The position numbers and the translations under genes were made by a program. Below the pieces are notes generated by a model that saw nothing but the letters and a program-made list of their open reading frames with translations, was not told where the DNA came from and did no database searches. DNA of 64,000 nucleotides. Source: Bryobacteraceae bacterium (GTDB taxonomy: Bacteria; Acidobacteriota; Terriglobia; Bryobacterales; Bryobacteraceae). Each line of letters opens with the position of its first letter. The first letter of the stretch is position 1. The stretch spans positions 1 through 64,000 of the forward strand of contig JAIEMJ010000003.1 of NCBI GenBank assembly GCA_019752335.1, read 5' to 3'. Below are positions 1-64,000 of the stretch, piece after piece.

Positions 1-500
1 TCATCGTCGCCGTCTTTCGGCTTGAAGCTCTTGTGCGATGCCCACGCTTCGATCAACGTGCCATCCACGGTGAAGTGTTCATCCGATAACAGCTTCAACG
101 CCCGCGCCTGTTCCACCACGCAAGCGAACAACTCATGCGCCACATCGCCTGCCAACAGCCGCTCGCGGTTCTTCGAAAACACCGCGTGATTCCACGCCGG
201 TTCGCTCATGTTCAGGCCCACGAACCAACGGAACAATAGGTTGTATTCCAACTGCTCCACCAGCATCCGCTCACTGCGGATCGAATACAGCGCCTGTAAC
301 AGCAGCGCTCGCAACAACCGCTCGGGCGCAATCGACGGCCGCCCCGCCTTCGCATACATCTCGTCAAACCGCCCGCTCATCGACTCCAGCGCCGCATCCA
401 CCATCACCCGAATCGGCCGCAACGGATGCTTCTCCGGCACCCGCTCTTCCAGTGATCCATACAAAAATAACTCGTTGTCTCCCCGATCATCTCCACGCAT
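1..500 (-). CDS. IS5-like (DUF772 type) transposase, N-terminal part, runs off the window
   Basis: The reading frame starts at the ATG at 500 and stays open to the window edge, giving about 166 residues of a DDE transposase N-terminus. It begins MRGDDRGDNELFLYGSLEER and contains the 'GRPSIAPERLLRALLLQALYSIRSER' region (shown here in part), then FRWFVGLNMSEP and FSKNRERLLAGDV, ending near HFTVDGTLIEAWASHKSF. This arrangement is typical of IS5-superfamily transposases with an N-terminal DUF772 domain. The first catalytic Asp is probably the D of TVDGTL. The rest of the catalytic domain lies outside the window, so intactness cannot be judged. The element sits directly beside the broken receptor gene and is the likely cause of its truncation. 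Confidence 0.85.
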   Translation of the reverse strand, partial: MRGDDRGDNELFLYGSLEERVPEKHPLRPIRVMVDAALESMSGRFDEMYAKAGRPSIAPERLLRALLLQALYSIRSERMLVEQLEYNLLFRWFVGLNMSEPAWNHAVFSKNRERLLAGDVAHELFACVVEQARALKLLSDEHFTVDGTLIEAWASHKSFKPKDGDD

Positions 501-561
501 ATCGTTATGACGATCCCAGAAAAGCAAACGTCACGCCCTGGGCGAGTGTTTTAACAGCCTG
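1..561 (-). mobile_element. Right-hand part of an IS5-superfamily insertion sequence
   Basis: The element carries the transposase reading frame above and ends near 561. Read on the minus strand, its outer end is AGGCTGTTAAAACACTCGCC, preceded by CTAG at 562-565. That tetranucleotide could be half of a 4-bp target duplication, but the other end is outside the window. Sequence to the right of 565 is receptor coding sequence. The boundary comes from the point where receptor homology stops, so it is good to a few bases only. Confidence 0.6.
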
Positions 562-2137
562 CTAGCGACCGTTTTGAAGGGCAGCGTGCCTTGCCATGAG
601 AACACAGAATGCTCCGTTGGGTAGTTAAATACGTACTTACTTTCGAGGCCACCGAGAGCCCCTTGCGATCCTCGAATCGACGTGTGTCGCGCTTCGAACG
701 TGTGTCCATGGCGTACCGTCCACGCCAGTGCGGCGTCGATTCCGCCGAAACGCAGGCGTTGGAAATTGGCGGCCCTCCAAGTGTCAGTCGGAGTTCGTCG
801 GAAGTAGTCAATACCGTCTCTCTCTCGTCTTTGGAATACGGTAAACTCTGCCCGGAGGCTATCGAGTCGGACCCACTGAACTCCGCCTTCGAAATTCCAG
901 GCGCTCTCTGGACGCAGTAGCGGATTCCCGACGTTGGCCGGATCCCGATAGTACAAGTCAGTGAAGGTCGGCAGGCGAAATGCCCGGCTCGCGCTTGCTT
1001 TAAGCTTCCATCCGGGCAGGAGCCAATAACCCACGGCGGCGGTGGGGCTGAACTGCCGCCCGCCTCCGGTATATAACTCTTCCCGAGTTCCCAGAGTAAA
1101 TGAAAAACCATGGAATGCCCGAACGTCTATCCCCACGTAGGCGGCTCCACGGTCACGTGTTCGATTCCCCAGATTCGTGCTGTTGAGCGTGTCCCGAAGC
1201 CCCTCTACTCCATAGGACAGGCGGGTATTTGAATTCAGTGTCTCAACGCGGCGTAGCGCGGCCTGGTATGTTTCGCCGGTGTGATGGTTCGTATACACGG
1301 TCGGCCGGTCACGATAGAGCACGAACAAGTCCGTCCCACGACGAAATGCGAAGCTCGCTTGCGTTTTGGACCCGAGTTCCTGCCGTATCCCCACCCACCA
1401 AGTCTTGGTGCGCTCCCAAGAAGGAAAGTTGCCATAGAATTGCTCAGCGCCGAAGGCGCGATCCGCGGACGCCACCAGAACGCTGGTATTCCCCAAGCGG
1501 CTGCGGAATCGGAGATCATAAGAGCCGGATAGGCTGCGAAAATCACGATTCGAAGTAAAGCCTGTCGAGGAGTCCCGCGCCGCAACAAGACGTTGCGAGA
1601 AGAGTTTATTGCTCCATCCGAAATCAACGCGCTGCTGCTGTGACCCGAAACTCCCGAGTGCGGTCCGAACGCGAAGGGTACGGCGCTCCGGAACGTTGGT
1701 GATCACGTTGACGACGCCCCCGACGGCATCGGAACCGTAAAACAAACTACCGGCACCCTTCAGGACCTCAATCCGCTCCACCGCTTCGAGAGGTACCGGT
1801 AGATTCATGTTGAAGTGGCCGGTTTGCGCATCATTCAAGCGCAAGCCATTCAACAGCACAAGAGTCTGGCCGAAGGAACCGCCACGAATGGAGAGGTCTG
1901 TAAGTACACCGTTGGGAGCACGTTGTTGCAGATCGAGGGACGGCTCCAGCCGCAAAAGATCAATCCAGGCGGTGGTGAGGAGAGAAGTCTGTTCTGTCAC
2001 TGGCAGCAGCGTGATAGAGCGATCCGCCTCGTTCAACGGAATCGGAGTCCAGGTCCAGTGACGACAATCTGTTGTGGACCTTGCCCGGCCACAGCATAGG
2101 TGAAGACGAGTAAACCAGCAGTGAGCTTCGAGATCAT
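531..2137 (-). pseudogene. TonB-dependent outer-membrane receptor, frameshifted and 3'-truncated
   Basis: The gene encodes a plug domain (SIRGGSFGQTLVLLNGLRLND, GAGSLFYGSDAVGGVVNVIT) followed by repeated beta-barrel strands, as in BtuB-like receptors. Two lesions are visible. First, the natural start is ATG 2137 with signal peptide MISKLTAGLLVFTYAVAGQ. About 30 codons in, the frame runs into a stop, while the rest of the protein continues in another frame; one missing base at 'ACTGG-ACCTGG' near 2055 would restore VVTGTWTPIPLNEADRS. Second, the barrel ends abruptly after PFKTVA, where IS sequence supplies an artificial tail and stop at 531. The last barrel strands and the C-terminal aromatic residue are missing. 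It starts 8 nt after the adaptor gene stop, so it was the last gene of the metal operon. Confidence 0.85.
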
Positions 2138-2144
2138 GAGTGTT

Positions 2145-3323
2145 CTACTTTGGCCGAAGCAGCATAGCCCCGTCGGCTACGACTCTGTCTGCTGATCGCA
2201 CGCCTTTGCTGATGCCGACATAACGACCTGCGCGTCCAACAACCTCGATAGGCGTTTGTTCAAATCTTCCCGGCCCGGTTTGTCGGTATACATAGCTATG
2301 ACCGCCTGCTTCTACGAGCGCAGCGGCGGGAACGGTCGGCATCAGGTTAGCCCTGCCGAGGTGGCGAACGCGGCCTAACATCTGTGGTCGGAAATCGCGT
2401 TTAGGATTTTCCATCTCGGCATAGACCTTTATGGTTCGCGCAGCCAGGTCGACGACGTCCGAAATTCGCGTCACGGTGGCCTGCAGAGGGTGGTTCGGGA
2501 AAGCGTCCAGATCCACCTGAAAGAGGTCGCCTCGGTTTATGAGCCGAAGTTCGTTTTCGGGAACGGCGAAAGCAATCCACACCGAGGTCAAATCTGCGAT
2601 TGTCATCGCCGGACTGCTCAGATCATTGCGGAACTCTCCAGCCACCGCATTTACCTCTGTCACGTTGCCGGCGATCGGAGATCGAACGGCGATCCTCCGG
2701 TGCGATTCCTTTGGATCCAGGCCGAGGATGTCGAGCCGGGATTTGGCCTTGAGTGCGACGATCTCGGCTTGGGCGAGAGCGGCATCTGCTTGCCCCAATT
2801 TTGCCTCGGCGACTAGGAGATCTTTCTTCGCGGCGGCACCCCGCCGAAACAGATCGTTGTACCGTTCGTAGGCCGCTTCAGCCTCGAAATTCGCCGCTCT
2901 CGCTTGTGCCAAAGCCGCGCGCGCCTCGACCTCGGCAGCGAGTGCACCCTCCGCCTCCGAACTCTCCACGTAAAGCACCGGCTGGCCGCGCGCTACGGGA
3001 CCCCCGAACCGCACGGGAATATCGACGATCCGTCCGGTATGCAGCAACATCACCGGCGAACTCCTACCCGGATCGACCTCAACTGCTGCCGGGGCGTGGG
3101 TTTCCTCTGAAGCGATGCGCTGCTCGCGGACGACATCGACGTGGATCCGCTTCAGTTGAGGGGAGTCAGGTGCCAGTTGAATCTTGCTGGGCCATGCGCC
3201 CGGGCCTACAGCTTCTGTTAATGCTTCCTGCTTGGACTTCGCGCCAGGCTTGGAGCTGCAAGAAGGGAGAATGACGAGCAATCCCACGAGGATCGCATCC
3301 GTGACCGTGCTATGGGATTTCAT
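2145..3323 (-). CDS. RND-type periplasmic adaptor (membrane fusion) lipoprotein
   Basis: The start at ATG 3323 is chosen because GGAGG lies about 10 nt upstream and the product then begins MKSHSTVTDAILVGLLVILPSCSSK, a signal peptide with a lipobox (LPSC). The mature part has the usual adaptor order: a barrel-sandwich/lipoyl half (HTGRIVDIPVRFGGPVARGQ), an Ala/Glu-rich coiled-coil hairpin, the second lipoyl half (IAVRSPIAGNVTEV), and a beta-barrel and membrane-proximal domain. The length of about 392 residues fits HlyD/CzcB-type adaptors. It lies between the P-type ATPase and the broken receptor, without its own RND pump. It may serve the CzcA pump upstream or have had another partner. Confidence 0.88.
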   Translation of the reverse strand: MKSHSTVTDAILVGLLVILPSCSSKPGAKSKQEALTEAVGPGAWPSKIQLAPDSPQLKRIHVDVVREQRIASEETHAPAAVEVDPGRSSPVMLLHTGRIVDIPVRFGGPVARGQPVLYVESSEAEGALAAEVEARAALAQARAANFEAEAAYERYNDLFRRGAAAKKDLLVAEAKLGQADAALAQAEIVALKAKSRLDILGLDPKESHRRIAVRSPIAGNVTEVNAVAGEFRNDLSSPAMTIADLTSVWIAFAVPENELRLINRGDLFQVDLDAFPNHPLQATVTRISDVVDLAARTIKVYAEMENPKRDFRPQMLGRVRHLGRANLMPTVPAAALVEAGGHSYVYRQTGPGRFEQTPIEVVGRAGRYVGISKGVRSADRVVADGAMLLRPK

Positions 3324-3488
3324 CGTAAAGGTCCTCCAATCTCTTGTTCGAGTTAGCGGAAGCCAGTTGATGTATCTAGCTTTGCCGCTGGGAATGTCAC
3401 TCATAAAGGATCTTTTCGAACTCTCATACCTCAAGGCAGGGTTACTGACCAGTGTCAATTTTTCACTGTCAATACTCTCCTCATTTTG

Positions 3489-5927
3489 TTAGCGAGCCAC
3501 AGCTTTCGCCTTATCGGCATCTGCCTGAATAGGTTCCTCGTTGTATGCCAGCAGCCGTAGTGCGTTAGCGATGACCACCAGCGTTGAGCCTTCATGTACG
3601 AGTACGGCCAGGCCTATTCCGGCGACGCCACTGATCGTTGTGAAGACAAGTAATACGATGACGGTGAGTGAAACGTAAAGGTTCTGGCGAATTACGGAAC
3701 GGGCCTGACGCGAAAGACCAACCGCGAAGGGTAGCTTGGAAAGATCGTCACCCATCAGCGCGGCATCAGCAGTTTCAAGGGCCGCGGCGGTTCCTGCGCC
3801 GCCCATGGCGATGCCCACTGTCGCGTTGGCCAGCGCGGGTGCGTCATTCACGCCGTCGCCAACCATCGCCACTTGCTGATGGGTTGTGAGCAACTCCTGA
3901 ATCGCGGTAACTTTGTTCTCCGGCAACAGATCGGCTCGAACTTCATCTACGCCGACCTCCTTTCCGATGGCCTCACCCACTCCCCGGTTGTCGCCGGTAA
4001 GCATGATAATCGGCCGAATACCCAGATTGCGCAGGCGACCGAGAATCTCCCGAACACCCTCGCGCGGCCGGTCAGCAAGCCCGATCGTGCCGAGCCAGCG
4101 CTCACCGTGGCGGACAACCATCACGCTCCGGCCCCGCCCCTGAAGTGCCATAACGGCATTCCGAACGTCGTTCGGTATGGCGATGCCATCCTGCTCCCAA
4201 AGCCTCAGGTTGCCAATCTCGACCGTCTTCCCTTCGACGGACGATCGAACACCCCGTGCGGTAATGCTTTGCAGTTCGCCTGCTTCAGGCATCGCAATCT
4301 GATCTGATTCAGCGCGGCGCGCCACCGCTTGCGCAAGAGGATGCTGCGATCGCCGTTCGACCGCGGCGGCCACGCGAAGTAACTCATCCGTCGTACTGCC
4401 CTCTGCGGCGGCCAAATCTGTAACTTCGGGCTTGCCGACGGTCAACGTTCCGGTTTTGTCGAGTGCAATCGCCCTCAGCTTACCCAGATTCTCGAGGTGC
4501 TCACCTCCCTTGATTAAGACTCCACGCCGTGCTGCCTGTGCAATGCCCGCGAGTACGGCAGAGGGCGTGCCTAGCGCCAACGCGCAGGGCGAGGATGCGA
4601 CCAGGAGGGCCATCGCACGATAGAAACTATCCGCCCACGAAAGCCAGCCCATCGTAGGTGGCACGAAGATGAGCAACGCGTCGGCAATCAGGACTAGCGG
4701 AACGAAGATCCGTTCGAAGCGCTCTGTGAAGCGTTGGGTTGGCGCCTTCTGCGTTTGCGCCTCCTGCACCATTTTCACGACACGGTCGAGCGTGCGATCG
4801 CCGGCCGCCCGTGTGGTGGTCACTTCGAGGGCTCCTTCGCCGTTGATTGTTCCTGCAAATACGTCATCTTCCGGCGCCTTGTCCACAGGCACGGATTCGC
4901 CAGTTATGGGCGCCTGGTTGACGCTCGATTGCCCAGAACGCACTTTGCCGTCTGTGGGGATTCGCTCCGCTGGACGGACAACCACTACATCTCCCACGGC
5001 AACGCCGCCAACGGGGGTTTCGACTTCACGCCCGTCTCGAAGTACACGCGCCATCGGCGGAGCTAGCTCCGCGAGCGCTTCGATAGCCTTTCTGGCTCGT
5101 CCCAACGCATAGTGCTCCAGGGCATGCGCGAGCGAGAACAGGAAAATAAGGAACGCGCCCTCCGCCCACTCCCCCAACGCGGCAGCCCCGATGGCCGCCA
5201 GCAACATGAGGAGATCGATATCCAATGCGAATTTGCCGCGACGAACAGCGCCAACGCTATGGCGAACGAGATCGAATCCTCCGAAAATGTAGGACACGGC
5301 GAAAATGCCGATCGCCACCGGTTGGGGAATCGCGAACCACCGCTCACCCACCCAACCGATCAACAGCAGCACGCCAGCAACAAGGCTCCATGTCAGTTCG
5401 CGATTCGCGGCATACCATCCTGCCAGACCGGGCTTGGGCTGTACCTTGGCCGTAGGCTGCTCCTCGCTCACTTCTGGAGCCGCCTGAGGAGCATACGCCA
5501 GCTGTTCAAGCGCAGCGCTGATCTTTTCCGTCGAAGTCTTCGCCCGCTCAAATTCGACCCGCACGACCTGGGCCGGCAGATTTGCGCTCACAGCGATGAC
5601 GCCATCAATCTTGCCCAACTCGCTCTCGATTCGCTGCGAGGCATCCTCGGCGTCAATGATCCGAATTGGCAACACGGCATGCCCAAACTGACCTGTCGTT
5701 TCCGCCCCAGCCGCACGCGTAAGTCGCTCCACCTGCGCCAGAGTGATTCGATTCGGATCGTAGTGTATGCAGATCTGAGGTTTCGCACCATCCTTGGTTA
5801 GTGCGTGCGTCGTCTGGATGCCCTCCTTCTTTTGAAGCAGCGTCACCAGGCGTTGAACGCAGGCGTCCTGTTCATCTGGTACCTCTGGCAGAAGTAGCGC
5901 AAGATCAATGCGAACTTTCGAGCTCAT
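3489..5927 (-). CDS. P1B-4-type heavy-metal translocating ATPase (Co/Zn/Fe-type exporter)
   Basis: This is a P-type ATPase of about 812 residues. Visible motifs, in order, are TGES (about 342), SPC in the transport helix (about 446), phosphorylation site DKTGT (about 490), nucleotide-binding HP (about 529), GDGVNDAP (about 690) and HEGST in the last helices (about 778). The pair SPC plus HEG(G/S)T defines the P1B-4 subgroup, whose characterised members export Co2+, Zn2+ or Fe2+ rather than Cu+, which needs CPC. The N-terminal 150 residues look like two degenerate ferredoxin-like folds without a CxxC. ATG 5927 follows an AAGGA motif at suitable spacing; TTG 5933 is also possible. It lies in the czc cluster, which supports a metal-efflux role. 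Confidence 0.93.
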   Translation of the reverse strand: MSSKVRIDLALLLPEVPDEQDACVQRLVTLLQKKEGIQTTHALTKDGAKPQICIHYDPNRITLAQVERLTRAAGAETTGQFGHAVLPIRIIDAEDASQRIESELGKIDGVIAVSANLPAQVVRVEFERAKTSTEKISAALEQLAYAPQAAPEVSEEQPTAKVQPKPGLAGWYAANRELTWSLVAGVLLLIGWVGERWFAIPQPVAIGIFAVSYIFGGFDLVRHSVGAVRRGKFALDIDLLMLLAAIGAAALGEWAEGAFLIFLFSLAHALEHYALGRARKAIEALAELAPPMARVLRDGREVETPVGGVAVGDVVVVRPAERIPTDGKVRSGQSSVNQAPITGESVPVDKAPEDDVFAGTINGEGALEVTTTRAAGDRTLDRVVKMVQEAQTQKAPTQRFTERFERIFVPLVLIADALLIFVPPTMGWLSWADSFYRAMALLVASSPCALALGTPSAVLAGIAQAARRGVLIKGGEHLENLGKLRAIALDKTGTLTVGKPEVTDLAAAEGSTTDELLRVAAAVERRSQHPLAQAVARRAESDQIAMPEAGELQSITARGVRSSVEGKTVEIGNLRLWEQDGIAIPNDVRNAVMALQGRGRSVMVVRHGERWLGTIGLADRPREGVREILGRLRNLGIRPIIMLTGDNRGVGEAIGKEVGVDEVRADLLPENKVTAIQELLTTHQQVAMVGDGVNDAPALANATVGIAMGGAGTAAALETADAALMGDDLSKLPFAVGLSRQARSVIRQNLYVSLTVIVLLVFTTISGVAGIGLAVLVHEGSTLVVIANALRLLAYNEEPIQADADKAKAVAR

Positions 5928-6002
5928 TGCCAATCCTTCTTCCCCGAATCCAACTTTCCGTACGAATCTTCAAACTTGGCACGTAGGTGAATTGCGGGAT
6001 TC

Positions 6003-6527
6003 TCATAACATCTGTCCTTGCGTCGGCTCAGTCGGCGTTTCTATAGGTCGGCGTTGGCCGAACTCCGCGTCAAGCGGTATGTTTGAATCTGGCTCTGATT
6101 TGAGAGGCGCGAGCCACCGGAGCACGATAACGTTCAAAACGCTGAGTACGACGGCGATGTCATAGTTACCGTAAGCAACGCTCGCCCCAATTGCAGCGGT
6201 ATTCCAAATGCTCGCAGCTGTCGCCGTTCCTCGAACCGATGCCTGCGTCTTGAGAATCGCACCACTGCCAATGAACCCGATTCCTGTAACGATTCCCTGC
6301 CAAAGACGGGACTCAGCGTCCGTATTCCGTCCAAAGGAAGCTCGGCCCGCCATCATGTATCCGCAAGTCGAAACAGCGACGAGTATCAGTGTCCTCAGCC
6401 CAGCGCTGCGTTCCTTCCGCTCGCGATCCAATGCGATCGGAAGCGCGAGCAAAAACGCCATTCCCAACTGAACCAAGTGTGAGACGATCTCGCCCCATCC
6501 CTTCCAATTCATCAACTCGATGTTCAT
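6003..6527 (-). CDS. MgtC/SapB-family inner-membrane protein
   Basis: The product has 174 residues with four to five hydrophobic helices. It carries the family hallmarks LALPIALDRERKERSAGLRT (the conserved Arg-rich cytoplasmic loop), then a Cys-containing helix and GIGFIGSGAILK, followed by the usual GTATAASIWNTAAIG. MgtC proteins are linked to Mg2+ limitation and membrane-potential homeostasis; their exact biochemical role is unsettled. It sits 75 nt upstream of the P1B-4 ATPase on the same strand, so co-transcription is likely and a link with divalent-metal stress is a reasonable inference. It lacks the C-terminal ACT-like domain of long MgtC proteins. Confidence 0.9.
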   Translation of the reverse strand: MNIELMNWKGWGEIVSHLVQLGMAFLLALPIALDRERKERSAGLRTLILVAVSTCGYMMAGRASFGRNTDAESRLWQGIVTGIGFIGSGAILKTQASVRGTATAASIWNTAAIGASVAYGNYDIAVVLSVLNVIVLRWLAPLKSEPDSNIPLDAEFGQRRPIETPTEPTQGQML

Positions 6528-6580
6528 AACTCTGACACTCCGCTACGGACGGACCCGACATGGCGCACGTTTCTTCGTAT

Positions 6581-6790
6581 TCACCTTGGAGTCTTATCTT
6601 TGCTCTCCTCAGGTCTGGGTCTATCGTTTTCCCAATGCCAATGGTTGCCGTGTCTCCGAGGTCGTCCAGCCGCAAGCCACATCAGCGCGCCGCCCGCTAA
6701 TGTCGCCAGGAAAACTAACAAGCCCCACACAAACGCCCGACGTGAGTTTTTTTCAACTCGCTGCTTACGGCTAAGCCTCTTGTGTCTCAT
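6581..6790 (-). CDS. Small single-span membrane protein of unknown function
   Basis: This is a 69-residue frame: a basic N-terminus (MRHKRLSRKQRVEKNSRR), one hydrophobic segment of about 20 residues (WGLLVFLATLAGGALMWLAA) and a polar His/Trp-rich tail (HGNHWHWEND). The topology prediction is cytoplasmic N-terminus and exported tail. It lies in the same-strand gap between the PII-like gene and mgtC. The ribosome-binding site is weak and I do not recognise the family, so the call rests on position and the plausible membrane layout. The HxxxWHW-type tail could bind metal, but that is speculation. Confidence 0.4.
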   Translation of the reverse strand: MRHKRLSRKQRVEKNSRRAFVWGLLVFLATLAGGALMWLAAGRPRRHGNHWHWENDRPRPEESKDKTPR

Positions 6791-7003
6791 TGAACGCGCA
6801 CCTACAACGCCAGACCTGAGCTACATCCTGCTCGGCTCTCTCATGTGGCCAACGCCGGCGGGACGTTCGATGATTGCCGCGGTAATTCTGATCAATGCAT
6901 CCTTACCACCGCGATACAACGAGCCGAGACGTTAAGGTGCTACAGGTGCTCGAATCTCGTGTTTTCGCTCTTCCCGCCGTTTGTTCTCATTCTCTGCTCG
7001 TCA

Positions 7004-7345
7004 TCACTTCGGCCATTCGCCCCGCGGATCCGTTCTGATGTTGATCACATCCTCGACGTTCGAAACAAAAACCTTTCCGTCGCCGGGCCGTCCGGTCCGC
7101 GCATACTGACAGATCGTAGCCAGCACTAGTTCCACGATGTCGTCCGGCACCACGACTTCAAGTTTTGTTTTTGTGGCATATTCGACTCCTTCCTCGATCA
7201 CCTTGTACGGGGCATCTTTCGCTCGCCCTTTTCCGAATCCCCTAACTGCGGAAACGGTAATGCCAGGTAAATCTTCAATCTCTTTGAGCGCGTCGACAAC
7301 CCGCGAGAGTATGTGCGGCTGAATAATCGCCTTGATCTCTTTCAT
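7004..7345 (-). CDS. PII-like signal protein of the metal-efflux-linked group
   Basis: The start ATG 7345 gives MKEIKAIIQPHILSRVVDAL, the standard PII N-terminus, in about 113 residues. The B-loop TGRPGDGK (about residues 83-90) and C-terminal loop INIRTDPRGE are present and match ligand-binding segments of PII proteins. The T-loop (FGKGRAKDAPYKV) lacks the canonical uridylylated Tyr-51 context, as in the PII-NG group often found beside heavy-metal RND pumps. The gene begins 7 nt after the czcA stop, so the two are surely co-transcribed. A role in modulating efflux through a nucleotide or metal ligand is inferred from context only. Confidence 0.88.
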   Translation of the reverse strand: MKEIKAIIQPHILSRVVDALKEIEDLPGITVSAVRGFGKGRAKDAPYKVIEEGVEYATKTKLEVVVPDDIVELVLATICQYARTGRPGDGKVFVSNVEDVINIRTDPRGEWPK

Positions 7346-7352
7346 GACCACC

Positions 7353-10300
7353 TCACAGTTCAACGTCCGTTGAGTCTTTGTCAAACCAGGGATAGATCGC
7401 CGGAAGGACGAGGAGGGTGAGCAGTGTGGATGTCACCAATCCGCCAATCACGACGGTCGCCAGCGGTCGCTGGACCTCCGCGCCCGCACCGTGTCCCAGC
7501 GCCATTGGAATGAACCCTAGGCTCGCAACAAGCGCTGTCATAAGGACCGGCCGAAGGCGAATCTCGGCCCCGCGTATGGCTGCCTCTTGGGGGCTCATGC
7601 CATCTCGGCGGAGATCGTTGATATAGCTCACCAGAACAACCCCATTCAACACGGCAACACCGAACAACGCGATGAAGCCAATAGCGGCCGAAATACTGAA
7701 AGGAAGGCCTCTCAAGGCCAATGCGAAGATCCCCCCAGTCGCTGCCATAGGCACATTGATAAAGATCAACGTCGCCAACCGCGCTGAGTTAAACATCGTA
7801 TACAGCACGACAAAGATCAGGAAGAGCGCCAGGGGGACAACGATCACGAGGCGCTGAGTCGCCTCCTGAAGATTCTGAAACTGGCCGCCCCAGGTAACTG
7901 TGTAGCCCGGCGGCAGTTTTACCTTCTGGTTCACGGCGCGCTGCGCCTCCGCCACGAAGGACGCGATGTCTCTTCCTCGAACGTTTGTCTCTACAGAGAT
8001 TCGGCGTTGGATGTTTTCACGGCTGATCTGTGCCGGTCCCTGCTCCACCTTGATCATGGCCAGTTGACTCAGCGGAATGAGCCGTCCCTGGGGATCGGCC
8101 ACTTTGATGTTGCGGATGCGATCAATGTCTTCTCGCTCCGACTGCTTGAACCGAACTTGCATGTCGAATCGTCGCTGCCCCTCAAGCACCTGCCCGACGG
8201 TTTTGCCGCCGAGCGACTCCACGACATCGAGCACCTGGGACGCATTGATTCCATAGCGGGCTATGGCGGAACGATCAATCCGCACGCGAAGATAAGGCAA
8301 TCCCGCGATCTGCTCGGCTTTGGTATCGGCGGCGCCGTTCACCTGGCTGACAACATTCACGATCTCGTCGGCTTTACGTTTCAACGTGTCGAGATCGTCG
8401 CCGAACAGAGAGATGGCGATATCAGAGCGGACGCCAGCGATCAATTCCTGCATGCGGAGCTCAATCGGCTGAGAGTAGCTGAAAACCGTACCGGGTACAT
8501 CCTTCTCAAGTTCCTTGTCCATCTTCTCGATCAGGTCCTCACGATTCGTCGCCGTCGTCCACTCTTCCTGCGGTTTCAAAATGACGTAGATGTCGCTTAC
8601 TTCAATTCCCATGGGGTCCGTCGGGATCTCAGCCTGACCTGTCCGGGACACGACGGTCGTCACCTCTGGGAACTTCTTGATAGTTTTCTCAATGAGTGTG
8701 GTGCTCTTTACTGACTGGGTCAGACCGACACTCGGCAAGCGCCACGCCTGAACAGCCAACGCCCCTTCGCTCAGTCGCGGAATGAATTCCGCCCCCATTC
8801 TTGACGCAACGAAAACGCTGACCGCGAAGATCACCGCAGAAACCGCCACAACGAAACCGCGATTTGCAATCGCCCGGTTTGCGACGGGCACGTAGACCTG
8901 ATGAGCTTTTTTGATCAGCCAAGTCTCTTTCTCTTTGACCCCTTTGCGGAAGAATATTGAGGCCAAAACTGGCATTAGAGTTAGGGCTAGGACAAGCGAC
9001 GCAGCCAAAGCAAAGATCACCGTGAGCGCCATTGGCCGGAACATCTTGCCCTCCACACCGCGCAGGCTGAGGATCGGGAGGTAGACCAGCATGATAATCA
9101 GAACGCCGAAAAACACGGGCTTGGCAACCTCCTTGCCAGCTTCAAGAATGGTGTGACGAGGGCTCATGGTCTCCCCATCCTTTCGCTCGGCGAGTTTCCG
9201 GACAACGTTTTCGATCATCACCACCGAGCCGTCTACAATCAGACCGAAGTCGATCGCTCCCAGGCTCATTAGGTTTCCGGAAAGCCCTGCATAGAGCATT
9301 CCCGTAAAGGCCGCTAGCATGGCCAGCGGGATCGCCGAAGCCACGATCAAGCCGCCGCGGAAATTACCTAGGAGCAAGAGAAGCACGACGATGACGAGGA
9401 TGCCACCCTCAATGAGATTTTGCGAAACCGTTCGGATCGTTTTTTGCACCAGGTCCGTTCGGTTATAGTAGTTGTCTATCGTGATTCCGGGAGGCAGCGA
9501 TTTTTTGATCTTTTCCATTTCCTCCCCGATCCTCTGGGCCACTGCGCGGGAATTCTCGCCGATGAGCATCAGGACAACGCCCGTTACAACTTCGCCCCGT
9601 CCGTCGCGCGTCACGGCTCCTTGACGGACCCGCGGTGAGAAGCTCACGGCTCCGAGGTTGCGAATAAATACCGGCACGCCCCCTTCGCTCGTTTTCACGA
9701 TGACATTGCCGATATCGCTAAGTGTCTCCACGAGCCCCTCTCCGCGGATTACCTGCTGTTCGCCATTGTGCTCAATGTAGGCCCCCCCTTTCGCCGAATT
9801 GTTGGACTCGAGAGCGGTCACGACATCCTGCAGAGATATGTTGTAACCGACCATTTTGTCGGTTTCGAGCTGAACCTCATACGTCTTCAACTCGCCGCCA
9901 AAGCTGTTGACTTCAACAACGCCTGGCAGCGAGCGTAGTTTGTAGGCGATGTCCCAGTCGAGAACGGAGCGCAACTCCATGGGAGAGGTGTTCCCTTTGA
10001 CTTCAAACTGATAGATCTCGCCAAGGCCGATCGATATCGGTCCCATTTCGGGCGTACCAAAGCCGGCGGGTATCGCTTCGCGCGCCTGCGGCAAGCGCTC
10101 CAGAACGAGTCGCCTCGCAAAGTAGATATCCATCGATTCATCAAAAAAGACATAGACAACCGACAAGCCGAAACGCGACGTCGAACGGATAGTTTGGATT
10201 CCCGGGAGCCCACTCATGGCGCTTTCGACAGAGAAGGTGATGAAACGCTCCACTTCCACCGGCCCAAGCCCGGGCGCGCGCGTGATAATGAGGACTTGGT

Positions 10301-10430
10301 TAGGGGTAACATCAGGCACTGCATCAATCGGCAAGCGCCCCAGGCTGTAGATGCCCACTCCGACGAGCAAGAGCGTGAGAACAATCACGAGGAAACGATA
10401 TTTGAGGGCGAACTCAACCAAGTTGTGCAT
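7353..10430 (-). CDS. czcA: CzcA/CusA-type heavy-metal RND efflux pump
   Basis: The 1025-residue protein matches the usual RND pump length, with 12 predicted membrane helices and two large periplasmic loops. It begins MHNLVEFALKYRFLVIVLTL and has the RND loop PDVTPNQVLIITRAPGLGPVE. TM4 carries DFGLIVDGSVVMIEN (about 394-408), whose paired Asp residues are the proton-relay signature of the heavy-metal RND class. The pump should form an inner-membrane trimer driven by the proton gradient and work with CzcB and CzcC across both membranes. The exact metal (Co, Zn, Cd, Ni or Cu/Ag) cannot be fixed from motifs alone; the P1B-4 ATPase nearby favours Co/Zn. It starts 3 nt after the czcB stop. Confidence 0.95.
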   Translation of the reverse strand: MHNLVEFALKYRFLVIVLTLLLVGVGIYSLGRLPIDAVPDVTPNQVLIITRAPGLGPVEVERFITFSVESAMSGLPGIQTIRSTSRFGLSVVYVFFDESMDIYFARRLVLERLPQAREAIPAGFGTPEMGPISIGLGEIYQFEVKGNTSPMELRSVLDWDIAYKLRSLPGVVEVNSFGGELKTYEVQLETDKMVGYNISLQDVVTALESNNSAKGGAYIEHNGEQQVIRGEGLVETLSDIGNVIVKTSEGGVPVFIRNLGAVSFSPRVRQGAVTRDGRGEVVTGVVLMLIGENSRAVAQRIGEEMEKIKKSLPPGITIDNYYNRTDLVQKTIRTVSQNLIEGGILVIVVLLLLLGNFRGGLIVASAIPLAMLAAFTGMLYAGLSGNLMSLGAIDFGLIVDGSVVMIENVVRKLAERKDGETMSPRHTILEAGKEVAKPVFFGVLIIMLVYLPILSLRGVEGKMFRPMALTVIFALAASLVLALTLMPVLASIFFRKGVKEKETWLIKKAHQVYVPVANRAIANRGFVVAVSAVIFAVSVFVASRMGAEFIPRLSEGALAVQAWRLPSVGLTQSVKSTTLIEKTIKKFPEVTTVVSRTGQAEIPTDPMGIEVSDIYVILKPQEEWTTATNREDLIEKMDKELEKDVPGTVFSYSQPIELRMQELIAGVRSDIAISLFGDDLDTLKRKADEIVNVVSQVNGAADTKAEQIAGLPYLRVRIDRSAIARYGINASQVLDVVESLGGKTVGQVLEGQRRFDMQVRFKQSEREDIDRIRNIKVADPQGRLIPLSQLAMIKVEQGPAQISRENIQRRISVETNVRGRDIASFVAEAQRAVNQKVKLPPGYTVTWGGQFQNLQEATQRLVIVVPLALFLIFVVLYTMFNSARLATLIFINVPMAATGGIFALALRGLPFSISAAIGFIALFGVAVLNGVVLVSYINDLRRDGMSPQEAAIRGAEIRLRPVLMTALVASLGFIPMALGHGAGAEVQRPLATVVIGGLVTSTLLTLLVLPAIYPWFDKDSTDVEL

Positions 10431-10433
10431 GGA

Positions 10434-11702
10434 TTATTCCGCCTCTCCAATTCGGCCCCGAAGGAGCAATGACTTCAGATCGAAGCTTCCCGTCGTTACA
10501 ACCGTCTCCTTCGGTTTCAGTCCACTGACAATCTCGACCCACTCGCCGTCGCGTACCCCTACAACCACGTTGCGGCGTTCAAACTCGTTAGCAGACAATG
10601 CAATAAAGACCACTGGCTGATCATCGATCTGCTGAATCGCAGTGGATGGTATCATCGTCGCGGTTCGTCCTTGTGGGGTAGGAATGGCGATCGTGGCAAA
10701 CATATCCACTTTGAGGCGGCCAGACGGGTTAGCCACTTCGCACCTGACTTTTGTGGTCCTGGTCTTTGGGTCAAGTACGTCGCTGATATAGGTAATGCGG
10801 CCCTGAAACACCTCTCCTGGGAAAGCATCTACGGATACCTTGACGAGTAGGTTCTTTCGTACTGCGGCAATGTCCTTTTCATAAACATCTGCCTGCACCC
10901 ACACAGTAGAGAGATCAGAGATTGTAAAGATCTCTCGATCGGCCGCGACGACTTCGCCTTGGGCAAGATCATACTTTGTGATAACTCCACCGATCGGAGC
11001 ACGAACCGGCGTGCGTGAGACTTCGCGGTGTTCCCGCCCCGTCTGAATGGCTTCTTTGATGTCGGCATCCGTTAGGCCATACCTGTGCATCTTCTCCTCG
11101 ATCCGGGCCAACTCCGCTCGTTGCGTATTGATCGCCGCTAGGCCGCCTGCGTGCTCTGCGCTACGGCGCTCGACTTCCGCCTGGGCAACTGCGCCAAGGG
11201 CTACAAGGTTGCGTGCGCGGTCCAAGGACTTCTCCGCTGCCTCTGCATCAGCATTCGCTTTAGAGATAGCTGCAAGTCCAACGTTGTACTGACCGAGAAG
11301 CTCGCCGAGTTCGATGTTGTCGTAGACGGCGAGCACCTGATTTGTGCGGACAGTATCCCCGAGAGTGACGTTGACGTCAAGAATCCGGCCCTGCGTCAGA
11401 GGCCGAATGTGAGCCACCCTGGTCTCATTAGGACCGATACTGCCCGTCACCTGCAGCGTTTCGATCACATTCCGCAGCTCCGCCTGCTGTTTCGTCAGAC
11501 CTATGTTCTTTTGAGCCTCCGGATCGAGCTTCAGCGGTTTGTTCGCGTCCTCGGCCTTCGCGTCCTCTTTGGCAGCGCCTTTATCAGTGGTCGCGGAGGC
11601 GACCTGCCGGGAGCCCATCCGCATCCAGATGTCGACACCGACCAGCCCCCCCACTATCAGGAGAGCGGCACCCAATATGCGATTTCGATTCTTATCGGTC
11701 AT
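10434..11702 (-). CDS. czcB: CzcB-type periplasmic adaptor of the metal RND pump
   Basis: The start ATG 11702 gives MTDKNRNRILGAALLIVGGL, an N-terminal membrane anchor, and a product of about 422 residues. A linker rich in Ala/Lys/Asp follows, then a lipoyl half (HIRPLTQGRILDVNVTLGDT), a long alpha-hairpin with many Ala/Glu, the second lipoyl half (TPVRAPIGGVITKYDLAQGE) and a beta-barrel domain (SVDAFPGEVFQGRITYISD). This is the standard adaptor layout that bridges CzcA and the outer-membrane channel CzcC. The gene lies 13 nt after the czcC stop and 3 nt before czcA. No C-terminal His/Cys metal-binding extension is visible. Confidence 0.93.
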   Translation of the reverse strand: MTDKNRNRILGAALLIVGGLVGVDIWMRMGSRQVASATTDKGAAKEDAKAEDANKPLKLDPEAQKNIGLTKQQAELRNVIETLQVTGSIGPNETRVAHIRPLTQGRILDVNVTLGDTVRTNQVLAVYDNIELGELLGQYNVGLAAISKANADAEAAEKSLDRARNLVALGAVAQAEVERRSAEHAGGLAAINTQRAELARIEEKMHRYGLTDADIKEAIQTGREHREVSRTPVRAPIGGVITKYDLAQGEVVAADREIFTISDLSTVWVQADVYEKDIAAVRKNLLVKVSVDAFPGEVFQGRITYISDVLDPKTRTTKVRCEVANPSGRLKVDMFATIAIPTPQGRTATMIPSTAIQQIDDQPVVFIALSANEFERRNVVVGVRDGEWVEIVSGLKPKETVVTTGSFDLKSLLLRGRIGEAE

Positions 11703-11715
11703 TCTTGTTTGGCTC

Positions 11716-13041
11716 CTACGGAAGTTCCACGCCAATGGCGCGTTCGAGTTCAACGACGGACAGATAGTATTCACGAAGTACGTCAGTGTAGGCTCGCTGC
11801 GTGTCAACGAGTCTCCGCTGTTCATTCAGGACGTCGAAGAGGCGCAGTTCACCGGCGGTATATGCAGCGCGGATGATTCTTACGTTGTCCTGGGACTGGT
11901 TCAATACTGTGCCCTCAAAGATCGAACGGGCTTGTTTGGCGGCCTCAAATCGGCGATACGCAGACGTCACTTCTTGCGCTACGACCTGCTCAAGATACTG
12001 GCTCCGAAGTTTCGCCGACGTAGTGCGCGCCTCCGCGGCCTGGATATTGCCTTGGTTTCGGTTGCGAAAAGGTAAGACAATGGACACACCGGCGGTCAGC
12101 ATTTTGTCGAGATCCCGGATCGGCACCACGGCTCCTGCCCGATTTGTTCCGAACTGATCGAAGAGGTCGTTCGTACGCGTAAACCGGACGCTACCGACGA
12201 GGTTAGGGACTGCTTCAGCCTTAAATGCCCTAACTTCGGAATCGCGGAGGGACTGCTCTATTCTGGTGGCTGCCAGATCCGGTCGAGCCTGAGATGCTCT
12301 TGCGAGCGCTTCGGCTAACGTGATGCCTGTTTGCCAGCTAACGAGATCTCCGCGAAGCTGAAGAGTTTGGTCAAGGCTGATTCCCACCAGCGGCTTGATC
12401 GCAAGAACATTGCGAAGAACTTGGTTTTCAACGAGTGCACGATCCGACTGCAGCCGACCTACATCCACTTGCAACAAACCTTGATCCACCGCAGGCGCTT
12501 CCCCTTGCCGGACTCTTGCCTGAGTGACTCGAAGCGTTTCACTGTTTAAGCCCAACAATTCCTCGGTGAACTGAAGGTTTCGGATCGCCGCGAGAGCCTC
12601 TGCATACTTCGATTTCACGTCACTGCGTATCTGCCTCTCACGGTCCGCAATCTCAAGCTCGGCGAGCTTCACGCCCCATTCAGAAACTTCGACCCTGCGT
12701 TGCCGTTTTCCACCCAACTCGAAAATGTGGCTGTACCCAATCGAGACTTCGCGAAGATTTGGGCCGCTTCCGACCGGGGCGCCATCGCCGTAACTCATGT
12801 CGATCGCTGGATTTGTCCTAAAGGCTGACTGTCGAAGTAGCCCTTGAGCTTCGGTCAGACGCTGTCGAGTAGCCAGCAGATCGGAGTTCTGACGAAAGGC
12901 CAGATCCACCAATTGCTCGATTGCTGTTCCCCGCGCCTGATCGAGATAGGATGCCGAGGGAGTCGGAGCCTGCCCAAACGCGCTCGAAGAGACTAGCGCA
13001 GTGACGAAGAGTAGAGCGGATCGCTCAGTTCCGATTTTCAT
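11716..13041 (-). CDS. czcC: CzcC-type outer-membrane efflux channel (TolC family)
   Basis: The protein has 441 residues with signal peptide MKIGTERSALLFVTALVSSSAFGQ. Two repeats of the TolC-type outer-membrane factor fold follow, each with a long coiled-coil region (LLATRQRLTEAQGLLRQSAF; then ARVRQGEAPAVDQGLLQVDV). The start ATG 13041 lies inside the end of the upstream sigma-like gene (17-nt overlap) and has AAAGGA upstream, which suggests translational coupling. It forms the outer-membrane exit duct for the CzcBA complex. Its position at the head of czcCBA follows the classical gene order. Confidence 0.92.
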   Translation of the reverse strand: MKIGTERSALLFVTALVSSSAFGQAPTPSASYLDQARGTAIEQLVDLAFRQNSDLLATRQRLTEAQGLLRQSAFRTNPAIDMSYGDGAPVGSGPNLREVSIGYSHIFELGGKRQRRVEVSEWGVKLAELEIADRERQIRSDVKSKYAEALAAIRNLQFTEELLGLNSETLRVTQARVRQGEAPAVDQGLLQVDVGRLQSDRALVENQVLRNVLAIKPLVGISLDQTLQLRGDLVSWQTGITLAEALARASQARPDLAATRIEQSLRDSEVRAFKAEAVPNLVGSVRFTRTNDLFDQFGTNRAGAVVPIRDLDKMLTAGVSIVLPFRNRNQGNIQAAEARTTSAKLRSQYLEQVVAQEVTSAYRRFEAAKQARSIFEGTVLNQSQDNVRIIRAAYTAGELRLFDVLNEQRRLVDTQRAYTDVLREYYLSVVELERAIGVELP

Positions 13042-13567
13042 TTATGATTCCTTTAGCTAATTGCAGTAGGTGTTGACGAGCGACAAACAGATCAGCGCGG
13101 ACATCCTCCTCCCCGCGACCAAGCACGTAGGCAACTTGCTCGGGCGAGAGCCCGCCAACCTCGCGCAATACGAGCAGAACCCTATCGTGCCAACACAATT
13201 TCCTGAGTATCCGGAGCGTAGCTTCGCGGCTATCGCGGCTGGGCGCCTCAAAGAACTTAAGGAGTCCGCATAGGGCCACTCGCCGGCGAAGCCGACTGCA
13301 CTCCGCCAACGCTAGCTTTATTAGCTCTAGCCATGGCTGAGGACTGTTTTCGACCCGGCAGTACGCCCTCGCAAAAGCTTCGATACTTGCTTCCGTCGCC
13401 AAGGTTCCGCTGCCGAGCAATGCCGATAGAACGCTATGAACCTTGTCGGCGTAGTCTAAAACGAGCGTCCGAAACGCAGCAGATTCCCCGGCGTCACCCG
13501 GTTTGCCCCTAGCAGTACCCAATGGCGGCCCGAATGCCCCCGGCAGGGTTGTGTATGGCACATGCAT
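13025..13567 (-). CDS. Divergent sigma-70/ECF-like protein heading the czc operon
   Basis: The 180-residue product starts at ATG 13567, which has TTTTGGAGG five bases upstream. The C-terminal half resembles sigma region 4: an LCWHDRVLLVLREVGGLSPE core, then EQVAYVLGRGEEDVRADLFV, matching the 'E(I/V)A..L....G(T/E)V...L.RAR' helix-turn-helix pattern. The N-terminal half (YADKVHSVLSALLGSG) is only loosely like region 2 and lacks a clear promoter-melting segment. It may be a true but diverged ECF factor, or a regulator that kept only the DNA-binding part. The overlap with czcC implies it controls, or is controlled with, the efflux genes. Confidence 0.6.
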   Translation of the reverse strand: MHVPYTTLPGAFGPPLGTARGKPGDAGESAAFRTLVLDYADKVHSVLSALLGSGTLATEASIEAFARAYCRVENSPQPWLELIKLALAECSRLRRRVALCGLLKFFEAPSRDSREATLRILRKLCWHDRVLLVLREVGGLSPEQVAYVLGRGEEDVRADLFVARQHLLQLAKGIINENRN

Positions 13568-13670
13568 ATTGCCTCCAAAAGACTTTGCGGCCGAGGCGAC
13601 AAAGCCCCGGTGACGCGGATTGCACAGGGAGACACACGCGCCCTTTCAGACGCGAACTAGATGCAGAGTT

Positions 13671-13967
13671 TTAGGCCTTGGGAGGGTGAAAGGGTACGAG
13701 GGGGTCGGTTGGAAAGACTTTGGGATCGCCTTCGTCCGTAAGGTTGATCAATTGGAACTGAACGACGACTTCCGGGGGAGCAGCGAGGACGATATGACCG
13801 CAGCAAGCGAAGCAGTCGTGGCTCGAAGTTGGGCAAGCGTCGTCCGAATTGGACTGGGCCGGTGAGAACGGAGTGCGGGCCTGGAGGTCAAAATTGACAA
13901 AATTCAACGCGGATACGAACAGCAGCAGAATCGCCGCCGCACGCCATAATTTAGATCCACGTTCCAC
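13671..13967 (-). CDS. Small exported Cys-rich protein at the head of the metal operon
   Basis: This is a 98-residue frame starting at GTG 13967. A hydrophobic N-terminal segment (WRAAAILLLFVSALNFVNF) suggests a signal peptide or anchor. The mature part contains a compact Cys/His cluster, CPTSSHDCFACCGH, with four Cys and two His within 14 residues, suited to binding a soft metal. I do not recognise a named family. It lies about 100 nt upstream of the sigma-like gene on the same strand. A metal-sensing or metal-binding role in the periplasm is inferred from the cluster and the neighbours. Confidence 0.6.
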   Translation of the reverse strand: MERGSKLWRAAAILLLFVSALNFVNFDLQARTPFSPAQSNSDDACPTSSHDCFACCGHIVLAAPPEVVVQFQLINLTDEGDPKVFPTDPLVPFHPPKA

Positions 13968-14508
13968 CAGCTTCAGCTTAGCACACGAAATTTTCTACGC
14001 AAGGTGCATTCCGAAGTGCCTGGTGCCTTGCGGTCCGAGAACGCCGGAGGAAGTCACGAGTGGAAGTCCGGGCGCGCGGGGTTCCCGCAGCCTTGCTTGC
14101 GGGCAATCGAAAAACCTCTTCGAATTACGAAGACCCCTCATGGCGTCTCCGGGAACTCCTTACAGGCGTGGCTCAACAGCGCACATCTTTTTCATAGGGA
14201 GCATGCCAGCAGGGAGAGAAGTTCCTCCAAGACTTTCCAAAGCGCTGCTTCTAATTCTGTGCCGATGCGAAAGAAACGATCGACAGAAACCCCATCGTCA
14301 CATGAATTTAGACGCCAATGGGCTGGTCATTCCACCGGACTCATTGGGTTCTTCCGTAATGTTCGTAACTGCCGGAGACTCAGTCGCACTCGTCTTGCGA
14401 GCTGAGGCATCGCTGTGGTGGAAGATCTTTCGCGATGGGAAACTCGCGAACCTGCCAGTCGAGGGGCGACTGATGGCGCCAGCGTATGAGATGAATCAGG
14501 CGGGCCCG
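13968..14508. other. Non-coding stretch upstream of the metal cluster
   Basis: I see no frame here with a recognisable family on either strand. Long open frames exist on the plus strand, but they run antisense through both neighbours and have no domain pattern. The region probably holds the promoter of the metal operon near its left end. No clear palindrome or metal-regulator box stood out. Confidence 0.5.
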
Positions 14509-15189
14509 CTATCGGGGATAGGGCGGAAAGGCTCTCGAGATGCAGTCTCGGTACCATCGACATACCCATGCTTCTGGAATTCTGCCACTGGTTTGCCGTG
14601 CTTCCCCCGTCACCTGGCAAAAATCCTTCAGTTCCTTTCGATATGCCTCCGCGGCACAAGCGCGCATGTCGGTCATGGCTTCAGATGCATGGCTCACGAT
14701 GTTCATCAGAATCCGGCGTTCGTAAGGTAAATCCCCTTTAGGCTCCAAGCCACGGAGAACCAGGCGCCGCTCCTCCTTAATCTGGTTCAGTTGGGGCAAA
14801 TCTTCGACTCGCGCGCCATACCAATCTCCGAGCCACGTTCTCAATGCGTCGCTTTCGCGGCGCTGTTTCGATACTTCCTCCTGGCAATAGGATTTGAGTT
14901 CCTCACGCACTCCACCATTACTGCACGTCGCTAGAATTTCTATGTCGAGTTCGCCGTGGGCCAATGATTCAATGAGCAAGCGGCGGTCATTGCCGGAAGA
15001 GGGAGCCTGTGGAACGCGCGCCGGAGTTGCTTTTCGGCACCCGCAAAAGGAAAGGAGCCCGAAGAACACCAGCAAGCAGCACGCCCGTACGCTGCGATGC
15101 TCCTGAAACTGCCGCAGGAGCCGGTGAGAACTCGCACCGGCTATTCGGACATCTCTTTGGCCCTTCCGATTCGATCTGGCGTAGCTCAT
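14509..15189 (-). CDS. DUF305-like helical lipoprotein with conserved Cys residues
   Basis: A frame of about 226 residues, taken from ATG 15189. Near residue 40-50 a hydrophobic stretch ends in a lipobox-like LLSFCGCRK, so the start may lie nearer to that segment. Two helical repeats follow: ESLAHGELDIEILATCSNGG...LKSYCQEEVSKQRRESDALR ending WLGDWYG, and ASEAMTDMRACAAE...LKDFCQ. The spacing and the 'LRTWLGDWYG' end resemble DUF305 four-helix proteins, which often sit in metal-resistance loci. The usual His-pair positions appear to hold Cys here. The family call is tentative; a periplasmic metal-related role is inference. Confidence 0.5.
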   Translation of the reverse strand: MSYARSNRKGQRDVRIAGASSHRLLRQFQEHRSVRACCLLVFFGLLSFCGCRKATPARVPQAPSSGNDRRLLIESLAHGELDIEILATCSNGGVREELKSYCQEEVSKQRRESDALRTWLGDWYGARVEDLPQLNQIKEERRLVLRGLEPKGDLPYERRILMNIVSHASEAMTDMRACAAEAYRKELKDFCQVTGEARQTSGRIPEAWVCRWYRDCISRAFPPYPR

Positions 15190-15531
15190 AAGGCTAAGGG
15201 TCCTGGCGCCCGCAGCCGCGCGGCGACTCCCAGCACTATTTGTAGGACGGCTCACAAGTCGCGCGTCAAACCCTTCCAGAGTACTACGCGATGGCATTTT
15301 CGCAAGTCAAACAGAAAGGCGATCACATTCGACGTGGCCAAGTGAGAGTGCTGAGGTTGCACAAGGACTGACAATTTCGGCTGACAACACGGGGCCGCCC
15401 TTTGAACCCCGAGGTCCGTCACATTCTCGACGCTGGCGGCACAAAACTGGCGGTCTATTGACACCGCTTTGCTCTCAACTGCCTTCCAAGCAGGAAAGGG
15501 GAAAGGAACCACGCGTGCTCAGCTTTTTGGC

Positions 15532-15876
15532 ATGGCGGATTCAATCGCAGGGGTGGGGAAAGATATACAGACGTATCTAGATCTTCTTAGTCTGCGACAG
15601 AAGTTGACCGTTTCAAACATCGCCAATGCCGACACGCCGGGTTATAAGACCCAAGACATCGAATTTCAAGAGGAATTCAGGGCGGCCCTACACGGTGAGT
15701 CGTCACCTCGGATTATCGAGGCTCGCGGCCTAGTCGTCAAGAACGACGGGAATAATGTCTCGCTGGACCGGGAGGCGCGAATGTTATCCGAAACCGCTCT
15801 ACGGTTTAACATCGGAGTAGCGCTACTAAAGGGCGAGATCGAGGATATCCGAAAGGCAATCCGCTCGGATTCTTGA
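15532..15876 (+). CDS. flgB: FlgB-like flagellar rod protein, isolated
   Basis: The ATG at 15532 opens a 114-residue protein whose N-terminal helix LDLLSLRQKLTVSNIANADT followed by PGYKTQDIEF is the flagellar rod/hook signature. The C-terminal end (LSETALRFNIGVALLKGEIE) also fits FlgB, in which both termini form the rod coiled coil. In E. coli FlgB is a proximal rod subunit assembled outside the inner membrane. No flgC, fliE or other flagellar gene is nearby: downstream sequence is a repeat and IS debris. It is either a remnant of a lost operon or an outlying single gene. Confidence 0.8.
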   Translation: MADSIAGVGKDIQTYLDLLSLRQKLTVSNIANADTPGYKTQDIEFQEEFRAALHGESSPRIIEARGLVVKNDGNNVSLDREARMLSETALRFNIGVALLKGEIEDIRKAIRSDS

Positions 15877-16464
15877 ATGTGATAGGCGGTTCGAAAAGAG
15901 TACCAGCGCGCATGGGTGACGGCCCGCGACGCAACTGGCTGCCATTGCCGCCGCCTGTGTGAGGCCTTCGGCCGCAACTTTCCCCAGAATTGACAAGCGG
16001 AGTAGGGCACGGGCACATAATGACTTTAAAGAGATGTAGCACCAGCTTGATGTGCCGTCCGGATGTTTGCCGTTCATTAGAGATCCCATGATGGATGCGT
16101 TTCGAACTGTTCGTTGCAATACAGAACTTAGTGGCCCACTAAGGTTAGATCGGGAACCCGAGGAGACCGTCACCCCGCACACGAATACAACTCGGCGAGG
16201 AATTGCGGGAAAAAGTGGAAGCGGTCACGCGAGAAGAGCTCTTGAACATCGGCCAAGCGGCGCTAAAAAGTAGATCCCCTCGCGCGCCCGTGGCCTTCCT
16301 TGCTGCCGGAGGTCCTCCCATCCATCGGCAGGTAGCACTTGCTCGTACAGACGCAAAATATCGCCGAACTCCGAGCCGCCCATACATTGAACATAAAATG
16401 CTTTATGTTGCCGACAACGATTACTAAGTGACATTGGGCTGAAGCTGGTCGCGAGGTGCGGAGC
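15877..16464. other. Intergenic stretch without a convincing gene
   Basis: Apart from the repeat copy, this region holds only short frames. One plus-strand frame of 74 codons (16203-16427) contains a helical start REKVEAVTREELLNIGQAAL, but it has no recognisable family and no good ribosome-binding site. It looks like decayed sequence between flgB and the IS110 remnant. Confidence 0.4.
15975..16050 (+). repeat. Degenerate copy of a dispersed intergenic repeat
   Basis: The segment begins AACTTTCCCCAGAATTGACA and continues with AAGCGG. It matches the 5' part of the repeats at 41565 and 41827, and shares a later TAAAG...GTAGCACC block with the second of these. The closing arm TTCTGG found in the other copies is not preserved. 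It lies about 100 nt after the flgB stop. Confidence 0.5.
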
Positions 16465-16985
16465 CTGTGAACGATTCCTAACCGACCGGAGTCTGTGCGG
16501 AGGTTGATTGGTAAGTTGGGGCAGTCAGGCAAGCTGATGTGTTGCTATGAAGCCGGTCCGACGGGCTACGTATTGTATTGGCAACTGACGAACTGGGAGT
16601 GGCATGCCAAGTAATAGAGCCGTCGTTGGTGTCGGTGAAGGCGGGAGACCAGGTGAAGACGGACCGTCGCGACGCCGAGAAGCTGGCGCGTTGTTATCGT
16701 GCCGGGGAGTTGACGCCCGTGTAGGTACCGGACGCGGCGCATGAAGCGCTCCGCGATCTGGTGCGAGCGCTCGAAGCGGCTAAGAAGGATCAGCTTCGCG
16801 ACCGGCACCGGCTGGGCAAGTTCCTGCTGCGTTACGGCAATCGGCCCAGGGATGCGGGCTAGGCCTGGACCAAGAAGTATCTGAACTGGATCGGGTTCAC
16901 GTGCGTTTTCACGAACCGGCGCTAGATCGTGACCGCATTTGCGCGGGAATTGCTCGGCTTCCTGTGGGATATTGCCCGAAGCTCA
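16465..16985 (+). pseudogene. IS110-family transposase remnant
   Basis: Translation across frames gives the IS110/IS116/IS902 N-terminal pattern: VRRLIGKLGQSGKLMCCYEA, GPTGYVLYWQL, then after a frameshift VKAGDQVKTDRRDAEKLARC, YRAGELTPV, a stop, VPDAAHEALRDLVRALEAAK, LGKFLLRYG, another stop and AWTKKYLNWIGFT. The DRRDAEKLAR block is the most diagnostic. Further on, VTAFARELLGFLWDIAR resembles the family C-terminus. Several stops and a frameshift, plus loss of the central region, show it is dead. Its right end runs into the AraC pseudogene. Confidence 0.82.
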
Positions 16986-17944
16986 GTTCATCCTTCTCAC
17001 AGAATCCGCACTTGCGCGTCGGACTCCTCAGGTTAAGGTCAGCTTTCCTTTTCCGCCGGCCACAGATGTCGATTTCTGTACTCGGCAGCGATTGCCCGAT
17101 CCTGGACCTGAATGCCTTACAAAAATAGCTATGATCCGCGAACCCAGTATCCATAGCAATTTGGCTAACCTGCTTCCTCGTGCTCATCAACTGCTCGGCG
17201 GCGCACTCCATACGGACGTCCAAGACAAACTGGTAAACGGACCGTTGAAAACTTCGCTTAAACCGATGCCGAAAGGTATCTACCTGGAGGCCCGCCAAAT
17301 CCGCAAGAACCGCAGCGCACAGAGAAGACTCTGAAACGTTCGCGTAAACGAAGTCCAAGACCAACTTCATAGAAGAGACCGGGAGAGGGTCCTTATAGTC
17401 CGTCGCATGCAAAGGAACGTGCCCTGATTTTCGTAGCGTTTGTCGAACGATCTCGCGAACATACGCCGTTCCGTAGCAATCGCCTATGAGACCTCTATTA
17501 ATAGAGCGGGTTTTTAAATCGCAAACGGCCTGCGCTAATTCTCGATCTCGCAGAGGATACTGTGTGGGGAAATCTAAAATGCGCAAGCCAGACAACTCGC
17601 GCATGAGGCCGGCCCAGGTGCAGCCGGTCAATCGTCAATGTTAAGACTCTCAACGTCCGATTTGCCTTAAGCCGAACTATTGTGTGGTGAGACAGAAGTA
17701 GGACATCCCCTCCTCTGACCCCCGCGCAATTAAAGTCGTCATCTACAGTGGCATCGGGTGGGCACTCTTCGATCAAGACTACCATTGCTCCGGGAGGTCT
17801 ATGACAATAGGCAAAACCTTGGGAATCCAGGTTTCGCTCCATCATCTGATAGGCTTCGCGTCTATGCCCATGAGGTGATATCTCCCCTTCACTAACAGGT
17901 AGATCCAACCGGGTACGGACAGGAGCCCAGTGCATCTGTTCCAT
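16909..17944 (-). pseudogene. AraC-family transcriptional regulator, frameshifted, foreign C-terminus
   Basis: The N-terminal part (ATG 17944, MEQMHWAPVRTRLDLPVSEG) and the DNA-binding part lie in two different frames that meet near 17620-17640. Between them the match to the intact paralogue at 46170-47099 continues, so a single indel split the gene. The AraC domain includes DTFRHRFKRSFQRSVYQFVL and QVSQIAMDTGFADHSYFCKA. After AFRSRIGQ (about 17091) homology stops and the frame runs into IS110-derived sequence to a stop at 16909. It is therefore damaged at both the middle and the end. Its former target is unknown. Confidence 0.75.
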
Positions 17945-18137
17945 TGATGGTCCTCGAATCCCACGAAAAGGTCCTAGAGCTGAAGTGTGTAGCGGTGACC
18001 GCCCAGTGTGTCGCTTGCTTGGTAGCGGCAATCGCCGATGCGAGCGACACAGCAACTGAAAGCTACAGCGTCCTCTTATCTAAGACACACAGCATCTCCC
18101 TTTTCCCGACACTACTTGGACGATTTCTGGGATTAGC

Positions 18138-20561
18138 CTATTGACCGATCGCAATGGTTCGGGCCGCGTCGGAGTTACCACCGGCGTTTATGATAAGCGG
18201 CACTTCATCGCCTGTTTGCACTCCGGGTGGAACCACGACATTCACCTGATTTACTCCGGGAAACTCCGGCGAAAGACCCGCAAATATTACCGTAGCCGGC
18301 AAGTTTCCGATCCTTACCTCTGGAACTACAGTCACAGTGCGAAGAGTATCCTTCGAATCGGACCCGTCCCGCACAGCCGGGGAGACGGGGCCGAGACCGG
18401 TCGCCCACAGGGTTATTACGTCCCCCGGCTTCGCTGGACGTGCTAGTGCATTGGGAAAGGTGCCGGGGATTCCGACCAGTACGCCGTCCTGATGTGTCGC
18501 CAGCGCACCACGCTGATTGCCGAATCCGAACAATCCGGGCGACCGAAGAGCGCAACGAACCCGTCCTTCAGCGATCCCACGGGGTCCATGCACAACGATG
18601 TCGATCGAGCGCGAGGCGCTGCAAACTTGTTCCATGGCCCATGGGATCTGAACGTTGATCTGGCTGGGCGCGGCGAAGAGAATTGGTGCCGGAATTCCAG
18701 CTACCATGACCGAAACTCCTCCCAACTCGAAGGGTAGCGGAATGGAGGACGCCGTTAACGCTTCAGGGGTGAACCCTCCGCCGAAGATGGAAACGAGAGA
18801 GCCGGGTGCGACGACGGCCCGATAGCTGGCGGCGTTCACGACCCCTTGAGTAGAAATTGCCGCGTCTGCAACCTGCACCTGGACTGTAGTGGTGCTCCAG
18901 TTCCGAGCACCAAATGAGTCCTCGATCTCCGTAGACACTGCGAACGTGCCACGCTCGGTTGGAGTCCAAATCGCTGTGTAGACTCCATTGGAGCCCGCGG
19001 TCCCAGTTATTTGTGACGACCCCGAAGGGCCATCGAGTAAGAACTTGACACTTATCACCGATGCCCCAGGGTCGACTCCGCTTACCGCGAGAAGGGTAAC
19101 TGCGGTTCCGAAGGCAACAGACTGATTCGTTGGAGTCACAGTGACGGTTGGGGGACGGTGAACACTTACGGCAATCGTTCTTGTTGCGATGGCGCCAGTT
19201 GTCCCAAACACCGTCGCTTTCAGTTCGTGAACCCCAGGCTGTTCAGACGATGTATCCCAGTTGACAGTGAATGATTGTGGACCCTCTTGCATCACCGGAA
19301 GGTCCAGGGGTTCGCCGTCACGGGAAAGAGCTATGGAGGAAATCGTATCTCGTTCCGCGGCGACGAGAGTTACTTTGACTTTGCCACTTACCAGCGATCC
19401 ATCCAGCGGCTGGCCGAAGCTGAAGCGAGGTTCTTGCCCGTCGCTCCCCATCGTGACCTGAACCTCGAGTGCGTCAGCAGTCGCAAACAAAGCCTTGACC
19501 GAGAACCGGTTCGCCGGATCTACGAAGGTTCTTCCTGGCACGAGCGCGGGCCGTCCTCGCTGGGACGCTAACTGGGGTGTTGAAGGAAAGTTAGGATAGG
19601 GATCGGTGCTCACGTCCATCGCGATGAGTGCAGAAAAGGGGGCGCCTGACGATGACTGACTCAGGTGTATGAGGGCGCCCTTGAACATACCGCCATATTG
19701 AGCAAACTGAGGCGACAAACGGTCAAAACCGATTGGTTGACGATACTCCAAGTACACAGGTTCGCCACTGCCGGGCTTGATCTTGATCGCTTTGACGGAA
19801 CTTCGGGCGAGTTCAAGCGGCTCGATGCGATAGATTCCTGATTGCCGAACCTCGAGAGGGCTAAGCCAGCCGAGCCGCTCTTTGAAGATAGCGTTGAAGT
19901 GGTGGAAACTTACTCCCATGATGTCGTAGCGATCGTCACCTTCGAAACGCTGACACCGGTTATCCATCGCGCCGAAGGACAGGGGGCCCGGAATGTAAGG
20001 TGCCGACGGGCAATACAAGAAGTCCGCGTGAGGCAGTCCGAGAGAATGGCCTAACTCGTGCGCAATGACGCGGGCATCCAAATCCGGCCGAAACAGCCAG
20101 ACAAATGCACCATCAAGCCCCGCCTGCGGGGGACCACAGCCGCCTCCCATAAGGACCGTTGTGTTGTACGCGTTCAAGTTGATGTTGGCCGCTGCGGCTG
20201 CCGCGGTGGCAGACGACGTCGCTGCAAGCAACTGGACACTGCTACAAGGCGCTGCAACTGGAAGCGTAAATGGCCCCAATATCTCCCATTGAAAAGAGAA
20301 TTGCCCGTACGACGCCTCCTTGTAAAAGTCGTTTGCCTCGCTGAGGTACTGTTCGGCGGTTACCCGGTCGTGGGTGGGGGCGGCTTCACCCTCAAACTGC
20401 AGGAGGAGGACCGCTAGCTTTCTTGTGCCAACTGTTGCGGTTCTTTCAACCAAGCTCGCATCGGGCCCGATCCCTCCAGTTCCTGGACCGGGGAGGCGCG
20501 CCTGCCCAAACACCGCCAGGCCTAGGTGAAGTGCGAAAGTAAGTTTCACTGCCGATCTCAC
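18138..20561 (-). CDS. Secreted zinc metalloprotease with Ig-like modules and TIGR03437-type C-terminus
   Basis: The 807-residue protein has signal peptide MRSAVKLTFALHLGLAVFGQ. The zinc site HELGHSLGLPH (168-178) and a Met-turn DIMG near 214 place the catalytic domain among metzincin-like secreted proteases, close to M6/M11 types; ANDFYKEASYGQFSFQW precedes it. Two beta-sandwich modules follow (about 380-560). The last 230 residues (VVNAASYRAVVAPGSLVSIF, VNQVNVVVPPGVQTGDEVPL) match the Solibacter-type TIGR03437 domain, probably an adhesion or sorting module. Its ATG overlaps the VWFA gene stop by 4 nt. Substrate unknown. Confidence 0.88.
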   Translation of the reverse strand: MRSAVKLTFALHLGLAVFGQARLPGPGTGGIGPDASLVERTATVGTRKLAVLLLQFEGEAAPTHDRVTAEQYLSEANDFYKEASYGQFSFQWEILGPFTLPVAAPCSSVQLLAATSSATAAAAAANINLNAYNTTVLMGGGCGPPQAGLDGAFVWLFRPDLDARVIAHELGHSLGLPHADFLYCPSAPYIPGPLSFGAMDNRCQRFEGDDRYDIMGVSFHHFNAIFKERLGWLSPLEVRQSGIYRIEPLELARSSVKAIKIKPGSGEPVYLEYRQPIGFDRLSPQFAQYGGMFKGALIHLSQSSSGAPFSALIAMDVSTDPYPNFPSTPQLASQRGRPALVPGRTFVDPANRFSVKALFATADALEVQVTMGSDGQEPRFSFGQPLDGSLVSGKVKVTLVAAERDTISSIALSRDGEPLDLPVMQEGPQSFTVNWDTSSEQPGVHELKATVFGTTGAIATRTIAVSVHRPPTVTVTPTNQSVAFGTAVTLLAVSGVDPGASVISVKFLLDGPSGSSQITGTAGSNGVYTAIWTPTERGTFAVSTEIEDSFGARNWSTTTVQVQVADAAISTQGVVNAASYRAVVAPGSLVSIFGGGFTPEALTASSIPLPFELGGVSVMVAGIPAPILFAAPSQINVQIPWAMEQVCSASRSIDIVVHGPRGIAEGRVRCALRSPGLFGFGNQRGALATHQDGVLVGIPGTFPNALARPAKPGDVITLWATGLGPVSPAVRDGSDSKDTLRTVTVVPEVRIGNLPATVIFAGLSPEFPGVNQVNVVVPPGVQTGDEVPLIINAGGNSDAARTIAIGQ

Positions 20562-21646
20562 CGGCGGCCACCACCTTGCCCCTTCGAGCCACCAACCGGC
20601 GCGCTGTAGTATCCAATCCGCGCATGAACCTCGGCGTCCGGGAATCGTTGTTTTGCTTCGTCTGTCAGCCGAATCTCAAGCCGGCGAAACTGCGGCTCGG
20701 CGGCACTCGCACCTCGAATCGCGAGGCTGTACTGCTCTCGAATGCGTGTCAGAAGCTCGGTGTTGATCGTATCTGCGACTCTATCCACGTCCCAAGTCCG
20801 TCCGGTGGCTTGTGGCGAATTGGCTCGCTGAGCATTCCGGTAGTTCAACAGAACAGCTTGCCCACCAGTTTTTTCAGCAAGCGAGTCCACTGAATGCAAA
20901 TCCTCCAGATATTCGGGAGCCGGACGGCTTGGCGGGGATGTGCCCCGGCTAGGCACACCAAGGGATGGGTTTCCAAACATGCCGCCAAATCCTGGGCGCG
21001 AAGAAATCCACTCTTCGGGAATGATTACGGCCTCGACGCGAATGGAATGCGTGAGCAGACGATCTAACAGATTTTGCTTCTGAACCGTACCACGTGAGTT
21101 ATCCCTGTTGTGGGTAACCACAAGAACCAGCGGCTCACGATCAAGTGGTGTTTCAGCGAGCGTATCTGCTGCTGTTCGAATGGCCTCTATAAGCCGCGAA
21201 GTTTTCTCCGCCCGGCCCATGGCTCCCCCTCGCTCCGAGAAGATCCGATTGACGCTGGCCGCCAGTTCCAAGCTGTTACTTGTTAGGGGCGTCCATAGCT
21301 TTGCCTTGCCGTCTGAAAAACTCAATAAGGCAAGCTGATCTTGCTCCCGCTGAATTTCGAGTAGGGCAGCTGCCGCGAACCTCACCCCTTCGTTTACCGT
21401 TCCTCCACTGACATCAAGGAGTACAGCCATGTCACGCGGACGGGCTCGAAGCTCAAACGCGAGAATGTCTTTGGGTTCGTTTTCGTCCAGAACAATGAAA
21501 TCAGAACGCGTCAACCCACGTATGGGTTGACGCGTATGCCTATTTACAACCTGAACTTCGATCGGCACCAGATTGGTGTCCGCCCGAAAGTCGGGCGGCG
21601 GTTGTTGCCCTAGGGCTACGACAGCCGTGAGAAGGAGCGCCCTCAT
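20558..21646 (-). CDS. VWFA-related acidobacterial protein (TIGR03436 type)
   Basis: The start ATG 21646 gives signal peptide MRALLLTAVVALGQ and about 362 residues. The first module has the family opening FRADTNLVPIEVQVVNRHTR, QPIRGLTRSDFIVLDENEPK. The VWA domain follows with VLLDVSGGTVNEGVRFAAAA, where the MIDAS DxSxS is reduced to DVSGG, and VLVVTHNRDNS. These proteins are abundant and secreted in Acidobacteriota; their ligands are unknown. The ATG shares one base with the stop of the upstream gene (TAATG), and the gene overlaps the protease downstream, so all three are translationally coupled. Confidence 0.88.
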   Translation of the reverse strand: MRALLLTAVVALGQQPPPDFRADTNLVPIEVQVVNRHTRQPIRGLTRSDFIVLDENEPKDILAFELRARPRDMAVLLDVSGGTVNEGVRFAAAALLEIQREQDQLALLSFSDGKAKLWTPLTSNSLELAASVNRIFSERGGAMGRAEKTSRLIEAIRTAADTLAETPLDREPLVLVVTHNRDNSRGTVQKQNLLDRLLTHSIRVEAVIIPEEWISSRPGFGGMFGNPSLGVPSRGTSPPSRPAPEYLEDLHSVDSLAEKTGGQAVLLNYRNAQRANSPQATGRTWDVDRVADTINTELLTRIREQYSLAIRGASAAEPQFRRLEIRLTDEAKQRFPDAEVHARIGYYSAPVGGSKGQGGGRR

Positions 21647-22344
21647 TACTGCGGAAAGAGGGACTGCGGGACTAGCGGATTGGTCGACTTTTGCGGCGCT
21701 TGTCTGTCTATCCAGGATACCTGCGTAACCGAGAAGCCATCCGGCGCTTTGAACAAGCCGGGATCTGGCGTTTTGTTTACTGCCAGATTTTGGTAGGACG
21801 TTGTCGTGTTTCCGGCAAGTGGGTCGTCGACTGTTGTGAGCAGAGGAAGCGTTAGCTGCGCAGAGAACCATTGCCTACTGACGCGGGTAATCGGCTGCGC
21901 GTTTCCTAAAGCTGAACCAGCGGGAATGACTGTCCTGTGTTCCTTTCCGGTGGCCGGATAGCCGGCGATGTCCCGCGTTCCAAGATCAACGGCGGCCCCC
22001 GACTCGTTATCCACCGACTCCGACGACCGTCGATCCTCCGGTTTGTTCTGCAAATTGGTTACGCGGGCAGTCCGCTTGGTGAGATTGAGGGCGATCATCT
22101 TCCGGCCAACCGGGTCGAAGATCGTGACGTGGTCACCAAGTTCAAGACGCGTCCGCCGCTGTTCGTCACGGTAAAAATGGCCAGTCGTCCGATGCTTCAG
22201 GACATTGCCATCTCGCAACGTGGTGATCCTTTCCACCTCAATGTCAGCGCTCATCGGCGGCATTGCCGTCGTGGGGGGAACTTGTGCGTTACCGATAAGG
22301 GCGGCGAGCGCTCCCAGTGTAAATACGTTGAGCATACGAATCAT
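21646..22344 (-). CDS. Exported acidobacterial protein of unknown function
   Basis: This 232-residue protein starts MIRMLNVFTLGALAALIGNA (signal peptide). The mature part looks beta-rich with pieces such as TTGHFYRDEQRRTRLELGDH and FDPVGRKMIALNLTKRTARV, which recall outer-membrane lipoprotein-carrier-like folds that bind lipophilic ligands; this is only a resemblance. It starts 24 nt after the Ig-like gene that is split by IS256, and its stop overlaps the VWFA start. It is probably part of a four-gene export operon. Confidence 0.75.
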   Translation of the reverse strand: MIRMLNVFTLGALAALIGNAQVPPTTAMPPMSADIEVERITTLRDGNVLKHRTTGHFYRDEQRRTRLELGDHVTIFDPVGRKMIALNLTKRTARVTNLQNKPEDRRSSESVDNESGAAVDLGTRDIAGYPATGKEHRTVIPAGSALGNAQPITRVSRQWFSAQLTLPLLTTVDDPLAGNTTTSYQNLAVNKTPDPGLFKAPDGFSVTQVSWIDRQAPQKSTNPLVPQSLFPQ

Positions 22345-22918
22345 GGCTGTTCTTCTCCCTTTCCTTGGTTAGTAATCTACCCGAAAGACCGTCAGATCGG
22401 TCGCTCCAGGCCCCACGAACGGAATTCCGTTTCGGAAATCAACTCCTACCCACAGCGAAGCACCAAAGACAAATGCGGGGTGCGAGCCAAACTGTCGGCC
22501 ACCGACGTCTTCCCACTCTGCTTCGCCCTCGTAGGCGGACGGGAAAGTTACGTTCGAGACTTGGAGATGTTCGCTTCCAACAGGCACACCCCATGTAACG
22601 CCGGCGATAGCACAATAAGGCGCTTCCCCCTCGCCACTCTGGTCTCCGGAGCCGAAGGTGGAGAACTGATACGTGTTAAATGTGTAATAGTCGTAGCTGA
22701 AAATGACGAGAGGGTTTGGGCTGACGTCCACCGATTCACATGGCTCAACCGCTGAGCCAAGAACCTCGAACTCCAGCGTCGGAGTTGCCGTCACACCGCC
22801 AACAGTAAGCGTCTTCACCCACGTGCCGATCTCGGCTGTGGTCATAGTTCCACTGATGGTGAAGAAGCCTGAACCGTTCGTTGTGCCGAGGGTACTTGTG
22901 CCCAGTGGAACGCCATTG

Positions 22919-22959
22919 GGAAGATGTCCCGAGCTTAGTTGAAGGTTAGGACGGCGGGT
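22919..22959 (+). repeat. Left terminal inverted repeat of the IS256 element
   Basis: This pairs with 24328-24368 (38 of 41 positions). Mismatches fall at repeat positions 6, 15 and 16. Confidence 0.9.
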
Positions 22960-23019
22960 GGCAGCCGATTCGATAGAATCCGGTTGCTGAAGACGAATCC
23001 GAACAGGAGACCAACCGCC

Positions 23020-24318
23020 GTGAAGAAACCTTATCACATCGTGACCCGGGCCGACGAGAAGTCGGCCTCCATCATCCAGGAGTTCTGCCAGGCCAATGGC
23101 CAGATCCTACTGCCGCTGGTCGAGCGGATCCAAAGCGCCAGTGAAGCGGTCAATTCGGTTGTGCATGAACTCAGCCATAAGATGCTGGAGACGATTCTGC
23201 GGCTGAGCGCCGAGAACGTCGCCGGCCCACGCACTCCTGGCAAGCCGAGCGGCGATATCCGCTGGTACGGTTCGCAACCAGGGACGGTGGTATTGGCCGA
23301 CCGGAAGGTGAAAGTGCAGCGGCCGCGCCTACGGCACAAGACCGGCGGCGAGGTGCCAGTGCCGGCCTACGAATCGCTCCGTGAGAACAAAGCCCTGGGC
23401 CAGCAAATGCTGGGGACCATCCTGCGCGGCGTCTCCACGCGCGAGTACGACGAAGTGCTCCCCGCCATAGCCTCCACGGTTGGGGTTTCGCGCAGCGCCG
23501 TGAGCCGGCAGGTCATCGAGGCTAGCACCGAGCAGCTCAAACAATTGCAGGAGCGGCGCTGGGACTCGGTCCAGATCCTGGTCATCTACATCGACGGCCA
23601 GCGCTTCGGCGAGCACTTGATCTTGAGCGCGGTAGGGGTAGATGGGGAAGGCAAGAAGCATGTGATGGGCATCACCGCTGGGGCGACCGAGAATGCGGCG
23701 GCCGTCAAGGAATTACTCATTCACCTGCGCGAACACGGCTTGGCTACCGACCGGAAATACTTGTTCGTGATCGACGGCGCCAAGGCTCTGCGTGCCGCCA
23801 TTGAGGAAGTATTCGGAACCGATCAGCCGGTGCAACGTTGCCGCAACCATAAGCTGCGCAACGTGATCGATGAGCTGCCCCGAGAACAGCAGGGACAGAC
23901 ACTGAGCATGATGCGCGCGGCGTTCCGCTGCCGGACCGCCGAGGAAGGTGAGAAGCGGCTCGAGCAACTGGCCCGATTTCTCGAGCACGATCACGAATCG
24001 GCGGCGCGGAGTTTACGCGAAGGCCTGAAGGAGATGTTCACTCTGCAACGGCTCGACATCCCGCCGTCGCTCCACAAATGCCTGGCGACGACCAACATCA
24101 TCGAGAGCCCGCACAGCGGTGTGGAGAATCGCACGCACAAGGTAACCCGGTGGCGCAATCAGGAAATGGTGCACCGTTGGGCCGCTTCGGCTTGGTTGCT
24201 CACCGAACAGCATTTTCGCAAAATCTCCGGTCATCAGGACCTGTGGGCATTGGCCGGGATTCTGGGCCGGCAGACCGGCTTAGAAAAATCAGTTTCCAAA
24301 GTTAGCCAAGTAGCGTAA
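23020..24318 (+). CDS. IS256-family (Mutator-like) transposase
   Basis: The protein starts at GTG 23020 with AGGAGA about 10 nt upstream, giving VKKPYHIVTRADEKSASIIQ and about 432 residues, the usual family length. DDE residues are visible: D in VIYIDGQRFGEH, D in LFVIDGAKALRAAI, and E in CLATTNIIESPHSGVENRTH. The region around CRNHKLRNVIDELP is the family's conserved Cys/His block. Nothing suggests inactivation. Only one copy lies in the window. Confidence 0.95.
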   Translation: MKKPYHIVTRADEKSASIIQEFCQANGQILLPLVERIQSASEAVNSVVHELSHKMLETILRLSAENVAGPRTPGKPSGDIRWYGSQPGTVVLADRKVKVQRPRLRHKTGGEVPVPAYESLRENKALGQQMLGTILRGVSTREYDEVLPAIASTVGVSRSAVSRQVIEASTEQLKQLQERRWDSVQILVIYIDGQRFGEHLILSAVGVDGEGKKHVMGITAGATENAAAVKELLIHLREHGLATDRKYLFVIDGAKALRAAIEEVFGTDQPVQRCRNHKLRNVIDELPREQQGQTLSMMRAAFRCRTAEEGEKRLEQLARFLEHDHESAARSLREGLKEMFTLQRLDIPPSLHKCLATTNIIESPHSGVENRTHKVTRWRNQEMVHRWAASAWLLTEQHFRKISGHQDLWALAGILGRQTGLEKSVSKVSQVA

Positions 24319-24327
24319 GATGTGCTT

Positions 24328-24368
24328 ACCCGCCGTCCTAACCTTCAACTAACTTCGGGACACCTTCC
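24328..24368 (-). repeat. Right terminal inverted repeat of the IS256 element
   Basis: This is the reverse complement of the left repeat with three mismatches. It begins 9 nt after the transposase stop codon. Confidence 0.9.
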
Positions 24369-24575
24369 GCCATTGTGCGTTGCTGATATGTTCACGGTTT
24401 GACTAGCGCCGCCCCATACATTCAGCGTAAAAGTTTCTCCCACGTAAAAGTCGACCGAAAGTGGTCGCATGTTGTTGATCAACTGGACCGTCTGGGCGTT
24501 CAGACCCGAAGATGCCGAGAACGCGCAAACACTCAAAAACGTCGACAGCAGTAGTTGTCTTGGACTTACCATTTT

Positions 24576-25069
24576 GGTTCACCTCGTGATCCGATTCCGG
24601 GAGCGCGCGATCCCGAGGAGAATTATGCGCGTATCGAGCTGACAATAGCTTGTCAATTCTGGGAAATACATTTGTGAATTTCACGACATTGAATGCGGAT
24701 GTGCAGCCTCTCGAATTGAGACAATCTCCGCCGCCCAGGCTCAAGGCATCCGTGACCTGGGCAATATCGCACGTTTGGCGAATCGCCGGGGACTACCGGT
24801 CGATGGCGATCGTCCTCATCGCATCAACGTTGTCTCCCATAGCGACAGACAACGCTATAGGTGACACTCGGTGGCACGACGAGGTTCAGTTGGTGTAACG
24901 GACCGCGATATTTCCCTCTCGGATTCTCAAATTGCATCCCGTCAAAGTCACTTTGACAGCCAATCCATTTTGAGCGCCCTTCGGGCGGTCTTTCGCGTTG
25001 AATGCCCAAAGGCCTCCGCTCCAGGGCTTCACCAAAGAAAACCGGCTTGGCCCAGGGAGCCTCACGACG
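24576..25069. other. Promoter region of the split operon plus decayed sequence
   Basis: There is no intact gene. The minus strand contains scattered fragments such as QLNLVVPPSVTYSVVC (about 24860-24910) that may derive from the decayed protease copy described upstream. The part nearest 24576 probably carries the promoter of the exported-protein operon. Confidence 0.4.
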
Positions 25070-25484
25070 CGCTCAGCGATCTGCGGCGAAGATTGTCACA
25101 TTCGGAGCCGGCGAGATTATCGTGACCAAACCCGCCTTCGGCGGCGGTGAATAAGGTGGTCCTTTACAAGTTGGTTCACCCCACGAAATTGGTAGCAAGT
25201 CCCGCGAAGTAAATGAGAACGATCCGTAGAATGCTTCTGGGTAGAACTCGTTGGCACGGGTGAACAAGCGCTCGATGACATCGCGGTTGCATGCCGCCGC
25301 TATCTCTCACCTTCGAATTGCAATCGCAGAATTCCCAAAATGCCTCGTGCCGGATCGGGATGATCGTACCCCAGGCAAGCCGCTCTCGTAGGTCTACACG
25401 AGCCAGAGCATGCTCCGACTGCGCCGACACTACGAGCAAAATCCCTGGTCCCAGCGCAAAGATGAGTGAAAAGCGCCCGTTCAT
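25070..25484 (-). pseudogene. Decayed copy of the zinc metalloprotease gene (N-terminal part)
   Basis: A signal-peptide-like start at ATG 25484 (MNGRFSLIFALGPGILLVVS) and, in a second frame, FTRANEFYPEAFYGSFSFTS align with the N-terminus and the ANDFYKEASYGQFSF segment of the protease at 18138-20561. Between them the frame breaks near RLQFEGE, which matches LLQFEGEAAP. The zinc-site region is gone. It lies just after the decayed VWFA copy, in the same order as the intact pair. Confidence 0.68.
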
Positions 25485-25518
25485 CTTTTCGTGCTTCCCG
25501 CCGGTGTCGAGTCGCTCG

Positions 25519-26100
25519 CTAGGCGGTGTAGTATCCTGATCGCGCATAAACCACAGCATTGGGATACCGTTTCCGCACTTAGGGAGATAGCCTCACTTCA
25601 AATCGGTGAAATTGTGGATTCGAGGATGCGCCGCAGATCGCAAAGCCGAACTGGTCGCGGATCCGGGCAAGGACTTCTTTCTCAATGACTGCGGCAACCA
25701 TGGCTACATCCCAGGTGCGTCCCGTCGATTGACGCTGGGTGCCAGCCGCGCGTTAACCTTTAATATGAAAAACTTTGGCCACCTTTCGCATCAGCCATAG
25801 GCTCAACGGAATGAAGGTCCTCTAAGAACTCCGGAAGCGGGGGAGTTCGTTGTATAGGTCCGTGTCTGCTCGGAATACCCAAGCGAGGATTCCCAACAAA
25901 GAATCCGCCAGGACCGGACGAGACCCATTCCTGCGAATGGTGTCGCCTCTAACCGGAACGAGCGTATAAGGAGTGCGGCAGCGATGTCTGGCTGTTGCGT
26001 AGTTGAGTTCTTGTCACGATTATGGGTGATCAGGAAAATGATACACTCTTCTTTCTCGTCTCTTGGGACGACGTTATGGTGCACGTTTTGCCACTTCACC
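25519..26100 (-). pseudogene. Decayed copy of the VWFA-related gene (C-terminal half)
   Basis: Fragments in several frames match the intact gene at 20558-21646: IIFLITHNRDKNSTTQQPDI (cf. LVLVVTHNRDNSRG), a GNP.LG.PSR region, RTWDVAMVAAVIEKEVLARI, and at the end VRKRYPNAVVYARSGYYTA (cf. AKQRFPDAEVHARIGYYSA). The N-terminal module and the first half of the VWA domain are missing, cut off next to the CPBP gene at 26117. Multiple stops show it is dead. Confidence 0.72.
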
Positions 26101-26116
26101 TTGCTCAGAGCACGTA

Positions 26117-26866
26117 CTACCGTGTCTGCTGCCAGATGGTGAAAAGCGCCAAAGACCAGTTGATCGCGTAGAGCGTCAGGTTGTACGTGGCATGGACCAT
26201 CGCAGACGCCGCCGTTGACTTACATCGCACGCGGACGATGCCGTAAAGTATGCCAGTTGCTCCAATGCACCAGAATTGCAGCCAACTACCACCGGGCTGC
26301 GCCACATGCGCGATTGAGAACACCCCAGCTGCGATCACGATAACCACGGCGTTGGCGACGGCAGATGAACGGAACCCTCGGAACGCGAACCCCAGGAGGG
26401 CACAGAGGTATCCACGAAAGAAGATTTCTTCAACAACGGGCCCTAGGCTAATTTGGAGAACGATAAGTTTCCAGTCCGTTGCGAGCCTCATGTTGCTTCC
26501 GGCAGCTACGCCTACGCAATAGATCATGCTGCCCATGGCCATACCGAAGACGACGGCCAACGGCCATGTACCGCTCGGCACCACACGCCACGCTGCGAGG
26601 CTGAATCCCATTTCGGTAAGCTTTCCGAGGTTGCGCGCGGCAAACCCAAGAAACGCAACTGTTCCCGCAAGACCGACTACGCCGTTGCGGTTTCCACCAG
26701 CACTCAAAAACTGCCAGCTACCGAGCAGTAGCAGCCAGAACAGTATTTCTTGGTGCCGCCAGTTGCTTGGGTCCCGTCCACCTGTCGTCGACCCGTCCTC
26801 ATTCGCACCCATGGACGCCGGTACTGTTGACCTTTGGTCAGATTCAAATGATCCAGATGATTTCAT
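26117..26866 (-). CDS. CPBP-family intramembrane metalloprotease
   Basis: About 249 residues with multiple hydrophobic helices. The catalytic EEIFFRG motif (about 146-152), a later His in FSIAHVAQPG (about 188) and a third in MVHATYNLTL (about 226) match the CPBP/Abi (CAAX-processing-like) glutamate protease family. In bacteria these process prenylated or peptide substrates or regulate membrane proteins. ATG 26866 is the most likely start; TTG 26872 is possible. It stands alone, divergent from the plus-strand gene at 26989. Its substrate cannot be read from the context. Confidence 0.87.
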   Translation of the reverse strand: MKSSGSFESDQRSTVPASMGANEDGSTTGGRDPSNWRHQEILFWLLLLGSWQFLSAGGNRNGVVGLAGTVAFLGFAARNLGKLTEMGFSLAAWRVVPSGTWPLAVVFGMAMGSMIYCVGVAAGSNMRLATDWKLIVLQISLGPVVEEIFFRGYLCALLGFAFRGFRSSAVANAVVIVIAAGVFSIAHVAQPGGSWLQFWCIGATGILYGIVRVRCKSTAASAMVHATYNLTLYAINWSLALFTIWQQTR

Positions 26867-26988
26867 TGCCAACGTTGCCCTTTTGCGAAAACTCGGCGGC
26901 CGTGAACACTCCAGCGCCCGCTATAGCTGGTAGAGTAAGGAGGCTCTGGCGAGGGTACGCCGGGTGCCTCCCCCGGAAACGGATTGGC

Positions 26989-27960
26989 ATGGCCAAGAGA
27001 GATTTTCAGGAAGTCGTCTCCGCGCTTCGCCGTGACGTGAAACAGCAGGCGCGGCAGCGAGCCCTCATTGCGCCTTGGCACAGAATTGAGGAAGCATCGG
27101 CCTTGTATGTCGATGGGTTGGTTTTTTCTCTGTGGATACGAGCCGTCTGCTCCGTCTGTCCTCGCGTCCCATCGAGCATCCAGACGATGTTGGAGTCCAA
27201 GTGCGCCGGCTTCCTCGATGAAGCTCATGAAGTGTGGCAAGAAGGCCATGTAGCTGTCTGGCGGCGATTGAAGGAATGGATTGAATGCCAGCGCTTTGCG
27301 GATGCGAAGCAGGAGGGCTGGTTTGAAGCAGTTCTCTACTATGCATATCTTGACCTCCGTACGGAGCAAACCTGGCTGCATTGGGATTCCACGATGGAGC
27401 TCTGGCAAAATCAGCCGCCGGCGCGCGTGCCCACGTTCGAAACGTGGCAACGAGAAATTGTCACTCATGCAGCAGCCTTGGACCGCACGGATCTGAAGGG
27501 GGTGGCGCTGCAGCAAGAGACTCAAGTTGAGCGCAAGGTGCTGGCGGCCGCTGCCGATGCCCTGATCGAAGCTCGTGCTCGCGCTCTTTGGATCGCTTGT
27601 TGTTGCAAGCCTGGGCGTGTGCTTCCCAATTGCGTGACCGAGGAACTGGCGCAATCGATCCCGTCGTTGGCAGGTGCTCCGCTCGCTTGGTCCCGATCGC
27701 TGTTCATTCAGGTTGTTCGCCGGGCCGCGGCCCCATGGATCGTTCGAGGACGGAGTGGACGATGGAGTACGGCGCTGTGGTACGACGTTGTCAATCACCC
27801 GCGGTATCATCGGATCGTTCACTATTTCCATAAGTGTGAAGATGAGCGGTTGGCCTCCGGCAGCCAACATTCGACCTCAACTTTTGCCGATTGGCTTAGA
27901 GCCGCCGATGGATTTTGTCTCCTCACCTCCGGCCCCTCCGCCGGTAGCGGCCATTGCTGA
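26989..27960 (+). CDS. Unknown soluble protein of 323 residues
   Basis: ATG 26989 follows a GGAAACGG run. The product begins MAKRDFQEVVSALRRDVKQQ, is rich in Trp, Arg and Ala, and looks mostly helical (HRIEEASALYVDGLVFSLWI, WQEGHVAVWRRLKEWIECQR). There is no signal peptide or membrane segment. I recognise no family. Its last 84 bases overlap the convergent gene ending at 27877. A basic, Trp-rich helical protein could bind nucleic acid, but nothing in the sequence proves it. Confidence 0.55.
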   Translation: MAKRDFQEVVSALRRDVKQQARQRALIAPWHRIEEASALYVDGLVFSLWIRAVCSVCPRVPSSIQTMLESKCAGFLDEAHEVWQEGHVAVWRRLKEWIECQRFADAKQEGWFEAVLYYAYLDLRTEQTWLHWDSTMELWQNQPPARVPTFETWQREIVTHAAALDRTDLKGVALQQETQVERKVLAAAADALIEARARALWIACCCKPGRVLPNCVTEELAQSIPSLAGAPLAWSRSLFIQVVRRAAAPWIVRGRSGRWSTALWYDVVNHPRYHRIVHYFHKCEDERLASGSQHSTSTFADWLRAADGFCLLTSGPSAGSGHC

Positions 27961-28644
27961 TTGCGGTGCAGGCTCGGGATAGCCCATTTCCCGAAGCCAG
28001 TTCCGCATCTCCGGCAGCAGCGTGTCGAAAGGGATCCTGGCCGGATGTTCGCTGAGGAATTTTGTCAGTGAACTTTCTGTGATCCGCCCGCCCTTGGTGA
28101 ACAGAAAGTTCTCTTCCACCCAGTACTGAATTCTGCCCGGCGAGACGAGGAGCATCTCCGCTAGCTCCTTCACCTTGTATCCGCCGAGGCTTTCAGCTTT
28201 GTAGCCAAGATCCCAGAGCCGCTTTCGGACGGCGGCGACGGTACGGCCGAGCCGCCGAGCGATAAGTGAAAGCGAGGCATTACTGTCTATCGACCACAGT
28301 AGTTCGTCAATTTCTGTCTTGGTCCATCTCGGGGGTTTGGGTTTACAGAGACCCAGGGCCGACGCGTGTTTGCGAACAGCCGACCACGACCAGGAAGGTC
28401 GTTCTCGTTTGAGAGCTCGCCGTCCCGCCCGCGGACCACCTTGGGTCCACGCTGTCGTTAGGATGCAATCCAGTTCCGCGGTCCACTGACAGGTGGAACC
28501 ACGTGTACGCGGGCGTCGAGACTTCTGCCCGGCCCCGAGATCCGATCGAGAGAGCGGGAGCGGCAGTTCGCAGGTCTCACCGCGCTGTGCGATGCACGAC
28601 TCTGGGGAGGATGGAGTCACCGATGAGACAACGACTTTTAGCAT
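27877..28644 (-). CDS. Unknown protein with helix-turn-helix-like segments
   Basis: The 255-residue frame from ATG 28644 has a poorly ordered basic N-terminus. A Myb/SANT-like segment follows: PRWTKTEIDELLWSIDSNAS then LSLIARRLGRTVAAVRKRLW. A MerR-like segment comes next: YKVKELAEMLLVSPGRIQYW and VEENFLFTKGGRITESSLTK. The tail is Gly-rich (ATGGGAGGEE). This suggests a DNA-binding protein with two recognition modules. The MerR-like part combined with 'ARRLGRT' repeats is typical of phage- or element-borne regulators. The tail overlaps the opposite-strand gene by 84 bases, an unusual convergent arrangement. Confidence 0.62.
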   Translation of the reverse strand: MLKVVVSSVTPSSPESCIAQRGETCELPLPLSRSDLGAGQKSRRPRTRGSTCQWTAELDCILTTAWTQGGPRAGRRALKRERPSWSWSAVRKHASALGLCKPKPPRWTKTEIDELLWSIDSNASLSLIARRLGRTVAAVRKRLWDLGYKAESLGGYKVKELAEMLLVSPGRIQYWVEENFLFTKGGRITESSLTKFLSEHPARIPFDTLLPEMRNWLREMGYPEPAPQSAMAATGGGAGGEETKSIGGSKPIGKS

Positions 28645-28960
28645 GGGTACCGCCTGGTCAGCTTTACATCGTGTTCGTTCGTCTTCGTCGGTACGGAAAT
28701 ACTGGGTAGACCAGTTCGGCAGCGCTCACCAGTTCCCTACATAAACAACAATCCGGAGCAGCAAAAGGTCTGAACAGTTTTCGTGATCCAGATGCAGTTC
28801 GGTTGACAATCGTCCCCTCGGATCCGGAGGCCAGAGACCATGACCAAAAGATTTTTTCGGACATTTAGCCGTTCTCGATGCTTATGAATAATAGGGGGGA
28901 TGGTATGCTCTTCGCCGCCCTTCTAGCGCGTCGACCAAGGGTCGTCATTGGGGAAGCGGT
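28645..28960. promoter_or_regulatory. Divergent intergenic region upstream of the sigma-CHAT operon
   Basis: No gene is seen in these 316 bases. The region separates the minus-strand HTH gene from the plus-strand sigma gene and must contain both promoters. AT-rich sequence near 28850-28905 (a T-run ending in a TTCGG box and TTATGAATAATAGGGGGGAT) is the likeliest site for the sigma operon promoter. I could not define -35/-10 boxes with confidence. Confidence 0.45.
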
Positions 28961-29611
28961 ATGTCATCCATCGACCACAGCGACCATGATCGATTGGACT
29001 CAGAATCGGTTCCGCCGTTCTGGATCCATGAGGGCGCCCATGGTGACGCTCGCTACGTCGATCCTCTTGTCGTTGCCGCGTCACGGGAGAACTGGTCTTG
29101 GGCGTTCTGGTTGATCCGGAGACAGCTCAATGACGGCGGTCGATTGGGCCAGATTGTCGAGCAAGTTGCGATCGACGTGACCAAGCGCTTGATGTCCGAC
29201 CCACAAGTGGGACTGAACCTTCACGGCTATTTTAGGACGGCCGTCTTACACACAGTCCAGACGATCGCGCTTCGAGAGCGTCGCATCAGCTACGAGGGAG
29301 CATCTCGAGATCTCGAGACGAACCATCACCTGACATCGCCGGATTGGACAAAGGTTTTCGATGACCGTATTACATTGGATGCGCTCGCACCCTTCATGTC
29401 TTACCAAATCCGGCAGATCATGCACTATCGTCAACTTGATTATTCCTGGAAAGATCTCGCCAAGCGACTCGGCATCAGCGAGAAACAGGCCAAATCCCGG
29501 TTCTACTACGGCGTTCGCCAGGCGCATGTTGAGTTGTGCGCCGCCCAACTTCGGCGAGTACACACAGGGCGAGTACACACAGAGGGAGATCGTCGTAATG
29601 GAAACGAATAA
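28961..29611 (+). CDS. ECF-like sigma factor of the CHAT operon
   Basis: The 216-residue product from ATG 28961 has a region-2-like part (ENWSWAFWLIRRQLNDGGRL, FRTAVLHTVQTIALRERRIS) and a region-4-like helix-turn-helix (YSWKDLAKRLGISEKQAKSR, FYYGVRQAH). Between them is a linker with YEGASRDLETNHHLTSPDWT. The protein is close to the one at 48627-49226, which shares WSWA, the linker and the YSWK...KQA.SRFYYG core. Both differ from ordinary ECF factors, so they form a separate small group. The gene overlaps the next one by 14 nt, so the partner protein is probably its regulator. Confidence 0.75.
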   Translation: MSSIDHSDHDRLDSESVPPFWIHEGAHGDARYVDPLVVAASRENWSWAFWLIRRQLNDGGRLGQIVEQVAIDVTKRLMSDPQVGLNLHGYFRTAVLHTVQTIALRERRISYEGASRDLETNHHLTSPDWTKVFDDRITLDALAPFMSYQIRQIMHYRQLDYSWKDLAKRLGISEKQAKSRFYYGVRQAHVELCAAQLRRVHTGRVHTEGDRRNGNE

Positions 29612-30311
29612 CCCTTTGAAGAGTCTTTCCTGGCGCCAGGAAGGGAAGCTTCTGGCCGCCGCGACGGCAATGGCGCGGCAGAACTTTGAGAATCCGGATC
29701 GGAGAGGGTGCCCCTCGCGGAACACTCTGAGGCGTCTGGCGCAGCGAGATCCATCGATAGAAGATGAACCGCAGCTGGTAGACCACGTCGGAACCTGCTC
29801 GCCGTGCTTTGTTGACTACTCCGGATTTCGCGCGGGCTACACGCTTCGACAGCGACTGCGCATCGGCTGCGTCGCTGCCATAGTGCTTGTTGCGTGCCTC
29901 GCCGCTTGGTCCTTCCGCGGGAAGTTCGGCCTTGGACAGCCATCTGGTCCGGAGATTCCCCTGACAGAACGGGGGAAGGTCGTCGCCGCTGTGCTTGACC
30001 TCAGAGCGAAAAGCACTCCGCGCGGACCGGCGAAGGATGCCGAGACCAATGAGTCTCCACGTCTCAAGCGGGCGCGGTTTTTCTTAACGATCCAGTTGCC
30101 AGTAGGTAGCGAGGACGGCAGTTACGATGTCGCGCTAGTGGATGCTTCGGGAACGACCGTCCGACAAACGAGCGGAACTGCCCGGCTAGAAACATTCATA
30201 GAAGTGCTGCAGGTGTCGCTCGACCTAAGCGATTTGCGACCTGGAAGATACACGCTCCGCTACCGACGAGAGCGAGCGCCTTGGAGTGAATATGCAGTCG
30301 TATTGGACTGA
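29598..30311 (+). CDS. Membrane-anchored putative anti-sigma factor with zinc-finger-like segment
   Basis: ATG 29598 lies inside the sigma gene and has AGGGAGA upstream. The 237-residue product has a cytoplasmic part of about 85 residues containing LVDHVGTCSPC, an HxxxCxxC pattern as in zf-HC2 anti-sigma domains. One membrane helix follows (IGCVAAIVLVACLAAWSF, about 92-109), then an extracytoplasmic beta-domain (FFLTIQLPVGSEDGSYDVAL, LRPGRYTLRYRRE). This layout is that of a membrane anti-sigma with a sensor outside. The exposed domain resembles the beta-sandwich domains seen beside CHAT genes, though I cannot name it. Its partner would be the overlapping sigma factor. Confidence 0.72.
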   Translation: METNNPLKSLSWRQEGKLLAAATAMARQNFENPDRRGCPSRNTLRRLAQRDPSIEDEPQLVDHVGTCSPCFVDYSGFRAGYTLRQRLRIGCVAAIVLVACLAAWSFRGKFGLGQPSGPEIPLTERGKVVAAVLDLRAKSTPRGPAKDAETNESPRLKRARFFLTIQLPVGSEDGSYDVALVDASGTTVRQTSGTARLETFIEVLQVSLDLSDLRPGRYTLRYRRERAPWSEYAVVLD

Positions 30312-30325
30312 AGTTGTTTGATGTG

Positions 30326-33052
30326 ATGAGAAAGAAGTCCCAATCACACGCGAGAAAGGTGCCGGAGGAAGCAGCGAGTTCTCCGACGGCCTCGCCAACA
30401 ATGTCGGGTTACGCAAGCGGGATACGCATTTCCGGCCGCAGATTGGGTGGAAGAGTCCTTCTGGCCCTCATGCTACTACTGCTGTTCACATTGCGGAGAC
30501 CGCCGCTGAGAACGGTGGTGAAAGCTGGGCCTCTGGATGAAATTCGACGTCTTGTATGGCTCAACAACTGGACAGACGCCGCGAACCTCGTCGATCAGTT
30601 CCAAGCCTCCCGCGAGTTCGGTCTTTCCGAAGGGGTAAAAACCTTCATTCGAGCTGTTCAGTTGCGCGGCAACATTGAGCGCATTCCCTTGCCGGAAGCG
30701 AAGGAGGGGGTCATTGAACTGCTCGGATCGAAGGGTGCGCAGTCGGATGTGGAGCTACGGATTCTCTTACTGGCAATCAAGGCAGACATTGAGTTCCAAT
30801 ATGACCTTGCTGCCGCAGAAGCCAGCTGGCAAGAGGCGAGGACACTATCAACTTCCGCAGCACTCCCTGTTTGGACATCCCGAGCTGACGGAGAACTTGG
30901 AGCAATCGACTTCTTAAACGGACGCATATTCCGCGCAGTCCGGCGCGTCTCGGTGGGCCTCTTGCAGGCCGAATTTAATGGCGACGTGGCCTCTCAGATT
31001 CGATATCGAACGGCGCTTGGCGAGGGGCTGAACGAGTTTGGCCGGAAAGCGGACGCACTCCGATTCTTCGACAAGGCGCTGGGACTCGCGAACGAGACGC
31101 CAGGCGCGTATTTCCCATTTACTGCTTACCTGGGTAAGGCCAAGCTCCTTGCAACGGACGGATCCCTCGAGGGAATCCGAATGCTGAACCAGGGCCTCAC
31201 CGAAGCGAGGCACCAGGGATACAAGGTTCGTGAAGCGAGAATCCTCACAGTGCTGGGAGAGATCTCCGCCGAATCGCAAAACTACGAAGAGGCTGGCGCT
31301 CGACTGACGGAAGCGGCCAATGTAGCAGGTGGCGCGGGCCTGAATCGGATTGAAGCGGATGCTAGCCGCCTCCTCGCCTCAATCCTGCTGGAACGTGGCG
31401 ACGCATCCGCAGCGATTCCACATGCGAGACGAGCGGTTGCGGCTGCGCACCGAGCCAAAGACGAGTATCACGTACCGGAAGGCCTGGCGATCCTTGGGGA
31501 GAGCGAAGCTCGCGCAGGCAAACTCGAAGCCGCCGAGGCCGCATTTACGCAGGCAAGTGAGATGGTTGATGGCCTCTTGGATGATTTTCCACACCCTCGT
31601 CACAAGAATACCCTTGTTGCCACGATGGGCCGCGTTTTTCAAGGACACTTCGATCTGGCCCTTCGCCAGTTAAAAAATCCGGCAAAGGCGTTTCAGGTTC
31701 TCGAGTCAGCGAAGGCCAGAGGTCTAACAGACCTGCTCCGTGGTACCGGACGCGAGCAAAACCGCGAGTTTCCGTGGAATCAACGGCCAGCGGAAGAGGC
31801 GGCCAAACTCCAGCAGGAACTCGCCTACGAAGAGGACACACGCACGCGGACCCGTCTACTCGATCGGCTGTGGGAATTGGAAGTAAGATCGTTCCAGCTC
31901 CACTCCGAGTCGCCGGGTGGCGACGATACCCGCTCCGCTCACATCACTCTTAGAGCTTTTCAATCCTCCCTCACGAGTGAAGAAGCAGTCCTGGAGTATT
32001 TAGTCGGCGAAGATCGATCTTTCGTACTCCTCATCAGCCGAGAGCTCATCCACTATCGGCTGCTTCCCTCCCGACGAGAACTCGATGCTGCGATCGACGC
32101 CCATCTTGCCGAGGTCGCGGCCGGCCGCAGCGCTCAAGATGAGGCCCGTGCACTGTTTCGCCTCCTCTTCCAACCTGCCGGTGTACTCGGCCGCTTCGAA
32201 AGACTGGTGATCATTCCCGACGGAAGTCTCCATCGCGTGCCTTTTGCAGCGCTCGTTGACAGCGACGGGCGCTATCTGATCGAGTCGCATGTGATCTCGT
32301 ACGCGCCATCGGCAACCGTATACGAGATGTTGTCCCGCCGGTCGCCGAAGATACCCCAGATTGCGCTACTCGCAATAGGCGGTGTGAACTATGGCTCCCC
32401 GCAGGTGAAGGGTGGGCCAGGACGTAGAGGATTCACGCTCTTTGATCCCTCCAGGCCGCCTCACTGGCGCGCCATTCCGCAGTCGTTTTCTGAGGTGACC
32501 GACATTGCCGCAGCGCACCGCGGCCGTAGTACCGTGTTCACTGGCAGCAGCGCAACAGAATCGAACCTCAAGCAACTGGATCTATCGACGTTCGGTGTTC
32601 TTCACTTGGCTGTTCACTCCACGCTCGACCGCGAGTTTCCAGATCGGTCAGCGCTGGTCCTAACGAATCGCCGGGGCGAGAAAGAGGATGGACTGCTCCA
32701 AACTCGGGAGATTCTCGGACTCCGACTGAACTCGGAGCTCGTGACACTGTCTGCTTGCGACGGCGGCGTCGGCCCCATTGAGGGTATAACGGGGGTCAAC
32801 AGCCTGGTCGAGGCATTCTTGATGGCCGGATCGCGCAGCGTCGTAGCGACGATCTGGGATGCGGACGATGTATTCACAGGCGCCCTAATGCGCCGATTCT
32901 ACGCATATCTGGACACCGGAGGCGATAAGGCGGGAGCGTTGGCACTCGCCATGCGCGAACTATTGCAGCGGCACGGTCCCGATGCTGTGCCGTTTTATTG
33001 GGCGGGATTCCGCATTGTTGGAGACGCCCGTGGAACGACAACAGGAGAATAG
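30326..33052 (+). CDS. Membrane-anchored TPR-CHAT caspase-like protease
   Basis: Taken from ATG 30326, about 908 residues. A basic N-terminus and one membrane helix (VLLALMLLLLFTLR) are followed by about 450 residues of TPR-type helical repeats (ALRFFDKALGLANETPGAYF, AREARILTVLGEISAESQNY) and a C-terminal CHAT domain of about 330 residues. The catalytic pair is visible: His in FGVLHLAVHSTLDREF (about 760) and Cys in LVTLSACDGGVGP (about 810). CHAT domains are clan CD Cys proteases related to separase and caspases. In the type III-E CRISPR system a TPR-CHAT protein cleaves a sigma-binding partner. Here it sits 14 nt after a sigma/anti-sigma pair, with no CRISPR genes. Confidence 0.88.
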   Translation: MRKKSQSHARKVPEEAASSPTASPTMSGYASGIRISGRRLGGRVLLALMLLLLFTLRRPPLRTVVKAGPLDEIRRLVWLNNWTDAANLVDQFQASREFGLSEGVKTFIRAVQLRGNIERIPLPEAKEGVIELLGSKGAQSDVELRILLLAIKADIEFQYDLAAAEASWQEARTLSTSAALPVWTSRADGELGAIDFLNGRIFRAVRRVSVGLLQAEFNGDVASQIRYRTALGEGLNEFGRKADALRFFDKALGLANETPGAYFPFTAYLGKAKLLATDGSLEGIRMLNQGLTEARHQGYKVREARILTVLGEISAESQNYEEAGARLTEAANVAGGAGLNRIEADASRLLASILLERGDASAAIPHARRAVAAAHRAKDEYHVPEGLAILGESEARAGKLEAAEAAFTQASEMVDGLLDDFPHPRHKNTLVATMGRVFQGHFDLALRQLKNPAKAFQVLESAKARGLTDLLRGTGREQNREFPWNQRPAEEAAKLQQELAYEEDTRTRTRLLDRLWELEVRSFQLHSESPGGDDTRSAHITLRAFQSSLTSEEAVLEYLVGEDRSFVLLISRELIHYRLLPSRRELDAAIDAHLAEVAAGRSAQDEARALFRLLFQPAGVLGRFERLVIIPDGSLHRVPFAALVDSDGRYLIESHVISYAPSATVYEMLSRRSPKIPQIALLAIGGVNYGSPQVKGGPGRRGFTLFDPSRPPHWRAIPQSFSEVTDIAAAHRGRSTVFTGSSATESNLKQLDLSTFGVLHLAVHSTLDREFPDRSALVLTNRRGEKEDGLLQTREILGLRLNSELVTLSACDGGVGPIEGITGVNSLVEAFLMAGSRSVVATIWDADDVFTGALMRRFYAYLDTGGDKAGALALAMRELLQRHGPDAVPFYWAGFRIVGDARGTTTGE

Positions 33053-33054
33053 CG

Positions 33055-34071
33055 ATGAGTCAACTAAGCGGAGCGCAACGAGACCAGATCGTATCTGCGG
33101 TTCTTGCCACGGTTGAGGCAAAACACTTCAACCATCTTTTCGAGAAGGAACGATGGAGAGCGGCCATTCAACGAGAACGGGCCAGATTGCTCTCCGAATC
33201 GGCGGTAAGCGACTTTGAAGGCATTCTGGACGGCCTGGTTCGATCGTTTGGCGTCCCCGATGCAGGCTTCTTCCATGAACGGGCCCGCAAGAAGATTCCG
33301 AGGGGTGTAGCCGCTCGCTTTCAGTACTGTCAGCCAACCGAATGTGCGCCTTCGATGACTCAGGCGACGGAGGGCGGCGATGTCATGATCACCAAGTTTC
33401 CTGAGAACATCGGCTGGATCAAGGTAACAAAGTTTCCGGGCGCCGTCGGGATTGATATTGCAAAACAGATCGACTCCGGTATCCAGCAGTTGCGCGAATG
33501 CAGACGGATTGTTCTCGATCTGCGCGGGAACGCGGGTGGAGGATTGGCGTTTCTTCGTGTCATGAGCTACCTGACGCCGGAGCGCTTGCCTGTCGGCTAC
33601 AGCGTTACACGCACATGCGCGGAACGCGGGTATTCGAAGGAATCCCTCGCTGCCTTCAACCACATTCCGTCTCATAAATCCGCATTGATCTGGCTGGCCG
33701 TCAAGTTCGGATTCCGGGACGATTCAGTGAAGATCATCACCGAGGGTCTCGGATCCCAGCCGTTTCACGGAAAGATCGTCGTGCTGACCGATGCGACTAC
33801 GACGGGGGCGGGGGAACGAATCGCCGCATTCGCCCGAGAACGGAATCTCGGCTGTATCGTCGGCACTCGGACAGCAGGCCGGCTCATCTGTTGCAGCGTG
33901 TATAAGGTGGGCCAAGGGTACTACGTCCGTGTTCCCGCCAGAGCTTGGTACACGTGGAGCGGCGACCAACTCGAGGGCAGAGGCGTGGAACCCGACTATG
34001 AAGTCACGGACGGAGATGGCACGCGCGACTTTCAACTGGACCGCGCCATCGAGATCGCTCGGGACATGTAG
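33055..34071 (+). CDS. S41 (C-terminal processing) peptidase-like protein, probably inactive
   Basis: ATG 33055 follows AGGAGAAT and lies 2 nt after the CHAT stop. The 338-residue product has an N-terminal helical part (LSGAQRDQIVSAVLATVEAK) and an S41 fold: GWIKVTKFPG, RRIVLDLRGNAGGGLAFLRV, KIVVLTDATTTGAGERIAAF, GCIVGTRTAGR. No PDZ or signal peptide is seen. In active S41 enzymes the nucleophile sits in S-A-(S/G)-E and a Lys follows about 25 residues later. Here the aligned residues are Gly in TTGAGE (about 248) and Arg in TAGR. The catalytic dyad thus appears absent, so it may bind peptides rather than cut them. Confidence 0.75.
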   Translation: MSQLSGAQRDQIVSAVLATVEAKHFNHLFEKERWRAAIQRERARLLSESAVSDFEGILDGLVRSFGVPDAGFFHERARKKIPRGVAARFQYCQPTECAPSMTQATEGGDVMITKFPENIGWIKVTKFPGAVGIDIAKQIDSGIQQLRECRRIVLDLRGNAGGGLAFLRVMSYLTPERLPVGYSVTRTCAERGYSKESLAAFNHIPSHKSALIWLAVKFGFRDDSVKIITEGLGSQPFHGKIVVLTDATTTGAGERIAAFARERNLGCIVGTRTAGRLICCSVYKVGQGYYVRVPARAWYTWSGDQLEGRGVEPDYEVTDGDGTRDFQLDRAIEIARDM

Positions 34072-34143
34072 CCGCTCTAGTTGATTTAATGGGACCGTGA
34101 ACGTCCCCAGATGGAGGCGAATAGAGAACCTCGGAGGTGAATC

Positions 34144-36990
34144 GTGAAGCGACAAGTCTGTGAACTTTTTGCGAGTTTACTCGTTGCCGCGGTCTGTGCG
34201 TTTAGCCAGAGCGCCGCAATCAATGGCGAACTAGCGGGTTTGGTGGTTGACTCGTCTGGAGCGGCCGTTGTCAATGCAGCGGTGCGAGCGACGAATCTCG
34301 ATACGGGATATACGCAGATGGCAACGACTACCGCTGCTGGTCTCTACCGACTGGCAGTACTCCCGCTCGGAAACTATGCGCTGAGGGTCGAAGCCAGCGG
34401 ATTTGCTCGCTATGAGCAGTCTGGCATTATTGTTCGCGCGGGGACAACGCGAACCGTGGATGTACGGATGCAGGTCGCAACTGTCACCGGCGAGATTGAG
34501 GTCACTGCCGACGCGGCCGTGACGGACCCGGCACGGACCGACCAGGGCAATACGTTGTCTCCGAACGCGGTATTAAACCTTCCGCTGGTGTCGCGTAATC
34601 CCTTTAACTTTATCCTGCAGCAACCGAATGTGAGCGGACACCCAAACACTGAATTTGGTGTTCCAAGGAAGGTAAATGCGAATGGCTTCAGCGGTCGCAT
34701 CAACTACCAGCTCGATGGGAGCAGCAACGTCCAGACCGACCGCGCCGGCATTCGGCTCCTTCCCATTTCCCAAACATGGGTGCAGGAAGTTCAGACAATT
34801 AACAACGGGTTCGCGCCGGAGTTCGGGAATACGATTGGAACCTTCTTTAACACCGTCACCCGATCCGGCACTAATGGTCTTCACGGCGAAGGCGCATACT
34901 TCTTCAGAAGAACGCCGATGAGCGCGCGGCCGGCATTGCTGCCCGCGGGGCAGCCGACACCCGAAACCAACGTCGACACCGCGTTCGCGGATGTAGGGGG
35001 CCCGCTGATCAAAGATCGTATGTTTTTATTCTCCGGTTATGAACGCGTGAACCGCGATCTGCCGGCCCCGGTCACCGTATCTCCGGCGGTACTTGCGCAG
35101 TTGGGACTGCCTCGCGACTTCGCGGATGCCATTCCTTTCTCGCAAAAGGTATCGTTCTTTATCGCAAAACTCGACTGGCTACTCACCACCAACCACCGCA
35201 TCGCGATTCGATACAACGGACACCGAAACGATTCACCATTCAATAGTTCGATTATTGGGGGCCAGTATTTACGCGATCGAACGTTTGAGTTTGTCGACCG
35301 CTCACACGGCGGTGCCGTTCAACTTGTGAGTATCATCTCCCCCGGAGTCATCAATGAACTGCGCCTCCAAGTGCCCTTCCGCAGCCAAGCACAGAATCGG
35401 TTCGCCTCCACTGGCAGCGGCCCGGCCATCTCGATACCCGGAATCGCCCACTTTGGTAATTCTCTGGACGTAGGGTTCCGTTTTGAGGAAATGACTCCAG
35501 AACTGAGTGAACACTTGAGCGTGAATACGGCTCGCCACGCCTTGAAGTTCGGCGGTAGTCTTCGCCCCATTCGCGATACGCAAGTTCAACCCTCGGCCGC
35601 ACTCTATACCTTTCCGACAATCGCCGCTTATCAAGCCGCTCGTCAGGGAATCAATCCTCGCGCCTACGCCAGCTTTGTCCAATCGGTTGGAGAGCCTTCC
35701 ATGCGGTACAACTCTCTCTTCGGAGGAGTTTATGCTCAGGACACTTGGAAACCACGCGCGAATGTCACCGTGACGTACGGAGTTCGCTACGATATCTATC
35801 GCCCGCCAACGGCTAACGCGGCGTCACCGTTCGAGTACTCAACGAGCTTTCGAACAGATCGGAACAACATAGCCCCTCGCGTCGGCATCGCCGTTGCGCG
35901 TGGAAAAACTGTTGTGCGCGCGAGCGGCGGAATTTTCTTTGATCCCTTCCAAACCGATCTCTACCGGCGAGCACTGCTGAACAACGGGACACCGGCCTAC
36001 TTCGCGATCGCAGCAACGCCGCAACTTCCGTTCGCTCCACCTTTTCCTACGGTTCTTGCGGGTGTCCCGCCCAGCTTCCCACTCGGGATTCAAGACGTCA
36101 CCACCGTAAGCCCAGACTTCGCCACGCTCTACTCCATCAACTCAACACTTTCGGTCACCCGCGAGATTGCCGCGGATCTTGTGTTCAGTGCAACGTATCT
36201 ATTTACCCGCGGAAACCGGCTGCCGGTTTTTCGCAATATCAATCTCGTTCCTTCGGGGCAAGTCCTTCCCGATGGCCGACCTGTATTTGGGTCCGCACGC
36301 CTCTTTCCCGGCTTTGCAAACATTCTTGCTGCGGAGTCCGTGGGGCAGTCCACCTATAACGGACTGACCTTTATGCTGACGCGGCGATTCTCATCGGGTT
36401 TCGAGCTCCTCGGCACCTATACGTGGTCGCACGCCATTGACGATGCCCCCGAGCAGAACAACATCGACAGTCCGAATTTCCTCCCTTCGGACCCCACCAA
36501 CCGGCGGCGGGACCGAGGCAATTCACTGAGCGATCGACGGCATGTCTTCAACGGCAACCTGGTTTACGCGCCCACTTTCAGCTCCGGCAATCGAGCCATG
36601 CGGTATCTCCTGAATGGCAACCGGCTCGCCATCATCGCCCGGATTCAAAGCGGGGATGTGTTCAATATGGGGAGCAATCGCATTTTGAACGGTGATGCAT
36701 CTACAGGAAGCACCTTCCAACGGCCGCTGTTCGTTGGCCGCAATACCTTGCGGGCGCCGCGCACCTCGGAATTCAATATCCGCTACACCCGAATCATTCC
36801 GCTTGGCGAGCGGATGCGCTTCGAACTGATCGCCGAGTCGACAAATGTGTTCAATCGGACGAATGTCGTTGGCGTGAATTCAACTGCTATCGTGGATCCC
36901 CTCGGAAACATCCTTGCCTGGCCAACATTGGACTGGACTGCCGCCCTCGATCAGCGGCTAGTGCAACTGGGCGTTAGGTTCAGCTTTTGA
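34144..36990 (+). CDS. TonB-dependent receptor with carboxypeptidase-regulatory-like N-terminal domain
   Basis: A GTG start at 34144 with GGAGGTGA upstream gives MKRQVCELFASLLVAAVCAF (signal peptide) and 948 residues. A CarboxypepD_reg-like domain (about 26-110: NGELAGLVVDSSGAAVVNAA) precedes the plug and a large barrel ending in LDQRLVQLGVRFSF with a terminal Phe. Receptors of this type are numerous in Acidobacteriota and carry oligosaccharides or other large substrates; no classic SusD partner is adjacent. It follows the S41-like gene by 73 nt on the same strand and may belong to the sigma-CHAT operon. That would make it the possible output or sensor. Confidence 0.87.
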   Translation: MKRQVCELFASLLVAAVCAFSQSAAINGELAGLVVDSSGAAVVNAAVRATNLDTGYTQMATTTAAGLYRLAVLPLGNYALRVEASGFARYEQSGIIVRAGTTRTVDVRMQVATVTGEIEVTADAAVTDPARTDQGNTLSPNAVLNLPLVSRNPFNFILQQPNVSGHPNTEFGVPRKVNANGFSGRINYQLDGSSNVQTDRAGIRLLPISQTWVQEVQTINNGFAPEFGNTIGTFFNTVTRSGTNGLHGEGAYFFRRTPMSARPALLPAGQPTPETNVDTAFADVGGPLIKDRMFLFSGYERVNRDLPAPVTVSPAVLAQLGLPRDFADAIPFSQKVSFFIAKLDWLLTTNHRIAIRYNGHRNDSPFNSSIIGGQYLRDRTFEFVDRSHGGAVQLVSIISPGVINELRLQVPFRSQAQNRFASTGSGPAISIPGIAHFGNSLDVGFRFEEMTPELSEHLSVNTARHALKFGGSLRPIRDTQVQPSAALYTFPTIAAYQAARQGINPRAYASFVQSVGEPSMRYNSLFGGVYAQDTWKPRANVTVTYGVRYDIYRPPTANAASPFEYSTSFRTDRNNIAPRVGIAVARGKTVVRASGGIFFDPFQTDLYRRALLNNGTPAYFAIAATPQLPFAPPFPTVLAGVPPSFPLGIQDVTTVSPDFATLYSINSTLSVTREIAADLVFSATYLFTRGNRLPVFRNINLVPSGQVLPDGRPVFGSARLFPGFANILAAESVGQSTYNGLTFMLTRRFSSGFELLGTYTWSHAIDDAPEQNNIDSPNFLPSDPTNRRRDRGNSLSDRRHVFNGNLVYAPTFSSGNRAMRYLLNGNRLAIIARIQSGDVFNMGSNRILNGDASTGSTFQRPLFVGRNTLRAPRTSEFNIRYTRIIPLGERMRFELIAESTNVFNRTNVVGVNSTAIVDPLGNILAWPTLDWTAALDQRLVQLGVRFSF

Positions 36991-37026
36991 TGCCGGCGAC
37001 AGAGTCGCGAAGGCGGCGGTCCCGAG

Positions 37027-38010
37027 CTACCGCTCCCTCAACGTTCTCGTTTGTTTCTTGATAGTGCTGCCGATGACTAAGTTCGTGATCAGGACCTTCC
37101 CGCTGCTTGCGACGACAACATGCAACCGGTCCTTACCCACAAGCGCTTCGAACCGTTGCACCGTATCCTCGGAAGAAACCAAGTAGTGACGCCCATCGCC
37201 GAGCCAAAGATGACGAAACTCGGGATCATCAATGAACACGTCGGGTGCGCCAGATGCGTAAGAACCATACTCCGAGTTCATCACGCGTCCGTTCAGGAGC
37301 TTCGCTGGCTGATTCGAATAGAACAATCGGGATGAGACCGCGAAGTATTGATCGTCAACGATGAGTTGTCCTGGCGGGGATTCTTTCAGCGCTGCAGCCA
37401 AGGCGTGAGATCCCATGTGTGGATCGAAGGTGATCAAGGCAGTTCGAGCCGCGTGAAAGAAAACGACCATCATTGCAACGATTGCGATGGCCGCGTGATT
37501 CACACGTCGAATGAACATGCCCGCTGCTCCGACAAGGCACGCCAAAGCTGCGAGCAACAATGGCAGGCGAAGGTAGGCAAGTGCCTCGATGGTCAGATCT
37601 CGCATGTGGCCGAGTGCCATTGTGTACAGGCCGGGTTTTTGTCGAGTGCGGAGGTTAAGTCTCCCGGTGTAGCCGTATTGCGTACCGCAATGAGAATTGC
37701 GAGGATCGCGACAAGGCCAAGAGCCGCGACACCACTCACGACCCGCGTAGCTTGTTTCTGGACTCGTTCCGAAGCGGAGGCAATGGCGGAGCCCAAAAGA
37801 AGCGCCAATGCTGGATAGGCGGGGAGTGTGTAGTACTCGAGCCGGGTCGAAATACAGAAGAACAACACAACTGTGCCAGCCCAGCACGCGGCAAGCAAGC
37901 GCGTGCGAGACGCGCGATCCTGGCCCGAATAGTCAAGCTGCCTCAAGCCAACAGAGTAGACGCTCCAAGGGAAAAACCAGCAGAGAAACGATTCGACAAC
38001 TGCCGTCTTA
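37027..38010 (-). pseudogene. ArnT/PMT-like membrane glycosyltransferase, 5'-truncated and frameshifted
   Basis: Two frames together encode the C-terminal half of a GT-83-like transferase. The first contains ESFLCWFFPWSVYSVGLRQL and FCISTRLEYYTLPAYPALAL, matching the conserved region of lipid A aminoarabinose-type transferases. The second begins at about 37635 with GLYTMALGHMRDLTIEALAY and runs to a stop at 37027. The frame change near 37625 breaks the gene. The N-terminal catalytic loops are absent. Family members move a sugar from a polyprenyl carrier onto an acceptor on the outer face of the inner membrane; this copy cannot. Confidence 0.72.
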
Positions 38011-38343
38011 GCGATCGTACGATGTGCGATGTGCGTAGAGATTCCTCTTGATTTCGTCCGTTAATAGGAAGAGTCTTGACGTACTCGCTTTCCCTACAGG
38101 ACTTCACGGTTTTCGCTCGGGGGTTCCGGACCACCAGTTCCTGGCAACCGGTGATGCTGTCGTAGCGATTGCAAGCCACGCGCGGGCCTGCCGCTCGTCT
38201 TCGCACGACGGCGGGAATGACGGCGCGCAACTTGTCTTGAAGGGCACACGGTCTTTGCGCCGACTAGATGCGGATGTTTTTCTTATGTTAGTAACGTGAC
38301 AGCCTCAAGCCATTTGAGGCGCCGCCTTAATGGCCGTCTGCTA
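38011..38343. other. Intergenic stretch
   Basis: No intact frame is seen. The sequence may contain decayed 5' coding sequence of the glycosyltransferase (a YVKTLPINGRNQE-like piece on the minus strand). Near the receptor stop there are short GC-rich complementary pieces (CCTCAAGCCATTTGAGGC at 38304-38321, arms of about 7 bases), a possible terminator hairpin. Confidence 0.4.
38304..38321 (-). terminator. Possible terminator hairpin of the receptor gene
   Basis: The inverted repeat GCCTCAAG...TTTGAGGC lies 23 nt past the receptor stop at 38344 on the minus strand. The loop is short and the following bases are not strongly T-rich, so it may be a weak or bidirectional terminator. Confidence 0.35.
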
Positions 38344-41300
38344 TCAGAAGCGCAAGCGAAGTGTCATTTGCATGGTGCGTGGCCCACCGGATTGAAACGC
38401 CGGCGCGGCACCGCTTCCTGGGGCGCCATTGCCCAGCCGTAGATTCAACATGGATGCCGATTCGCCGAAGAGGGGATTGTTGAGAAAGCGAATTGGGTCG
38501 GAAAGAGCAGGACGATTCAGCAGGTTGAAAATCTCTGCACGAAACTCAATTGCGCCCTTGGCTGGAAGTGAGAACGCCCGGTGCAACGCCACATCGAGTT
38601 GCGACATGCCGAAGCCACGGACTGAATTCCGTCCTAAATTCCCTTGATCTGTCGTTGCGGCAAACGCTCGTGGATTCAGACGCTGCCCGCCGGGCGCAGC
38701 GGTATCGGATACCCAAATGGCAGTGCGATACACTCGATCAGGCCGGAAGACATCCGCAAAACCCGCCCCCACGGTGTTGTCGGAGTTCAACACATCAATC
38801 GGAAAACCTGTGCGGACGCGAAAAATGCCGTCAATGGACCAAGCGCCCAAAACGCGTCCGCGGCCGTGGAGACGCGAAAGACTCTGAGAGAACGCGAGAG
38901 CGGCCGAGTGCCGTACATCGAAATCGGAAGATCCCCGGCTGTTTCTGACAGAAGCGTCGGAGTGATACCAGAACTGAGCGGAGTCCGTCGAGCCGTTGTC
39001 GATGGAATGCGACCAGACGTATGATCCGAGGATTTGAGAGCCGGGGAACAACGTACCTCGGTATTGCAACTGTAACGAATTGTAGCTTGAAGCGCCATGA
39101 TTCGTCGCCTCAACGATCTGAAGAGCCGAACTACTCGCGGGAGAGAGCTCTCTTCGGAGCAGCGTGGTACTTTTCGAACCGACGTAGCTTATCGACAGAA
39201 CGTTTCGTTGGGCCCACGCGCGCTCCAGGCTCACATTCCATAGCCAAACGGACGGCACGCGAAGATCCGTCGAGTAGTCGGAGACGGATATCGCGGGAAA
39301 CGGAACCGGGGGCTGGTTCTGATACGGAAGTCCTTGATTAGACTGCCACGCGTTATAGGGTCCGCCGTTGATCCCATCAGTGGACGCACCGAAGTCAGGA
39401 ACAAAGTACCTGCCGAATGCGGAGCGCAACAAGGTTCGGCCATCTCCGGTCAGCGCAAGAACAGCCGTCAAACGTGGGGCTACGGTGGAGTACCGCATAG
39501 ACCAGGCAGGTTTGAAAAGAAGGTCGCCCTCAGCAGGACCCTGGAAAACGCTTGGCCGGCTCGCCACCATCGGCGGAGGGTTCAACTCCCAGCGAAGCCC
39601 GGCAGTCAAAGCCACTCGCGCCGACGGGCGCCAGGTATCCTGCAGGAAGCTGGACGATGTGTGCAATGTAGTTGCGACAGGAACAGTGCCGATAATCGTT
39701 GCACTAAAGTCGCCGTTTAGCGCAACCTCGATATTTGGGGCGGCCAGCGCAACGTTCATCTCAGGTCCCTTCCGCTGCGGAGTGAGCTGTCGATAGTCGG
39801 CGCCGGTCCGAATCTGATGTGCTCCATAGAGGATCGTCGTGTTCGCAACGAACTGCCACTGCGTCTGGCTATTGGAGCCAGTGGTACCGACCGCCAGTTG
39901 TTCGATGCCACCGATCGCAACGCGTGCGTACGATTCGCACGGAGCGAAGGGGCCCAACACCGTGGCATTCACAAAACAGTGCGCGAGTTCCAGGCCTGTG
40001 GTATGCCGCCACACCGAGGCCGCCTGCGTCGTCGAGCGGTTGATCCGAAAGTCATTTGTGATTGACGGCCGTTGGTTCATTGTCAGGCCCAGCGTCAGAG
40101 ATTGCGTTCGGAGATGAATATTGTTGATCTGGGAAGATCCAAATTGACTCGCCGACGCGGAGTCACTGTACCGCCCAAAAAGTACCAGCCCATGCCTGAT
40201 GGAATGATCGATGCGTAGGCTCCCGACATTCAATCCAGAGGGACGAGTTGTCGATCCGTTCCATTCGGCAACACCCGCACCCAAATCAGTGCCGTTGGGA
40301 GCAGGAAAGGCGTCAAGCAAAGCGCGGATCGGTCCTTGAGCCGTCGCACGAGATGCGAGGGAGGGGACGGTGCTGCGCCACGTATAAGATTGATGAAGAC
40401 GGAGTTGTTCGTAGGAAAGAAATAGGAATGTGCGCTCTTTGCGAATCGGGCCCCCGAAGCTAGTTGCAATGTCCAGCATGCGGAGCGGAGCTCGTGAATC
40501 CCCTTTGCGGTTTGCGAACCAGTCGTTCGCATCCAGAACTTCGTTGCGCATCGTAGTCGAGAACGTTCCATGCCACTGAGGTGAGCCCGAACGGCTGGTT
40601 AGAGCGATGTGGCCGCCTGACGATCGACCTGATTCCTGAGGCGAACTTGCCGAACGAAACTGAAAATCATTCAATCCGTCGAGCGAAGTGATACTGTGCA
40701 GTGTTCCGAACGCGGTCATAGTGGGTAGAGATCCGCCCGCGATCTGCGCCGGAATGCCTCCGCCGCTGAGCGCGAGATTGGCGCTAACGCCGTCGACTGA
40801 GAAGTAGTTCGTGTTGGGGCGCTGCCCATTTACGGAAAATTGGCCTGCTTCGCCCAAAGTTGCTGGAGTGGTCACACTGCCGGAGGCAAGGGCAAGCAGG
40901 CTTGCCACGTCTCGACCATTCAGGGGCAAATGCTCCAACCACTCCCGGCCAAGCTGCGTTTCGAGCGCTCCATCTGTAGTGTTCAGAAGAGGCGGATCAT
41001 CACGCACCGTAATCACTTCTTTGAAATCCCCAACGTGCATTTCGAAGTCCAGCCGCGCGGAGTGCGACGAGTCGACCGTAACACCGAACCGCACCAAGGT
41101 TCGGAATCCGGGTTTCATCACAGTGATCTTATAGATGCCTGGCGGCAGATACGGTGCCTCATAGATCCCGTTGTCTGCAGAACGCAAGCGCTGAACGAAC
41201 CCTGTTTGCTCATTAAAAATGGTGATGTTCGCGTCCAGTATGACTGCGTGCGTCTCGTCGTGGATCACACCCATGATTGCAGTTCCCTGCTGGCCGGCGG

Positions 41301-41352
41301 CGATCGAAATCGCCATGGTCACCAATAAGATGCGAACCACAAGATGTCTCAT
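38344..41352 (-). CDS. TonB-dependent receptor, carboxypeptidase-regulatory-like type
   Basis: The ATG at 41352 opens a 1002-residue protein with signal peptide MRHLVVRILLVTMAISIAAG. A CarboxypepD_reg-like domain (TAIMGVIHDETHAVILDANI, DNGIYEAPYLPPGIYKITVM), a plug domain (RPNTNYFSVDGVSANLALSG) and a barrel follow. The barrel ends FQSGGPRTMQMTLRLRF with the expected terminal Phe. Nothing indicates damage. It is transcribed alone. It resembles the receptor at 34144 in layout but differs clearly in sequence, so the two are not recent copies. Substrate is unknown. Confidence 0.9.
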   Translation of the reverse strand: MRHLVVRILLVTMAISIAAGQQGTAIMGVIHDETHAVILDANITIFNEQTGFVQRLRSADNGIYEAPYLPPGIYKITVMKPGFRTLVRFGVTVDSSHSARLDFEMHVGDFKEVITVRDDPPLLNTTDGALETQLGREWLEHLPLNGRDVASLLALASGSVTTPATLGEAGQFSVNGQRPNTNYFSVDGVSANLALSGGGIPAQIAGGSLPTMTAFGTLHSITSLDGLNDFQFRSASSPQESGRSSGGHIALTSRSGSPQWHGTFSTTMRNEVLDANDWFANRKGDSRAPLRMLDIATSFGGPIRKERTFLFLSYEQLRLHQSYTWRSTVPSLASRATAQGPIRALLDAFPAPNGTDLGAGVAEWNGSTTRPSGLNVGSLRIDHSIRHGLVLFGRYSDSASASQFGSSQINNIHLRTQSLTLGLTMNQRPSITNDFRINRSTTQAASVWRHTTGLELAHCFVNATVLGPFAPCESYARVAIGGIEQLAVGTTGSNSQTQWQFVANTTILYGAHQIRTGADYRQLTPQRKGPEMNVALAAPNIEVALNGDFSATIIGTVPVATTLHTSSSFLQDTWRPSARVALTAGLRWELNPPPMVASRPSVFQGPAEGDLLFKPAWSMRYSTVAPRLTAVLALTGDGRTLLRSAFGRYFVPDFGASTDGINGGPYNAWQSNQGLPYQNQPPVPFPAISVSDYSTDLRVPSVWLWNVSLERAWAQRNVLSISYVGSKSTTLLRRELSPASSSALQIVEATNHGASSYNSLQLQYRGTLFPGSQILGSYVWSHSIDNGSTDSAQFWYHSDASVRNSRGSSDFDVRHSAALAFSQSLSRLHGRGRVLGAWSIDGIFRVRTGFPIDVLNSDNTVGAGFADVFRPDRVYRTAIWVSDTAAPGGQRLNPRAFAATTDQGNLGRNSVRGFGMSQLDVALHRAFSLPAKGAIEFRAEIFNLLNRPALSDPIRFLNNPLFGESASMLNLRLGNGAPGSGAAPAFQSGGPRTMQMTLRLRF

Positions 41353-41564
41353 TGTGCATGCTGCTGGCGGGCGTGAAGGCTGGCCGTACCTGGGTGAGGT
41401 CCGATCATGAGAATATGATCACACTCTTGAACGTTCATCGGAGCGTTGGTCGCACCTCCTCCAGCTCCGCAAGCAGGTGCAGACCCATGCGCCGGAACCG
41501 AATGAGGGACGTCGAACACCTTTTCTCGGGTACAACGGGGGATTCAACGAGTCGTGAGGCGCAT

Positions 41565-41672
41565 AACTTTCCCCAGAATGTACAAGCCACTCGACCGGAC
41601 GAGGTGTAAACTTCTGGGCGGGACTAAGGCGTTTAACCCTATGAAAAGAGTTGCTTCATGGGACTGTATTCT
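41565..41672 (+). repeat. Hairpin-forming dispersed intergenic repeat, copy 1
   Basis: The copy starts AACTTTCCCCAGAATGTACA and later holds GGTGTAAACTTCTGGGCGGG, so CCCAGAA can pair with TTCTGGG around an inner arm CACTCG/CGAGGTG. After the stem come GAAAAGAGTTGCTTCATGGG and ACTGTATTCT, which match copy 2. The conserved primary blocks and hairpin suggest either a structured RNA or a small mobile repeat. Confidence 0.6.
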
Positions 41673-41826
41673 CCCTCGGTCCTCGTCTCCCTGGCAGCCG
41701 CCGCACCTCCGACGGCCGCTGCCAGGATTATGACCTAGCGACGCAAGTCCCCCGTCATGGGAGTTCCGACAGCCGGTGTGGCTTCTGACCGCCGGTCGGT
41801 TAGATTGCGGAATTAGTCCTGCAGTT

Positions 41827-41940
41827 CACTTTTCCCCAGATTCCACAAGCGGCTTGGCCCGGAAGGGTGTAAGCTTCTGGTTGTAAAGCTGCAGCACCGA
41901 GGCCCCTCGTGAAAGGAATGCCCCATGGGATCTGTCTTCT
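41827..41940 (+). repeat. Hairpin-forming dispersed intergenic repeat, copy 2
   Basis: The copy reads ACTTTTCCCCAGATTCCACA, then AAGGGTGTAAGCTTCTGGTT, then GAAAGGAATGCCCCATGGGA and TCTGTCTTCT. The outer stem is shorter (CCAGA/TCTGG) and the inner arm differs (CTTGG.../...AAGG), which looks like paired change relative to copy 1. It lies about 260 nt from copy 1. Confidence 0.6.
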
Positions 41941-42194
41941 TGCATGCGACCGGCCTTGGCGTGAACCTTCATCCTTCTGGCCCAACGACAACCGTTCGCA
42001 CGCTCTTGGTTTATCCTGGTCAACCTCGCGGTTTTCCCATGAGCCTTCGGCACCTGAGCGTCTCGTTCAAAGAACGTCGGACCAGCAAACCCCGCCGTCA
42101 GTGAGGGCCGAGGCGCAACCAGTTGCGGATGTGTTTGCATCCATGGCCCTATAAATACGACCTTTATGCTCGTAGAGACGTCGCGAGGAATATT

Positions 42195-42410
42195 ATGAAA
42201 GCCTCATCTACCACCAACACCCTACCGCCGGAAACTGCGATCGGATCGGAAGCTGGCGATCAGCAAAGAAGCAGAGATCCTATCGGTATTCACGAAAGTA
42301 TCGCGGCTCTTGCTTACCAGTTGTGGGAAGCGCGCGGCTGCCCAGAAGGTTCCCCTGAACAGGATTGGCATCGAGCGCAGCAGATGCTAGCCGCCGGCAC
42401 TCGCGACTAG
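42195..42410 (+). CDS. DUF2934-domain small protein
   Basis: ATG 42195 follows GCGAGGAA. The 71-residue product has a flexible Thr/Ser-rich start and the DUF2934 core IAALAYQLWEARGCPEGSPE then QDWHRAQQML. The family is widespread in Acidobacteriota and Proteobacteria and has no known function; the short conserved helix pair suggests a protein-binding module. No partner is evident in the next gene. Confidence 0.85.
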   Translation: MKASSTTNTLPPETAIGSEAGDQQRSRDPIGIHESIAALAYQLWEARGCPEGSPEQDWHRAQQMLAAGTRD

Positions 42411-42539
42411 CGTGACGAGCGAAACCCAGGGCTCTGACCTATCGAGAGCCAGTCCGCTGCGGCGGGGTTGCCGCACACTTGCGCCTTGCACGATGCGTGG
42501 CTTCGAGCCAACTTTCCTGTGGAGAAGCCTAGTATCACC

Positions 42540-42743
42540 ATGGACCTTGTAAAAATGTTGGACGAACTCAAGAATGAGCGAGCGCTGATCGAGACATCTA
42601 TCTTGGTTTTGGAGCGACTCGCGAGTGGTCATCCGAAGGCGAGAGGTCGGCCCCCTCGATGGTTGACCGATTTGAAGCAAAAACCTCGCGGCCGACCAAA
42701 AGGCTCCAAAAACAAACCGAAGGAAAACGCTTCTGTGGCTTGA
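42540..42743 (+). CDS. Small basic protein with two AT-hook-like motifs
   Basis: ATG 42540 gives 67 residues. The first half is a helix (MDLVKMLDELKNERALIETS); the second holds ARGRPPRWL and KPRGRPKGSKNKPK, which fit the AT-hook core (R/P)GRP. Such a protein would bind the minor groove of AT-rich DNA. Similar small proteins are common in soil Acidobacteriota genomes, but I know of no named function. It lies 129 nt after the DUF2934 gene and may be co-expressed. Confidence 0.62.
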   Translation: MDLVKMLDELKNERALIETSILVLERLASGHPKARGRPPRWLTDLKQKPRGRPKGSKNKPKENASVA

Positions 42744-42796
42744 TCCCTGCCAAGGGCAGAACGAAGAGGAAAAGTCACCTCTTCCCGCGAACGACG

Positions 42797-43456
42797 TCAG
42801 GGCACCATCGACTCGGCCATTGGCAAAAAGAGCCCGACTCTGGACGCCGACGCGACCACTGGACATCCTGCGCCCGGTGCGAGGACTAAAGAAGCAAAGG
42901 AGCCGGTGACACCGGCAGGCAGTGCAGGATTGACGTTGGGATTAATCGCCGCTGCAGCAATGGGCGTCAGAAGGTTTTGCGTAATCGCCTGGCAGGCAAT
43001 TGGATAGTCCCGGATCACTACTTGCAGAGTAGTCAGCTTGCCCTTTTGTGCTTCCGTGAGCATGTTTTGAATGGATGCAGCCGTTCTGGCCCGCTCCGCG
43101 TCGATATCACGACGAATCTGTTCGATTTCGGCATATCGTGCACCAATCGCAATTGGGTCGAGACTCGGACGACGCATTTCTTGAGCGAGTTCCACCTGAA
43201 GCTGGATTTGCCTCTGAGCCTTCGTTCCCAGGAGTTGCGTCAGTTGTTGGTTCAATGCATTGATCTGCGATGCCTGGGCGTCGGAAAGCCCTAAATATCC
43301 TTGGAGGGCGGCAGGAAGCTGCGGCCCTGCCGGGATGCTAGGGCTTGGCAAGCCAGGATTCTGGGCAGATCCTGTGGAGAACGTTAGAATCGCAAGCGCG
43401 AGCGAGAGGGCCAGCCGCACGAAAGAACTCATAGGTTTTGGGGATTCATCTTTCAT
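42797..43456 (-). CDS. Periplasmic Spy/LTXXQ-like protein of the ECF operon
   Basis: Taken from ATG 43456 (a second ATG at 43432 gives a cleaner signal peptide, MSSFVRLALSLALAILTFST). The mature part is helical with a Spy-like core (YLGLSDAQASQINALNQQLT, EMRRPSLDPIAIGARYAEIE, MLTEAQKGKLTTLQ), in which the last piece is the family's L-T-x-x-Q-like box. An unusual tail rich in Ala/Pro/Asn follows, with two Cys (about 165-220). Spy/CpxP-type proteins act as periplasmic chaperones or sensors in envelope stress. Co-location with an ECF sigma and its anti-sigma supports that. It lies about 200 nt past the anti-sigma gene. Confidence 0.75.
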   Translation of the reverse strand: MKDESPKPMSSFVRLALSLALAILTFSTGSAQNPGLPSPSIPAGPQLPAALQGYLGLSDAQASQINALNQQLTQLLGTKAQRQIQLQVELAQEMRRPSLDPIAIGARYAEIEQIRRDIDAERARTAASIQNMLTEAQKGKLTTLQVVIRDYPIACQAITQNLLTPIAAAAINPNVNPALPAGVTGSFASLVLAPGAGCPVVASASRVGLFLPMAESMVP

Positions 43457-43660
43457 CCAAAGTCTAATAAGATTAGGTGCTCGCCGCTGGTAGAATCCGG
43501 GAGAAAAGTGCGGTTTCCATGTGAGGGGTGCTGATCGGAAAACCGAACCCTGTTTCACGGTCCCGGTATCAATCCAGGGGCAGGGGCAAAAATCGCCACC
43601 CATTCTTATGCGGTCGCTGGCACCGGGGAGCGCCGACGAGGCATAACAGGGTTCTCAGTG

Positions 43661-45340
43661 TCAGCGCCGTTGCACGCGCAACGGAGCCACGGCGGATTGG
43701 AGCGCCCCCAGGGCACTCCCTAGTTCCGCTGATTCATCCTTAATTCCTGCAGTTGGTGCTAGCGTAGCCGCCAGGACTCGGTCAAATCGCTGCCCCGCCG
43801 CAAGAACGTTCTGCGCGGCTAACTGCCAAGACTCCGGGTTTGAAGATTGAGCAACCCTGACCGGCACGCCGAGTTTCTCGAGAACCGGAGAGAGGAAACT
43901 CTGAATTTGATCCTCCGCTCGGGAAACCTCCCTTGCGTGGTCCTGCCGGATCTGCTCTAGCAGCATCTTGTCGTCGGGGACGAACTGTCGTTCGACGTCC
44001 GCCGGGAATCGGTCGCCGAGTTGCCAAAGCGCATGGGCTCGGACCAGGAGCGTCTCGGTCAGACGCAGCAAGGAGTTCGAGAAGGCCTCCATGGCGGCGG
44101 GACCGCCGACTTGGTCCTCGATCTTTTTCCCAAACGCCAAGGGCCCGGGCCGCTCGGTGAGTGGTTCTCCCAGCTGGAGCCTGACCGACCCAGGCGGCGG
44201 TGGTTTCAAGAATTCGGCGTTGACGTGGGCGAGCCCTCCCATTGCTGCCGCGATTTCTGCCTGACGTTCCGCCTTGATGCCTATACCCGAGACAACAATC
44301 CGCGAATTCTCTCGCCTAATGTTTAGCGAGTCGTTGACGTCGGCACCGATACGGTGTAAAGCAGCCAGAACGTGGAGTTCATCGGCGGAGCCCAAGAGGA
44401 CTTCGGGCTGCGATTCGGACTTAGCCTGTACCGAGGGGCGAGCCGTTTCGGCCAAACGGGGAGGCTGACGGGGGGATGCGATCTGCGCCGGGGCCGTGGT
44501 TTCAGAGATCTCTACCTCGTCTCCGTCTCGAAAATGGAACTCACATCGAATGGGATGCAAGTCAGATTTCCGGAGAACCAGAGTGACCCCACCCAATGTG
44601 CCGCCGGTTGTCGAAGTCTGCACCGCAACGAGCTCCCGCGCGTTTTCATCAATGCTCGTTGAGAGAGTGTCGTGTTTATCCGGAAGCCCCTTCCTCCAAT
44701 CCGAGAAAGACGTGGCGCTTAGCGGTGTTAACCAGTTGTACCGAGCGGATTGGAATTGCGCTTCCAAGCGATTTGCCGTTGCCGCGAAAGCAGCGGGAAC
44801 AACCTCGCCGGCACCTTCGGATAAATCCCCTCGCCGGCTGAACTCACCCTCGCGGCTCTTCACTCGAATCCGAGCATCTGCACCAACTGCTACCGGCATC
44901 GCCCGCTCCTGCCGCACCGCTTTTTCGATCAGCTCTGCCGCCCGGGCTGACTGAGACTGGGGAATATAGAGGAGCGCCGCGGCGCTGACAATGAGCGTTG
45001 CCGCGGCCGTCGCCGCCAATCTTGGCTTACGAAGAAGCGACATCACCCAAGTGGGCCACGAGGGCGCTACCGGGGATCGATGTTCGTTGCGGATCCGAGC
45101 AAAGTCGCTTGAGAGGTCTTGCCAATCCTTCGGTGGGGGAGGAATGCTTGGATGTAGCAGATCCCGTCGATAGTGAATGTAGCGGCCGATCACACTGGTC
45201 GTATCTTCGGCCTCCGTTCGGCATTCCCAGCAATTCTCAAGATGACGGGCGACACGGGCGGACTCACGCGCCGACAATTCGCCATTGGAGTATCGAATCA
45301 GTTCATCCGGATCGGGATGTTCGTTTTGCCAGTTACCCAT
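43661..45340 (-). CDS. zf-HC2 anti-sigma factor with large periplasmic domain
   Basis: The 559-residue protein starts at ATG 45340. Its N-terminal anti-sigma domain has RHLENCWECRTEAE (H..NCxxC), the zinc-binding core of zf-HC2 anti-sigma factors. A single membrane helix (PRLAATAAATLIVSAAALLY, about 105-127) is followed by about 430 residues of periplasmic sequence, which begins with an outer-membrane-lipoprotein-like beta region and ends in helical segments (FSNSLLRLTETLLVRAHALW). It overlaps the upstream ECF gene by 8 nt, so the pair is clearly cognate. The large exterior part would sense envelope signals. Confidence 0.87.
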   Translation of the reverse strand: MGNWQNEHPDPDELIRYSNGELSARESARVARHLENCWECRTEAEDTTSVIGRYIHYRRDLLHPSIPPPPKDWQDLSSDFARIRNEHRSPVAPSWPTWVMSLLRKPRLAATAAATLIVSAAALLYIPQSQSARAAELIEKAVRQERAMPVAVGADARIRVKSREGEFSRRGDLSEGAGEVVPAAFAATANRLEAQFQSARYNWLTPLSATSFSDWRKGLPDKHDTLSTSIDENARELVAVQTSTTGGTLGGVTLVLRKSDLHPIRCEFHFRDGDEVEISETTAPAQIASPRQPPRLAETARPSVQAKSESQPEVLLGSADELHVLAALHRIGADVNDSLNIRRENSRIVVSGIGIKAERQAEIAAAMGGLAHVNAEFLKPPPPGSVRLQLGEPLTERPGPLAFGKKIEDQVGGPAAMEAFSNSLLRLTETLLVRAHALWQLGDRFPADVERQFVPDDKMLLEQIRQDHAREVSRAEDQIQSFLSPVLEKLGVPVRVAQSSNPESWQLAAQNVLAAGQRFDRVLAATLAPTAGIKDESAELGSALGALQSAVAPLRVQRR

Positions 45341-45899
45341 GTAGTGCCTTCTTCAAGCGCGTGATCGCTCGGCGCAAGAACTCGCCCACACTGGAGTCGC
45401 TTATCTCCATAATGTCCGCAATCTCCCTATAGCGGAAGCCCTCAGCGCGGAGGTATAGACATTGCTGTTGCTGTGGCGAAAGGTTCTGGACAGCTTCTTG
45501 GAACCGAATCGTTTGCTCCCGCTCGATCGCGCCGAGTTCGGGATTGGTTTGCAGGTCGACCAGCGTTCGCTCCATCTCAGTAGCCAGGGGCTGATAAATT
45601 CTCTCCCGCGTGCTCAATCGGACAGCTATGTTGTGCGCAACTCGGAAGATCCAACCGCGCGGATTCTCGATTTCCTCACTGTTGATCCGAGCGGCGAACA
45701 ATCGGAGAAACGCTTCCTGTGTAGACTCCTGCGCCTGCTCCGTGGTCAGGCCCAAAGTAACGAGGTATCGGTAGATCTCTTCGCGTACCTCGAGAAATAG
45801 CTGCGCGACCTCTTCTTCGGGGCTCTCTTTGGAGTGCGAACCAGCGAGGGAGAGCGAAGGGTCTTGGTCCATGGTCCAGGCTCGTGGCGCGCTTTCCAT
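45333..45899 (-). CDS. ECF sigma-70 factor
   Basis: Taken from ATG 45899, giving about 188 residues; ATG 45872 is an alternative. Region 2 is clear (REEIYRYLVTLGLTTEQAQE, STQEAFLRLFAAR, PRGWIFRVAHNIAVRLSTRE). Region 4 reads LSPQQQQCLYLRAEGFRYRE then IADIMEISDSSVGEFLRRAI, a standard ECF helix-turn-helix. It should direct RNA polymerase to a small envelope-stress regulon, released when the anti-sigma next door is inactivated. Upstream at 46025-46060 there is a short piece of the dispersed repeat. Confidence 0.93.
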   Translation of the reverse strand: MESAPRAWTMDQDPSLSLAGSHSKESPEEEVAQLFLEVREEIYRYLVTLGLTTEQAQESTQEAFLRLFAARINSEEIENPRGWIFRVAHNIAVRLSTRERIYQPLATEMERTLVDLQTNPELGAIEREQTIRFQEAVQNLSPQQQQCLYLRAEGFRYREIADIMEISDSSVGEFLRRAITRLKKALHG

Positions 45900-46169
45900 C
45901 AGGCGTGCATCTCGCGGATCACGCAATCGACAATGTCCGCACAACTATAAAGACACATGAACTTCCGCGTTTCCCTACAGCTGCGCAGATTCACCTTAGC
46001 TGAGTTGTAAAGTGATGTTCTCTAAGGCCCTATTCCACAAGCGGTGTCGGGAAAACTCAAGCGCCATGACTCTTTAATATCAGCGGCAGAACTTGCAACT
46101 GGTTGGTCTGCTTGTGAACCGTAAACAGACTGGACGAAGCTCGAACCTGTTGCTGCTCGGAGGTTGTGC

Positions 46170-47099
46170 GTGGACATCGAGGTCACCTCTCCCCACACGC
46201 GCGGAGCATCGGGAAATGTCGAGGACGATGGAGCTCCATCCAAGCGTCCCTGCGGACCGCACTCGCTCCTTCGTGACAATTTTAACCGGAATGACTGGAA
46301 GTTCTATGATCTTCAATTGAGCGCCAACGCGAGCGTACCGGTCTTGCCGGAAGGCGCGAGTACGATCGCGCTGATTGTGGACCGAAGCCCGGGAGCGGCG
46401 ATCAAGGATGGCGTTGTCCAGACGGTGCCCCGCGAGAGTGATATCTCCTTGAGCATCGGCGCGCAACTTCAACGTCTTAGCGTCACAGGGCGAATTCGGC
46501 TCTACCTGCTGGCGGTCCAACGGTCACTTATGCTGCGGCTCTCCGAGGGCGAAGTCGATACGCTACCGTGCGTCTTCATCCCTACCGTTTATGTTCGCGA
46601 CTCGGAGATCAAGCACTCGATGCAAGCCCTGCGAGAGCACCTTTGCGGCGGTTCAGACGGCGGTCGGATGTACCGCGACGCTTACGCGAGCTCGATCGTT
46701 ATGCGCGCGCTCCGACGAGCTGGTTGTGTTCCTCTCCACTCTCCGGACTACAAGGACCCGCTGACCAGCGCAACGCTCACGACCGTTCTCGAGTACATGT
46801 ATAGTCATCTCGCCGATACTACATTGCGGTCGGATACTCTGGCTCACGTAGCGGCGTTGCCCGTGGATGTATTTCGCCATCGGTTTCGAAAAAGCCTGCG
46901 GAGATCCGTCCATCAGTGTTTGATGGACATTCGGATGGAGATCGCTGAGAACCACCTTTCACGCACCTCTCGGCCCGTGAGTCAGATTGCTATGGATACG
47001 GGGTTCGCGGACCACAGTCATTTCAGCAAAGCTTTTCGGGACAGAACGGGCACAACCCCTTCGGAATTTCGAGCTCGTGCGTGGAAAAAGGAAAAGTAG
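46170..47099 (+). CDS. AraC-family transcriptional regulator (intact paralogue)
   Basis: A GTG start at 46170 lies 6 nt after GGAGG (TTG 46164 is possible). The 309-residue product has an N-terminal regulatory part (LPEGASTIALIVDRSPGAAI) and a C-terminal AraC domain: DVFRHRFRKSLRRSVHQCLM, RPVSQIAMDTGFADHSHFSK, FRDRTGTTPSEFRARAW. It is the intact relative of the broken gene at 16909-17944, sharing the YKDPL...DVFRHRF and QIAMDTGFADHS blocks. The N-terminal ligand domain is not one I can name. Target genes are unknown; the next plus-strand gene is a candidate. Confidence 0.87.
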   Translation: MDIEVTSPHTRGASGNVEDDGAPSKRPCGPHSLLRDNFNRNDWKFYDLQLSANASVPVLPEGASTIALIVDRSPGAAIKDGVVQTVPRESDISLSIGAQLQRLSVTGRIRLYLLAVQRSLMLRLSEGEVDTLPCVFIPTVYVRDSEIKHSMQALREHLCGGSDGGRMYRDAYASSIVMRALRRAGCVPLHSPDYKDPLTSATLTTVLEYMYSHLADTTLRSDTLAHVAALPVDVFRHRFRKSLRRSVHQCLMDIRMEIAENHLSRTSRPVSQIAMDTGFADHSHFSKAFRDRTGTTPSEFRARAWKKEK

Positions 47100-47230
47100 C
47101 GCAACGCAACCATAGCAGATGCGGGAGTCTCGACCCATTCAGAGGCATACTGAAATCTGTTCGTCAAGCCGATCTTCCCCCGAAGGCCCGCGAAGCGCCC
47201 GTTTAGGGGCATCAGGAAGAGGCGTGATTG

Positions 47231-48286
47231 ATGACAAAGAAGACAACCCGCGCATCTGACGAATTCCGCCGTGTGCAAGCCCTCCTTAGCGGCCTGACAG
47301 CCAGCGTTCCGATTGCGCTGATGGACCTGGACAAAATTGAGGCATTGGAATCAGCCGCTGCTACCAGCAGCGTCATGGATGCACTCTGCAGCGAACTGAG
47401 GAGATCTCTCAAAGCTATACGTCAACCTGAAGATCACGATGCGATGGCGCAGGCATATGAGGGGTATACCGAGGCCGTGGTATGCGACGAATTCTGCCGC
47501 CGAGGCGTCGTGCTCGCGCGTACGCCGGGAACCGGAGAGTATCGTCAAAAGCGGCCGGATTTCATTCACGTGGCCGCGGGGGGCGAGATTTACGTCGAGG
47601 TCAAAGCTCTGGAGATTGCCGATCGCCTGACTCGCCATGGAGGGCTCGCTCAAGAGGCGCTTGGTATCGCGGTGGACCTGGACATACGCGCGCGCACGCC
47701 GGGCGTACACTTCGGAGAACCACATGTGATCTCAGGGCATAGACCCGGCACTCACGCGGCCAGTCGAGTTGACGAAACGGTAAGGCGGATTCGCAACGTC
47801 GTGAAGCTGGACCAAATCGAGTATGGTCCGACAATTCTGGTCGTCGATCTAGGCCGGCTCGCAGGAATGCCGTACGGTCCCGCTGGGTTGCTGCCGGTCT
47901 TTTTCCACGACGAGCCTCCTGCGGAGAGTTGTGTCAGCGGGGAAATGTGGCACATCGCACTCGGCGAGCCTGGACAAAGACTCTTCGAATTGCCGGACTT
48001 CGATGGCAAAAGCAACCTCGGGGAAAAGCAAGCAGAACTGGGCGTCCTTCGGCAATTCCCCTCATTGCTGGCGATCACTTTTCTGTATCAAGGCTGGTCC
48101 AAACCGGCCGAACTCTTTACTATCCGGAACCGAGGGTGGGATCAGTGTCGTTTATCGAATGCTTGCCGGTTGGATGAGCAAACAATCGAGTCCATCCTGC
48201 GCAAATATTCTGACGGTCTGAACGACGAAAACAACGAACTCGGCTGGCCCTATCGCGTCGTACCACTGCGCAACAGAATCCCGTAG
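47231..48286 (+). CDS. Unknown protein with a PD-(D/E)XK-like motif
   Basis: ATG 47231 follows AGGAAGAGG. The 351-residue product has a helical N-terminus and, about residues 95-125, RPDFIHVAAGGEIYVEVKAL: PD...EVK fits the PD-(D/E)XK nuclease fold, with a preceding conserved Glu in GYTEAVVCDEF. The second half is mixed alpha/beta (YGPTILVVDLGRLAGMPYGP, SLLAITFLYQGWSKPAELFT). I recognise no named family. The motif suggests a metal-dependent nuclease or a relic of one. A second protein with a similar layout lies at 60877-61752. Confidence 0.6.
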   Translation: MTKKTTRASDEFRRVQALLSGLTASVPIALMDLDKIEALESAAATSSVMDALCSELRRSLKAIRQPEDHDAMAQAYEGYTEAVVCDEFCRRGVVLARTPGTGEYRQKRPDFIHVAAGGEIYVEVKALEIADRLTRHGGLAQEALGIAVDLDIRARTPGVHFGEPHVISGHRPGTHAASRVDETVRRIRNVVKLDQIEYGPTILVVDLGRLAGMPYGPAGLLPVFFHDEPPAESCVSGEMWHIALGEPGQRLFELPDFDGKSNLGEKQAELGVLRQFPSLLAITFLYQGWSKPAELFTIRNRGWDQCRLSNACRLDEQTIESILRKYSDGLNDENNELGWPYRVVPLRNRIP

Positions 48287-48626
48287 CCGTTTTGTGGGTA
48301 AAGATTCTCGTGCCTCGGTCCCTGCGTCCTGGCGATCTATTTAGCCCTGGTGTCCGATGCAAATAACGTATTCACTTTGCGGATACGTTGTCCTTAGCCC
48401 TCGGAGTCGCGAGGCGTCTGATGGCGAAGCCGGTGAGGTCCTGCTTTCTCCTGTTCCAGACAAACAGCGCAGCATCTCGCACTAGTGGGCGTGCTGAGAT
48501 GCCGGCTCAATCCCGCAACGCTATCCGTGGCCAGGAATCTGTCGCCGCAACGGTCAACGCTCGACGAACCTGGTGGGATCGTTCAATTCTCGGTTGCATC
48601 TGAAGGATGCGTCGGATTGGTGACCG
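48287..48626. other. Intergenic region, no gene recognised
   Basis: The 340 bases between two convergent genes hold only short overlapping frames without a recognisable pattern. The sequence could be decayed partner sequence of the sigma-like gene, whose next gene on the minus strand would lie here. Confidence 0.4.
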
Positions 48627-49226
48627 CTAACATCTGCGTTGCTCCTGCGCGACAATCAACCGTTGGTGGGCTAAGCGGAGTCCGTAGTAGAAACGAGATC
48701 GTGCCTGCTTTGCGGTAACGCTGAAGTGATGTCCTATCTCCTTCCATGAATACTCGAGGACGCGATAGTGCAACATGAGGCGCGTCGTTGGCGTGGCATG
48801 GCAGAGGAGCGCGTCGAGACACATTCGATCTTCAAGGACCGTGACCCAGTCCGGAGCAGACGGTTTGTAATTCGTTTCGAGGTCTTGCGGCCTGCCCTCA
48901 TAGTGGATGCGCCCATTCCTATCAGCGATTGCTCGGATGCGGCGGGCGAAGGCCATCCGGTAGTACGCGGCCAAGCGTTGTCCGATCTCGGGTTGGACAT
49001 GAAGACGTCTGGACACCTCGGTCGCAATAATTTCGACGATCTCCAAGGCGCACGGACCGTCATGGAGATTCTGTTCGGCCAACCGGTATGCCCACGACCA
49101 GCTTTCTTGGGCAACGACGACGACCATCGGATCGAGAAGCGAACCATCGCGCGCAATAGACCGCAACCAGAACGGCGGAATACGACTCGTTGCCGGAGTG
49201 CTGGTGTCGTTGAGTTCCCTAGTCAT
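48627..49226 (-). CDS. Orphan paralogue of the CHAT-operon sigma-like factor
   Basis: ATG 49226 opens 199 residues. The protein matches the 28961-29611 sigma-like factor along its length: QESWSWAYRLAEQNLHDGPC (region-2 part), GRIHYEGRPQDLETNYKPSA, then VLEYSWKEIGHHFSVTAKQA and RSRFYYGLRLAHQ (region-4 part). The adjacent genes are unrelated, so no anti-sigma or CHAT partner is left here. It may act on its own, cross-regulate the CHAT operon, or be a leftover. No frameshift is visible. Confidence 0.72.
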   Translation of the reverse strand: MTRELNDTSTPATSRIPPFWLRSIARDGSLLDPMVVVVAQESWSWAYRLAEQNLHDGPCALEIVEIIATEVSRRLHVQPEIGQRLAAYYRMAFARRIRAIADRNGRIHYEGRPQDLETNYKPSAPDWVTVLEDRMCLDALLCHATPTTRLMLHYRVLEYSWKEIGHHFSVTAKQARSRFYYGLRLAHQRLIVAQEQRRC

Positions 49227-50142
49227 ACTACCTGGCCAGAACGTCCGACAGCTTCCCGGTTTAGAAACCCAGCTCTATTGGGTTGTGTTCAAAACCAGGT
49301 AGGACTTGCAAGTTCAACCGCTCCTATCTGTCCCGAATGCGTTACGTCAGAGCAGAGTAATCCTCACCTCGCGCACTTCCATCGTTGAGCGAGGATCGGG
49401 GTTAATACGCCCATCCACCGATCTGTAAGGCCGATTTGGGGCTGCCTCAAAATCGCGCGTCGTGTGCTCCGAAGAGTGTCCCGATCAATGGCCTTCTTGC
49501 CCGACGAAAACCGGGGAACGGCAAGCGACTTCGCACTATCTGAGACCACCGTCTTTAACGGCCGTTGAGATCGAGCTTAATCCCGATTTATTGAGGAAAC
49601 TGGTAAAAACTGGGAGATAGTTTTGGATCGCCCGGGGAGTTGCGACAGGGTCTCTGCCACCGGAGCCTCAAACCTGAGATGAAAGTAGGGCTCCCGGCCG
49701 ACGCTCGCATCTGGCCGATGAGCCTGCTTCCCACTCCCTGGACAAAAAGGGTAGGAACCTGCCCCGGCGTAACCTTAAGCGCCGTTGGAAATGAGTCGCG
49801 AAGGAGTTTGTGCCAAAGCGACTCCAACCCACACAATTACGTCCGTGCAGATGAACGAGTTTAGTCGCGTACACCTCCCCATGCCTCGACACCTTGGATT
49901 GATGATCGGAACCCGCGGACCGAAGTCGGACTGCAACATCGGCACACCTCAGCCGTCTGACGTCGTAGACCCTTACTGAATAAGATTCTTGAGGCCATCG
50001 AAATTGCTGCATTCAAATTGGCCGCCAATGGCGATGCCGTGAACCCGAGATTCGCTCTTGGCTTCAACGCCGAGCGGGGGCCAAGCGTCCAGCGGCATCG
50101 AACCATTCGAGCGTTCCTAGAGAGGAGAGAGCGCTTGTTCTT
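49227..50142. other. Long intergenic region, no intact gene
   Basis: Frames in these 916 bases are short and overlapping. On the minus strand near 49740-49780 the piece TPGQVPTLFVQGVGS resembles the start of a TIGR03437-type secreted domain, so part of this may be a decayed exported-protein gene. The resemblance is weak. The region separates the sigma-like gene from the phage-like module and may mark the left end of that island. Confidence 0.45.
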
Positions 50143-50790
50143 TCAGCGCAGCCGAATGTGATTCCCTTTCACAAGGCTCGCTCCAGTGACGAGCTCCCCG
50201 CGAGCCAGAGCGTCAGACAGGATGCCTCGTTGAAGCTCCTTCTGCACAAACTGCCCAGTGCCTTCCTCCAAGCGTTTCCGTAAATGTGATCCCACCGGCA
50301 GGGAGTCGAGAACCTCGCGCCATTCGAGCCATGACACATCGACTCTCGCCCGATAGAAGGTATCCGGAATGTGCCTGAAATCCTGGATGAGCAGCGAGGG
50401 CGTGCTATTCGCCTGCAAATTGATCGTGTTCATGGCACCCCGAAGCTTCTTGGTGTTGCGGGAGATCATGAACCACACCAACATTTGTTTCAGACGTTTC
50501 TCGCGATTCTCAGCCGCCTTGTGGCGCGCCTGGAACCGCTCGGCTTCCCGTTCCGCAATCTCGGCCTCGGCTTTCTGGGCTTTGAGGTAGTTCGCGATGT
50601 TATCAACTTTGTATCCAAAGGCCTCGGCATAAGTCGCCAGGGCGCATTTGATTGCCTCCGATACTTCTCCGTTTTCTTCTGCCTCTTGCTCAGCCACTTC
50701 GACGAGCGCTTCGAGCGACTCGTCAATCTCGAACATGCTGAGCCCTCGGGCAACGTCTCGGGGCGATACATCGATCGATGCCACGCTCAT
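50143..50790 (-). CDS. Gp157-like phage/mobile-element protein
   Basis: The 215-residue product resembles siphovirus Gp157 (PF05565). It has a helical start (FEIDESLEALVEVAEQEAEE), a conserved GYKVDNIANYLKAQKAEAEI, a long coiled coil (AEREAERFQARHKAAENREK) and the central KLRGAMNTINLQANSTPSLL, corresponding to the family's TISVRKNPPSV block. In Streptococcus phage the family is linked to phage resistance, but its biochemistry is unclear. The ATG overlaps the upstream stop by 4 nt (ATGA). A C-terminal extension of about 60 residues is not typical of the short phage versions. Confidence 0.8.
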   Translation of the reverse strand: MSVASIDVSPRDVARGLSMFEIDESLEALVEVAEQEAEENGEVSEAIKCALATYAEAFGYKVDNIANYLKAQKAEAEIAEREAERFQARHKAAENREKRLKQMLVWFMISRNTKKLRGAMNTINLQANSTPSLLIQDFRHIPDTFYRARVDVSWLEWREVLDSLPVGSHLRKRLEEGTGQFVQKELQRGILSDALARGELVTGASLVKGNHIRLR

Positions 50791-51788
50791 GCGGCTTTAC
50801 CTCCCTCGACCATATCTGGCGTGCCGTTACCGGGAGCGACACCCCGGAACAGCTGACGCTCAAGAGACGGTACGTACGGCGTGAATGGCTCGTCGGATTC
50901 GGCGGAATCGATCAGCCGAAACGCCTGCTCCATTCTTGCGTCCATCAGATCCAGAAGCGAAAGAGCCAGCGCCTCAGGAAACATCGGCCGCCGGAGGGCG
51001 CCTTTATCCAAGTCGCCATGATGGCTGACGATGAGATGCTGTAGGATCGTTTTGAGATCGAGGGGGAAGTCAGGAACCCACGCCACGTGCCTTTCCAGAA
51101 GTTCCAGCCCAAGCGCGACGTGCTCGATCAGCTGGCCGCGCGTGGTATAGGCAAATCGTAAACCCGCGAGTTCAAGGGTCTCCACTTTTCCGAGATCGTG
51201 AAGGATAGCTCCTGCGATGAGCCAATCCAGGTTGAGCCGAGGATAGTGGGCCGTCAGCGAGGCGGCCAGATTGCACAGCGACAGGATGTGCTCGAGCAAG
51301 CCGCCGCGGAACGCGTGGTGGATTTTTAGTGCTGCCGGTGCCGCCCTGAGCTTTTCGCCAAGTGTCGAATCCGTCATGATCGATTCCAGCAGTTTGCGGA
51401 GCGCTTCATCCCGGACCATCGCGACAAATGACTCCAATTCGCCAAACATCTCCGCGGGATCGCGGCTGGATGCCGCGTAAAAATCGGCCGGGACGTACTC
51501 GCTAGATTTACACCGCCGGATACGGCCCACAATTAATTGAGGCTTTCCGTTGTACTGTTCGATAACACCGCGAATCTTAATAACCTCATAGCAATCGAAC
51601 AGTTTCGCGATGGCCTCAGGATCATCCCAAACCTTCGCATCCAGCTCACCGCTTCGATCAGCGAGCCGTATCGAAAGGAAGAATCCGCCGTTCCTCTTTG
51701 GTCGAAGTTCCTTCTCGATCACGACCGCAAGGAAGGTGACCTCTCCGGAGTGGGGGAGGTGGTTGATGTATACACTTTTGTTCTCCAT
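50787..51788 (-). CDS. YhaM-like OB-fold/HD-domain nuclease
   Basis: The 333-residue protein has an N-terminal OB-fold (GEVTFLAVVIEKELRPKRNG, AKVWDDPEAIAKLFDCYEVI) and a C-terminal HD domain with HHAFRGGLLEH (about 157-167) and AILHDLGK (HD at 197-198), plus a later His in IVSHHGDL. This is the layout of YhaM-type 3'-5' exoribonucleases, which trim RNA or single-stranded DNA. Chromosomal YhaM is a housekeeping enzyme; this copy lies between an SNF2 helicase and Gp157 with overlapping starts, so it is likely part of the mobile module's nucleic-acid processing set. Confidence 0.87.
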   Translation of the reverse strand: MENKSVYINHLPHSGEVTFLAVVIEKELRPKRNGGFFLSIRLADRSGELDAKVWDDPEAIAKLFDCYEVIKIRGVIEQYNGKPQLIVGRIRRCKSSEYVPADFYAASSRDPAEMFGELESFVAMVRDEALRKLLESIMTDSTLGEKLRAAPAALKIHHAFRGGLLEHILSLCNLAASLTAHYPRLNLDWLIAGAILHDLGKVETLELAGLRFAYTTRGQLIEHVALGLELLERHVAWVPDFPLDLKTILQHLIVSHHGDLDKGALRRPMFPEALALSLLDLMDARMEQAFRLIDSAESDEPFTPYVPSLERQLFRGVAPGNGTPDMVEGGKAA

Positions 51789-51844
51789 AAATGCCTCTGG
51801 TGATTTCGTAAGAGCTAAGGAAAGGACACACGTACCGTGTGGGA

Positions 51845-54184
51845 TCAGAACGCCAGCGAAAGCTGGGCATCGTTGTCCTGGCGGGGTTTGCGAGCCGCGC
51901 GGGAACGCGGAACCGCCAACTGGATGAGGGCGGATGACACCGGTGAGGAGTCCGGAATCGGAAAAGGGATCGCGGGAGACTCCTCAACGGCTTCGCTTTG
52001 CGACTCCACCGGACCCGTCAACGTGATGATGGAGCTGGTGGCCATTCGGGAGTGTTGCTGTTGGATCTCCTTCCAAACGGCGTCCGCCTTCTCACCAACG
52101 CCTTTCTGGGTCACGAGTTCGCGCGCCATCGCTGTAAGCATGTCGTCATCGTCGTCGAGGGCCTGTAGACCCTGATTAGCGAACTTGCCCTCCATAGCGA
52201 GGGACACGAGGAGTTTCTTACCCATAAGCCGGAGGCAATTCTCTTGCATCGTGCCCGCGTACGCGAGGAACTTGACCTTCACTGGATGCTTCTGCCCGAT
52301 CCGCCATGAGCGCCGGCTGGCCTGCCGTAAGACGAAGATCGAATAGCCGGATTCATAGAACAGGATGGTCGGCATAGCCAACAAGTCCAGGCCCGTTGCA
52401 ACGAGCTTCGGATGGGCAATACACACCTGCATGCCCACTTTGAGCTGTCGCTCGTACCAGGCTTCGCGTGCCTCCGGCGGGACGGCCGTGGTGAGGACTT
52501 CGACCCGGATTCCCTCACGGCTGAGGATCTGTTTCAGCCGCTGAGTGACGTCCCGTTTCTGCGTATAGACTGCGAAGATCTGTACTCGCCGCCCTTGCTT
52601 GAGCTCCGCCTTGACCTCGTCCACCAGGCGGCGCTCCTTGGCGTACGCGATTTCCTCCGAAAGGTCAGCCGGATCGGAGATCACGAACCGTTCCCGTTCC
52701 CCTGTTTCCGGATCGGCGGCGTAGCCGTACAGCGTTCCAAGACCAAACGGCCGGTCCGGGTAGAGCATGAGAGCATTCAGCCCTACGCTCATTACGGACT
52801 GGTTGCCGCGGTGCTCCTCGAGAGCGGCTGTGATGTCTGCTTCCAATTTTCCATACGCTGCCGAGAGAGCGGCGTCCATCTCAATGCTGAGCACTTCCTC
52901 GTCGTATGGCGGCAGAGCATCCGAGATGTCCTCCAGAGAAACGAATGCGCCAAGTTCCATCAGGAACCGGCCAAAGAGCAAAGGCGATGCGCCAGGCCGA
53001 CGGCGCACTCTCGTCGTCACTTTCGGCTTGTCGGAGCATGCATTGTCCGTTTCGCTGATGGTCGTGACCTTTTCCAGAACTCCGTAGGTTTCTGAAAACG
53101 CGCGCACACCCGCGTCACCGTGAACAAACCCCTCCTCCAACATCTTTCGAGGCTGCAATCTGAAAAGGATGTTGAATAGCTCGTCGGCGTAGCCCCCGTT
53201 CAGCGTACCCGTAAGGATGATCGTGCGCTTCGCGCAGGACGCGATCGTGCCGAGCGCCGCGCCTTGGGCAGTGTCGCCCTTCAACTCGTGCACCTCATCG
53301 GCAACACCGTAGTCGAAGAAGCCCTTCATGTGACGGCCAATCAAATCGATGGGAGCGCAGCGCCTCACCTTCGTGCCATCTGCCTGCCAGAGCGGGCTAA
53401 ACATGGTTCGTCGAGCCTTCGCGGCGTCCGATTGCTCATCGCCTATGATCAGTTCGCAGTGTTTGGTTTTCCGAAAGTCCGATCTTCGGAGTTGGTCGTC
53501 ATCGGTGAGAACGGGCCGGCCGGTGTCGGGATTCACGACCGAGCCATTGTGAGCGCCGCTGCGCGGCACTCCATACGCGTGACGCCAGAAGTAGCTCAGC
53601 TTGCCGCCCTCCCGCGAGAGAACGAATATGGCCGGACAATCGCAGATCGACCGCCAACGGGCGCGAGCAGAGCGGAAGCCCTTCGCAAGGCGCAAGTCGC
53701 TCAGGGTGGTACGCAGTCCTTCACGGGTGACCTTCCCGTTGCGCAGCCTGACTTCGTTCACTCCGGTGTGGCCATTCGATCCGACGCCGTTGCGAACGCC
53801 ATCGATCAGAAACACTCGCACCGTCGGCAGAGTCAGTAGCGCCTCGCGGCACCATTTCATCGTAAGTTGAGGTGGCGCCATGACGAGCGCCGTGAAGGGC
53901 ATTCCCCTCGCGTGGACGTGCATGGCGCCGAGGGAGATCAACGTCTTCCCGGTGCCGCATTCGGCGATAGCGCCAGCCGAACTTTCGAAGCCCCACCGTT
54001 TAGCAATTCCGGCGATGGCGAGAGCCTGTGCGGGGTATGGCTTTCGACGAAGGTGCGTCAGTTCAACCGGCATCGGCTCGGAAGGCTGATGCAAGGGCGG
54101 GAATTGCTCAAGGATTCTCTCCTCGAGTTGTCCGGCAAACTGCCGCAGGTAGTCGTTGATATTGGTAGGGACACTGCTCCTCAT
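51845..54184 (-). CDS. SNF2-type superfamily 2 helicase of a mobile element
   Basis: The 779-residue protein has Walker A AECGTGKT (about 74-81), a DEVH box (about 296-299), TGT motif III (ILTGTLNGG) and a late motif VI QASRRSWRIGQKHPVKV, typical of SNF2-like enzymes. The Glu replaced by Val in DEVH is an allowed variant of DEAH-type motifs. An insertion with several Cys (ICDC, PDTGRPVLTDDDQ) lies between motifs Ia and II. It probably remodels or unwinds DNA during element transfer, replication or defence. The gene starts the module with Gp157 and the YhaM-like nuclease downstream (57 nt gap). Confidence 0.87.
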   Translation of the reverse strand: MRSSVPTNINDYLRQFAGQLEERILEQFPPLHQPSEPMPVELTHLRRKPYPAQALAIAGIAKRWGFESSAGAIAECGTGKTLISLGAMHVHARGMPFTALVMAPPQLTMKWCREALLTLPTVRVFLIDGVRNGVGSNGHTGVNEVRLRNGKVTREGLRTTLSDLRLAKGFRSARARWRSICDCPAIFVLSREGGKLSYFWRHAYGVPRSGAHNGSVVNPDTGRPVLTDDDQLRRSDFRKTKHCELIIGDEQSDAAKARRTMFSPLWQADGTKVRRCAPIDLIGRHMKGFFDYGVADEVHELKGDTAQGAALGTIASCAKRTIILTGTLNGGYADELFNILFRLQPRKMLEEGFVHGDAGVRAFSETYGVLEKVTTISETDNACSDKPKVTTRVRRRPGASPLLFGRFLMELGAFVSLEDISDALPPYDEEVLSIEMDAALSAAYGKLEADITAALEEHRGNQSVMSVGLNALMLYPDRPFGLGTLYGYAADPETGERERFVISDPADLSEEIAYAKERRLVDEVKAELKQGRRVQIFAVYTQKRDVTQRLKQILSREGIRVEVLTTAVPPEAREAWYERQLKVGMQVCIAHPKLVATGLDLLAMPTILFYESGYSIFVLRQASRRSWRIGQKHPVKVKFLAYAGTMQENCLRLMGKKLLVSLAMEGKFANQGLQALDDDDDMLTAMARELVTQKGVGEKADAVWKEIQQQHSRMATSSIITLTGPVESQSEAVEESPAIPFPIPDSSPVSSALIQLAVPRSRAARKPRQDNDAQLSLAF

Positions 54185-54494
54185 CGTGTTTTGCTCCTGG
54201 AGGGTGCTTCAATTCGGCAGTTGGGAGGGGATCGCCTATGCCCTGAAGCTAGTTCGGTACGTGGCGGCCACGCGAACGGTCGCTGATCCCGGCAATAGAC
54301 ATCGGCGCGGTGCCGTGGACTGGCGCTTAACGAAAGGTTTGAGTTGGGTCTAGGTCGAGCGCGGGATCAGTCATCAGTTGGCGACCGAGCATTCTCTATT
54401 CGGGCGGCAGTTCTCACCGTAGGCGACTATACGACTAACGCGGCAAGAACAATCCGGGAGGCGCTGGGTCGGCGAAGGCTCGCTCCTGGCTCCC
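54185..54494. other. Intergenic region upstream of the helicase
   Basis: No gene is seen in 310 bases. It should carry the helicase promoter. There is no strong palindrome. Confidence 0.4.
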
Positions 54495-54914
54495 TCAGGA
54501 TTCGAGACCAAGAATCGGTGTATCCAGCGCCTTGGCAGCACGCACCGGATCAAAATACTCCCTGAGAAACGTGATCTTGCCGTCTGCGGCGCGCAGGAAG
54601 ACGACATGATCCTGCCGATACACACGACCCGTAGACTTAATAAGCCCTTCGCCCTTAACTTCGGCGACTGCGCCCTGCGGATCGGCTAAAGCATATACCT
54701 TGAGGTCGAAGAAGCGGAATTTCTCGACAGCACCGACGAACCACGTAGCGTGACGGACTACTTGCTCCCGGCCCGACAGTTGCGCCGGATGGCCGAGCGA
54801 CGGCGCATAGGCGAGTTCCCACAAAATGTCGTCAGCAATCAGGGTCTGCCATCGCGCATTGTCATCGACGAGCGTCTGGATGTGCTGCTGTAGTAGGTCG
54901 GAAGCCAAAGTCAT
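54495..54914 (-). CDS. SnoaL/NTF2-like small protein
   Basis: ATG 54914 starts a 139-residue protein with the NTF2-like pattern: a first helix (ASDLLQQHIQTLVDDNARWQ), ILWELAYAPSLGHPAQLSGR, EFxxG-like VVRHATWFVGAVEKFRF, and the strands KVYALADPQGAVAEVKGEGL, YRQDHVVFLRAADGKITFLR, EYFDPVRAAKAL. SnoaL-like proteins include small cyclases and isomerases; the ligand pocket here is not diagnostic. It sits between the phage-like module and the introns and does not obviously belong to either. Confidence 0.8.
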   Translation of the reverse strand: MTLASDLLQQHIQTLVDDNARWQTLIADDILWELAYAPSLGHPAQLSGREQVVRHATWFVGAVEKFRFFDLKVYALADPQGAVAEVKGEGLIKSTGRVYRQDHVVFLRAADGKITFLREYFDPVRAAKALDTPILGLES

Positions 54915-55183
54915 TTCATTGTCCTCGTTGCCGGACGGGTGGACAGTCCACAATACTTCTTGTCGGCCATCCGGCTGGAGCGCGCCTGAAGCTGGATTCA
55001 GATTCGAAATAGCTGCTTCATTGAAGCCCGAAGTCGCGCGGTTCGATCGGCCAGGACGGCCGTGTGATGCCCGATCCGTGCTGGTGACGGCGGCTCATTT
55101 GTCAATCGGTAGATCGGTGACTTCTCGCTCATGCGGATTGCTGATCGGGATAGGGGGAAGCCTCACAGCTCCGCCCCTCCCAC

Positions 55184-55215
55184 ACCACCGGACATGCGGG
55201 TCCGCATCCGGCGGT
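55184..55215 (-). ncRNA. Domain V of intron 1 (IIC)
   Basis: The 32-nt hairpin CCGCCGGATGCGG-A-CCCGCATGTCCGGTGG carries the catalytic CGC triad near its base. It folds as expected and lies 9 nt past the maturase stop codon. Confidence 0.8.
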
Positions 55216-55223
55216 TCGGCGGG

Positions 55224-56609
55224 TTAAGCGATGGGTTTCACAGTCAATCGCGGAATCCCGAGCGAGTCGAAGTAAGCATTGGGCAATGCGATGCTGAGCG
55301 CGGGCGAGTCCGCCAGCCTCCATGGACCATGAGCGCTGGCCGCGGTTTGCGCGGCCAAGTCCGCTCTCACATCCCATCGGCGTAATTCGGCGAACCGCGC
55401 CGGGCCTCGCTTCCACTGTTTCCAGATCGCAGACCGGAGTCTGCGCCGGAGCCACTGCTCAAGACCGGCCAACACCGATGGCGTTTCACACTTACCGAAA
55501 TAACCGATCCATCCCCGTAGATAGCGGGATAGTTCCTCGGCCATTCTTTCGATGCTCACGCCTCGGTTCCGGCTCGTCAGTTCCCGTATCCGCTCCTTGA
55601 ACCGGTCCACCGCTTTCGGCGCGATTCGCCGTTTGGGTGTGCCTGCACTCGTGAAGCTGAATCCTAGAAACTTCCTTGCCCAGGGCCGTGCCACCGCACT
55701 CTTCTGCTGGTTCACCTGGAGTTTAAGCTTGCTCATGATGAATCGCGTCAGGCTTTCCATCACTCGTTCCCCCGCTCGCCGGCTGCGAACGTAGATATTG
55801 CTATCGTCCGCATACCGCGCAAACCGGAGGCCGCGCTGTTCCAACTCCCGGTCGAACTCGTCGAGCACGATGTTCGACAACAAGGGCGACAAAGGCCCGC
55901 CTTGCGGGGTCCCTTCGTCCACCGGATTCACCAGCCCGCCCTCCATCACTCCGGCTTGCAGAAAAACCCGGATCAGCTTCAATAACCTCTTGTCGCTCAC
56001 CCGTTCTGCAATCTTTGCCATCAGTCTGTCGTGATTGACCCGGTCGAAGAACTTCTCCAGATCCAGATCTACCACCCAGCGATAGCCTGCAGCGATGTAC
56101 TGCTGCGCTACCGCCACCGCCTGATGCGCCGAACGTCCAGGCCGAAACCCGTAGCTGTGATCGGAAAACGTTCGGTCCCACTTGCGTTGCAGCACCTGCA
56201 TCACCGCCTGCTGGATGAACCGATCCAGCACCGTCGGGATGCCAAGCTTTCGCACCCCTCCATCCGGCTTCGGGATTTCCACCCGCTTCACCGGTTCCGG
56301 CTTATAAGTACCGCTCAACAATTGTTCCCGTATGGCTGGCCAGTGCTGTTTCAGAAACTCTGGTAACTCGTTGACGGTCATCCCGTCCACGCCAGCGCTT
56401 CCTTTATTGGCCTTGACTCGTGCCAATGCCTGCTTGCAGTTTTCCCGCTCGCAGACTTCCTCCATTAACTGTTCGCCCATAGCCAGGCTTTCTGTCCCGC
56501 GCTTCGCCACAACCGATTCGGTCCCTTCCGCGGACACCATTGGAGCTTCACTCCTACTCTCGTCCGTGAAGGCCAGCATTAGCTGGTTCTTCTGCCGCTT
56601 ATCGCTCAT
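55224..56609 (-). CDS. ltrA: Group II intron reverse transcriptase/maturase (intron 1)
   Basis: A 461-residue protein with RT motifs VKRVEIPKPDGGVRKLGIPT, GFRPGRSAHQAVAVAQQYIA, GTPQGGPLSPLLSN and the active site RYADDSNIYV (YADD about 266-269). A maturase X domain follows (YLRGWIGYFGKCETPSVLAG) and the end is GPWRLADSPALSIALPNAYF, DSLGIPRL, typical of IIC maturases. No HNH endonuclease domain is seen, as expected for class C. The frame is intact, so intron 1 may be active. Upstream 56610-57031 is intron RNA (domains I-IV). Confidence 0.93.
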   Translation of the reverse strand: MSDKRQKNQLMLAFTDESRSEAPMVSAEGTESVVAKRGTESLAMGEQLMEEVCERENCKQALARVKANKGSAGVDGMTVNELPEFLKQHWPAIREQLLSGTYKPEPVKRVEIPKPDGGVRKLGIPTVLDRFIQQAVMQVLQRKWDRTFSDHSYGFRPGRSAHQAVAVAQQYIAAGYRWVVDLDLEKFFDRVNHDRLMAKIAERVSDKRLLKLIRVFLQAGVMEGGLVNPVDEGTPQGGPLSPLLSNIVLDEFDRELEQRGLRFARYADDSNIYVRSRRAGERVMESLTRFIMSKLKLQVNQQKSAVARPWARKFLGFSFTSAGTPKRRIAPKAVDRFKERIRELTSRNRGVSIERMAEELSRYLRGWIGYFGKCETPSVLAGLEQWLRRRLRSAIWKQWKRGPARFAELRRWDVRADLAAQTAASAHGPWRLADSPALSIALPNAYFDSLGIPRLTVKPIA

Positions 56610-57070
56610 GAGTTGCGCTGCTTACTTGCCTTTCCCATTAGCCCCTTGCGGGGACCGTTCGGGTCTTCAGCACTTGCGTGCCTAATACGCCCTCTGCTGA
56701 CTTCTGCCGTCCGGTCAGGATCGATCGCTCGACCCTCAGTCCTGATTCCAGAACAAACGGCAGATCTCCCGAGGTAAGTTCGACCGCCTTCCGCACGCGA
56801 CCGCCGGATCTACAACCGGTGCCTTTGATGGATATGGACTTCGTTGTTACGAGCCAACTCGTCCGGCCCCGTATGCCTCTCATCCGGTTCTTGTTCATCG
56901 GCCCGTACGTTTGCTCCACGCTTCTTTCAGACCCCGCCTCGCGACGACGCCCTTGCGCTTCGCTATCACTTCACCTCCATCAGGTTGTGAAAAGGACTTT
57001 CACCTTCGAGCTGTCGAACATGCTCGGCACACTCGCGGTAGGGACGACCATTGCTGGCCGCCCCCCGCAC

Positions 57071-57103
57071 AGATCCGTACGTGCGCGTTTACGCATACGG
57101 CTC
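57071..57103 (-). ncRNA. Domain V of intron 2
   Basis: The hairpin GAGCCGTATGCGT...ACGCACGTACGGATCT contains the AGC catalytic triad. It starts right after the C-terminal RT stop codon. Confidence 0.8.
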
Positions 57104-57676
57104 TTACCAAGGATGAATGGCGTCGAAGCGCTTGTCGGGATAAGGATGCAGAACACGGGGTTGTGGAATCCACCGGTCCAGCAGTGGGTTGAGACGGTCC
57201 CATCCCACCTGCGCACGTTGACTGCGACGAACCAGAACGCTCCGCCACAGTCGGCATATGCGCCGCCGGAAGACGCGCAACTGACCTGTGTTACCGGGCA
57301 CAGCGTGGTACTGGTAGTAGCCCTGCGCAACCTTCCGAAGCCATTCGCCCACCTCACTCGTACGATGGTGCTTCCGGTATTGAAGCTCTGCCTTGATGGC
57401 TTTGAGCTTCGCGACCATCCGCTTTTTCGCCGTCATGCGCCAGACGTTGAAGGCTCCGCTGCTCGTGAGGTGTCCACAGAAATGTGTGAACCCCAGAAAC
57501 GTGAAGGTCTCGGGCTTTCCCTCGCCACGCCGCTTTCGGTCTCGGACGGAGAACCGCCCGAACTCGATCAGTCGCGTCTTGTCCGGATGTAATTCCAGTC
57601 CGAACCGTACCAGCCGTTCCCGAAACTCCTCGAGGAACCGCTCGGCGTCGGCTCGGTTTTGAAAGCCCAACACAAG
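57104..57676 (-). pseudogene. Intron 2 reverse transcriptase, C-terminal part
   Basis: It begins directly after the inner intron with LVLGFQNRADAERFLEEFRE, then LHPDKTRLIEFGRFSVRDRK, FTFLGFTHFCG and the maturase X domain (VGEWLRKVAQGYYQYHAVPG). The codon phase is right for joining to ...RYADD of the N-terminal part: GAT plus CTT GTG gives YADD-LVLGF. It stops at 57104, next to domain V of intron 2. Confidence 0.85.
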
Positions 57677-57714
57677 GTGAGTAGCCCCGGGGAATCTCAC
57701 CCCGAGGCGCTCTC

Positions 57715-57749
57715 AGAACCGTACGTGAACCTCTCAGCTCATACGGCTC
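57715..57749 (-). ncRNA. Domain V of intron 3
   Basis: The hairpin GAGCCGTATGAGC...GTTCACGTACGGTTCT carries the AGC triad. It overlaps the last codons of the inner maturase by 11 nt, a normal layout for this intron type. Confidence 0.8.
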
Positions 57750-58995
57750 CCGCCATGGAACCTCGCCTCTCGCCCATCTGCCAATGCGCCCACAACTTCG
57801 AGTCGCGTCGCGAGATGCGCGCGACCCAGTGGGCCGCCCTGCGCAGATGGCCTCGCAGCTTCTTGTACTTCCGTTCGGCCCAGCGGGCCAGGGATCGATT
57901 GAGTTGCTTCATCGGCGGATAGAGCGCCGACCGGTAATAGCGTCCATAGTATTGAAGCCAGCCTCGAATGACCGGGTTGAACATTCGCGCCAGATCTTCG
58001 ATTCGCTTGTCACTGCGCAGATGCAGGTTCCAGCTTCGAATTTCCTTGCGAATGGCTTTCACCGCAGTATCAGAGACAGCGGGTGTGAAGTTGACAAAGT
58101 ATTTCCCCTTACGATTCTTCGATCTCCTCGGCCGAAACGTATAGCCGAGAAAGTCGAACTTCTCGTTCGAGTATGTCCCTCGCCGGTCATCATCCTTGCA
58201 GTAGACAATCTTGGTCTTCTGCGGATGCAGCTCCAGCCCACATTCCTGTAAACGCGCAGCGATTGCTGCTCGAACTTCCTGCGCTTCGCCTTCGGTTCTG
58301 CAATGCGCGATGGCATCATCAGCGTACCGCTCAAATGGAACTTGCGGATATCGCTTCGCCATCCATCGATCAAATGCATAGTGCAAAAACAGATTGGCTA
58401 ACAGCGGGCTAATGACTCCGCCTCGCGGCGTGCCCTTCTCACGCTCGATCAACTGACCATCCTCTTGCACCGGCGCTTTCAGCCAGCGTTCGAGGTAGAG
58501 AACGATCCATTACTCCGTCGCATGTTTCTTTACCGCCCGTATCAGCAGAGCTTGCGGGATGTTATCGAAGAAACCCTTGATGTCCAGATCGACGACCCAG
58601 TCATAGCGCCAGCATCGCTGCCGCGCTTGCCCCACTGCATCCAGTGCCGACTTCCCCGGACGATATCCGTAGGAATCCGGATGGAACAGCGGATCCACCG
58701 CCGGCTCCAGTCTCGACTTCACCACCATTTGCGCAATCCGATCCGATACGGTTGGGATGCCCAGCTTCCTTTCCCCACCGTTTGCTTTCGGTATCTTCAC
58801 CGTCCGCACCGCCGGAGGAAAGTAACTACCCGACGACATTCGATTCCAGATCTTATACAGATTCCCTTTCAGGTCCTGGTCAAAAGCCTTGATCGTTTGT
58901 TCGTCGACCCCTGCCGCTCCTTGGTTCGCTTTTACTCGTTTGTATGCCTCCCAGACTTCCCACTTGGAAATACAATACGGTTTTGCCTCACTCAT
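57739..58995 (-). pseudogene. ltrA: Intron 3 reverse transcriptase/maturase with one in-frame stop
   Basis: From ATG 58995 the frame reads MSEAKPYCISKWEVWEAYKR, HPDSYGYRPGKSALDAVGQA, WVVDLDIKGFFDNIPQALLI up to KKHATE, then a TAA at 58510-58512. The same frame continues without a gap: WIVLYLERWLKAPVQEDGQL, KGTPRGGVISPLLANLFLHY, FERYADDAIAHC, the X domain (VIRGWLQYYGRYYRSALYPP) and SMAGAV at the stop. A single base change would restore it. All RT motifs are otherwise in place, so the lesion looks recent; trans-complementation by another maturase is possible. Confidence 0.85.
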
Positions 58996-59540
58996 CGGCT
59001 CCTCCCATTACTGGTTGGCTCATTGAATTTGGCTCCATAACACAACCCCTTCGCTCCATCCTGTCTCCAGGACTTCATTGCTACTACGGGTTGTTCCGCC
59101 CCTCGACTCCGCATCCGTACTCTTGCTCTCATGGTTCTTCCACTTGAACTTCTTCGTTTACATCGCAGCCGAGGTTCCCACGTTCCGCTCGAATCGCCTC
59201 ATTAGCAAGCTCAGGCCACCTTAATGCCGGATGCCGCCACGTCCGTAAACAGGTTTCGCCGTGGCTGATCCCGCGGTAACGACTCCCCCGCGGTTTCGAC
59301 ATCATCCCTACGCTTTCGACACGTCATCAGTGGTTCCCTTGCGGTCCTCTTCTTGCCTGTCACCTGACCTGGTTCTTTCCAGGCCTTTTCCTTCCCTGCT
59401 CACGACCATGACTTTTGACCACAGCCGCGGGAGGTGGTTTGGAACCTGCTCCTGCAAGCCGGTTCCGAGGGGCCCGCCCTCATCGATCAAGCAGTTACAC
59501 ACATCGGGCCCTCCTCGGCCCTTTGCGCTCGTGGCGCACG

Positions 59541-60530
59541 ATCGTCGGCGTACCGGACGACAATGACATCGCCGCGTGCAACTTTCTTGCGCCAGGCCTC
59601 AACCCAAAGATCGAACACATAATGCAAGTACACGTTGGCGAGCAGCGGTGAAACCACTGCCCCCTGCGGCGTACCTACATTCGTTTCCGACCATTGGCCA
59701 TCTTCCGATACTCCTGCCTTCAGCCATTTCTGGATCAGGCGAAGCATACGGCGATCAGCCACCCGATGCTCGATGAACTTCATCGTCCACTCGTGACTCA
59801 TGTTGTCGAAGAAGCCACGAATGTCCGCATCGAGCACCCAGTTCACCCGCTTCCGCTGGATGCCCACAGTCAGAGCGTCTAGCGCCTGATGCGGGCTGCG
59901 ACCGGGCCGGAATCCGTAAGAAAAGCCTTTGAAGTCGGCCTCGTAGATCTGATTGAGGACCGTCACCACGGCCTGTTGAACGATCTTGTCCTCCAGGGCT
60001 GCGATGCCTAACGGGCGTTGCCGCCCATCGGCCTTCGGGATATAGACTCGTCTCGACGGTCGTGCCCGATACGCTCCACGGTGCACCCGGCTGTGAAGAT
60101 CGCAGAGCCGACCCTCCAGCCCGGCTTCATATTCCTGCCACGTCACGCCATCTACGCCGGGCGAGGCTTGCCGCTTAAGTGCGTAAAAGCTGTCCCGCAG
60201 CAAATTCAACGTCACATGGTGGAGCAAAGCGGTGAACCGTTCCTGCTTCCTTACTGATGCTACTTGCCGCACACCGTGCAATCCCTGTGACATGCGTTTT
60301 CCGCTCTGTGTCGGAGGCATGTGTGATCGAACGATGTTCTCCCCTGTCTGCGCCCTTCCCTCCCCGACCTCCGCCGAAGGTTGCCCTTCCTTGTTCGGCT
60401 GGTTCACAGGTACTACGGCGCAGTCCGACTTCTCCTGAACGTTCACGTCCGCGTTATGGTTTATGGCCTTTACGGACCGGTCTTGCTGAAACAGGCAAGA
60501 CGTACAGGAGATCTCCCGGTTCTCGTGCAT
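59541..60530 (-). pseudogene. Intron 2 reverse transcriptase, N-terminal part
   Basis: It is taken from the family-typical start MHENREISCTS at 60530. RT motifs are present: YALKRQASPGVDGVTWQEYE, RRVYIPKADGRQRPLGIAAL, FSYGFRPGRSPHQALDALTV, TNVGTPQGAVVSPLLANVYL and VIVVRYADD at the end. After the YADD codons the frame enters intron 3 and soon stops. Together with 57104-57676 it makes one complete RT if intron 3 is removed. Confidence 0.85.
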
Positions 60531-60876
60531 GTTGTTTCTCAGCGTGCGCGGGTTCTCAGGACCGAACAACCGCTCGCGTTTAACGCGGTTGCCGTGTTGC
60601 CTTCCTCCACTCCGGAAAGGAGTCGGCATCCTGATCCATCGGCTTTTCGAAGCTCAATTTCCCGGCCCACTGGTACCTCTGTCTACGCTTCAGATCACAC
60701 CTCGCGATGTACCCCGCAAGACTCGAGGCCAGGATGGATTCGCTGTTCTCTTTTCCTGTAGGGCTCTTTCATCCCCTACAACATGCCGGTTTAGCCCGGC
60801 GCACTCCGGCTTGCCGACAATCCACGCAGAGCATCGCTGGCGGACGCAATGGCGTTTGGCTCGTTAGACTGGAACG

Positions 60877-61752
60877 GTGCGGTTTTACACGACGGCAGAT
60901 GAGGCGATGGACCTCTATGCGGAGCATCTGAAGAAGGAATACTCGGCCCATCTGACGCCATTCGACCAGCGGCGCGCGCAGGACCGGGAGGCCGCGCTCG
61001 CCGAGGCCACGGTGTTTTGGATGCTCAAGAACATGGGCCTTCGGCCTAAGATGAACGAGGTTGTGGGGACGGGAGGCGCCGATTTCATCTGCTCGCAGAA
61101 TTTCGGCCCGATCTTCGCCCGGCGGGAGCCGACGCCGGAGAGCATGTTCATCGTCGAAGCGACGTCGCTCGATCCTGACGCAGTCTCCCGGAACACGTCT
61201 ATCCCGAACGAGGTGCCGGAGGAGATAACCGGCGGTGCGTTCAGCCTGCTCACGCGTTCGGTCTTCGCCAAGGCGAAGGACAAAGCTACGCAACTTGCAG
61301 GGTACGACATGCCGCGCGTGCTGGCGATCGCGTCAAGCCATGAGGGCATAGGGGCGGTATTCAACTCCGGGGCCGCGGTCAATATTTTGGTTTCGGACTA
61401 CCATTGGCGGCAGGAGATCGGGAGCAACAAATTCGACGCTAGCCGCTACGTGGACCTCGCAAATTCCGTCTTCATGAAGCCGGGCAAAGACGGCACCATC
61501 GAGGCGGCACGCAAGAGCATTTCGGCCATCCTCCTCATTTCCGTCCACGGCGACCAGAGCGTGGTGTACGGCATCCTTCATCCCGCGCCTGCGAAACCGC
61601 TGCCCATCGAGTTCTTCCCGAAGGTCCCGTTCCTGCGGATACCGAAGTGGCCGATACTCGACGGAAGGATATTCACGGAATGGGTCATCGCGGACCCGGA
61701 TGGGCTCACTGTCCATCACCCGATAAGTGGATTCCGACTCCTGCAAGACTGA
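60877..61752 (+). CDS. Unknown protein, possible nuclease-like fold
   Basis: The frame starts at GTG 60877; ATG 60907 is an alternative. The 291-residue product begins FYTTADEAMDLYAEHLKKEY. Near residue 60-100 it contains VVGTGGADFICSQNFGPIFA and MFIVEATSLD: GADF...IVEAT may be a degenerate PD-(D/E)XK core (D...E-x-T in place of ExK). The rest includes AKAKDKATQLAGYDMPRVLA and SAILLISVHGDQSVVYGILH. I do not recognise a family. Introns 2, 3 and 1 lie 72 nt upstream on the opposite strand, so the gene itself is not interrupted. Confidence 0.6.
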   Translation: MRFYTTADEAMDLYAEHLKKEYSAHLTPFDQRRAQDREAALAEATVFWMLKNMGLRPKMNEVVGTGGADFICSQNFGPIFARREPTPESMFIVEATSLDPDAVSRNTSIPNEVPEEITGGAFSLLTRSVFAKAKDKATQLAGYDMPRVLAIASSHEGIGAVFNSGAAVNILVSDYHWRQEIGSNKFDASRYVDLANSVFMKPGKDGTIEAARKSISAILLISVHGDQSVVYGILHPAPAKPLPIEFFPKVPFLRIPKWPILDGRIFTEWVIADPDGLTVHHPISGFRLLQD

Positions 61753-62023
61753 AGTTCATCGTCCATTGCGCTTCTGGAGCGGCGCCCCGCATTCCGGACT
61801 CGATGCGGTCCAATAGCGCTGGCAGGTTGAGCCCATCCGGAACCTTGGCAATTCGCTCGGAGTCAGGCTCCATCCGGCGCGCGCGGCCCAGGAGTCATCA
61901 GAGGCCTGGACAATGACTGACCATACGGGAACTGGATTGTGCCTTACCCGTTTGAACCCGGCCAGCTCTTTCATTAATGGCTCCATCCACCGGCGGCGGA
62001 ACTGCGGGAGGATTTGCGGCTTA
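61753..62023. other. Intergenic region between convergent genes
   Basis: The 271 bases between the two convergent stops show no gene on either strand. Confidence 0.4.
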
Positions 62024-62716
62024 TTACGTGTTCAACACCGTTAGCTCACTTTCTTCCGCGCCTTGAAACGCTATTGCCGCCTGCCAGCGAACGCCCTGGG
62101 ATCGCTCGGGAATGTGAATCACGGCCCGTCTGAGAGCGTGGCCAATCCAGCCAAGGAAACGCTTTTTTGTACCCTTCACAACGACCGGGTCGCATCCGAT
62201 GCCGATGAGTCGCTCGACCGAATTCTTAGACTCGATCATACGAACAAACCAGTCATTCCACTCTGGAAGGACGGGAAGTCCAAAGCGTGCGCCGAGCCGA
62301 TAGAGGAGAAACGTAGGATCACTCTCGACGAGGATCGTGCGCCGGGCGCGTGGATCGCCACCGATTCGCGTTCTTGCGAGTTCTGCGGAGATCGCTATCA
62401 GATGACGAAGCGGCCGCCGTCGCCCGGGAATATTGATCGAAGCACGAAAGACTTCGGGATCTTTGCCCAGCGAAATCATCAACCGGTCGAGCGCCGGTGC
62501 CGTGGCATAAAAGCGGGCCTCATCGGCGATCGCGGCGGCGATTGCTGCGACTTCTTGATCGTTGCCGATCACCGACAGAAGGTGGCACTGCGCGCTCCCA
62601 CCTTCAGCCGCTCGCTCCGCAACCAGTCGGTCGAGGTGAAGCGTGACGTCGGTCGCCGTATCGCGGAGCACCTTAATGAACTGCAGCTTACCCGTGCGGA
62701 GGTGCGCATTCTTCAT
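62024..62716 (-). CDS. Unknown protein of the methyltransferase pair
   Basis: ATG 62716 lies inside the methyltransferase gene (29-nt overlap), which implies coupled translation. The 230-residue product (MKNAHLRTGKLQFIKVLRDT) has mixed helices and strands with GSAQCHLLSVIGNDQEVAAI, RRTILVESDPTFLLYRLGAR and WNDWFVRMIESKNSVERLIG. No family is apparent. Always read with the methyltransferase, it may be an accessory or target-recognition subunit; that is inference only. Confidence 0.68.
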   Translation of the reverse strand: MKNAHLRTGKLQFIKVLRDTATDVTLHLDRLVAERAAEGGSAQCHLLSVIGNDQEVAAIAAAIADEARFYATAPALDRLMISLGKDPEVFRASINIPGRRRPLRHLIAISAELARTRIGGDPRARRTILVESDPTFLLYRLGARFGLPVLPEWNDWFVRMIESKNSVERLIGIGCDPVVVKGTKKRFLGWIGHALRRAVIHIPERSQGVRWQAAIAFQGAEESELTVLNT

Positions 62717-63761
62717 GCTTCTTACTCCCGTCTTCGAGGATCGCCGTGGTACCGTCCGCGTATACCAGGGTGAGGGCCTGCGTGAAGCGCTCTCGCTCCC
62801 GAATTGTCGTTATTCCGTCTTCGTCGGTCTCCTCAAAGCGGTCGGTCACTTTGACAGACTCCCACCTCGCGACGTGAAGGCTGGGTCCATCACCGAAAAT
62901 GCCATTGAGCAGACCGGCCGTCGTTAAAAGACCGATGTGGCCGCCGTGAAGAGGGGTAAGGGGCCTTCCGGTCGCGCGCGCTTCCGGCGCGAACAGAATT
63001 CGACCGGCTTGCCTGTACGCCGCGGATCCAGGGAGGAGGTCCTCGACAGTATCCAGAGGAATACCTCGATAGATGAGCTGAGCCGCCTCGCTCGGTGGAA
63101 CTTCGAACTGGCGATCCGGTTCCGCCGGTAAGGGAGTCAAGTCGACGTACTCTCGTCCAAGAGCCAGCAGCTTGCCTTTTGCCCGCTGGACATCCCCATC
63201 CTTTAGCTGGTCGCGTTCGCGCCTGGTGCGGCGCACACCGAAGAGGACGACTTGCTTGTAGCGAATCGATTCAGGGTCGCTGAGGCGATAGACAGCCTTG
63301 TCACGAAAGTGGACTGCCAGAACGTCAGCGCACGTGGCCAGCCGGTCTCCCGGAACCACAAGGATGAGAACCCCGCCTGGCTTCAACCACCGATATGTGT
63401 GGTCGAGGAACAACTGCTCCATGCGGATGTTTCGTCCCTCCCCGACCTCGAAGTCGTAGGGCGGGTTCAGGAACAGCAGGGAGAACGATTCCACAGCGCA
63501 GTGGACATCGAAGCAGTTGCCCTGAACTACGTTGTCGACGATCGCCCGGGCTGCTTCCGCTCGGAATGCATCGAGTTCGACCGCGTAACGCCGAGCCTTG
63601 GCCTGAGATGTGACGGCCGCGAACGCGGCTCCTGTTCCGGCGCACGGATCGAGCAGGCTTGCATCAACATTCTCGCCGAAGAATAGGAACCGCCGGATGT
63701 TTTCCGCCTCACGCTGCGGTAACGGGTAATATCCGAGCTTTTGTCTCGCGATCCCTCGCAC
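62688..63761 (-). CDS. N6-adenine-type DNA methyltransferase (DUF6094-like)
   Basis: The start is GTG 63761 with AATAGGAGG about 10 nt upstream. The 357-residue product has the SAM-binding motif DPCAGTGAAF (about 38-47) and the catalytic NPPYDFEVGEG (about 99-109). It then has a helical domain (GGVLILVVPGDRLATCADVL) and a C-terminal part with RYKQVVLFGVRRTRRERDQL. NPPY marks amino-methyltransferases acting on adenine N6. Similar proteins occur in integrative elements together with SNF2 helicases. It could act as a stand-alone methylase for the element. Confidence 0.87.
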   Translation of the reverse strand: MRGIARQKLGYYPLPQREAENIRRFLFFGENVDASLLDPCAGTGAAFAAVTSQAKARRYAVELDAFRAEAARAIVDNVVQGNCFDVHCAVESFSLLFLNPPYDFEVGEGRNIRMEQLFLDHTYRWLKPGGVLILVVPGDRLATCADVLAVHFRDKAVYRLSDPESIRYKQVVLFGVRRTRRERDQLKDGDVQRAKGKLLALGREYVDLTPLPAEPDRQFEVPPSEAAQLIYRGIPLDTVEDLLPGSAAYRQAGRILFAPEARATGRPLTPLHGGHIGLLTTAGLLNGIFGDGPSLHVARWESVKVTDRFEETDEDGITTIRERERFTQALTLVYADGTTAILEDGSKKHEECAPPHG

Positions 63762-63785
63762 AGGTGTTTCCTCCTATTTTGGGGT

Positions 63786-63809
63786 TTGTTGTTGTTGTTG
63801 TTGCTGCTG
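63786..63809 (+). repeat. (TTG)6-(CTG)2 microsatellite in the methyltransferase leader
   Basis: A short run of TTG triplets followed by CTG lies 25 nt upstream of the GTG start on the coding (minus) strand, where it reads CAG-CAA. It may vary in length and so tune spacing to the promoter. Confidence 0.6.
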
Positions 63810-63822
63810 TGACTTGAACCAC

Positions 63823-63841
63823 AATGGCAATGACTGCCATT
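63823..63841. promoter_or_regulatory. Palindrome upstream of the methyltransferase
   Basis: AATGGCA-ATGAC-TGCCATT has 7-bp perfect arms with a 5-base centre, about 60 nt upstream of the GTG start. It fits the shape of a dimeric repressor operator. No regulator gene is adjacent. Confidence 0.4.
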
Positions 63842-64000
63842 TAATGCTTCCGATCCTATGTCGTCGCTGCATTCGGAGCCCATCGCTCAACGTGCGGTGT
63901 TATGCGAAACCTTCCGAGGTGCGTTTCGGCGGGTTGGCAGAGTTAAAGACCGTTCATGGCGTTATTACCGCTGGCACGCGCACGTTCCCGGAAAGCATTT

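What the first reader, a model, noticed from the sequence alone, without database searches (positions are those of the whole stretch)
28961..36990. Sigma/anti-sigma/TPR-CHAT/S41-like operon: candidate protease-controlled transcription switch
Five genes in tight order (14-nt overlap, then gaps of 14, 2 and 73 nt) join a diverged sigma factor, a membrane protein with a zinc-finger-like HxxxCxxC, a membrane-anchored TPR-CHAT protease, a probably inactive S41 protein and a TonB-dependent receptor. A TPR-CHAT protease acting on a sigma-linked partner is known from type III-E CRISPR systems, but no CRISPR gene lies here. By inference, the CHAT enzyme could cut the anti-sigma to release the sigma factor, with the S41-like protein as peptide binder and the receptor as input or output. 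The combination may be a new regulatory or defence system.
Basis: partly seen in the sequence, partly recalled or inferred. Interest (0 to 1): 0.78.

Follow-up and report, generated by a model that had tools for sequence, protein, structure and literature searches.

The report
Caspase-like protease beside sigma/anti-sigma pair
A soil bacterium carries a small, repeatedly conserved gene set in which an apparently exported caspase-like protease sits beside a membrane-held gene switch (a sigma factor and its inhibitor), suggesting that the protease flips the switch by cutting the inhibitor at one invariant spot; this can be tested directly.

Summary
The operon is real and conserved, with one correction. 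ECF-like sigma, zinc-finger membrane anti-sigma, TPR-CHAT protease (apparently exported) and an S41 protein form a four-gene module in Acidobacteriota; the TonB receptor does not belong (Oar-like genes 1.18 vs 1.28 per 100 kb). Of 28 CHAT loci, 25 have the S41 gene and 21 the anti-sigma. In reverse, 26 of 27 S41 homologues adjoin such a CHAT; of 16 new S41 loci from a phylum-wide draw, 12 have it. CHAT His and Cys are kept in 44 of 44. The S41 serine is kept in 41 of 44, but the window copy has lost Ser, Ser-His and part of the PDZ, so it is probably dead. The anti-sigma has a Cys-His-Cys-Cys motif, one membrane helix and a beta-sandwich; an Arg just outside the membrane is invariant (34 of 34) and is my candidate cleavage site. 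The nearest solved relative of both anti-sigma head and CHAT domain is apparently one protein, Myxococcus DdvA, where they are fused. This looks like a split DdvA-type switch plus an S41 partner: a new variant of a known kind. Cleavage is inferred.

The parts
28961..29611 (+). Diverged ECF-type sigma factor (216 aa)
   Evidence: Family profile A1 (18 sequences) hits solved ECF sigmas over regions 2-4, best SigL 3.2e-15; 12 of 18 members hit Sigma70_r4_2 at E 0.1 or better; window copy alone only E 0.01
29598..30311 (+). Membrane anti-sigma (237 aa): C-H-C-C zinc-finger-like head, one TM helix, seven-strand beta-sandwich
   Evidence: Zinc ligands kept in 35 (Cys38) and 37 (His63, Cys67, Cys70) of 38, four of the 38 from S41-less CHAT loci; TM in 21 of 21; AF2 model pLDDT 70.8, pTM 0.40 from 4 sequences; 2 of 21 members hit zf-HC2, best 6.4e-10; weak hit to DdvA
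30021..30026 (+). Candidate scissile site Arg142-Gly143 of the anti-sigma, in a low-confidence loop just past the membrane helix
   Evidence: Arg in 34 of 34 core anti-sigmas, followed by Gly 27, Ser 6, Lys 1; also in 4 from S41-less loci and 19 further ones added to the alignment; cleavage is inference
30326..33052 (+). TPR-CHAT protease (908 aa), apparently exported or membrane-anchored
   Evidence: CHAT 3.6e-61; His and Cys in 44 of 44; N-terminal hydrophobic segment at residues 40-56
33055..34071 (+). S41-family protein, degenerate in this copy (Ser, Ser-His and part of PDZ lost), no N-terminal hydrophobic segment
   Evidence: PF03572 1.2e-24; catalytic columns; PDZ gap; no such segment in 25 of 25 S41s scanned
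28840..28960 (+). Upstream block shared with the two sigma genes nearest in sequence; possible promoter
   Evidence: Alignment of three upstream regions; a strict pattern from it finds only this site in the own genome; function not shown
27877..28644 (-). HTH protein, divergent from sigma; recurrent neighbour of part of the modules
   Evidence: In 13 of 44 module loci, 0 of 50 other CHAT loci, 0 of 76 other S41 loci; also found without the module
26965..27960 (+). ~300-aa protein of unknown family, convergent with the HTH gene
   Evidence: In 11 of 44 module loci, 0 of 126 control loci; no Pfam match in any of 11 members at E 0.1; also found without the module

Best explanation
The four genes encode a proteolytic transcription switch. 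The anti-sigma holds the ECF sigma on the inner face of the membrane through its zinc-finger head (inferred from the motif). The TPR-CHAT protein is exported or anchored on the outer face; on a signal read by its TPR part it cuts the anti-sigma just outside the membrane, most likely after the invariant Arg142 (inferred). An intramembrane M50 protease then completes release (inferred; M50 genes exist in the genome). The S41 protein, which has no signal-like segment, acts in the cytoplasm, most simply by clearing the freed anti-sigma fragment (inferred); in the window copy it is probably catalytically dead and either a binder or decaying. Shown here: conservation, linkage, sequence motifs, retained CHAT dyad, S41 residue loss. 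Inferred: location, cleavage, order of steps, signal, regulon.
For: Linkage: 25 of 28 CHAT loci have S41 on the same strand, 21 of 28 the anti-sigma; 26 of 27 S41 homologues adjoin a clade CHAT (places compared); 12 of 16 new loci in a phylum draw have one in the fetched stretch. The S41 is co-directional with CHAT in most lineages and with sigma/anti-sigma but not CHAT in L208-L212, so the four behave as one unit. CHAT dyad 44 of 44. Hydropathy: anti-sigma TM 21 of 21, S41 0 of 25, CHAT N-terminal segment 18 of 29, read by eye as often ending in an A-x-A-like site. Arg142 is 34 of 34 in a low-confidence loop past the membrane helix and is also aligned in anti-sigmas beside S41-less CHATs. DdvA, apparently the nearest solved relative of both parts, joins them in one chain. 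Six M50 matches in five frames of the genome. Pairwise distances of CHAT and anti-sigma correlate, r 0.81, n 33, 0 of 2000 permutations as high.
Against: No cleavage is shown anywhere here. In 9 of the 19 CHAT-set loci with both S41 and anti-sigma, CHAT-S41 and sigma-anti face each other as separate units, which also fits the protease being an output of the sigma. Arg142 could be a structural residue: the model rests on 4 sequences, and anti-sigmas without a CHAT neighbour were not examined. Export of CHAT rests on hydropathy and reading by eye, no signal-peptide predictor: at the cut-off 18 of 29 pass (4 of the 11 failures are frames without their N-terminus), and 1 of 20 sigmas passes too. 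Distance correlation may reflect shared species history. Loss of the S41 serine in three loci shows that this step is not always needed. For Csx30 the authors note that the N-terminal part is enough to bind the sigma, so a cut alone need not free it (PMC10028731, passage).
Confidence: 0.5

Rival explanations
1. CHAT and S41 are the output, not the input: the sigma/anti-sigma pair senses the signal by itself and drives transcription of an exported protease (an effector against an invader, a competitor or damaged envelope protein) and a cytoplasmic S41 protein.
For: In 9 of 19 CHAT-set loci with S41 and anti-sigma the two units face each other (L041, L045, L046, L047, L049, L055, L056, L063, L066), as also in L202, L207, L213 and L215. 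The anti-sigma has its own beta-sandwich that could be a sensor.
Against: In the other 10 of 19 they are co-directional, and in L208-L212 the S41 goes with sigma/anti-sigma while CHAT is apart. An invariant Arg in the anti-sigma loop is not expected of a free sensor. In DdvA the CHAT part belongs to the anti-sigma itself.
Confidence: 0.3
2. CHAT is a non-cleaving sensor: its TPR part binds the anti-sigma periplasmic domain and, on signal, exposes it to a housekeeping site-1 protease such as a DegS-like enzyme.
For: TPR repeats are binding modules, and TPR proteins partner S41 proteases in CtpA-LbcA and Prc-NlpI (entry titles; biology recalled).
Against: The His-Cys dyad is kept in 44 of 44 members while S41 residues are lost in several: a strong sign that CHAT catalysis is needed.
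Confidence: 0.12
3. Chance adjacency of unrelated genes, or a decaying operon.
For: The window S41 is degenerate and the sigma is diverged.
Against: Repeated co-occurrence in both directions and beyond the class.
Confidence: 0.03

Closest known systems
DdvS-DdvA of Myxococcus xanthus (ECF sigma and anti-sigma; PDB 8rlz, and by identical letters 8rot/8rw5)
   Same: A zinc-finger-like anti-sigma head, a hydrophobic stretch and a CHAT domain with His and Cys at the aligned places. 8rot is the only distinct PDB sequence that the window CHAT domain hits with phmmer at E 10 or better (E 0.003); the anti-sigma profile hits the same chain and 8rlz weakly (E 0.084 and 0.1). That an anti-sigma/ECF pair regulates a CBASS-CRISPR island is the title of a paper seen in a reference list.
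   Different: In 8rot both parts are one chain of 991 aa; here they are two genes, the anti-sigma has its own beta-sandwich, and an S41 gene is added. The DdvA structure paper is not held; that it proposes autoproteolysis followed by RseP is recalled, not read.
CASP / Craspase (type III-E CRISPR: Csx29, Csx30, CASP-sigma; PMC10028731, passages seen)
   Same: A TPR-CHAT protease next to an ECF-like sigma and its inhibitor; Csx29 cuts Csx30, which inhibits CASP-sigma (passages).
   Different: The anti-sigma here is a membrane zinc-finger protein and CHAT appears exported. CHAT scores 21.5 bits against a 300-bit cut-off for Csx29. No repeat array in the window; no Cas7-11 or Csx30/31 model among hits of the window frames scanned (not all frames).
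RseA / DegS / RseP regulated intramembrane proteolysis
   Same: Membrane anti-sigma cut first by an outer protease, then by RseP and ClpXP (as described in PMC10028731 passages).
   Different: The site-1 enzyme would be a dedicated caspase-like protease.
ECF54 sigma group
   Same: Genetic context with CHAT, carboxypeptidase and subtilase proteins (one sentence of PMC8999054).
   Different: [quoted passage not shown] membership could not be tested (no ECF group models at hand).

Membership tests
DdvA-type anti-sigma | C-H-C-C zinc-finger head and one TM helix | tested here: met
   Ligands in 35 of 38 (Cys38) and 37 of 38 (His63, Cys67, Cys70); TM in 21 of 21. That DdvA is of C-H-C-C type is recalled
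DdvA-type anti-sigma | Anti-sigma head and CHAT domain in one polypeptide | tested here: not met
   Separate genes in the window and in the 21 CHAT-set loci where both were found
DdvA-type anti-sigma | CHAT domain on the outer side of the membrane | tested here: inconclusive
   Hydropathy and A-x-A-like sites; no dedicated predictor or experiment
Type III-E CRISPR CASP (Csx29) | Csx29 family score over curated cut-off | tested here: not met
   21.5 bits against 300
Type III-E CRISPR CASP (Csx29) | CRISPR repeat array nearby | tested here: not met
   No direct-repeat family of 23 nt or more (seed 18) with copies within 2 kb in the 64-kb window
Type III-E CRISPR CASP (Csx29) | Cas7-11, Csx30 and Csx31 genes nearby | not tested
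   No dedicated search; only part of the window frames were scanned with Pfam or NCBIfam
zf-HC2 anti-sigma (PF13490) | Pfam match | tested here: inconclusive
   2 of 21 members match at E 0.1 or better, best 6.4e-10; the window copy does not
S41 C-terminal processing peptidase (Ser-Lys dyad) | Catalytic Ser | tested here: met
   Family 41 of 44 with letters there; window copy not (Gly) (after removing L098 and L111)
S41 C-terminal processing peptidase (Ser-Lys dyad) | General-base Lys | tested here: not met
   Lys in 4 of 44; Arg in 29 (same removal)
Tricorn/IRBP-like S41 | Ser-His, Ser and Glu of the tricorn active site | tested here: inconclusive
   Family Ser-His 39 of 44, Ser 41 of 44, Glu 43 of 44; offsets of the match ranges place Ser near 965 and Glu near 1023 of tricorn (my arithmetic; residue roles recalled; no residue alignment to tricorn printed)
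ECF sigma factor | Regions 2 and 4 | tested here: met
   Family profile against solved ECF sigmas, 3.2e-15, positions 41-185 of 198; window copy alone is below Pfam cut-offs
ECF54 | Group-specific sigma sequence | not testable with these tools
   No ECF group models available
Catalogued anti-phage defence system | PADLOC match | tested here: not met
   Six window proteins scanned; only a weak hit of the HTH protein (mad1, E 0.0023)

The most novel reading that the evidence does not exclude
A mobile, two-sided protease switch: a caspase-like CHAT enzyme acts in trans as the outer (site-1) protease on a membrane anti-sigma at a conserved Arg, and a tricorn-like S41 enzyme without signal peptide finishes the job inside; the set travels on integrase-bearing elements and turns on a defence or element-encoded regulon. 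The wider sigma/anti-sigma/CHAT trio would then be a common, unrecognised class of signalling in Acidobacteriota.
Probability: 0.25. Interest if true: 0.8.

Novelty: new variant of a known kind. Interest (0 to 1): 0.62.

Why it matters
CHAT proteases have been tied to sigma-factor control in a CRISPR system and, by sequence, in one myxobacterial protein. A conserved split version with a single invariant candidate cut site would give a simple two-protein assay for how caspase-like enzymes control transcription, outside CRISPR. It would also suggest a role for some of the many CHAT genes of Acidobacteriota: 20 of 40 other CHAT loci sampled have a sigma or anti-sigma homologue close by.

Tried and rejected
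TonB receptor as part of the system: rejected; Oar-like ORFs are as dense around modules (8 in 678 kb, 43 loci, window not counted) as around other CHAT genes (7 in 548 kb, 50 loci), and the own genome has at least 65 such genes (65 of 154 candidates were scored).

CRISPR type III-E membership: rejected. Defence catalogue: no match of note.

Regulon by promoter pattern: the strict pattern taken from three upstream regions hits only its own site in the genome; this says little.

Structure neighbours of the anti-sigma beta-sandwich: many Ig-like or macroglobulin-like domains at Z about 7 to 9, no specific relative. DdvA was not in the rows shown; that is no evidence against.

Plasmids: tblastn of the CHAT protein finds 190 plasmid records with a match, none covering 80% of it; not followed.

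Integrase enrichment (profile matches in 13 of 44 module loci against 0 of 50 and 1 of 76): kept as a hint only. Three of the five seeds came from module loci; only the five seeds were confirmed by Pfam; some of the 13 are short or odd frames; and fetched stretches differ in length (mostly 5-12 kb for the 40 other-CHAT loci against up to 18 kb).

HTH and 300-aa neighbours as a fixed part of the module: not upheld. I fetched six loci because their 300-aa hit was not at a known module (L222-L227): none shows sigma, anti-sigma, CHAT or S41 in the stretch, and two (L222, L226) show an integrase.

L205 and L206 (S41 hits without CHAT) are weak members (2e-58, 3e-33); in L203 and L204 the S41 hit lies at or near a contig end; all four are counted as misses in 12 of 16. 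L159 is an S41 fragment among genes that look by eye like transposon genes.

The search for related loci with the S41 alignment returned 80 loci, of which 4 (L079-L082) are the family; L079 is the same locus as L046 and was dropped before the counts. L082 has CHAT and S41 but no sigma or anti-sigma hit in 20 kb. The other 76, mostly from other phyla, served as controls. L098 and L111 (ordinary Ctp-like proteins) passed a loose cut-off and were removed by hand from the S41 counts given here.

Literature: searches listed no paper that I recognised as an account of this four-gene set; I saw listings and, for six papers, passages. Most subscription papers are not held, so this is no proof of absence.
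Full report
OBSERVATION. Domain calls agree: CHAT 3.6e-61 with TPR, S41 1.2e-24, outer-membrane barrel 5e-96. The sigma and anti-sigma are hard to recognise alone but clearer as families: the sigma profile matches solved ECF sigmas over regions 2 to 4, and two of 21 anti-sigmas hit zf-HC2 (best 6.4e-10).

CONSERVATION. A search of 151 related genomes with the CHAT protein (list of matches cut) gave a set of long orthologues; I fetched 28 loci of that set and 10 more distant CHAT loci. In 25 of the 28 an S41-family gene lies on the same strand as CHAT, with gaps or overlaps from -137 to +35 nt (longest-frame starts); of the other three, L065 ends at a contig edge and L048 and L053 lack it in 18 kb. 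The anti-sigma is found in 21 of 28 and a sigma in 21 of 28. The seven without anti-sigma are L043, L057, L059, L064, L065, L067 and L068, several of them short contigs; for L057 and L059 a family sigma/anti-sigma pair lies on the same contig, about 8 and 14 kb from the S41. Order and orientation vary: sigma-anti-CHAT-S41 as in the window, sigma-anti-S41-CHAT (L042, L044, L052), or CHAT-S41 facing sigma-anti (9 of the 19 with both S41 and anti-sigma).

REVERSE TESTS. The S41 profile against the same 151 genomes gives 27 hits at E 1e-30 or better; 26 adjoin a clade CHAT and the last is a fragment among what look like mobile genes. Most of these S41s were in the profile, so I also used a draw of 396 genomes of the phylum: 20 hits, 16 of them new loci. 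Of these 16, 12 have a clade CHAT in the fetched stretch (from a 223-nt overlap to 3.2 kb away, strand varying) and 10 have sigma and anti-sigma. In five of them (L208-L212) the S41 is co-directional with sigma/anti-sigma and CHAT faces it, so the S41 goes with either half. The anti-sigma profile gives 29 strong hits in the 151 genomes (E below 1e-44); 21 are in the window or fetched module loci, two more sit beside a CHAT (L220, L221), three share a contig with a module at 8 to 16 kb, and three are on contigs or contig ends without CHAT in view (L217, L218, L219).

WIDER CONTEXT. Of 40 CHAT genes outside the S41 clade, taken mostly in order of score from the list, 20 have a sigma or anti-sigma homologue in stretches of 5 to 12 kb (15 a sigma); among 76 unrelated S41 loci, mostly of other phyla, 4 have a sigma. 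At the own-genome density of 65 sigma region-4 matches in 7.2 Mb, about 4 would be expected in the 40. Some of these CHATs begin with a lipoprotein-type signal read by eye (L166, L173, L197). So the trio sigma/anti-sigma/CHAT seems broader, and the S41 version one branch.

RESIDUES. CHAT His and Cys: 44 of 44, one frame a locus, window included. S41, after removing two ordinary Ctp-like proteins and setting gaps aside: nucleophile Ser 41 of 44, Ser-His 39 of 44, Glu 43 of 44, Lys 4 of 44. Offsets of the tricorn match place Ser and Glu near tricorn 965 and 1023, its active-site residues as I recall them; fold comparison of an intact member (L079) puts it nearest to Ctp/D1-type and other S41 folds, with IRBP and then tricorn lower. 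The window S41 has Gly for Ser, has lost Ser-His, and lacks some 60 residues of the PDZ region. L042, L044 and L052 have also lost Ser-His but keep Ser; L067 and L215 have Gly for Ser. Loss in several S41s and none in CHAT suggests that CHAT catalysis is the core.

TOPOLOGY. All 21 anti-sigmas scanned have one strong hydrophobic segment; no S41 of 25 has one in its first 130 residues; 18 of 29 CHATs pass the same cut-off, as does 1 of 20 sigmas, a soluble control. Of the 11 CHATs that fail, four are frames without their N-terminus, and the others show a weaker segment, some with a signal-peptide-like end by eye. I read this as CHAT outside, S41 inside, anti-sigma spanning. The anti-sigma model (4 sequences, mean pLDDT 70.8) has a helical head, a long membrane helix and seven strands, with low-confidence stretches at 110-126 and 139-150.

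CANDIDATE SITE. In the second of these, Arg142 is the same in 34 of 34 core anti-sigmas, followed by Gly (27), Ser (6) or Lys (1); the zinc ligands stand at 35 to 37 of 38. It is also Arg in four anti-sigmas from S41-less loci already in the alignment and in 19 further sequences added to it, 12 of them from S41-less CHAT loci, where the aligner may have helped. Arg at P1 is known for separase and other clan CD enzymes (recalled). I propose it as the cut site; a structural role is the main alternative.

COMPARISON. phmmer of the window CHAT domain against the PDB returns one distinct sequence, 8rot (E 0.003); the anti-sigma profile hits 8rot and 8rlz at E about 0.1, with the same letters aligned in both. 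8rlz is named anti-sigma factor DdvA, 8rot CHAT domain-containing protein; that 8rot is DdvA is my inference from the shared letters. The scores are weak one by one; it is their meeting in one protein that counts. PMC4374960 (passages) says that DdvS becomes active when DdvA is inactivated and that the signal is unknown; the later DdvA papers are not held. The Csx29-Csx30 work (PMC10028731, passages) reports a TPR-CHAT protease relieving an ECF-type sigma by cutting its inhibitor. These make the proposed mechanism plausible, not shown.

MOBILITY. The distribution is patchy (21 of 151 relatives, 19 of 396 in the phylum draw), genomes can hold several diverged copies (own genome two; G031, rated 10% contaminated, four), and integrase-profile matches are near 13 of 44 modules (with the bias told above). 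Transfer by mobile elements is likely but not proven. Base composition of the window shows no step at the module.

VERDICT. Real, conserved and mechanistically suggestive; a new variant of CHAT-linked sigma control. Interest 0.62.

Noticed in passing
27877-28644 (-) and 26965-27960 (+): Two further conserved neighbours, an HTH protein and a ~300-aa protein without any Pfam match; one or both are in 14 of 44 module loci, and they also occur without the module, in two of six such loci near an integrase.
   Followed up: partly
42800-45944 (-): A second ECF sigma (45336-45944), a 559-aa protein with a weak zf-HC2 match (43664-45340) and a Metal_resist-like protein (42800-43603): an ordinary-looking ECF operon some 9 kb from the module.
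   Followed up: no
50146-54184 (-): Siphovirus Gp157, HD/OB and helicase genes in a row, which may be part of an integrated element; by eye, OB-type and helicase-type frames also lie beside CHAT in L043.
   Followed up: no
22939-24318 (+): Mutator-family transposase upstream of the module.
   Followed up: no
26117-26872 (-): CPBP (Rce1-like) intramembrane protease near the module; whether it recurs in relatives was not tested.
   Followed up: no
L161, L166, L171, L173, L197: Other CHAT genes near a sigma homologue; L166, L173 and L197 CHATs start with a lipoprotein-type signal by eye, and L161 and L171 have a different zinc-finger protein in between, with an Arg-Gly after its hydrophobic segment.
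   Followed up: partly
G000:C26 (L056): The same genome has a second module whose S41 keeps Ser-His, Ser, Lys and Glu and whose sigma is only 8% identical to the window's.
   Followed up: partly
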